21,797 nt of DNA from a virus. The DNA lies in IMG/VR virus record IMGVR_UViG_3300030105_003107, positions 1 through 21,797 of that record; one strand, 5' to 3'. Under the pieces are notes generated by a model. The model saw nothing but the letters and a program-made list of their open reading frames with translations. It made no database searches and was not told the origin of the DNA. The number at the start of each line of letters is the position of its first letter. The stretch's first letter is position 1. A program made the translations under genes and the position numbers. Of the stretch, positions 1-21,797 are shown in pieces.

Positions 1-74
1 CGGGTTTCTATTTTAAATAGGTTGTTAAAGGCTGTAAGTTTATTGCCTTTTAATCGTGGTCTAAAGTCTTTCAT
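1..74 (-). CDS. 5' part of an unidentified phage gene (runs off the left edge)
   Basis: An ATG at 74 opens a frame that stays open to the window edge (24 complete codons, starting MKDFRPRLKGNK). The fragment is basic and shows no recognisable domain. The reason to call it a gene is its start: the ATG is embedded in the promoter-like element at 74-110, exactly as in the 53-residue gene at 18522. If the element is a promoter, the mRNA would begin at or very near this ATG and have no leader. The function cannot be judged from this fragment. Confidence 0.6.
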   Translation of the reverse strand, partial: MKDFRPRLKGNKLTAFNNLFKIET

Positions 75-110
75 ATACTATATGTAAGACAAAATTTAAA
101 AGCGTGGTTA
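74..110 (-). promoter_or_regulatory. Phage promoter-like element, copy 1
   Basis: On the minus strand this reads CCACGC (107-102), 13 nt, then CTTACATATAGTATATG (88-72), whose last three bases are the ATG of the left-edge gene. The second part contains a perfect odd palindrome, CATATAGTATATG. Taking the A of ATG as +1, CCACGC falls at -33 to -28 and TACATA at -12 to -7, which is the spacing of a bacterial promoter. Bases 84-110 are identical to copy 2 (1231-1257). The upstream end overlaps the stop codon of the holin-like gene. Promoter function is inferred from repetition, spacing and position. Confidence 0.65.
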
Positions 111-545
111 TTTTCTAGTCTTTTCGTATGAACGACCTCCGAAATATGCAATGTAAATAACTGAACATAACTGCGTTAGAGTTTGTATTGAGCTATCACT
201 AAATTTAAAATCAATAAATATAGAATCCAATAGTATAAATAGAATTAAGCTTGTAGTCATAACTATAAGAGTGAGAGGTCTTACATTTTTAGATAGCTTA
301 TTATCGCTAGCAAGATCTGAACTCCAACGCTTAGATACTTCTTGTAACTCAATTTGATCTAGCTCTAAAAGTTTAAGAGCCTTCTCTTTATCCGCTACAG
401 GCATAGGTTGTCTCTCAATAAGGTTTTTTACAATACCAAGGACTCCAGCATTAGGCAATATACTTCCTAATGTATCTACAATATTTGAGCTATTACTAGC
501 GAGAAATCTTCCCACATTGGTGTTTTTAAATTTCTTAACTGCCAT
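108..545 (-). CDS. Holin-like membrane protein (3TM holin family type)
   Basis: This 145-residue protein has a soluble N-terminal half and a hydrophobic C-terminal half. Two clear membrane segments lie at about residues 91-112 and 120-137, and a weaker hydrophobic stretch at 24-44. The charged middle with RWSSD followed by KNVRPLTL, and the YFGGRSYEK end, match the general pattern of the GTA_holin_3TM-type phage family that I know from established knowledge. If so, it would permeabilise the inner membrane so that the peptidoglycan enzyme encoded at 693-1073 can act. Its neighbours support a lysis role. The start at 545 overlaps the preceding small gene by 11 nt. Membrane nature is seen; the holin role is inference. 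Confidence 0.6.
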   Translation of the reverse strand: MAVKKFKNTNVGRFLASNSSNIVDTLGSILPNAGVLGIVKNLIERQPMPVADKEKALKLLELDQIELQEVSKRWSSDLASDNKLSKNVRPLTLIVMTTSLILFILLDSIFIDFKFSDSSIQTLTQLCSVIYIAYFGGRSYEKTRK

Positions 546-681
546 ATATCCATTTAAAGTGTAAACAAATAACTAGTAAATAAACTTTTACTTCTTTGTG
601 ATCGTCTTTATCTAATGCTGGATAATATTCCCAACCAAACAATAAACCTCTTGAAATTAAAGTACTAAATTCTATTATCAT
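535..681 (-). CDS. Small conserved-type phage protein (48 aa)
   Basis: An ATG at 681 opens a 48-residue frame (starts MIIEFSTLISRGLLFGWEYY) ending at the TAA at 535-537, inside the start of the holin-like gene (11-nt overlap, so translation is probably coupled). The sequence has an aromatic/hydrophobic core (LLFGWEYYP) and a hydrophobic tail (VYLLVICLHFKW), so it may touch the membrane. Similar short proteins with a G-x-x-F-G-x-x-Y-Y core occur beside lysis genes in flavobacterial phages, as far as I recall. No function is known to me. Confidence 0.6.
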   Translation of the reverse strand: MIIEFSTLISRGLLFGWEYYPALDKDDHKEVKVYLLVICLHFKWIYGS

Positions 682-692
682 AATTTATATTT

Positions 693-1073
693 TTATTTTC
701 TCCAGCGTATTTTTTCTCCTCTTATATCGTAATGAACAAAGCCGTTGTTTGGATAGATTCCCAAACCTCCCTGAAGCATATCCCCTTTTTCTATTAATAA
801 CTCGATAGTTGCATAAACACCAACAGGATCAAGACCCTTTACAACTATATCAGCAGCTCTACCCATTATATGATGAGATTTTTTTGATGAGCCTTTTATT
901 GAAGCATTATACTCTTCAGATCTATAACCAGAATTAATAGTAATTGGTTTCCCTAAATAATTTCTAAGTATTTGTAATTGATTAGCTACTTTTTGCATAT
1001 TATAAAACACATTAAGCGGCATTTTAGTTCCGTCATTACAGTTAAATTCTTCAATACTAAAGTTTTTCGTCAT
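693..1073 (-). CDS. Peptidase M15-type peptidoglycan hydrolase (probable endolysin)
   Basis: This 126-residue protein carries the zinc peptidase M15 pattern. NSGYRS lies at about 47-52. S-x-H-x-x-G-x-A-x-D at 66-75 supplies His68 and Asp75. VHYD at 113-116 supplies the third ligand, His114. It is a single-domain, compact member of the D-Ala-D-Ala carboxypeptidase / L-Ala-D-Glu endopeptidase group, which cuts peptide bonds in peptidoglycan. It has no signal peptide, so export would depend on the holin-like protein encoded downstream. The gene starts 15 nt upstream of the end of the 47-residue gene before it. The family call is firm. Lysis as the role is inferred from the neighbours; a virion-associated role is less likely. 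Confidence 0.85.
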   Translation of the reverse strand: MTKNFSIEEFNCNDGTKMPLNVFYNMQKVANQLQILRNYLGKPITINSGYRSEEYNASIKGSSKKSHHIMGRAADIVVKGLDPVGVYATIELLIEKGDMLQGGLGIYPNNGFVHYDIRGEKIRWRK

Positions 1074-1200
1074 CTGTTTTTTCTTTAGTTACAGATTCAT
1101 TTAACACGGAAACAATTTCTTGGGCCTGTTTTAAAAAAGCAATAGGTAATGAGCTAATAACTTGGTTTACTCTTTGAATTTGATTTTCAGTAATTTTCAT
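1057..1200 (-). CDS. Small hypothetical protein (47 aa), first gene of the lysis region
   Basis: A frame from the ATG at 1200 to the TAG at 1057-1059 encodes 47 residues (starts MKITENQIQRVN). It is a largely helical-looking protein with a hydrophobic centre (VISSLPIAFLKQAQEIVSVL) and a charged tail (KEKTDDEKL). It follows promoter-like copy 2, leaving a leader of about 20 nt, and overlaps the M15 peptidase gene by 17 nt. The hydrophobic centre is amphipathic rather than a clear membrane segment. No function is recognised. Confidence 0.65.
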   Translation of the reverse strand: MKITENQIQRVNQVISSLPIAFLKQAQEIVSVLNESVTKEKTDDEKL

Positions 1201-1220
1201 AAAATTTATTTTTTAACTTA

Positions 1221-1257
1221 CTTACTATAAGTAAGACAAAATTTAAAAGCGTGGTTA
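1221..1257 (-). promoter_or_regulatory. Phage promoter-like element, copy 2
   Basis: Minus strand: CCACGC (1254-1249), 13 nt, then CTTACTTATAGTAAG (1235-1221). Bases 1231-1257 are identical to copy 1 at 84-110. The right half is again an inverted repeat (CTTACT, 3 nt, AGTAAG), but its centre is shifted by 2 nt relative to copies 1 and 3. Unlike those copies there is no ATG at the expected start point; the next ATG lies 21 nt further on, at 1200. The element sits in the gap between the fibre gene and the lysis region. Promoter role inferred. Confidence 0.65.
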
Positions 1258-1258
1258 C

Positions 1259-2620
1259 CTATAGGCTGGTTTTAAGACCTCTAATCTCTTCTTTAAGTTC
1301 TTTAATAATTTTATATAATTCTTTTGTAGCAGATACATTAAGCATAGCAATTGCATCATAATCAACGGAATGATAATCTTTTACCTCTTTACCATATACA
1401 AATACCTCACCTGATTTTTGAGATTCTACTTTAATATTTTTCCCATTTGATTCAAGAACTGCAACCAATTCTTTATCTCCATTTGGATAAATTAATTTAA
1501 TTAAATCTCCTACATCACACCCTGTAATTTCATCTGCTATAGCTCCATCTTTAATAGTGGATTTTTTATAAACATCTGGAACTACATCCTTATTAGTAGA
1601 GACAGCCAGCGGATAATGTTCCATAACTTGTTGAGCAATTACCTTTTTTTGTTCTCTGTTACCTTGTGCTTCGTCAATATATTTATAGTTAGATATTTCA
1701 ATTTTATTTAAAGTTTCTAAATCTTCTTTAGAATCACTTACAGATATATCTTTTTTAATTCTTTGGTCTGAATATACGTGAAGACCAGAGGACATTATCC
1801 TTCCGTTTGTATGTATGCTAATAGCAAATACATCAGTTCCAGAGAAATTTTGAAATGATCCGCCTGTCCCTGTATATAAATAATAATCAAAAGGACTGCC
1901 ATTATAATCTAAAAAACTAGCTATTTCTAAAGCTGCTTTAGTATTTGCCGCACCAGCTAACCCAATACCAATAGTTGGAGTTGAACTTAATGAACCCGTT
2001 GGAGTGAAAGTAAATTCATTTGTACTAGTTAAAGAGTTAGTTGTATCAAAATAAGGCAATTGACCAACTACTCCAGTACCTGTTATTGGATTTGATGGAC
2101 TGCTAGCATCAATCCAATCTAAAGCTGTACCTGTAGAAGACAAAACTTGTCCCGCTGTACCCGTGCTACCATTAGAATCTTGAATCCCGCCAAAAACTTT
2201 TACGCCATCGGTTGTAGTTTCGAACTTTTTAGTAGATGGAGAGCCTCCGTTACCATTATATAATTCAACATTTCCATCAGGAATACAAACTACACTTTGC
2301 TCAGAACCTGCATATAATTTAAGATAACCTGTTCCTTCTGTTTGTATTTTAAAATCTCCTGTAGTTAAATGTTTAATCCATGAACTGCCTAAATCATCAT
2401 GATATATTTGTAATTCATCACCATTTGTTCCATATATAGACTTTTCATTATCAATATGGATAGTGTCGCCAGTCATCGTACCACCAGCTAAAGGGAGGTA
2501 TTCACTAAGAAAATCAGTAGGACTTATTCTTACATTCTCTGTAGTTGTATATCCAACAATATGACTTACATCGGTTGGGGTGTTTTTAAGTGTAAATTCA
2601 CTAAACTTTTTTTCTGCCAT
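1259..2620 (-). CDS. Tail fibre / spike with C-terminal S74 intramolecular chaperone
   Basis: This 453-residue structural protein begins with a short particle-attachment-like region (1-45, ending LPLAGGTMTG, a phage-fibre motif). A beta-rich shaft follows, with GDELQIYHDD (67-76) and KKFETTTDGVKV (131-142); both modules are widespread in marine phage fibres. A Gly/Ser/Thr-rich stretch covers 145-280. The C-terminal domain starts at SDQRIKKDI (284-292), with VIAQQV at 327-332 and a coiled-coil tail (NVSATKELYKIIKELKEEI). This is the Peptidase_S74 / endosialidase chaperone domain, which trimerises the fibre and then cuts itself off; Ser284 and Lys289 fit the catalytic pair. It probably mediates host recognition. 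No enzymatic depolymerase domain is visible. Confidence 0.85.
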   Translation of the reverse strand: MAEKKFSEFTLKNTPTDVSHIVGYTTTENVRISPTDFLSEYLPLAGGTMTGDTIHIDNEKSIYGTNGDELQIYHDDLGSSWIKHLTTGDFKIQTEGTGYLKLYAGSEQSVVCIPDGNVELYNGNGGSPSTKKFETTTDGVKVFGGIQDSNGSTGTAGQVLSSTGTALDWIDASSPSNPITGTGVVGQLPYFDTTNSLTSTNEFTFTPTGSLSSTPTIGIGLAGAANTKAALEIASFLDYNGSPFDYYLYTGTGGSFQNFSGTDVFAISIHTNGRIMSSGLHVYSDQRIKKDISVSDSKEDLETLNKIEISNYKYIDEAQGNREQKKVIAQQVMEHYPLAVSTNKDVVPDVYKKSTIKDGAIADEITGCDVGDLIKLIYPNGDKELVAVLESNGKNIKVESQKSGEVFVYGKEVKDYHSVDYDAIAMLNVSATKELYKIIKELKEEIRGLKTSL

Positions 2621-2630
2621 TTTATATTAT

Positions 2631-2825
2631 TTAATTTATTTCTGTTATTAAAAAGATAAGACCTACTTCTGTTAAAAGAGAATCTCCATTTTCTGCTACA
2701 ATTTCCTCACTAGTACTAGGCGGAGGTGGGCAATTAGCATAAGGTTTATAAACTAAACCCCAATTAACCGTATTATCACAAGCTCCATTCCCCCACCAAG
2801 TACTATTATATATATCTCCGTACAT
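2631..2825 (-). CDS. Small fibre-associated hypothetical protein (64 aa)
   Basis: A 64-residue protein that begins with MYGDIYNSTWWGNG, rich in Trp, Tyr, Asn and Gly, followed by a CPPPPST linker and a short acidic/hydrophobic tail. Short proteins of this type (IYNSTWWG) occur next to fibre genes in flavobacterial phages as far as I recall, and similar segments are found at fibre ends. It sits directly upstream of the S74 fibre gene with a 10-nt gap. A minor tail or adhesin component is likely from position, but there is no direct evidence. Confidence 0.6.
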   Translation of the reverse strand: MYGDIYNSTWWGNGACDNTVNWGLVYKPYANCPPPPSTSEEIVAENGDSLLTEVGLIFLITEIN

Positions 2826-2831
2826 TTTTAT

Positions 2832-2981
2832 TTATTTATTTTTATTAAGTAATATCCATTTTTGAATGGTATATCCAATAGTTAAAAGCAGCAGGGCGAT
2901 CTTTAAACCTGTATCTATATTTGTCAAGCTTATTCCAAAACTGCTAGCATTAATTATTAATAATTTATATTCTTGAATCAT
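2832..2981 (-). CDS. Small single-pass membrane protein (49 aa)
   Basis: A frame from the ATG at 2981 to the TAA at 2832-2834 encodes 49 residues. The C-terminal half has one membrane segment (LKIALLLLTIGYTI, about 26-39) followed by a short basic tail (KWILLNKNK), so the tail probably faces the cytoplasm. Many Bacteroidetes phages carry such a one-helix protein near the lysis or tail genes. A holin or holin-modulator role is possible but not shown. The gene starts 1 nt after the stop of the previous gene, so the cluster is tightly packed. Confidence 0.6.
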   Translation of the reverse strand: MIQEYKLLIINASSFGISLTNIDTGLKIALLLLTIGYTIQKWILLNKNK

Positions 2982-2982
2982 T

Positions 2983-3120
2983 TTATTTTTTTTTGTTTCT
3001 AAATGAATTATAGCAAATTGCTACAGCTTCATCTTTTTTATGAAATGGGGTCAACATAGGAACGCATCTAATCATAAAATCTTTTTGTTTTTCGTTTAAA
3101 TTTGGTTTAGGAATCGGCAT
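2983..3120 (-). CDS. Small conserved-type phage protein with RC...AVCY motif (45 aa)
   Basis: A frame from the ATG at 3120 to the TAA at 2983-2985 encodes 45 residues starting MPIPKPNLNEKQKDFMIRC. It has the pattern P-x-P-x-x-x-E, F-(M)-x-R-C, then a basic/acidic stretch and A-V-A-I-C-Y. This short module is widespread in phage head genes, often as a separate small protein or at the end of protease or portal proteins, from established knowledge; its function is unknown to me. The two Cys residues (19 and 36) could be a redox or metal pair. It overlaps the preceding gene by 14 nt. Confidence 0.65.
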   Translation of the reverse strand: MPIPKPNLNEKQKDFMIRCVPMLTPFHKKDEAVAICYNSFRNKKK

Positions 3121-3403
3121 CTTTTATATCTTCAGATTCAACTTCAGCAACTCTAGAATCAAATTTATTATCCAAGTAATTAATTCCTTTAAAACGGTGA
3201 ACTCCTTCATGCTCTAATTCTATAGAATAAGATTTCCATCCTCTTGGATGTAATTCAACACCATCACACCAGCAAACATCAACGTGCCATTTAGTAGGTG
3301 TTATATTTCCTAATCTAGCAAAAGTATGATCTGAATTTTTAAATTTACTGATCGCAGCCTCGCCTTGTTCCGCTGAATTAAACTCATATTTTCCTATTTT
3401 CAT
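3107..3403 (-). CDS. Conserved-type phage hypothetical protein (98 aa)
   Basis: A compact 98-residue protein beginning MKIGKYEF, with HTFARLG (26-32), HVDVCW (40-45), a W-x-S-Y strand and VHRF (68-71). The alternating hydrophobic pattern suggests a small beta/alpha domain, and the last 20 residues are acidic and probably disordered. I know this type as a recurring hypothetical protein in Bacteroidetes phages, typically between the neck connector and the fibre genes, as here. A minor structural role is plausible from position only. Confidence 0.7.
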   Translation of the reverse strand: MKIGKYEFNSAEQGEAAISKFKNSDHTFARLGNITPTKWHVDVCWCDGVELHPRGWKSYSIELEHEGVHRFKGINYLDNKFDSRVAEVESEDIKDADS

Positions 3404-3410
3404 TTTTTTA

Positions 3411-3530
3411 TTATTTAGTTAATTTTTTAGCAGGCATAAAACAAACAATTTTATTTTTTTGTTGATTATTATCAATCCTTAAATATTCTTTTAAGTTTAA
3501 TATGTTTTTAGTTTTAATTTTATATCTCAT
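3411..3530 (-). CDS. Very small basic hypothetical protein (39 aa)
   Basis: The frame 3411-3617 is open, but its upstream part overlaps the neck-connector gene by 83 nt. I chose the internal ATG at 3530, 5 nt past that gene's stop, which gives 39 residues (starts MRYKIKTKNILN, ends FMPAKKLTK) and fits the tight spacing of the cluster. The protein is strongly basic with no domain recognised. It may simply be a chance frame filling a short gap. Confidence 0.4.
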   Translation of the reverse strand: MRYKIKTKNILNLKEYLRIDNNQQKNKIVCFMPAKKLTK

Positions 3531-3534
3531 ATTT

Positions 3535-4047
3535 TTATAAAAACCATCCCCCGAAAGTTGTTTCACCTGAAGGATAAAAATCATCTTCAGAATTTGCATT
3601 ATACTCAGGAAAATCACTTTGATTAAAAGTCATGTAGTCCACAAAATTATTGCTATAAAATTGTGCGATATCTCTATATTTGTTTGTTAGATAATCTACC
3701 TCGTCTTTAGAAACTGAAGTGCTACTTTCGCTTTGATGCTTAAATACTCCCCCTTGAGCAACCGTATAAGCAGCAAATGGCATATAGTAGACCAACGCCC
3801 AATAAATTGACATGGGTTTTAAGTAAGTTTCTAACAACTCTTTATATTTAACAAAACCAGGTTGGTTAATGTCATCATTAAGAATTAAATCTTGAACTTT
3901 GTTATAAAGTTTAGTTCCTAAAAACTGCTGAACTTCTGTGTCCATTGAAATTTCCACCATATATATAAAACGGTCAGGATCAATTGACCCGGAGAGAACT
4001 GAATATCTTTTTATATCTTTTGATGTTACATATAATGCTGTAGCCAT
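3535..4047 (-). CDS. Head-tail connector (neck adaptor) protein, DUF6712-like
   Basis: A mostly helical 170-residue protein starting MATALYVTSKDIKRYS. Features are an N-terminal initiating strand/helix, an EVQQFLGTKLYNKVQ helix (38-52), a tyrosine/tryptophan-rich middle (SIYWALVYYMPF) and a Gly/Phe-rich C-terminus. This layout matches the helical-bundle adaptor proteins that dock to the portal in Bacteroidetes phages (DUF6712-type, analogous to HK97 gp6). It directly follows the portal gene in the transcript, as expected for a neck protein. The family call is from memory of pattern, not a search. Confidence 0.65.
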   Translation of the reverse strand: MATALYVTSKDIKRYSVLSGSIDPDRFIYMVEISMDTEVQQFLGTKLYNKVQDLILNDDINQPGFVKYKELLETYLKPMSIYWALVYYMPFAAYTVAQGGVFKHQSESSTSVSKDEVDYLTNKYRDIAQFYSNNFVDYMTFNQSDFPEYNANSEDDFYPSGETTFGGWFL

Positions 4048-4066
4048 TTTTTAAATTCTTTATTTA

Positions 4067-5875
4067 TTAATATTGTCCTTGAGGATTGCCAGGTAAAAAT
4101 CCATGGTTTGGCATATTCATAGGTTTTTGGCTAACTTTTCTCTCATTAATTACTTTATAACCATCCTGTCTAGCTCTTCTAGTTGTAATTAAATCAATAG
4201 TAGATTTAACATTTATTTTAGCGGAATCGCTTTTAAAAGTTAAACGCCTCCAGGAATGGTGACAGTTTCCTCCGCCCTTCCAAAACCAAATACTATAACG
4301 ATTTGCGCCATTTGGCCCCCAGCCAGGATTAACAGTTTGTTTTCCCATTTGAATAATATCCTGTTTTCTGTAAATTTTATTAGCGTTTACCATAGCTTTA
4401 CAAAAAGACCTTGCAGTTTCTGAATTGTAAGATTTTGGAGAATAATAATATCGTGTTCTAAAATATTCCCCGTTTTTTTCTTTGTCTTGTTTTCCAGGGC
4501 TGTTTGGAAATGGTGATCCTGTACTAACTGCAAAATTCCAAATCTTATTTAAAAGACTTTTTGGTTTAGTGTTTAATTCTACCATTAAATCATCTAGTCC
4601 ATCTTCAATGTCATAATCTACATCCGCTTCATCAATTAATTCCCAAGCGGAATCTGGAAAATCTTCACCTAAATTAATTAAGCTGCTTGCTATTTCGGTG
4701 TCATTTTCTTGTTCGTTTGATAGACAGGTTAGCTCTACCCCAGTCTCCTCTTCAATTACCTCATTATCTTTGCCCTCTAATTGATCCGTATCAGTAAAAC
4801 TAAGCGGTTTTAAGGTCTTAAAATATAAGTTTAATGCAATATCATTAACCGCCAATATTTTGTCTATACAGTCTATTATTTGATCTTGATATACTTTTAT
4901 TACTATATTATCAAAAAGTAAAGTTGCAGTCTGGATTTCTTCGGCATTATTTCCCATTGAGTCATTCCCTTCTCTTATACCCAATAACATTGGAGAGGTA
5001 ACTCTGTGAGCTACAATTAGTTTTTTAAAGCATTCATTTGATAAATATTCATAGTGCTGGGGAGCATCATTCAGAGGCACATCGTCAATGGTCGTTTTAG
5101 AATCGGAGTTACTGTTAAAAGCTACTATTACCTTTTCCCCTCTGCTACCAGTTAATTTACCTAAGACTTCGGTTTTAATATCCTGCATCTTCTCAGGAGT
5201 AGGAACTCCATTATTAAAATTAACTACTTTTGTACCTGAGAAATTATTTAAACAATCGTTAATAAGATAATCCCCGATTTCGTCTTCAAGTTTAGCGTAT
5301 GGAAGCCCTCCAACGTAATCTGGGGGAGAATAATAATACCTCCCAACACTATATGGCTTACAAACAAACATTTCATTGTTTTTTTTATTACCATATCCAA
5401 AAGCAGTAATTCTCTCAGGTTTTTCCGAAGGTTTTAAACCTTGCCAATTATTAGAATAGTACCACCCCTCAACATCTCCATCCTCATTGCATTTTTCAGC
5501 CCTTAAACATTCCATGGGGAAATGTAAAATCTGGGAAACCTTACTATTTTTATAAACTATTTGAAATGCCGCCATTCCCAATAACTTATAATCCATTATA
5601 AAACGCCTTAAATCTTCCTTTTTTAATATAGTCATCAATTGAGCATATTCTTCAGGCTTTGAGGAAGCATCTAATGCAGCTAAACCTCTTCCATAAACCA
5701 TGTTATTAACCCCATTTATAATAGAGTTGTTAGTTGTGGAGTTTTCGTAAAGGTTTATTAGCTCTTTAAAATACGAATTGTCTTTTCCGTAATTTACCCA
5801 GTCTTTATTTTTCTGTTCTACAATTTCTGGAGCTGTATAGGCTGCCAGTTGTGTTATAAATAGCTCTTGACTCAT
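4067..5875 (-). CDS. Portal protein with C-terminal MuF-like extension
   Basis: This 602-residue protein forms the dodecameric ring through which DNA enters the head. The portal core covers about 1-400: an N-terminal VNYGKDNSYFKELINLYENS, the INGVNNMVYG helix (53-61), a wing and stem region, and VTSPMLLGIREG (292-303), a conserved element of Bacteroidetes and Gram-positive phage portals. An acidic linker covers 405-432. The last third adds a distinct domain: YFRTRYYYSP, then TARSFCKAM (487-495), YRKQDIIQM (502-510), VNPGWGPNGA (515-524), and GGGNCHHSW (534-542). The SxxFC...GGxNCxHxW pattern resembles the end domain of MuF-type minor head proteins, so this may be a portal-MuF fusion. The neighbours are structural genes on both sides. 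The portal call is strong; the nature of the extension is inference. Confidence 0.85.
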   Translation of the reverse strand: MSQELFITQLAAYTAPEIVEQKNKDWVNYGKDNSYFKELINLYENSTTNNSIINGVNNMVYGRGLAALDASSKPEEYAQLMTILKKEDLRRFIMDYKLLGMAAFQIVYKNSKVSQILHFPMECLRAEKCNEDGDVEGWYYSNNWQGLKPSEKPERITAFGYGNKKNNEMFVCKPYSVGRYYYSPPDYVGGLPYAKLEDEIGDYLINDCLNNFSGTKVVNFNNGVPTPEKMQDIKTEVLGKLTGSRGEKVIVAFNSNSDSKTTIDDVPLNDAPQHYEYLSNECFKKLIVAHRVTSPMLLGIREGNDSMGNNAEEIQTATLLFDNIVIKVYQDQIIDCIDKILAVNDIALNLYFKTLKPLSFTDTDQLEGKDNEVIEEETGVELTCLSNEQENDTEIASSLINLGEDFPDSAWELIDEADVDYDIEDGLDDLMVELNTKPKSLLNKIWNFAVSTGSPFPNSPGKQDKEKNGEYFRTRYYYSPKSYNSETARSFCKAMVNANKIYRKQDIIQMGKQTVNPGWGPNGANRYSIWFWKGGGNCHHSWRRLTFKSDSAKINVKSTIDLITTRRARQDGYKVINERKVSQKPMNMPNHGFLPGNPQGQY

Positions 5876-5876
5876 A

Positions 5877-6239
5877 TTAAATTACTATATATTCGTTAGT
5901 GGATTCGTGTTCTTTGTATTGGTCTTTATTAATTGAGTAATCATATGCATTTTGAGAAGTGCAAAACGCCATGTCTTTATAAATAGCTTCGTCTAAATAA
6001 TAAAATTCTATTGTATAAAATCTACCTTCTATAAATATTGAATTTGAAAATGAATTAAGAGGGAATTCTGCATTTACTATAATATAATATCTATCATTTG
6101 TAACAGATATTTTAGTTAAGTCAGCTATTATATAACTTATGTTTTCGTCTTCGTCTGTAATTTTAATTTTATCTACAAATGGTCTTCTAGGAATTATCTT
6201 AAAAGTGTGGGTATTTATATTTGGTAGAACTATTTGCAT
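5877..6239 (-). CDS. Structural protein, probable head or neck component (120 aa)
   Basis: A beta-rich 120-residue protein: an N-terminal TFKIIPRRP strand, a KITDEDEN turn, then alternating hydrophobic strands and a conserved-looking end (YKDMAFCTSQ, 88-97, then NKDQYKE). I know this pattern from genes next to the portal in flavobacterial phages. It is the first gene after the terminator at 6289-6315, and it ends 1 nt before the portal start, so it is probably translationally coupled to the portal. A head-completion or neck role is inferred from context only. Confidence 0.6.
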   Translation of the reverse strand: MQIVLPNINTHTFKIIPRRPFVDKIKITDEDENISYIIADLTKISVTNDRYYIIVNAEFPLNSFSNSIFIEGRFYTIEFYYLDEAIYKDMAFCTSQNAYDYSINKDQYKEHESTNEYIVI

Positions 6240-6242
6240 TAA

Positions 6243-6258
6243 CTTTATTTAAAAACAC
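6243..6258 (-). repeat. Shared 16-nt leader element upstream of a transcription block
   Basis: Minus strand GTGTTTTTAAATAAAG, 3 nt before the ATG at 6239. The identical 16-mer lies at 17439-17454, 9 nt before the chaperone G gene, and a 14-nt subset is at 8538-8551 before the scaffold gene. In all three places it follows an intrinsic terminator and precedes the first gene of a block. It could be a promoter part or an A/T-rich translation enhancer, as expected where Shine-Dalgarno sequences are absent. Confidence 0.4.
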
Positions 6259-6273
6259 TTTTTACCATTATTT

Positions 6274-6316
6274 GTTAATTTTAGGCACAAAAAAAGAGAT
6301 CGGTTAAGATCTCTTA
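6274..6316 (-). repeat. 43-nt direct repeat, copy A (terminator plus flank)
   Basis: Bases 6274-6316 match 8579-8621 at 42 of 43 positions; the only difference is in the hairpin loop. Identity extends 15 nt past the T-tract (GTGCCTAAAATTAAC on the minus strand), further than terminator function needs. The two copies bracket the scaffold, capsid and tube genes, suggesting duplication of a boundary or selection for a shared downstream signal. Confidence 0.75.
6289..6315 (-). terminator. Intrinsic terminator after the capsid cassette
   Basis: On the minus strand: AAGAGATC, a 6-nt loop, GATCTCTT running into a tract of 7 T. The 8-bp stem with U-tract is a standard rho-independent terminator. It lies 45 nt past the end of the tail tube-like gene and precedes the 120-residue protein and portal. 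It is part of a 43-nt sequence repeated at 8579-8621. Confidence 0.8.
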
Positions 6317-6360
6317 ATCTGTCCTTATATAAAGTTAGTTTAATAAATTATATAGTATTT

Positions 6361-6912
6361 TTAAAGTCCTTCGACCACCACAGTATTAGTGGTATCATTT
6401 ATAATTAATGGATCTAAAAATGAAGCAGGAGTACGCTCAGACCCCGTAAAAACAACATTATAACCGTTAAGGTCTCCCATTGCGCTCCCACTCGTTGGAG
6501 AGGGTGCAGTTTCACATCCGTTTTCTAATCCAGCTAGGACATATCTAGCATCATCAGCCAGTCCAGTATTGTAAAACTCAACGACAACTTGAGGGCGACC
6601 CCAAGATAAAATTTTCATTTCTTTTCTTGTTTGTGGATCTTGTTTTTTTAGAACAATCGTTCCTACTTGCGTGAAAAAAGACGTACCATTCTCTCTGGAA
6701 TTTTCGTTAGTTTCCTCGAAGCTATTAGCTCCTTTAAGCTGATATTTGTATAAAGTTAATGGGGAAGCAAAACCAGTAATAACTTCAGTAGTAGGATCAT
6801 AAGTAGCAGTATCTAATAAACCTTGTGTATAGTTTATAAAATAAATTGCTGTAATTCCGCCGACTGAGTCTTTACATGGTTCTAATCTGCCCAGGTTGAT
6901 ATCGCATGACAT
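6361..6912 (-). CDS. Major structural protein, probable tail tube protein
   Basis: A 183-residue, beta-rich, Gly/Thr-rich protein starting MSCDINLGRLEPCKDSVGG. Further landmarks are RENGTSFFTQVGTIVLKKQD (73-92, a long beta-hairpin), WGRPQVVVEFYN (103-114), an NGCETAPSPTSGSAMGDLNGY segment spanning about 130-150, and ERTPASFL near the end. It directly follows the capsid gene in the same block, so it must be made in quantity. The long hairpin and length fit the tail tube fold, and this type of protein recurs next to capsid genes in flavobacterial phages. A capsid decoration protein is the alternative. The tube call is inference. Confidence 0.5.
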   Translation of the reverse strand: MSCDINLGRLEPCKDSVGGITAIYFINYTQGLLDTATYDPTTEVITGFASPLTLYKYQLKGANSFEETNENSRENGTSFFTQVGTIVLKKQDPQTRKEMKILSWGRPQVVVEFYNTGLADDARYVLAGLENGCETAPSPTSGSAMGDLNGYNVVFTGSERTPASFLDPLIINDTTNTVVVEGL

Positions 6913-6942
6913 ATATATAGTATTTAAGTTAGTTATTAAAAT

Positions 6943-6964
6943 AGAGGAGCTGTTACACTCCTCT
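6943..6964 (-). terminator. Hairpin between capsid and tube genes (weak terminator or attenuator)
   Basis: Minus strand: AGAGGAG, 8-nt loop, CTCCTCT, followed by TATTTTAAT. The 7-bp GC-containing stem stands out in AT-rich DNA, but the U-tract is broken, so partial termination or mRNA stabilisation is more likely than full termination. It would allow more capsid than tube protein to be made. Confidence 0.45.
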
Positions 6965-6985
6965 TATTATTATTATTTATTATGA

Positions 6986-7918
6986 TTATGGTACTAAAAC
7001 ATTTGATGTAACAACATCAGCACAAACTCCGAATTGTACCGCAGCTTTCATTCTCATAACCATTCTCACATTAGATGAACCATCCAAATCTCTCATGTCT
7101 AAAACCTTGATTTCATTAAACGAATCCAATAATCCGCAGCCGAAATAAGCATTTGTAGATTCAAAAGCCATAATTTTATCATCACTCATACCTCTAGCCA
7201 CAAATACTGGAATTCCTCCAAAACTAAGGCTATCATTATTGAACCATTGAGTACCTCTATTATCAGTACCTTGCGCTCCAATTCCTGCTGAAAATCCTCC
7301 GAGACTTCTTATATAAAGTTTCGCAATTTTGTTAGAAACGTATAATTTTAGCGATTCTTTACCAAAAAGTGCATTTGGTATAGCATCTACTACAGATTGC
7401 ATAAGATCAATCACATTAGTACTTGTAGGTGGATCTATATTTACAGTTATTGCGCCACAAGTAGTAGCAATTGCTTCTAACCCTTCATATTCTCCATTAT
7501 TAACCGCTAGACCTTGCCAGATTGTAGTTTCATTTTCTGAAGCTACTTTTGAAGCCACATAAGCTATTAAGTATTCAGCAAAAGAAGGAGGTAGAGTTTG
7601 AGAATTTCCAAAGCCCATTGACATTGCATCCCAAGTGTTAATAAAATCATTTACACATAATTGTAAGTTTACGCTAAGTTCTTTTGGGGTAATTACTACC
7701 TCCGTCATGTCAACAGTAGACGTAGGGTCAAAATCACATCCTGCATTTTTAATCAAGTTGTCTGTATCAAGCCTCTGTATAATTTGTTTATACTGAACGT
7801 TAGGTAAAACTGTAACTCCGCCATCATCAATTGTGCTGGCACTCAGTAAACTTGCGCTGATATATTTACCTGCGAACTCCCCTGCATAGGTAGTTGTAAT
7901 ATTTAAAGTTGTACTCAT
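6986..7918 (-). CDS. Major capsid protein, HK97-type
   Basis: A 310-residue protein. The N-terminal arm (1-40) is followed by a P-domain-like region with VLPNVQYKQIIQRLD (37-51), an NDFINTWDAM helix and the FAEYLIAYVASKVASENETTIWQG spine-helix region (about 112-135). The C-terminal half has the ALFGKESLKLYVSNKIAKLY element and the FGGIPVFVARGMSDDKIMAF loop/strand pattern. A closing VRMVMRMKAAVQFGVC strand completes the HK97-fold signature seen in flavobacterial phage capsids. No separate N-terminal delta domain is visible; instead a distinct scaffold gene lies just upstream (31-nt gap). The protease encoded at 9011-9616 would process the prohead. Confidence 0.85.
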   Translation of the reverse strand: MSTTLNITTTYAGEFAGKYISASLLSASTIDDGGVTVLPNVQYKQIIQRLDTDNLIKNAGCDFDPTSTVDMTEVVITPKELSVNLQLCVNDFINTWDAMSMGFGNSQTLPPSFAEYLIAYVASKVASENETTIWQGLAVNNGEYEGLEAIATTCGAITVNIDPPTSTNVIDLMQSVVDAIPNALFGKESLKLYVSNKIAKLYIRSLGGFSAGIGAQGTDNRGTQWFNNDSLSFGGIPVFVARGMSDDKIMAFESTNAYFGCGLLDSFNEIKVLDMRDLDGSSNVRMVMRMKAAVQFGVCADVVTSNVLVP

Positions 7919-7948
7919 TTTTTTTTATTTTAGTTATTATTAAATTTT

Positions 7949-8515
7949 TTAGTTGTTGTTAAATAATTTTTCATAAACTACATCTTGAGTAGTTTTAGAT
8001 CTATTTTGACCATGTAAGTGCAAATCTTGTTTAGATTTAGCTTCAGGATTATGTTTTACAGGTTTTGATACTTCAGATAATTCTATTTCAGTAGATTCTA
8101 CTTCAATATTTTTTATTTCGTCAGTACTAAAATCTTCCTTTTCCCCAGCTCTAGATTTGAGATCCGCTACGGCATCTTCGAGGTTTTTAATTCTTTCTTC
8201 AAGCCCTCTCCAGTCCTCGATATCGGCGACTTCGGCGGCAGCATCGACTACCTCTTCCTCTTCGACTTCTACCTCTTCTCTAATCTCATCAATTATACCA
8301 TCCTCTGATACAACCAATAACATTCCGTCATCAAGTAAATACTCTCCTGCGGGAACGGCGATTCGCTCGCCATCTTCCGAAATAATGAAAACTTCTCTTC
8401 CAGATTCGAAGGCTTCAGATTCAAAGCGAGTGCCATTTTCAAGACTTCTCTCTTCGAGATTAATTTCCAAACCCAGTAAAGCTTTTACTTTGTTTAGTGT
8501 TTCTTTTGATTTCAT
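7949..8515 (-). CDS. Capsid scaffold protein
   Basis: A 188-residue, very acidic, low-complexity protein. The N-terminal helix (ETLNKVKALLGLE) and a small beta region with REVFIISEDGERIAVPAGEYLL (40-61) come first. An acidic run follows (78-97, EEVEVEEEE). Next come a coiled coil at about 101-124 (EERIKNLEDAVADLK) and a basic C-terminus with KPVKHNPEAKSKQDL and a TTQDVVYEKLF tail. Acidic coiled-coil core plus basic C-terminal capsid-binding tail, placed directly before the capsid gene, is the classic scaffold arrangement. Bases 8221-8280 and 8341-8400 are far richer in G+C (about 55% and 50% by hand count) than neighbouring genes, with codons such as GTC, GCC and CGA that are rare elsewhere. 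Confidence 0.75.
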   Translation of the reverse strand: MKSKETLNKVKALLGLEINLEERSLENGTRFESEAFESGREVFIISEDGERIAVPAGEYLLDDGMLLVVSEDGIIDEIREEVEVEEEEVVDAAAEVADIEDWRGLEERIKNLEDAVADLKSRAGEKEDFSTDEIKNIEVESTEIELSEVSKPVKHNPEAKSKQDLHLHGQNRSKTTQDVVYEKLFNNN

Positions 8516-8578
8516 ATTTATATTTATTAAGTGTTTATTTATTTAAAAACATTATTAATAATGTCTTGTTATATTTTG

Positions 8579-8621
8579 GTTAATTTTAGGCACAAAAAAA
8601 GAGATCGTTTAAGATCTCTTA
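8579..8621 (-). repeat. 43-nt direct repeat, copy B (terminator plus flank)
   Basis: Matches 6274-6316 at 42 of 43 positions. It includes the terminator and 15 nt of conserved flank beyond the T-tract. Together the copies delimit a 2.3-kb scaffold-capsid-tube cassette. Confidence 0.75.
8594..8620 (-). terminator. Intrinsic terminator before the capsid cassette
   Basis: Minus strand: AAGAGATC, a 6-nt loop, GATCTCTT and a 7-T tract. It has the same stem as the terminator at 6289-6315 and differs from it at one loop base. It closes the long tail block after the Cys-rich protein gene, 33 nt past that gene's stop, and insulates the scaffold-capsid block. Confidence 0.8.
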
Positions 8622-8652
8622 TCATATTATAAATACAAAAAACAAAATTCTT

Positions 8653-9030
8653 TTATACAGCCAAACAATTAGCACAATTAGAATAAAGCGTGAAGTTTTC
8701 TACATGAACTCCTGAATAAGCTGGGTCTCCTATCACTTCATAACAGCCATTATAGTCAGGGTTTTCAAACTCTAAATAATATGCGCTACTAATGGTCAAA
8801 GAAGAGTTATGAACATGAATGTCTTTTTGAATTCCAGAATCACATTTTAAAACTCTATAATAATTTTCATCTCCAATAGTGCTATGCCCTGTAATGTTTC
8901 CAATTCCTTCATTAATCATTTTACCATTACAGCAATTTTTTGAATAAGTATTTCCGTCAGCGCATAAGCAAGCTCGGCTGTTATTTGATGGACTAGTTCG
9001 ACTAGTGTCTTTAATTTTCTTGTATAACAT
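8653..9030 (-). CDS. Cysteine-rich hypothetical structural-region protein (125 aa)
   Basis: The protein has eight Cys in 125 residues: C21, C23, C33, C34, C63, C96, C119 and C122. The N-terminal motif CLCADGNTYSKNCCNG (21-36) and the following EGIG are a recurring signature in Bacteroidetes phage proteins, as far as I recall. The C-terminal part ends YSNCANC, giving a C-x-x-C pair. The spacing suggests metal binding or disulfides. There is no signal peptide or membrane segment. The gene starts 20 nt inside the protease gene, so it is translationally coupled to it, and it is the last gene before a terminator. It is likely a virion or tail component; the function is unknown. Confidence 0.7.
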   Translation of the reverse strand: MLYKKIKDTSRTSPSNNSRACLCADGNTYSKNCCNGKMINEGIGNITGHSTIGDENYYRVLKCDSGIQKDIHVHNSSLTISSAYYLEFENPDYNGCYEVIGDPAYSGVHVENFTLYSNCANCLAV

Positions 9031-9616
9031 CTATTACAGAATTTAATAATATTTCATCTTCACTTAATTTATCCGTTTGTTTGTCTTTGGGTTTGTTGTT
9101 TACTCTATCAATAAAATATCCCTCAATACTGAAACCGAGAATTTTTTTTGTTTGGACATAATTTTCCCAGATATCATTATTGTCTACCTTGATAGTCACC
9201 ATCCAAGTTCCAACTTTTAAATCCAGACCGTATGCTCTGCTTTTATCATGAACCTCGTCTTCAATTATCCAAGACTCAACAACAGTTATACCTTCAAGTT
9301 TTTCTTCAGAGTGTTCCATTGTAGCCTGTCCTTGATTACCAGATTTTAAATACATCTGAGAAGCTTTAGCTACAGTTTCTTTAGAAAAATAAATATAGAA
9401 TTCATGATCTTCCGATTTTCTATAAATTGGCTTATCTGGAATAAGAGCAGCACCAATTAATAATCTTTTAGATTTTGATACTTCGGCAAGTCTTATTTGA
9501 TTCTGATTTTTAAGAGCTATAAAATTCTCTTCTATAGCTGGAGATTCAACTAAACTAATAGCTTCTATTGCTGATAACTCCTCATTTTCTTCTATAATTA
9601 ATTCAATTATTTCCAT
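9011..9616 (-). CDS. Prohead protease, XkdF-like serine protease
   Basis: A 201-residue protein of the XkdF-like group. The N-terminal acidic helix (IEAISLVESPAI) is typical of this family. LLIGAALIPDKPIYR (52-66) begins the protease core. TMEHSEE (99-105) places His102, VESWII (113-118) is a core strand, and LGFSIEGYF (160-168) places the nucleophile Ser163. VDNNDIWENYVQTKKILGFS is the family's usual stretch before the serine. It should cleave scaffold and capsid N-termini during head maturation. It is encoded two genes before the scaffold, although the tape measure gene precedes it directly, which is unusual. The C-terminal tail is charged and probably disordered. Confidence 0.8.
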   Translation of the reverse strand: MEIIELIIEENEELSAIEAISLVESPAIEENFIALKNQNQIRLAEVSKSKRLLIGAALIPDKPIYRKSEDHEFYIYFSKETVAKASQMYLKSGNQGQATMEHSEEKLEGITVVESWIIEDEVHDKSRAYGLDLKVGTWMVTIKVDNNDIWENYVQTKKILGFSIEGYFIDRVNNKPKDKQTDKLSEDEILLNSVIDVIQEN

Positions 9617-9659
9617 TGGTATTGTTTTTATTAAAAACCCTTTTTAGCATATATTGTTA

Positions 9660-12236
9660 TTATCCTAATGTTGATCCTTGTATTATGTTATTTTGCAAAC
9701 TCTGTGCGCTAGTTACGTCTTGTGAAACTACAAAAGCTTGAATCGGTGCTTGATTCCCTAACGCACTCGCTATTTGGTTAGTTCCTGAAGTTCCGAAAAT
9801 ATCAAAATTAGGAGATTCTGGCTCTGGCAATGTGTCACTAATAGCGGCTGTTGTAGGAACTGAAATATCTCCACCAGCAGACCCTCCCCCGAAGCTACCC
9901 GCAGCACTTTGAGATTTTCTTTTACTTTGGTTTATGCTTTTCACTATAGAAATAGCTTGAGCTGCAAACATAGCTATTGGAACTAAATTCCATGGTGGTG
10001 CTAAACTACTTGCTGCTTTAGCTGATCCTTTTGCTACTTCCCCTCCAGCCTCTGCGGCATTCAGTTGAGCGGATATTATAACATTTTTAGCTTTCATTAC
10101 TAATTCTTTTAATGCTATAGCTTGTTTAGCAATAAATAAAGCTCTGCCGATTTTGGATTCTCTTCCCGCTGCATTAATAGTAGCGTTTAAAGTGTCATTA
10201 AGTAATTTCTTTTTAGTTTTAACTAAATCTTTCTCCTCTTTATCTTCTTTATCTATCTTTTTTTGTCTAACATCCTCAATTTTATTAGCGTAAAATAATT
10301 TTATTTGAGCTAGTTGGTCTTCGTGTGCATCTAAATCTATTAACTCTTGTAACTCCTTCTCTCTTTTTGCCTCTAATTTTAAAATTTCGTCTTCCTCAAA
10401 TTTTGCCATTTTATCGGATAACTTTTCTGCTTTTTTTTCATCAGCTAGAACCTCTTCTTGATCATAAAAATCATTTACAGTCTTTATTAATTCCTTCTTT
10501 TCTTTAATTGTAGCTACAGATGCATTAATATCAGCTATATCTCTTTCCCTTTTCCTCTTAAGTTTATCTTCGGCATCCAGATCTAATTGATCTTCAGATC
10601 TTTTATTGAATTTATTACGCAACTTTTGAACTGCTTCTAATCTTTTCTTTTCGGCGGCTAACTCCTCAGCAGTTTGTATTTTTATCTCCCCTAATAGTGC
10701 CGCATCAGCTTTAGCTTTAGCTGCTGCTTCTCTTTTCCTAGCTTTTCCAGCTTGTTCTAGTTTAAAATTTTCAAATACATTGAATAATCTTGACATACTT
10801 TGATTTTCAATTTCTACTCCAATTCTAAACTGCTTATTTGCATCTAATAGCATATCCTGAGCCTTTTTTAAATTTTCCTTTACCGCTTCAAGATCTATAG
10901 ATTTGCCTAATATTGGGACTTTCTCCATCTGGATTAAAGAATTAGCTGCAAATTTAGTTATTATCCCCTCTAACCCTAGAAAAATACCTCTTCCAAAAGC
11001 TAAGGCAGCAGCTCCTTTTCCTGACATATTCTTAACCCATTCATTAAAGGCAAAGCTTACTATTTGTAATGCAAGAGTTATATCTGAAATAGATCTTGTC
11101 ATATTTTGTAATACATCTCTCATGATAAAATTCAAAATTCCATCTCCATCCTCTAACTGTAATAAAAAGCCTTCCCATGCACTACTTAATTTTAATACAT
11201 CTCCACCAACATTATCAAGTTTCATTTCTGCAAGTCTTCCAGCAGCACCTTCAGCGTTTTCTAATGCTTTTGTCATATTCGTTAAAGCTTCAGGTCCAGC
11301 TTTTGCTAAGGCTAATAATGCTGGTCCACCTTGTTTGCCAGTTAATTCCATTGCAGTATTAAGTCCATCCGCAGAATTTGAAACCATATCCATTCCCTCC
11401 ATTAAAGTCAGGTTTCTTTTGTTTAATTCAATAAAAACATTTTTTAAAGCAGTACCTGCCAAACTTCCATCAATTGTATTATCTGCTAAAACTGCTAGAA
11501 TTGCTGTAGTTTCTTCAATGCTAGCTCCTACAGCATTTGCTACTGGACCAACTTTTGAAAGTGCCTCACTTAAAGTATTAAAATTTAAACCTGATAAGTT
11601 AGTAGATAATGCCATTGAATCAACAATTCGTTGAGCATCTTGAGTGTCTAATCCAAAGGCTCTAATTGTACCCCCAGCAAATTTTGCGGCTGTTCCTAAA
11701 TCAATTTCTAAGGCAGCAGCTAAATCTAATGTAGCTCCAGTTGTATTTAGTATTTCTGTAGTAGTAAAACCAAGTTTTGATAAATTAGTTTGCAGTTCTA
11801 AAACTTGTGAAGCGGTGAAGGAAGTAGTAGACCCTAATGTTTTGGCTTGTTTAGTTAAAGCCTCCATATCATCATCAAGCACTTGGGCGGACTCTGCTGT
11901 TCCAGCTAAGACTGCTTTTAAATTAGATGTAGATTTTTCAAAAACTATTGATGCTTTAGCTGCGGCAATAAAAAGCGTAGCTAATGCCCCAATAGCTACC
12001 ACTACAGCTCCAACTCCTGTTGAAATTAACTGTGTTTTTAAGACTTGTAAGCCACCTATTAAGCTAGGTATAACAGTACCTCCAAATATACCAAAGGAAG
12101 TGCTTAAACTAGTTGCTGCGGCTGTTCCTGCTACTCCAGTTTTTTTTAAATCTTTGTTTAGCTTTTTAGTATTAGCTTGGGCGGATTTTGTGTTAGTAGT
12201 TACATTTACTACTATTTCTTGTTTTTGTACAGCCAT
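9660..12236 (-). CDS. Tail tape measure protein
   Basis: At 858 residues this is the longest protein in the window. It has an N-terminal helical region, then a hydrophobic Gly/Ala-rich segment at about 72-94 (TGVGAVVVAIGALATLFIA). A TP901/PhageMin_Tail-like core follows (about 100-350, with the LSEALSKVGPVANAVGAS and GTALKNVFIEL motifs). Long charged coiled coils occupy roughly 500-690 (KRKRERDIADINA, KLEAKREKELQEL), and a second hydrophobic patch near 750-775 (NLVPIAMFAAQAISIV) precedes a Gly/Ser-rich tail. The protein sets tail length; at about 0.15 nm per residue, it predicts a tail of roughly 130 nm, consistent with a long flexible siphovirus-type tail. Its start overlaps the stop of the 51-residue gene (TAATG). 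Confidence 0.9.
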   Translation of the reverse strand: MAVQKQEIVVNVTTNTKSAQANTKKLNKDLKKTGVAGTAAATSLSTSFGIFGGTVIPSLIGGLQVLKTQLISTGVGAVVVAIGALATLFIAAAKASIVFEKSTSNLKAVLAGTAESAQVLDDDMEALTKQAKTLGSTTSFTASQVLELQTNLSKLGFTTTEILNTTGATLDLAAALEIDLGTAAKFAGGTIRAFGLDTQDAQRIVDSMALSTNLSGLNFNTLSEALSKVGPVANAVGASIEETTAILAVLADNTIDGSLAGTALKNVFIELNKRNLTLMEGMDMVSNSADGLNTAMELTGKQGGPALLALAKAGPEALTNMTKALENAEGAAGRLAEMKLDNVGGDVLKLSSAWEGFLLQLEDGDGILNFIMRDVLQNMTRSISDITLALQIVSFAFNEWVKNMSGKGAAALAFGRGIFLGLEGIITKFAANSLIQMEKVPILGKSIDLEAVKENLKKAQDMLLDANKQFRIGVEIENQSMSRLFNVFENFKLEQAGKARKREAAAKAKADAALLGEIKIQTAEELAAEKKRLEAVQKLRNKFNKRSEDQLDLDAEDKLKRKRERDIADINASVATIKEKKELIKTVNDFYDQEEVLADEKKAEKLSDKMAKFEEDEILKLEAKREKELQELIDLDAHEDQLAQIKLFYANKIEDVRQKKIDKEDKEEKDLVKTKKKLLNDTLNATINAAGRESKIGRALFIAKQAIALKELVMKAKNVIISAQLNAAEAGGEVAKGSAKAASSLAPPWNLVPIAMFAAQAISIVKSINQSKRKSQSAAGSFGGGSAGGDISVPTTAAISDTLPEPESPNFDIFGTSGTNQIASALGNQAPIQAFVVSQDVTSAQSLQNNIIQGSTLG

Positions 12237-12391
12237 TAGTTTTTAATTCTAGTAATGTATTTAAAATATCTTTTCAATTGAGTAAAGCCAAATCTCCAAG
12301 TCTCAGGGATTTTATATTTTCCTTTAGCAATTTCAATGGTTTCTGTTTCTCCATAGTAATTATAAGCACGTAATAATTTAAATATCTCCAT
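12236..12391 (-). CDS. Small basic hypothetical protein before the tape measure (51 aa)
   Basis: A frame from the ATG at 12391 to the TAA at 12236-12238 encodes 51 residues (starts MEIFKLLRAYNYYG, contains YKIPETWRFGFTQLKRYFKY). It begins 6 nt after the tail-tip gene and its stop overlaps the tape measure start (TAATG), so it is almost certainly translated as part of the tail operon. It is basic and aromatic. No family is recognised; it may be a small tail component or chaperone by position. Confidence 0.65.
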   Translation of the reverse strand: MEIFKLLRAYNYYGETETIEIAKGKYKIPETWRFGFTQLKRYFKYITRIKN

Positions 12392-12397
12392 TTAATT

Positions 12398-14569
12398 TTA
12401 TGTTAATACAGATGCCGTGTAATTGGTCTGTTTAGTTAGTAATTCTAATTCGCTTTTTTGCGTTGTTAGGTTTGTTTTAATGCTGTTTATATAATAAGCT
12501 TGACCATTTATAATTAACGTATCGTTTAATTGGTAATTCAGTAATATATTCATCGGCAACATTGCTGTAAACTTTACTATTCTTGACTGTTCCTCAAATG
12601 ATTGTATGATATATTGAGAATAAAATCTAGAAAATAAAGAGTTTTCATTGGTTTCATCTGTGTATTCATCAATTTCAATACCAAAATTTAAAGTATGTGA
12701 TCCTGTTTCACTCACATTTGAAGGAGCATTATAATGAGTCCATTGCTGAGATAATATTGGTTTGGTAGTAGTGTCTACTCTTCTATTAAAAAAGAAGTAA
12801 GGCTTGCCTAAGACTGTTTTAGCGGGTATATCTTGATTAACCCACCAGCCGTAAACTATTCCAGTTATTATTATCGTATTATATTCCTTTATATTTATTA
12901 AAGATTCTCTTTGGCTAGGAACTTGCAGAGTAAATGTTTTACCATCGTACTTTTCAGGAGCTGAATATTTTAAATTTCCCATCTGCAACCCGTTAGCGTT
13001 TATAAATCTTAAACTAGGTTGAGTTATTGCTGGAGCATATTCAAAATTTATATTTGAAAATGGAATATTTCTATCAACTGTATTTTTATTTACATCTATA
13101 TATTTAGAAATATTATATTCATTTCCAATAGTCATGTAGTCGTCTAATGTTTGAATATATATTTTTTTAGATCCTCTTATTGAGTAGGCTGTTAGATTAA
13201 ACATTTTTAAAAGAGTAGTAAGATAATCTAGCACCCTCATTTTAGGAACATAATTTTGAATCCAAATATCAGGAAAATTAGTTACTGGAAAACTAGTTCC
13301 TCCAAAGTCCGATTGCCAATTCCCTATAGATGTAATTCCATCAGTATCAGTTAACGTAATACTTAAAGCTGTTGCAGTTATACTTTCCCAAGAAGTTTGC
13401 GTAGGAGTTTGAGTTCTAATTTCCAAATCATATACCCTGCTTTCCAAAGTACCTGAAGTTATATCTCTAATAGTTAAAGTATTATTAACGGCTGCAAGAT
13501 TTGAAACATTTGTTTGAGTCCAAATAATTTCTCCAGATATTTTATCTACAACAGTAACGTTAAATAAAAAGTCTGAAATTGTATTTTTTAAAATAACTCT
13601 TATGGCTGCAACCTCTCCCTGATTAACAGTAAATTTTCCAGCCGAATCTAAAAAGGTGCTTGGTAAGCTGCCGCTTAAATAATTATAATAGGTATTTCCT
13701 AAATTCCATTTAGCCCCATAAAAATCAAAGTTAACTCCCCAAACAGGTGGATCTTCCTCTGGCAAAGTTGATGAAGTTGCTTCTCTGTGAAGCCACAAAT
13801 ATAATTCATCAAAAACACGACTGCCAAAAAAGGATTTAATTGTTTTACCATTTATGACTTCATCGGTCATATTAAACTCAACATCATAATGATCTTGAAT
13901 AGCTTCAATAATTAATCTAGATTTTATCGCTGGTTTTAATTGATCTTGAAGACCTAATTCAGCACCTGGGGTGTTAGGTGTAAACCAACTATCTGAATAT
14001 AAATTTCCATACGTTATAGAATCGGTTGGATCATATCCATAATATTTATTTAAACTAACTAAAGGCAAAGTAATATTTCTATCGGATAGTGAGGTAGCAA
14101 CTACATTATTGAATTTTAATCCATATCTAAACGCATCCTCCATATTAGTTCCGCTTCTGCTAAAATCATAAACTGATAATGGCTCTAAAGCATCTAAATT
14201 ATCTTCCCCGAACAATTCTTTTATTAAAACGGTATCACTATAAAAAACAATTTTATAAGTGTATGCCTTATTATCTCTTAAATCTATAGAGTTAAGCACT
14301 ATCTGCCCACTTCTAAAATCACTCCCATTCATTTTAATTAAAGAGTCTACTCTAAACCTTGCATCAAATCCATTGATTATATCATTATTATAATAGTGCT
14401 TAAATAATTTTGAATTAGTAGGAGAAGCTGGTAAACTAAACCTTTGAGTAAATGGACTGTAGACTTTACTAATATCATTAATGTTTTGAATAGAATCCGT
14501 CAATGTTATTGATTCGTCTTTAAACAGATCTACTCTTACTCCCTCTATATAAAGTTCAACAGTGTTCAT
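12398..14569 (-). CDS. Tail-tip / tail-associated protein (Tal-like hub)
   Basis: A 723-residue, beta-rich protein. The N-terminus (VRVDLFKDESITLTDSIQNIND then KVYSPFTQRFSLPASPTN) is the typical opening of the large tail-tip proteins of Bacteroidetes phages, with DFRSGQIVLNSIDL soon after. The middle (about 250-430) looks like a beta-sandwich insertion with Thr/Ser-rich strands. The C-terminal part ends with FTAMLPMNILLNYQLND and an INGQAYYINSI strand, a closing module seen in baseplate hub / Tal proteins. It probably forms the tail tip that contacts the cell. Unusually it is transcribed before the tape measure. It overlaps the upstream gene by one base (TAATG). Confidence 0.65.
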   Translation of the reverse strand: MNTVELYIEGVRVDLFKDESITLTDSIQNINDISKVYSPFTQRFSLPASPTNSKLFKHYYNNDIINGFDARFRVDSLIKMNGSDFRSGQIVLNSIDLRDNKAYTYKIVFYSDTVLIKELFGEDNLDALEPLSVYDFSRSGTNMEDAFRYGLKFNNVVATSLSDRNITLPLVSLNKYYGYDPTDSITYGNLYSDSWFTPNTPGAELGLQDQLKPAIKSRLIIEAIQDHYDVEFNMTDEVINGKTIKSFFGSRVFDELYLWLHREATSSTLPEEDPPVWGVNFDFYGAKWNLGNTYYNYLSGSLPSTFLDSAGKFTVNQGEVAAIRVILKNTISDFLFNVTVVDKISGEIIWTQTNVSNLAAVNNTLTIRDITSGTLESRVYDLEIRTQTPTQTSWESITATALSITLTDTDGITSIGNWQSDFGGTSFPVTNFPDIWIQNYVPKMRVLDYLTTLLKMFNLTAYSIRGSKKIYIQTLDDYMTIGNEYNISKYIDVNKNTVDRNIPFSNINFEYAPAITQPSLRFINANGLQMGNLKYSAPEKYDGKTFTLQVPSQRESLINIKEYNTIIITGIVYGWWVNQDIPAKTVLGKPYFFFNRRVDTTTKPILSQQWTHYNAPSNVSETGSHTLNFGIEIDEYTDETNENSLFSRFYSQYIIQSFEEQSRIVKFTAMLPMNILLNYQLNDTLIINGQAYYINSIKTNLTTQKSELELLTKQTNYTASVLT

Positions 14570-15618
14570 TATCTTATGTTATTAATTGTGTCAAAAGCAA
14601 AACTTACATTAATAGAGTAATTTATTAATCCCTCTGTAAGACTTGTTTTATAATTAAAGCTTTTACTATCTATGTTAACCCCTAATGTTTGACCACCGTA
14701 ATAAATCCAAACACTTTCACTTAAAAACAATTGCTTAAATATTTGGTTATATCTCTCTGGATAGAAATCACTATTAAGAGTTAATCTTTGCTTTGCGTTT
14801 TTTGTAAGTGTTTTAATTTGTGGATCGTTTATTTCATACGTTCCATTTGTTAAAATATTTGATTTATAATTATCTTGTGTGGTACTCATTTTTAATTTAG
14901 AATTGCCAAACATCCAGATCTCTTGGTATGCTCCGAACTTATTAATAAAAGTTAATTTGTAAGGAGAATATTTACATTTATCATAGGAGGTTATATCTAT
15001 AGTCCTAGAAGTAGCTCCATCAGCTATAACAGCTTGATCAACATCAAAATTACCTGTATTGGTAACATAAGTAATTTGATCTTCTATATCTGCTTGTGTT
15101 GTAATAGCTACTGTTGAAACTGTTGCTCCTTGATATTTCCAATCTAGAAATGTAGCAAGTGTATTATCAACAGGAATTGTTACTGTTTCATTAGTGTTTT
15201 TAAGTATTCTAAGATTCGATTGTAAAACATAATTATCTAATGCTGGGTTAGCCCCCTCTTCAAAATATCCATAAGCATAAAATGCTCTATCCCCTAAAGT
15301 TTCAACTGGAGTTTGTGAAACAGTTCCTATTGTTTCTGTAATTTTATAATCAACGTTAACTGTTGTAGCTTCGCTACTAGATACCGCAGGAGTTGGAAAT
15401 GTTCCATTAAATAAAGCGGTTATATAATCTGCAATTAATTCAGCTATTTCAAAATTTATCTTTTCGTTTATAGCTGTAGAAACTAAAGTATATTGCGGTG
15501 AGTCCTGCCAGTCTGTATTTGCTTCCCCTAAATAGATCTCTATTTCAAGTTTTGCAGAAGTTAGATTAGTATTTGATAGGTTTATAAAGTATGGGCTACG
15601 TACGTTAATTTTTGCCAT
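14569..15618 (-). CDS. Tail-tip structural protein (possible distal tail protein)
   Basis: A 349-residue, beta-rich protein with N-terminal strands (INVRSPYFINLS, KLEIEIYLG) and a Thr/Val-rich middle (about 80-200). The conserved-looking C-terminal part contains SPYKLTFINKFGAYQEIWMFG (234-254) and YPERYNQIFKQLFLSESVWIY. The N-terminus RSPYF has counterparts in Bacteroidetes phage structural proteins encoded just before the large tail-tip protein. By position next to the Tal-like gene it could be the distal tail (Dit) equivalent or a tip-bound fibre base. Start and stop overlap the neighbouring genes by single bases, so the expression is coupled. Structural nature is fairly sure; the precise role is not. 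Confidence 0.55.
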   Translation of the reverse strand: MAKINVRSPYFINLSNTNLTSAKLEIEIYLGEANTDWQDSPQYTLVSTAINEKINFEIAELIADYITALFNGTFPTPAVSSSEATTVNVDYKITETIGTVSQTPVETLGDRAFYAYGYFEEGANPALDNYVLQSNLRILKNTNETVTIPVDNTLATFLDWKYQGATVSTVAITTQADIEDQITYVTNTGNFDVDQAVIADGATSRTIDITSYDKCKYSPYKLTFINKFGAYQEIWMFGNSKLKMSTTQDNYKSNILTNGTYEINDPQIKTLTKNAKQRLTLNSDFYPERYNQIFKQLFLSESVWIYYGGQTLGVNIDSKSFNYKTSLTEGLINYSINVSFAFDTINNIR

Positions 15619-16214
15619 TATATTTTAATGTTTTTTTTATTTTTATTTTCTTTTTTTATAAATGCCCCAATATCTTTGCCAATAGCTTCACCAATTAATT
15701 TGCCGAATCCTTTATAAGCATATCTAAAAGCTCTTGTAAAAAATAAAGTAGGAGCTATTCCCTGGTGATAAATACTGTTTTGTAAAATAAAGGCTATGGT
15801 TGTATAATTTCCTTTTTTATATTTTCCGTCTTTATCTCGTAGTCTTATGTTTCGTTTCTTTGCCCATTGTTTTAAATCCTTCATGGGAGGTCTTTTGTCC
15901 TTATAACTAAAAGGACTAAAGGGAGCTTGTTGTTTCCCTTCTCTCTGGTCATTGTTTTTGTACATTTCTTCAGGAGATGCGCCTTTAACTCCTAAGTCAA
16001 TAAATGATCCGTATTTATCCATTAAAACATTTAGATCAATACCTTTATCACCTACATATGTTCTGTATTTAATACTTCTAGATAATTGTCCCGTAGCATT
16101 TACAGACTTCTTTTTTCCTCTTCTCTTTTTTAAATTCTTTTTAGCTTGTGTAGTAATTTTTCTACCTAAAGACTGTAAAGCTTTTCTAAATTGGATATAG
16201 TCTTTGCTTAACAT
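15618..16214 (-). CDS. HK97 gp10-like tail completion / neck protein
   Basis: A 198-residue, strongly basic protein. The N-terminal helix region (IQFRKALQSLGRKITTQAKKNLKKRR) is followed by ATGQLSRSIKYR (40-51) and then YGSFIDLGVKG (68-78). PPMKDLKQWAKKRNI and AFILQNSIYHQGIAPTLFFTRAF complete the layout. The order SRSI, Y-x-x-F-(I/V)-x-x-G, then W-x-x-x-(K/R) and I-x-x-x-G-I-x-P-x-x-F is the HK97 gp10 / tail completion pattern. Such proteins act at the head-tail junction or tail terminator. It overlaps the preceding gene by 7 nt. Confidence 0.7.
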   Translation of the reverse strand: MLSKDYIQFRKALQSLGRKITTQAKKNLKKRRGKKKSVNATGQLSRSIKYRTYVGDKGIDLNVLMDKYGSFIDLGVKGASPEEMYKNNDQREGKQQAPFSPFSYKDKRPPMKDLKQWAKKRNIRLRDKDGKYKKGNYTTIAFILQNSIYHQGIAPTLFFTRAFRYAYKGFGKLIGEAIGKDIGAFIKKENKNKKNIKI

Positions 16215-16681
16215 ATAGTCATATCGTTAGGGATTTCAACATCAAAGCTGCAAGTCCAGCCACAGAGTTTGTTTTCAAATCTATCTACGAAAGGCTCTAA
16301 AAATGGACTTGATCCTTCCGCTATTTGATATAGATCACTATATAAGTCTCCTCTTCTTAACAACTCTAAAAGTCTATTAACTACTGCTAGTTGAGTATTA
16401 AATACATCCTGTTCATTATTGTTCCCTCTAAATTTGCCAGGGTTACCAGTTGCAAAATCTTTACTTTCGTTTACTATATCCATGCATAATAAATTAATGG
16501 AAAAGCTCCAAACCCTGCCATTTAAAGTAGCAGAAGAAACCATAAAATGACTCAATGGGAATATAGTTTGTTTATCTAAATCAACTGAAAACAAATCACC
16601 GTAGCTAACGGTTTTTACATTTACATCTAGTTCTAGAGTTTCTTGTATTTTTTCAGTTAGATTATAAAATCCTTGTAGCAT
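16208..16681 (-). CDS. Tail completion / tail terminator-like protein
   Basis: A 157-residue alpha/beta protein. An N-terminal helix (GFYNLTEKIQETLE) leads to a VKTVSYGDLFSVDLDKQTIFPL strand region spanning residues 22-43, then NGRVWSFSINLLCMDIV. A central NTQLAVVNRLLELLRRG helix (114-130) and a closing strand (GWTCSFDVEIPNDMTIC) follow. This helix-strand-helix-strand layout with the IFPLSHF segment matches a small protein recurrent in Bacteroidetes phage tail operons, resembling tail terminators (lambda gpU type). Its start shares one base with the T-extension stop. The role is inferred from layout and neighbours. Confidence 0.55.
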   Translation of the reverse strand: MLQGFYNLTEKIQETLELDVNVKTVSYGDLFSVDLDKQTIFPLSHFMVSSATLNGRVWSFSINLLCMDIVNESKDFATGNPGKFRGNNNEQDVFNTQLAVVNRLLELLRRGDLYSDLYQIAEGSSPFLEPFVDRFENKLCGWTCSFDVEIPNDMTIC

Positions 16682-16959
16682 TATTTTCTTTTTAAAATTA
16701 AACTTTCTATTTGCCCCTTTTCCTTTTCAAAAGCTAGGTACATTAAACAGGAATGAAGCCTAAGCTTTGTTACCTCTTCAAACTTTGTAATATCTCCTTT
16801 AGCAAGAGTATATAACTCTGCATAGCCTCCCCAGCGGATTGTAAATCCGTCTCTGATGTCTGGTAGTTGGTTTGCGAGTCCCTGTTCTTCTCCAACTCCT
16901 GTTTGTTCTTCTCCAAATAACTCTGGATACAACTTAGCAAGTCTCTTATTAAACGATAA
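16681..16959 (-). CDS. Tail assembly chaperone T extension, reached by -1 frameshift
   Basis: This frame is -1 relative to the chaperone G gene and has no good start of its own: the first usable codon is a TTG at 16932 and no ATG occurs before the middle of the domain. After slipping at the T9 run, translation would continue with LSFNKRLAK into YPELFGEEQ and give 92 extra residues. The result is a 249-residue fusion (157 + 92) against 219 for G alone. The core, FTIRWGGYAEL then AKGDITKFEEVT and CLMYLAFEKEK, is a compact helical domain like the T domains of Bacteroidetes phages. By analogy with lambda gpGT it would bind tail tube subunits and load them on the tape measure. It ends exactly at the next start (TAATG). 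Confidence 0.7.
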   Translation of the reverse strand, partial: LSFNKRLAKLYPELFGEEQTGVGEEQGLANQLPDIRDGFTIRWGGYAELYTLAKGDITKFEEVTKLRLHSCLMYLAFEKEKGQIESLILKRK

Positions 16960-17429
16960 AAAAAAACCGAAGCTCCTAAAGCTATATCTAGTGGCATCTC
17001 TTTTAATTGGTCAGAGTAAAAATGAGATCCCTCATAAGGTTCTATTAAATACTTTTCACCTATTTTTTTAGTTATAGGTCTATATAATACAGCCATTGCT
17101 TTATGCATATTACCCCATTCTGAAAGGTATTTAGTAATGTCCTTGTTTTCTCCGTATGTGATCTCATCGAGATTAGGAATGAAACCGTATGTAATACCAT
17201 TTAAAGTAAAGTTTTTTATTAATGGAGTTTCTACATCAAACATTTTTTTTGATGCTTCTACCAAAAATTCATAGTCAGCTTGTTTAATATGTTTTACATG
17301 ACCTCTTTGGATGTCTAATAAGCACACTATAGAATCTTCATCTGTAGGGTTTTCTTTAGTTATTAAAGATTGATACTTATGTAAAGGAATATCTCTTAAT
17401 GTATTTGGGACTGGTATTTTTACCTCCAT
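16770..17429 (-). CDS. Tail assembly chaperone G
   Basis: A 219-residue protein starting MEVKIPVPNTLRDIPLHKYQ. The opening V-x-V-P-x-x-L-x-D-I-x-L-x-x-Y-Q and later KEMPLDIALGASVFFYRLI (143-161) match tail assembly chaperones of Bacteroidetes phages. It would keep the tape measure soluble during tail assembly. Frame 0 continues for 62 codons past the slippery site and ends with LQSAGEAMQSYILLLKEILQSLK, which looks like a real conserved end, so both frames seem to be under selection in the overlap (16770-16959). It is the first gene of block 3, after the terminator at 17455-17484, preceded by the shared 16-nt leader and no Shine-Dalgarno sequence. Confidence 0.75.
   Translation of the reverse strand: MEVKIPVPNTLRDIPLHKYQSLITKENPTDEDSIVCLLDIQRGHVKHIKQADYEFLVEASKKMFDVETPLIKNFTLNGITYGFIPNLDEITYGENKDITKYLSEWGNMHKAMAVLYRPITKKIGEKYLIEPYEGSHFYSDQLKEMPLDIALGASVFFYRLIRDLLSCIQSYLEKNKQELEKNRDSQTNYQTSETDLQSAGEAMQSYILLLKEILQSLKR
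16958..16966 (-). other. -1 ribosomal frameshift slippery site (T9)
   Basis: In frame this reads GTT TTT TTT TAT, so the heptamer T TTT TTT fits X XXY YYZ exactly at codons 155-157 of chaperone G. It is the best slippery site in the region where both frames are open. Slippage by -1 gives TTA TCG as the next codons and enters the T frame. No strong downstream pseudoknot was recognised by eye. Confidence 0.65.
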
Positions 17430-17438
17430 TTAAAATGT

Positions 17439-17454
17439 CTTTATTTAAAAACAC
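17439..17454 (-). repeat. Shared 16-nt leader element before the tail block
   Basis: GTGTTTTTAAATAAAG on the minus strand, identical to 6243-6258. It directly follows the T-tract of the terminator and ends 9 nt before the ATG of chaperone G. It is a candidate promoter segment or A/T-rich translation-initiation leader. Confidence 0.4.
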
Positions 17455-17484
17455 AAAAAGGGTAATGTTGTATAACATACCCCC
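17455..17484 (-). terminator. Intrinsic terminator after the sigma-like factor gene
   Basis: Minus strand: GGGTATGTT, GTAT-type loop, AACATTACCC with one bulged base, followed by TTTTT. It lies 22 nt past the stop of the sigma-like gene and separates it from the tail block. The bulge makes it weaker than the other terminators, so read-through into the tail genes is likely. Confidence 0.65.
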
Positions 17485-17505
17485 TTTATATAATTGTTGT
17501 TAATA

Positions 17506-18078
17506 TTAAATTAAATCATAATCTTTATTTATATAGTCTTCATAATCTTCTGAGAATTTATCCTTCATTATCTTTTTTCCTCTTTTTAAAGTGTGGAATA
17601 TATTTACCCAGCTTATATTAGTTTCTTTAGCAATTCCTCTAATACTGAGAGGAGTATCTCTGTATATTTCAAAAATCCTTTTGTCGTACCAATGCCAATT
17701 ATTCATTTCGTTATCCATCTTAGTTATAAGGGAGTTATAACCTTCCTCTCTATCCAAACTATTATCTTCTGTAAACTTCTCTAAAAGTCTAATGTCAATC
17801 TCTTTAACATCACAGCTCTCAAATAAAAAGCTTTCAATTTGTTCTTTATACACTCCCTTATTAGTTTTCATATAGGTAACAAATACAGATCTTAAAACAA
17901 AGAACATATAGCCCTTACTAACTTTACCCTTATTAATTATTTTGTTTTCACAGTTGTATTTTTCTAATTTAATATAGGACTCCATTACAATATCCTCACT
18001 ATAAGATTTACCTCCTAAGCTTTCAACAATATGAACCCACTCCTTGTGGTATCTAAAAACTTTAGTAATCCATTTCAT
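17506..18078 (-). CDS. Phage sigma-70-like RNA polymerase sigma factor
   Basis: A 190-residue protein with two sigma-like parts. Residues 8-70 resemble region 2 (HKEWVHIVESLGG then SEDIVMESYIKL, 27-38, the characteristic EDIVQE-type helix). Residues 133-175 form a region-4 helix-turn-helix (KRIFEIYRDTPLSIRGIAKE then TNISWVNIFHTLKRGKK). A charged linker of about 60 residues separates them, and there is no region 1 or 3, as in ECF-size factors. It would redirect host RNA polymerase to phage promoters. The start overlaps the previous stop (ATGA). Its operon begins at promoter-like copy 3, whose CCACGC box differs from the host consensus, so it is the natural candidate reader of that element. The family is fairly sure; the target is inference. 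Confidence 0.75.
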   Translation of the reverse strand: MKWITKVFRYHKEWVHIVESLGGKSYSEDIVMESYIKLEKYNCENKIINKGKVSKGYMFFVLRSVFVTYMKTNKGVYKEQIESFLFESCDVKEIDIRLLEKFTEDNSLDREEGYNSLITKMDNEMNNWHWYDKRIFEIYRDTPLSIRGIAKETNISWVNIFHTLKRGKKIMKDKFSEDYEDYINKDYDLI

Positions 18079-18374
18079 ATAGTTTTCATAAATATTGGCG
18101 CAAAATCTTTTACAGTACTTATTTCTTTAATGTATTCGTCTAGATAGATTAATGATTCGTCAAAGTCTAATTGGTTATCCTCATCTCCAATTTTTAATAA
18201 AATGTTAATACATTCCCAATAGTTGTATATTATTTTTTTAGGAAATTGAGTAGTTATCCCTACTATAGCATCGTCAAACCCTTCAGCTAAAACCAAAGTC
18301 TCATCTTCACATAAATAATTCCTTTCATATAAACCAGAAAGTAATTTAACATCGTCCTTATTATTCAGTTTCAT
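18075..18374 (-). CDS. Hypothetical protein with EGFDDAIVGI motif (99 aa)
   Basis: A 99-residue acidic protein. The central segment LVLAEGFDDAIVGITTQF followed by KKIIYNYWECINILLK, then an acidic loop and an ESLIYLDEYI helix, matches a recurring small phage protein pattern (GF-(D/E)-(D/E)-A-x-x-G-I, Y-x-x-x-x-x-I-x-I-L) that I know only as unannotated. It is co-transcribed with the sigma-like factor and overlaps both neighbours (14 nt upstream, 4 nt downstream), so it is part of the same unit. A role as partner or modulator of the sigma-like factor is possible but not shown. Confidence 0.7.
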   Translation of the reverse strand: MKLNNKDDVKLLSGLYERNYLCEDETLVLAEGFDDAIVGITTQFPKKIIYNYWECINILLKIGDEDNQLDFDESLIYLDEYIKEISTVKDFAPIFMKTI

Positions 18375-18522
18375 TAGCTTGCTCTTCAGTAGTAATCTCT
18401 TCTGTAAGTTCTAGTTTATCTAATCTTCTACGTAATACATCTATAGCAACATATAGTTGGGCGGATACGTTTTCTAGTATTGCAAATCTTTCCTTTGTGG
18501 TGTGTTTCTTTTTATGACTCAT
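18361..18522 (-). CDS. Small coiled-coil-like protein (53 aa), probably from leaderless mRNA
   Basis: A frame from the ATG at 18522 to the TAA at 18361-18363 encodes 53 residues (starts MSHKKKHTTKERF). It has a basic head, a helical middle with heptad-like leucines (ENVSAQLYVAIDVLRRRLDKLEL) and an acidic tail. The ATG is the last triplet of promoter-like copy 3, so an mRNA starting at the promoter would have no leader. It overlaps the next gene by 14 nt. Small coiled-coil proteins are common ahead of regulatory genes in phages, but no function is recognised. Confidence 0.65.
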   Translation of the reverse strand: MSHKKKHTTKERFAILENVSAQLYVAIDVLRRRLDKLELTEEITTEEQANETE

Positions 18523-18557
18523 ATACTATATGTAAGAGCTTATATAATAGCGTGGTC
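18522..18557 (-). promoter_or_regulatory. Phage promoter-like element, copy 3 (start of the sigma operon)
   Basis: Minus strand: CCACGC (18555-18550), 13 nt, CTTACATATAGTATATG (18536-18520). The 17-nt right part is identical to copy 1 and the 13-nt spacing is preserved although the spacer sequence differs, so box identity and spacing, not general similarity, are conserved. The ATG of the 53-residue gene sits at the same position as in copy 1. It lies 14 nt after an intrinsic terminator, exactly where a new promoter is needed. This is the best single piece of evidence that the element is a promoter. Confidence 0.7.
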
Positions 18558-18570
18558 GAAAAGTTTATAA

Positions 18571-18600
18571 TAAAAAAAACCCATGCGTAGTTAACATGGG
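18571..18600 (-). terminator. Intrinsic terminator closing the terminase block
   Basis: Minus strand: CCCATG, 9-nt loop, CATGGG, followed directly by eight T. It lies 32 nt past the stop of the ribbon-helix-helix-like gene and immediately ahead of promoter-like copy 3, so it separates two transcription units. Confidence 0.85.
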
Positions 18601-18632
18601 CTTGTTTGGGAATAAAAGGGGTATTGTTTACA

Positions 18633-18761
18633 CTATTTAGATTTCTTTACCTTGTCTTCTATTACATCTTCTAAATAGGTTTTAAAAGGTTTGTTTTCTT
18701 TGGCTGCTAAAACCTTTAACGGCACAAGTAGTTCGTCTTTAATATCGATTAGTTTTCTCAT
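18633..18761 (-). CDS. Ribbon-helix-helix-like small DNA-binding protein (42 aa)
   Basis: A frame from the ATG at 18761 to the TAG at 18633-18635 encodes 42 residues. It follows the Arc/CopG plan: a short N-terminal strand (KLIDIKDE), a first helix (LLVPLKVLAAKEN), a turn with KPFK, and a second helix (TYLEDVIEDKVKK). Such proteins dimerise, insert the paired strands in the major groove, and usually repress promoters carrying palindromic operators. The ATG overlaps the previous stop (ATGA). It is the last gene before the terminator and promoter-like copy 3, whose right half is palindromic, making that element a possible target. Alternatively it is an antitoxin-like remnant; no toxin is adjacent. 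Confidence 0.6.
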   Translation of the reverse strand: MRKLIDIKDELLVPLKVLAAKENKPFKTYLEDVIEDKVKKSK

Positions 18762-18970
18762 GAGTTACAATGTTTGCTAAATTCTCTTGTGTTTAATTGA
18801 AATGAAGTTCCGTTCATGCATACAGGATTCTCCTCACATAATTCATAATCATGAGTACCATCTTCTTTTTGATAAGGAATAGAGATATCTCTAGCCATCA
18901 TATTTAATAATTGGCATTTTTCTTCTGGTGTTGTGTTGTTGTAAAATTCTAATATTTTTGAGATGCTCAT
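18758..18970 (-). CDS. Hypothetical protein (70 aa)
   Basis: A 70-residue protein: an N-terminal helical part (ISKILEFYNNTTPEEKCQLLNMMARD) and a C-terminal part with three Cys (CEENPVC and KHC). The TPEEKCQLL segment resembles a helix-capping motif seen in many small regulatory proteins but is not diagnostic. It overlaps the ribbon-helix-helix-like gene by 4 nt. No function is recognised. Confidence 0.6.
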   Translation of the reverse strand: MSISKILEFYNNTTPEEKCQLLNMMARDISIPYQKEDGTHDYELCEENPVCMNGTSFQLNTREFSKHCNS

Positions 18971-18990
18971 AATGTTTATTTGTTTAGTTA

Positions 18991-19257
18991 TTAAATAAAT
19001 TCTTTGTATAGTTCTAAATTTTCTTCAAATGTTAATCTAGTACTATAAGAATACTTTAATCTTTTTTCTCTATTGTTTTTATTTTCTCCTTGGATAGTAT
19101 AATCGCCTATTACTTCACTCATTAAATCTAAGTGCATATCGGACTTACCATCTAGATCTAAATCAAATTCAATAAATGTATCATAAACCTCTTTTTGTTT
19201 TGATGGTCTTAAATCTCTCATTTGATGTCTATACTCGTGATTCCAAAAATTATTCAT
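18991..19257 (-). CDS. Hypothetical protein (88 aa)
   Basis: An 88-residue charged protein starting MNNFWNHEYRHQMRDLRPSK, with an acidic middle (DTFIEFDLDLDGKSD) and a basic patch (KNNREKRLKYSYSTRL). No domain, membrane segment or family is recognised. It begins after a 71-nt AT-rich gap holding a possible host-type promoter, so it may start its own small transcription unit with the two genes behind it. Confidence 0.6.
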   Translation of the reverse strand: MNNFWNHEYRHQMRDLRPSKQKEVYDTFIEFDLDLDGKSDMHLDLMSEVIGDYTIQGENKNNREKRLKYSYSTRLTFEENLELYKEFI

Positions 19258-19280
19258 AATGTACGTTTTTAATTATAGTA

Positions 19281-19310
19281 CAATATACAACATATATACG
19301 ATATATACAA
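19281..19310 (-). promoter_or_regulatory. Possible host-type promoter
   Basis: Minus strand: TTG (19310-19308), 20 nt, TATATTG (19287-19281), 24 nt before the ATG at 19257. This is near the Bacteroidetes primary-sigma pattern (-33 TTG, -7 TAnnTTTG) but one base short. The spacer is an AT palindrome-like run. In DNA this AT-rich such matches arise easily, so confidence is low. Confidence 0.3.
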
Positions 19311-19328
19311 GCTTTTTATAAAAAACTT

Positions 19329-19631
19329 TTAATTATCTTTTACTAAAGGTTTAGTCAAAGGTGGGTTTGAAGTAGCGGGCATTACAATTGGTGTGTTGCT
19401 ATTTGTGTTTGATGGTCTTATAATAACAGGAGGGTTATAATAATATGGTCTAGAATAATTGTTATTATAATGCCTGTAGTAATTATTATATATTTTTGGT
19501 CTTAATGAATTAACATCAATAAGTATTGTGTCTCCTTGTGGTGTAATGCCAAGCACTTTAACGAATGTGTATTCTGTTTTATGAGTTGCACAAGATGTGA
19601 TTAGAAGTAATAATAATAGTATTTTTTTCAT
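19329..19631 (-). CDS. Small phage-encoded lipoprotein (100 aa)
   Basis: It starts MKKILLLLLLITSC, a textbook lipoprotein signal peptide: two Lys, a Leu-rich core and an I-T-S-C lipobox with Cys14 as the lipidated residue. The mature part has a VLGITPQGDTILIDV strand region, a Tyr/Asn/Arg-rich low-complexity stretch (about 50-67) and a Pro/Thr/Asn-rich tail. No acidic residues follow the Cys, so the surface-export signal of Bacteroidetes lipoproteins is not evident and a periplasm-facing anchor is likely. Candidates are an outer-membrane spanin (Rz1 is proline-rich too) or a superinfection-exclusion lipoprotein. It sits just after TerL, away from the lysis genes. Confidence 0.7.
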   Translation of the reverse strand: MKKILLLLLLITSCATHKTEYTFVKVLGITPQGDTILIDVNSLRPKIYNNYYRHYNNNYSRPYYYNPPVIIRPSNTNSNTPIVMPATSNPPLTKPLVKDN

Positions 19632-19646
19632 TAGTTATATTTTAGG

Positions 19647-20849
19647 TTAATAAATATGATATTGTCCTTGATTTGGATTCTGTAGTTGGTAGGAAACGCT
19701 ATATCTAAGTCCATCAAGAAGATGATTGAACTTATCTATTGGAGTTCTTGATTTCTTCTCAAGCCAACAATAGTTGTTTAGTTCCTTAACAAGATTTAAA
19801 CTTTCTGGATCAATTACTAAATCAAAATCTTGTAATAGACTTATTCCAAAGGTTATAGAGCCTTGCCCTTTTATAGCTGGAACTATATTACAATCTCTTG
19901 ACAATTCGCTTATCAGTCTTGGCTCTGCGGAGTCAGCAACTATTAGATTATCTTTTGCAAATCTTTGGTTAAGATGCGCTATTTGTGAAGTGGTTAAATG
20001 TGTTTGATGAATACACTCTTTAACATAAATAATCTTATTGTTCTTGTCTATGCTGGTTTGTACTAATGTAGTAGGATCATTACTAAATCCAAAATCTTGA
20101 CCATATACAGAAGTTGCTATTTCTTTAAACTCTCCTAGCTTCCAATTAGAGAATATAACTCCTTCCGCTTTATCTAGCCATCCTCCTAACATTTGATGCT
20201 TATACTTTTCTGGTCTATGCTTTTTGATCTCTGCTATTCTGTTTAAATAACTTTGAGATAGATTTTCTATATTGTCTTTATAAGTTGTATGTACATAACA
20301 CACATCTTTAGTTTTAATATTGATACCAGCTTGTATTCCTTGGCTTTCAAAAAACCTCTCATAAATCCAATGTTCTTTTGTAGTAGGGTTTAAGATTAAT
20401 ATTATTCTATTATCTTTTCCTTTTTGTCTTACGGATAAATCTATCTTATCAAATATATCTTCATCTACTAACTCTTCAGACTCATCCATTACCCATGTCG
20501 TAATGCCTTGTAATGATTTTAGATTAGCTGTTTGATCTCCAGAGGATGTTTTGATTCCTCTAAATAATATCTTGCTTCCTGTGGATTTATTTATAATCTC
20601 ATCTTTAGTTGTATAAAAGTTATTTTCATAACCGAGCATTTCAATCTTCTCTTTAAATTCTGGAATAATAGAAATGTTAGCTGATCGTAAAGTGTATCTA
20701 GTAAATAATACATTATGCCCAGACTCTGTCATTATTAAAAGCAGTAGACTAGTAGCTACTCCAAATGATTTACCTGATCCTCTACCGCCAGTAAATATAA
20801 AATACCTTGTATCTACTTCATCCCAAACTAAAAACTTCTTATTAATCAT
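19647..20849 (-). CDS. terL: Terminase large subunit (ATPase and nuclease)
   Basis: A 400-residue, full-length TerL of the Terminase_3 type. The ATPase part has Walker A GGRGSGKS (21-28), an adenine-region arginine stretch RYTLRS (51-56), Walker B TTWVMDESEE (117-126, with catalytic Glu123) and the coupling motif LNPT (153-156). The RNase H-like nuclease has Asp252 (QDFGF), Asp306 (VADSAEP) and Asp379 (NHLLDGLRY), all three metal-binding acids present. It cuts concatemers and pumps DNA into the prohead through the portal. It overlaps the TerS gene by 8 nt. Its last residues, NPNQGQYHIY, resemble the portal's end, NPQGQY. Confidence 0.95.
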   Translation of the reverse strand: MINKKFLVWDEVDTRYFIFTGGRGSGKSFGVATSLLLLIMTESGHNVLFTRYTLRSANISIIPEFKEKIEMLGYENNFYTTKDEIINKSTGSKILFRGIKTSSGDQTANLKSLQGITTWVMDESEELVDEDIFDKIDLSVRQKGKDNRIILILNPTTKEHWIYERFFESQGIQAGINIKTKDVCYVHTTYKDNIENLSQSYLNRIAEIKKHRPEKYKHQMLGGWLDKAEGVIFSNWKLGEFKEIATSVYGQDFGFSNDPTTLVQTSIDKNNKIIYVKECIHQTHLTTSQIAHLNQRFAKDNLIVADSAEPRLISELSRDCNIVPAIKGQGSITFGISLLQDFDLVIDPESLNLVKELNNYCWLEKKSRTPIDKFNHLLDGLRYSVSYQLQNPNQGQYHIY

Positions 20850-21114
20850 TTGATTTAATAGCGGTTATTAAGTCTTTAAAATTAATTCCTAAGCTTTCCC
20901 CAGATGTATTTAAATCCATAGTATCCTTAGGCTTCCCTCTTCGATAGTTTAGATATAGTTGTACAGCTCTTAAATCTCCATCTTTAATAAGTTGTTTAAG
21001 AACTTGTAAGACTTCGTCCTCATCTATTATACTATCTAGTCTCTCTATTAGTTGTTGCTCTTGGGCTTTTGGTTTTCTACCAGCTCCGTTTCTATGTCCT
21101 CCATGTTTAGTCAT
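20842..21114 (-). CDS. terS: Terminase small subunit
   Basis: A 90-residue protein starting MTKHGGHRNGAGRKPK. The GG-x-R-x-GAGRK N-terminus is the familiar AT-hook-like opening of many small terminases. A helical region (QQLIERLDSIIDEDEVLQVL) follows, then LIKDGDLRAVQLYLNYRRGKPKDT (about 42-65), a segment typical of small terminases that recognise phage DNA, and a short C-terminal helix likely to contact TerL. It should select DNA for packaging. It directly precedes and overlaps TerL. It is shorter than many TerS proteins but complete. Confidence 0.8.
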   Translation of the reverse strand: MTKHGGHRNGAGRKPKAQEQQLIERLDSIIDEDEVLQVLKQLIKDGDLRAVQLYLNYRRGKPKDTMDLNTSGESLGINFKDLITAIKSND

Positions 21115-21131
21115 ATCTTGAAATATCTTGA

Positions 21132-21536
21132 TTAATCAAGTTGTATATTATTATTCTTGATTGGTTTTATAAATTGTTTTCCTTTGTAGTTTTCAGAATT
21201 TTTAATAACTCTACCTAAATTATCATACTTGATTCTTTTCATTATTCTTTTATTAATTATTCTTTTCATTCTTCTTTTCACTATTGGTTCTATACTATTA
21301 AAGTATTGTCTAGCTCTGTCTAATGTTGGAACAGTTATAATATATTTTTGGTTTTTATATATTTTCCAATCAAAAGCAAATGGTCTATATTTTATTGTTT
21401 TATCTACTTTTTGAATTAGATAGTTTTTATATTCATATACTCCAGAATATATTTTTTTTAATACAATATGGTTTAAGTTTGGTTGTGGGTTGTATAACTC
21501 ATTTTCTAGTTTAATAATAGTGTCATCTTTTTTCAT
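21132..21536 (-). CDS. Hypothetical basic protein (134 aa)
   Basis: A 134-residue, very basic protein. The middle (about 28-85) has alternating Tyr-rich strands (YEYKNYLIQKV, YRPFAFDWKIYKNQKYIITV) and a short helix (DRARQYFNSI), suggesting a small alpha/beta domain. Residues 86-105 are an Arg/Lys-rich run, and the tail is Asn/Lys-rich. This could bind nucleic acid. Its ATG shares the A with the stop of the preceding gene (TAATG). It lies 17 nt before TerS. Family not recognised. Confidence 0.65.
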   Translation of the reverse strand: MKKDDTIIKLENELYNPQPNLNHIVLKKIYSGVYEYKNYLIQKVDKTIKYRPFAFDWKIYKNQKYIITVPTLDRARQYFNSIEPIVKRRMKRIINKRIMKRIKYDNLGRVIKNSENYKGKQFIKPIKNNNIQLD

Positions 21537-21797
21537 TAGCTTATTTTTAAATGTTCATTAGGTAATGGGACATAGACATTAAACCACTCTTTTAAGAACT
21601 CTATGCATTTAAAATGATATTGCTCTTGCTCAGTAGTAGAGTTATCAGTACTTGATTTAGGTATCTTTATTATCTCTCCAGTATCGTAATGACTAACCTC
21701 TTCGTATAAAAACATAGTCTTATAAAAGTCATGGGTTTTGTGAGCATCCCATATCTCTCCCCACTCATCACTAACTGCATTTATAGTAAGTGGTATT
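21536..21797 (-). CDS. 3' part of a hypothetical gene (runs off the right edge)
   Basis: The frame is open from the window edge to the TAA at 21536-21538, giving 87 C-terminal residues (includes WGEIWDAHKTHDFYK and HFKCIEFLKEWFNVYVP, ending LPNEHLKIS). It is an acidic, aromatic-rich, probably helical segment. The stop overlaps the next ATG (TAATG), which supports it as a real gene of the same unit. The 5' end is outside the window and no domain is recognisable in this part. Confidence 0.65.
   Translation of the reverse strand, partial: IPLTINAVSDEWGEIWDAHKTHDFYKTMFLYEEVSHYDTGEIIKIPKSSTDNSTTEQEQYHFKCIEFLKEWFNVYVPLPNEHLKIS

Follow-up and report, generated by a model that had tools for sequence, protein, structure and literature searches.

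The 21.8-kb stretch of viral DNA analysed here (the window), which forms a virus record by itself, encodes a predicted ECF-like sigma factor and carries three copies of a two-box, promoter-like element, one of them before the sigma operon. We consider it probable that these are parts of one system, in which a phage ECF-type sigma factor, borne by the host core polymerase, reads the three elements as the phage's own late promoters. In the proposed mechanism, region 4 of the sigma factor would recognize the −35-like box, which reads ACCACGC here and AACA(C) in the majority of relatives, region 2 would recognize the −10-like box, and in most copies the transcript would begin at the start codon or close to it. 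We infer sigma activity, transcription start sites, late timing and the identity of the sigma factor that reads the element from sequence, the timing because the genes behind the elements are tail and lysis genes.

The late genes of the window lie almost throughout on the minus strand and encode terminase, tail, tape measure, protease, capsid-like, portal and fibre proteins, an M15 endolysin and a holin. Among the matches listed, the closest cultured phages by terminase are the Nonlabens phages P12024L and P12024S (56%), which places the window with the marine flavophages. P12024L (Inhavirus) is a cultured member of this group, and the terminase search found at least hundreds of uncultured relatives. 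The annotation of P12024L, a complete cultured relative, contains no RNA polymerase gene, the single-subunit T7 type included; the window is an incomplete genome.

Positions 1–19320 of the window are 99.85% identical, over 19.3 kb of late region, to another record (G001, IMGVR_UViG_3300030059_002152), the terminase of which differs abruptly from that of the window (only 29% identity); a recombination junction between the two lies near window position 19320. In the terminase search, OQ791282.1 (Shigella phage Henu10) gave a match of the Riemerella phage type, with the same identity and coordinates as ON933637.1, and its Shigella host label therefore looks doubtful. Two relatives (L250 and L255; G005 and G059) have a gene that resembles, by eye, a Bacteroidota tyrosine recombinase and lies 3′ of their metallophosphatase-like homologue of the gene behind element copy 1, hinting that the clade of the window may be temperate.

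Table 1. Features of the window that bear on the proposed sigma–promoter system (coordinates are window positions)
Feature	Position	Strand	Details
Element copy 1	72..109	−	AACCACGC 109-102; CTTACATATAGTA 88-76; ATG 74-72
Element copy 2	1221..1256	−	AACCACGC 1256-1249; CTTACTTATAGTA 1235-1223
Terminator-like hairpin + T5	17452..17490	−	Immediately 3′ of the sigma gene and ahead of the tail operon; −15.8 kcal/mol, folded stretch
Predicted ECF-like sigma factor of 190 aa (the 'downstream' sigma)	17506..18078	−	Profile, fold, relatives
99-aa protein, phrog_13182	18075..18374	−	4-nt overlap with the sigma start
53-aa first gene of the sigma operon	18361..18522	−	
Element copy 3	18520..18556	−	−35-like ACCACGC 18556-18550; −10-like CTTACATATAGTA 18536-18524; ATG 18522-18520
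Terminator-like hairpin + T8	18577..18603	−	Just upstream of copy 3; −12.6 kcal/mol, folded stretch
Terminase large subunit (TerL)	19647..20849	−	Used for phage-group placement and for finding relatives

A predicted ECF-type sigma factor in a small operon

The predicted sigma factor matches the NCBIfam profile TIGR02985 over nearly its full length (residues 10–174, E = 7.8e-6), though it stays below the curated NCBIfam cut-offs. Against TIGR02937 (sigma70-ECF) it scores 15.6 bits, under the curated cut-off of 42.9, and the same profile matches all 28 of its aligned relatives (best 2.4e-12). Pfam Sigma70_r2 was matched in four of these 28, and searches of the window protein against Pfam and PHROGs gave weak matches only. 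An AlphaFold model (pLDDT 78, pTM 0.43) consists of two helical domains with a linker of low confidence between them. The top Foldseek matches of this model in the PDB are all ECF sigma factors (best E = 1.7e-3, probability 1.0), including SigH and SigL of M. tuberculosis, SigE of E. coli, Bartonella RpoE, SigW and AlgU, aligned at 10–15% identity over about 172–191 alignment columns. The global TM is low, as would follow from a free placement of the two domains. With sigma2 and sigma4 in 190 amino acids and neither region 3 nor region 1.1, the protein has the architecture of the ECF sigma factors (group IV, about 160–210 amino acids). We take the product to be an ECF-like sigma factor, as predicted from sequence and model, which bears out the sigma-70-like protein that the first-pass annotation had placed in the operon starting at copy 3.

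Within its clade the protein is 55–64% identical to the other downstream sigma factors. A tblastn search with three sigma factors of this family against 50,697 phage records (E 0.01) gave no match. Bacterial genomes of 84,980 species contained just three distant relatives (23–29% identity), so the hosts are not readable from prophages.

The sigma gene is the third of an operon of overlapping genes (53, 99 and 190 amino acids, in that order) that is flanked on both sides by terminator-like hairpins. No anti-sigma family match was recognized for the two neighbours, and elsewhere the homologue of the 99-aa gene occurs away from sigma. In one-sigma relatives this homologue lies within the late tail operon (G007:4325-4675; G008:17821-18108), and the gene was therefore probably moved as the sigma operon formed. 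A suspicion that these homologues reflected profile drift in the iterated search was dropped when a single-pass search confirmed them. Homologues of the 53-aa gene lie 2–3 kb from the single sigma gene of other phages (G037–G045). Another terminator-like hairpin of the window, 36 nt long and with a conserved tail (GAGATCTTAAmCGATCTCTTTTTTTGTGCCTAAAAT), occurs in two near-identical copies before two structural genes (about 8583-8619 and 6278-6314, minus strand).

The two-box element in the window and in relatives

The hexamer CCACGC, which the first-pass annotation had put forward as the promoter motif, does occur exactly three times in the window, against 0.94 expected; 5 of 100 shuffles reach three, and the count by itself is mildly unusual and weak evidence. 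The extended element is beyond chance. It consists of ACCACGC, a spacer and CTTACwTATAGTA, the latter at a fixed spacing in all three copies and followed one nucleotide later by an ATG in copies 1 and 3. At least 33 of 36 bases match between copies 1 and 2. A PWM scored the copies at 32–44 bits and the reversed window at no more than 1.4, the window copies themselves being part of the training set. What remains of the earlier motif is thus the two-box element, and the hexamer as its core is rejected: it is the spelling of the upstream (−35-like) box in one lineage. Copy 2 precedes a small ORF (ATG at 1200), then the M15 endolysin and holin genes. The window edge truncates the gene behind copy 1; the homologue that relatives carry is metallophosphatase-like by eye, and gene 17 of P12024L is annotated with a metallophosphatase domain.

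Nearly all relatives carry a two-box element at matching late-gene positions, behind the terminase and ahead of one or two groups of genes that come later. The −35-like box is spelled CCACAC, CTACAC, GGACAC, GGACGC, CTACAA, AACAC or AACAAA, and the −10-like box CTTAC, CGTAC or GTTA, followed by an A+T run. Individual genomes have their own versions: AGTACACTTT..TTGTACATATAGTATG in G008, GGAAACAC..CGTATTATATATA in G011, ATAACACT..TTTACATTA in G010, ATAACGATTC..CGTTTATA in the G016 group and AACAAA..TTCGTTAATATAGTATG in P12024L. A first PWM missed distant groups and was replaced by self-comparison and a nearest-neighbour search; the PWM or nearest-neighbour scores of the relatives' elements exceed those of reversed-sequence controls. 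In the P12024L record, in which promoters are unannotated, a de novo search by expectation maximization returned six copies, each directly before an annotated coding sequence of the late or structural cluster (leave-one-out score 73, against 22 for shuffled sequence). None lies before the P12024L sigma gene (gene 35).

In 111 of 142 element hits the ATG falls at one of four adjacent offsets; close relatives are among the contigs that gave these hits, which are therefore non-independent. Some copies, such as window copy 2, lie well before the start codon. ECF spacing together with these offsets leads us to predict leaderless transcripts or very short leaders. Many relatives have AAC-type −35 and CGT(A/T)-type −10 boxes about 15 nt apart, the corresponding boxes of the window being ACCACGC and CTTAC, an ECF likeness that was judged by eye. 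An AAC −35 box and a CGT −10 box are the typical look of bacterial ECF promoters, as in the consensus promoters of SigW and SigE.

Searches of G037–G043 and G048–G057 turned up no clear element of this kind. After the terminase, six of these phages (G037, G038, G039, G040, G041 and G043) have instead three TTTAACA-like repeats, about 10–12 nt apart, at two places per genome. Their sigma factors are 56–60% identical to that of the window, as are the single sigma factors of G037–G043 as a whole, and the repeats are possibly the site of another activator. The upstream sigma gene described below has a further copy of the element within its coding sequence (TATAACGATTCTTTAAATAAAGCGTTTATATATAA, L018:9-55), and so it has in G016, G018, G021, G022, G023, G025, G027, G029, G030 and L019. 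This copy is nearly invariant at the nucleotide level, amid neighbouring codons that vary, and is closely like the post-terminase element; it could drive the terminase genes.

Element coherence, two sigma genes and candidate readers

Elements at unlinked sites of one genome are more alike than elements of different genomes. When the post-terminase site was compared with other sites of the same genome and of other genomes, in ten representatives, similarity was 0.79 within and 0.52 between genomes (0 of 20,000 permutations). A trans-acting reader would be the simplest cause of this coherence. Partial Mantel tests in 23 phages, a set that omits two-sigma phages and so covers the upstream sigma and single downstream-type sigmas and not the window's sigma directly, gave 0.76 for element and sigma given TerL (0 of 3,000) and 0.08 for element and TerL given sigma. 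In 17 phages with the upstream-type sigma only, and in ten representatives, sigma keeps 0.61–0.85 when set in turn against 11 late proteins, and the other protein takes −0.26 to 0.19; as the partial Mantel test is liberal and the phages share ancestry and are mostly uncultured contigs, we place weight on this consistent contrast and not on p-values. The comparison of related phages that the first-pass annotation had suggested as a check thus came out as co-variation of factor and motif (partial r of about 0.76), a relation that the other 11 proteins do not share. Coherent, non-host elements at late genes that track a phage sigma factor are also what is seen in dedicated late promoters of the phiEco32 or 7-11 type.

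The window's sigma gene is one of two in its clade. Nearly all relatives with enough sequence have a sigma gene upstream of the terminase, and both an upstream and a downstream sigma are present in G001, G003, G005 and L142, with the end of the upstream one visible in L008. The window stops before the expected place of its own upstream sigma gene, which we infer to lie just past the right edge. In a tree, the upstream copies group with the sigma factors of G006–G008, and the downstream copies stand apart, near the single sigma factors of other phages; that of P12024L, a single copy, is very distant and on a long branch. Several phages whose single sigma factors lie near the downstream copies also have homologues of the 53-aa operon gene. 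From the tree and these homologues, the downstream sigma looks acquired rather than freshly duplicated. An element lies 306–463 nt upstream of it in all 11 clade members examined, and in one-sigma relatives the same promoter-like element is directly before the tail operon. This position, and the hairpins that bracket the operon in the window, suggest that the downstream sigma is under the control of the element.

These data allow us to weigh whether the elements belong to a phage sigma factor at all. They might be ordinary host promoters or translation-start features that share sequence, and most do overlap or abut start codons. This reading is quite improbable, given that none of the three window copies matches a regular expression for the Bacteroidota TTG/TAnnTTTG pattern, that the spelling shifts coherently by genome and with sigma, and that some copies, window copy 2 among them, are well before the start codon. 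The absence of the host pattern and the coherence within genomes agree with the earlier proposal of a phage sigma factor with a non-host promoter of its own. It is more improbable still that gene conversion or recent copying, and not a shared reader, makes the elements of a genome alike: window copies 1 and 2 are near-identical over 27 nt, as copying would predict, but the likeness is confined to the element, the flanks differ, and the divergence of the elements goes with that of sigma and not with that of other proteins.

If a phage sigma factor is the reader, the accounts of which one it is differ in likelihood. We tentatively favour a relay. The upstream sigma, encoded before the terminase genes, would be the likely ancestral reader and would start late transcription from leaderless or nearly leaderless promoters. 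The downstream sigma belongs to another phage lineage, and its small hairpin-bracketed operon follows the first late promoter; it would be made once the late promoters fire and would most simply read the same element, so that a horizontally acquired second sigma locks in late transcription by positive feedback, with sigma and promoter co-evolving across this large and nearly uncultured group of marine phages. The first-pass annotation had drawn a simpler loop, in which the window's sigma is the sole reader of CCACGC and turns on its own operon along with the lysis genes and the gene at the left edge. The element before the sigma operon in all 11 clade members stands in its favour, as do the coherent elements of similar layout in the five phages in which only a downstream-type sigma was detected (G046, G047, G052, G053 and G058). 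Exclusive reading by this sigma does not hold up as well: a second sigma exists in the clade, elements in other spellings occur in phages whose only sigma is of the upstream type, element similarity among two-sigma phages fails to track the downstream sigma (r of −0.64 and −0.71, against 0.07 and 0.28 for the upstream sigma, figures that single out neither sigma), and the loop must be started by some other factor. That phages lacking the factor carry the motif, which the annotation had named as refuting, weakens an exclusive pairing, but those phages have a homologous sigma. We regard the loop in this form as unlikely, and self-activation by the window's own sigma copy as likely enough to test.

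The upstream sigma might instead read all of the elements alone, with the downstream sigma directed to a different, unrecognized promoter class or to host promoters. Upstream-type sigma factors track the element where they are the sole sigma, and G037–G043, which have the single sigma factors nearest to the downstream sigma, show other upstream sequences. Yet a second coherent promoter class was not recognized in the window, and in the two-sigma clade the upstream sigma has a diverged region 4 that lacks the conserved W(F/Y)D motif, which is still present in the downstream sigma. We judge this one-reader cascade possible but doubtful, and keep to the relay as our working account. An argument for the downstream sigma as reader from a natural domain swap was rejected. 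In L011 and L142, sigma2 and the linker are replaced and the −10 box changes from CTTAC to CGTAC; another L142 site keeps CTTAC, so that the one-base change is not genome-wide, and L012 breaks the pattern. By our own count on the sequences, the upstream sigma of L011 and L142 is about 97% like that of L009.

Significance and comparison with known sigma systems

If the proposed system is real, it would give a readable transcription programme for abundant and nearly uncultured marine flavobacterial phages, with late promoters predictable from sequence, and a clear example in which phage late promoters control a second sigma. The natural series of sigma–promoter pairs would be ready material from which to learn how regions 2 and 4 of ECF sigma factors select their boxes, and a source of candidate orthogonal sigma–promoter parts. 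No promoter study of this phage group, and no account of this promoter class, of a second sigma under the first late promoter or of leaderless starts, was found in the literature searched, with subscription journals mostly outside it. The earlier claim that the combination is undescribed for the group stands to that extent for the promoters; a sigma gene of the group was already on record, as P12024L gene 35 is annotated with Sigma-70 region 2.

Phage sigma systems for middle or late genes are familiar from T4 (gp55) and SPO1 (gp28, gp33 and gp34), which share with our proposal the idea of a phage sigma cascade; their promoters are unrelated, and T4 activation is clamp-dependent. Bacterial ECF sigma factors such as SigE, SigW and SigH have the same sigma2 and sigma4 fold, and by eye the AAC/CGT-type boxes of many relatives resemble theirs. 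Autoregulation is common among ECF sigma factors. The window's sigma differs from them in being phage-borne and very divergent, with no recognized anti-sigma gene and with boxes that drift between phages. Closer by group is P12024L, with its Sigma-70 region 2 protein and six similarly arranged elements ahead of late genes, although its sigma is very distant and single-copy.

Phage sigma factors with their own late promoters are already known, and the best matches to the proposed system are gp47 of phage 7-11 and gp36 of phiEco32 (PMC8948821). The phiEco32 sigma, like that proposed here, redirects the host polymerase to middle and late genes; it acts at promoters with a single box (tAATGTAtA) and lacks homology to region 4, whereas the system described here has two boxes and a region 4 (PMC8948821). 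The late element of 7-11 differs from that of the related phiEco32, and their sigma factors differ too (PMC8948821). Set alongside by description, 7-11 offers the nearest likeness, a phage-encoded sigma (gp47) with bipartite promoters (GTAAtg-16-aCTA) upstream of late genes; it differs in its enterobacterial host, its box sequences, its one sigma factor and its experimentally mapped promoters, where ours are predicted from sequence (PMC8948821).
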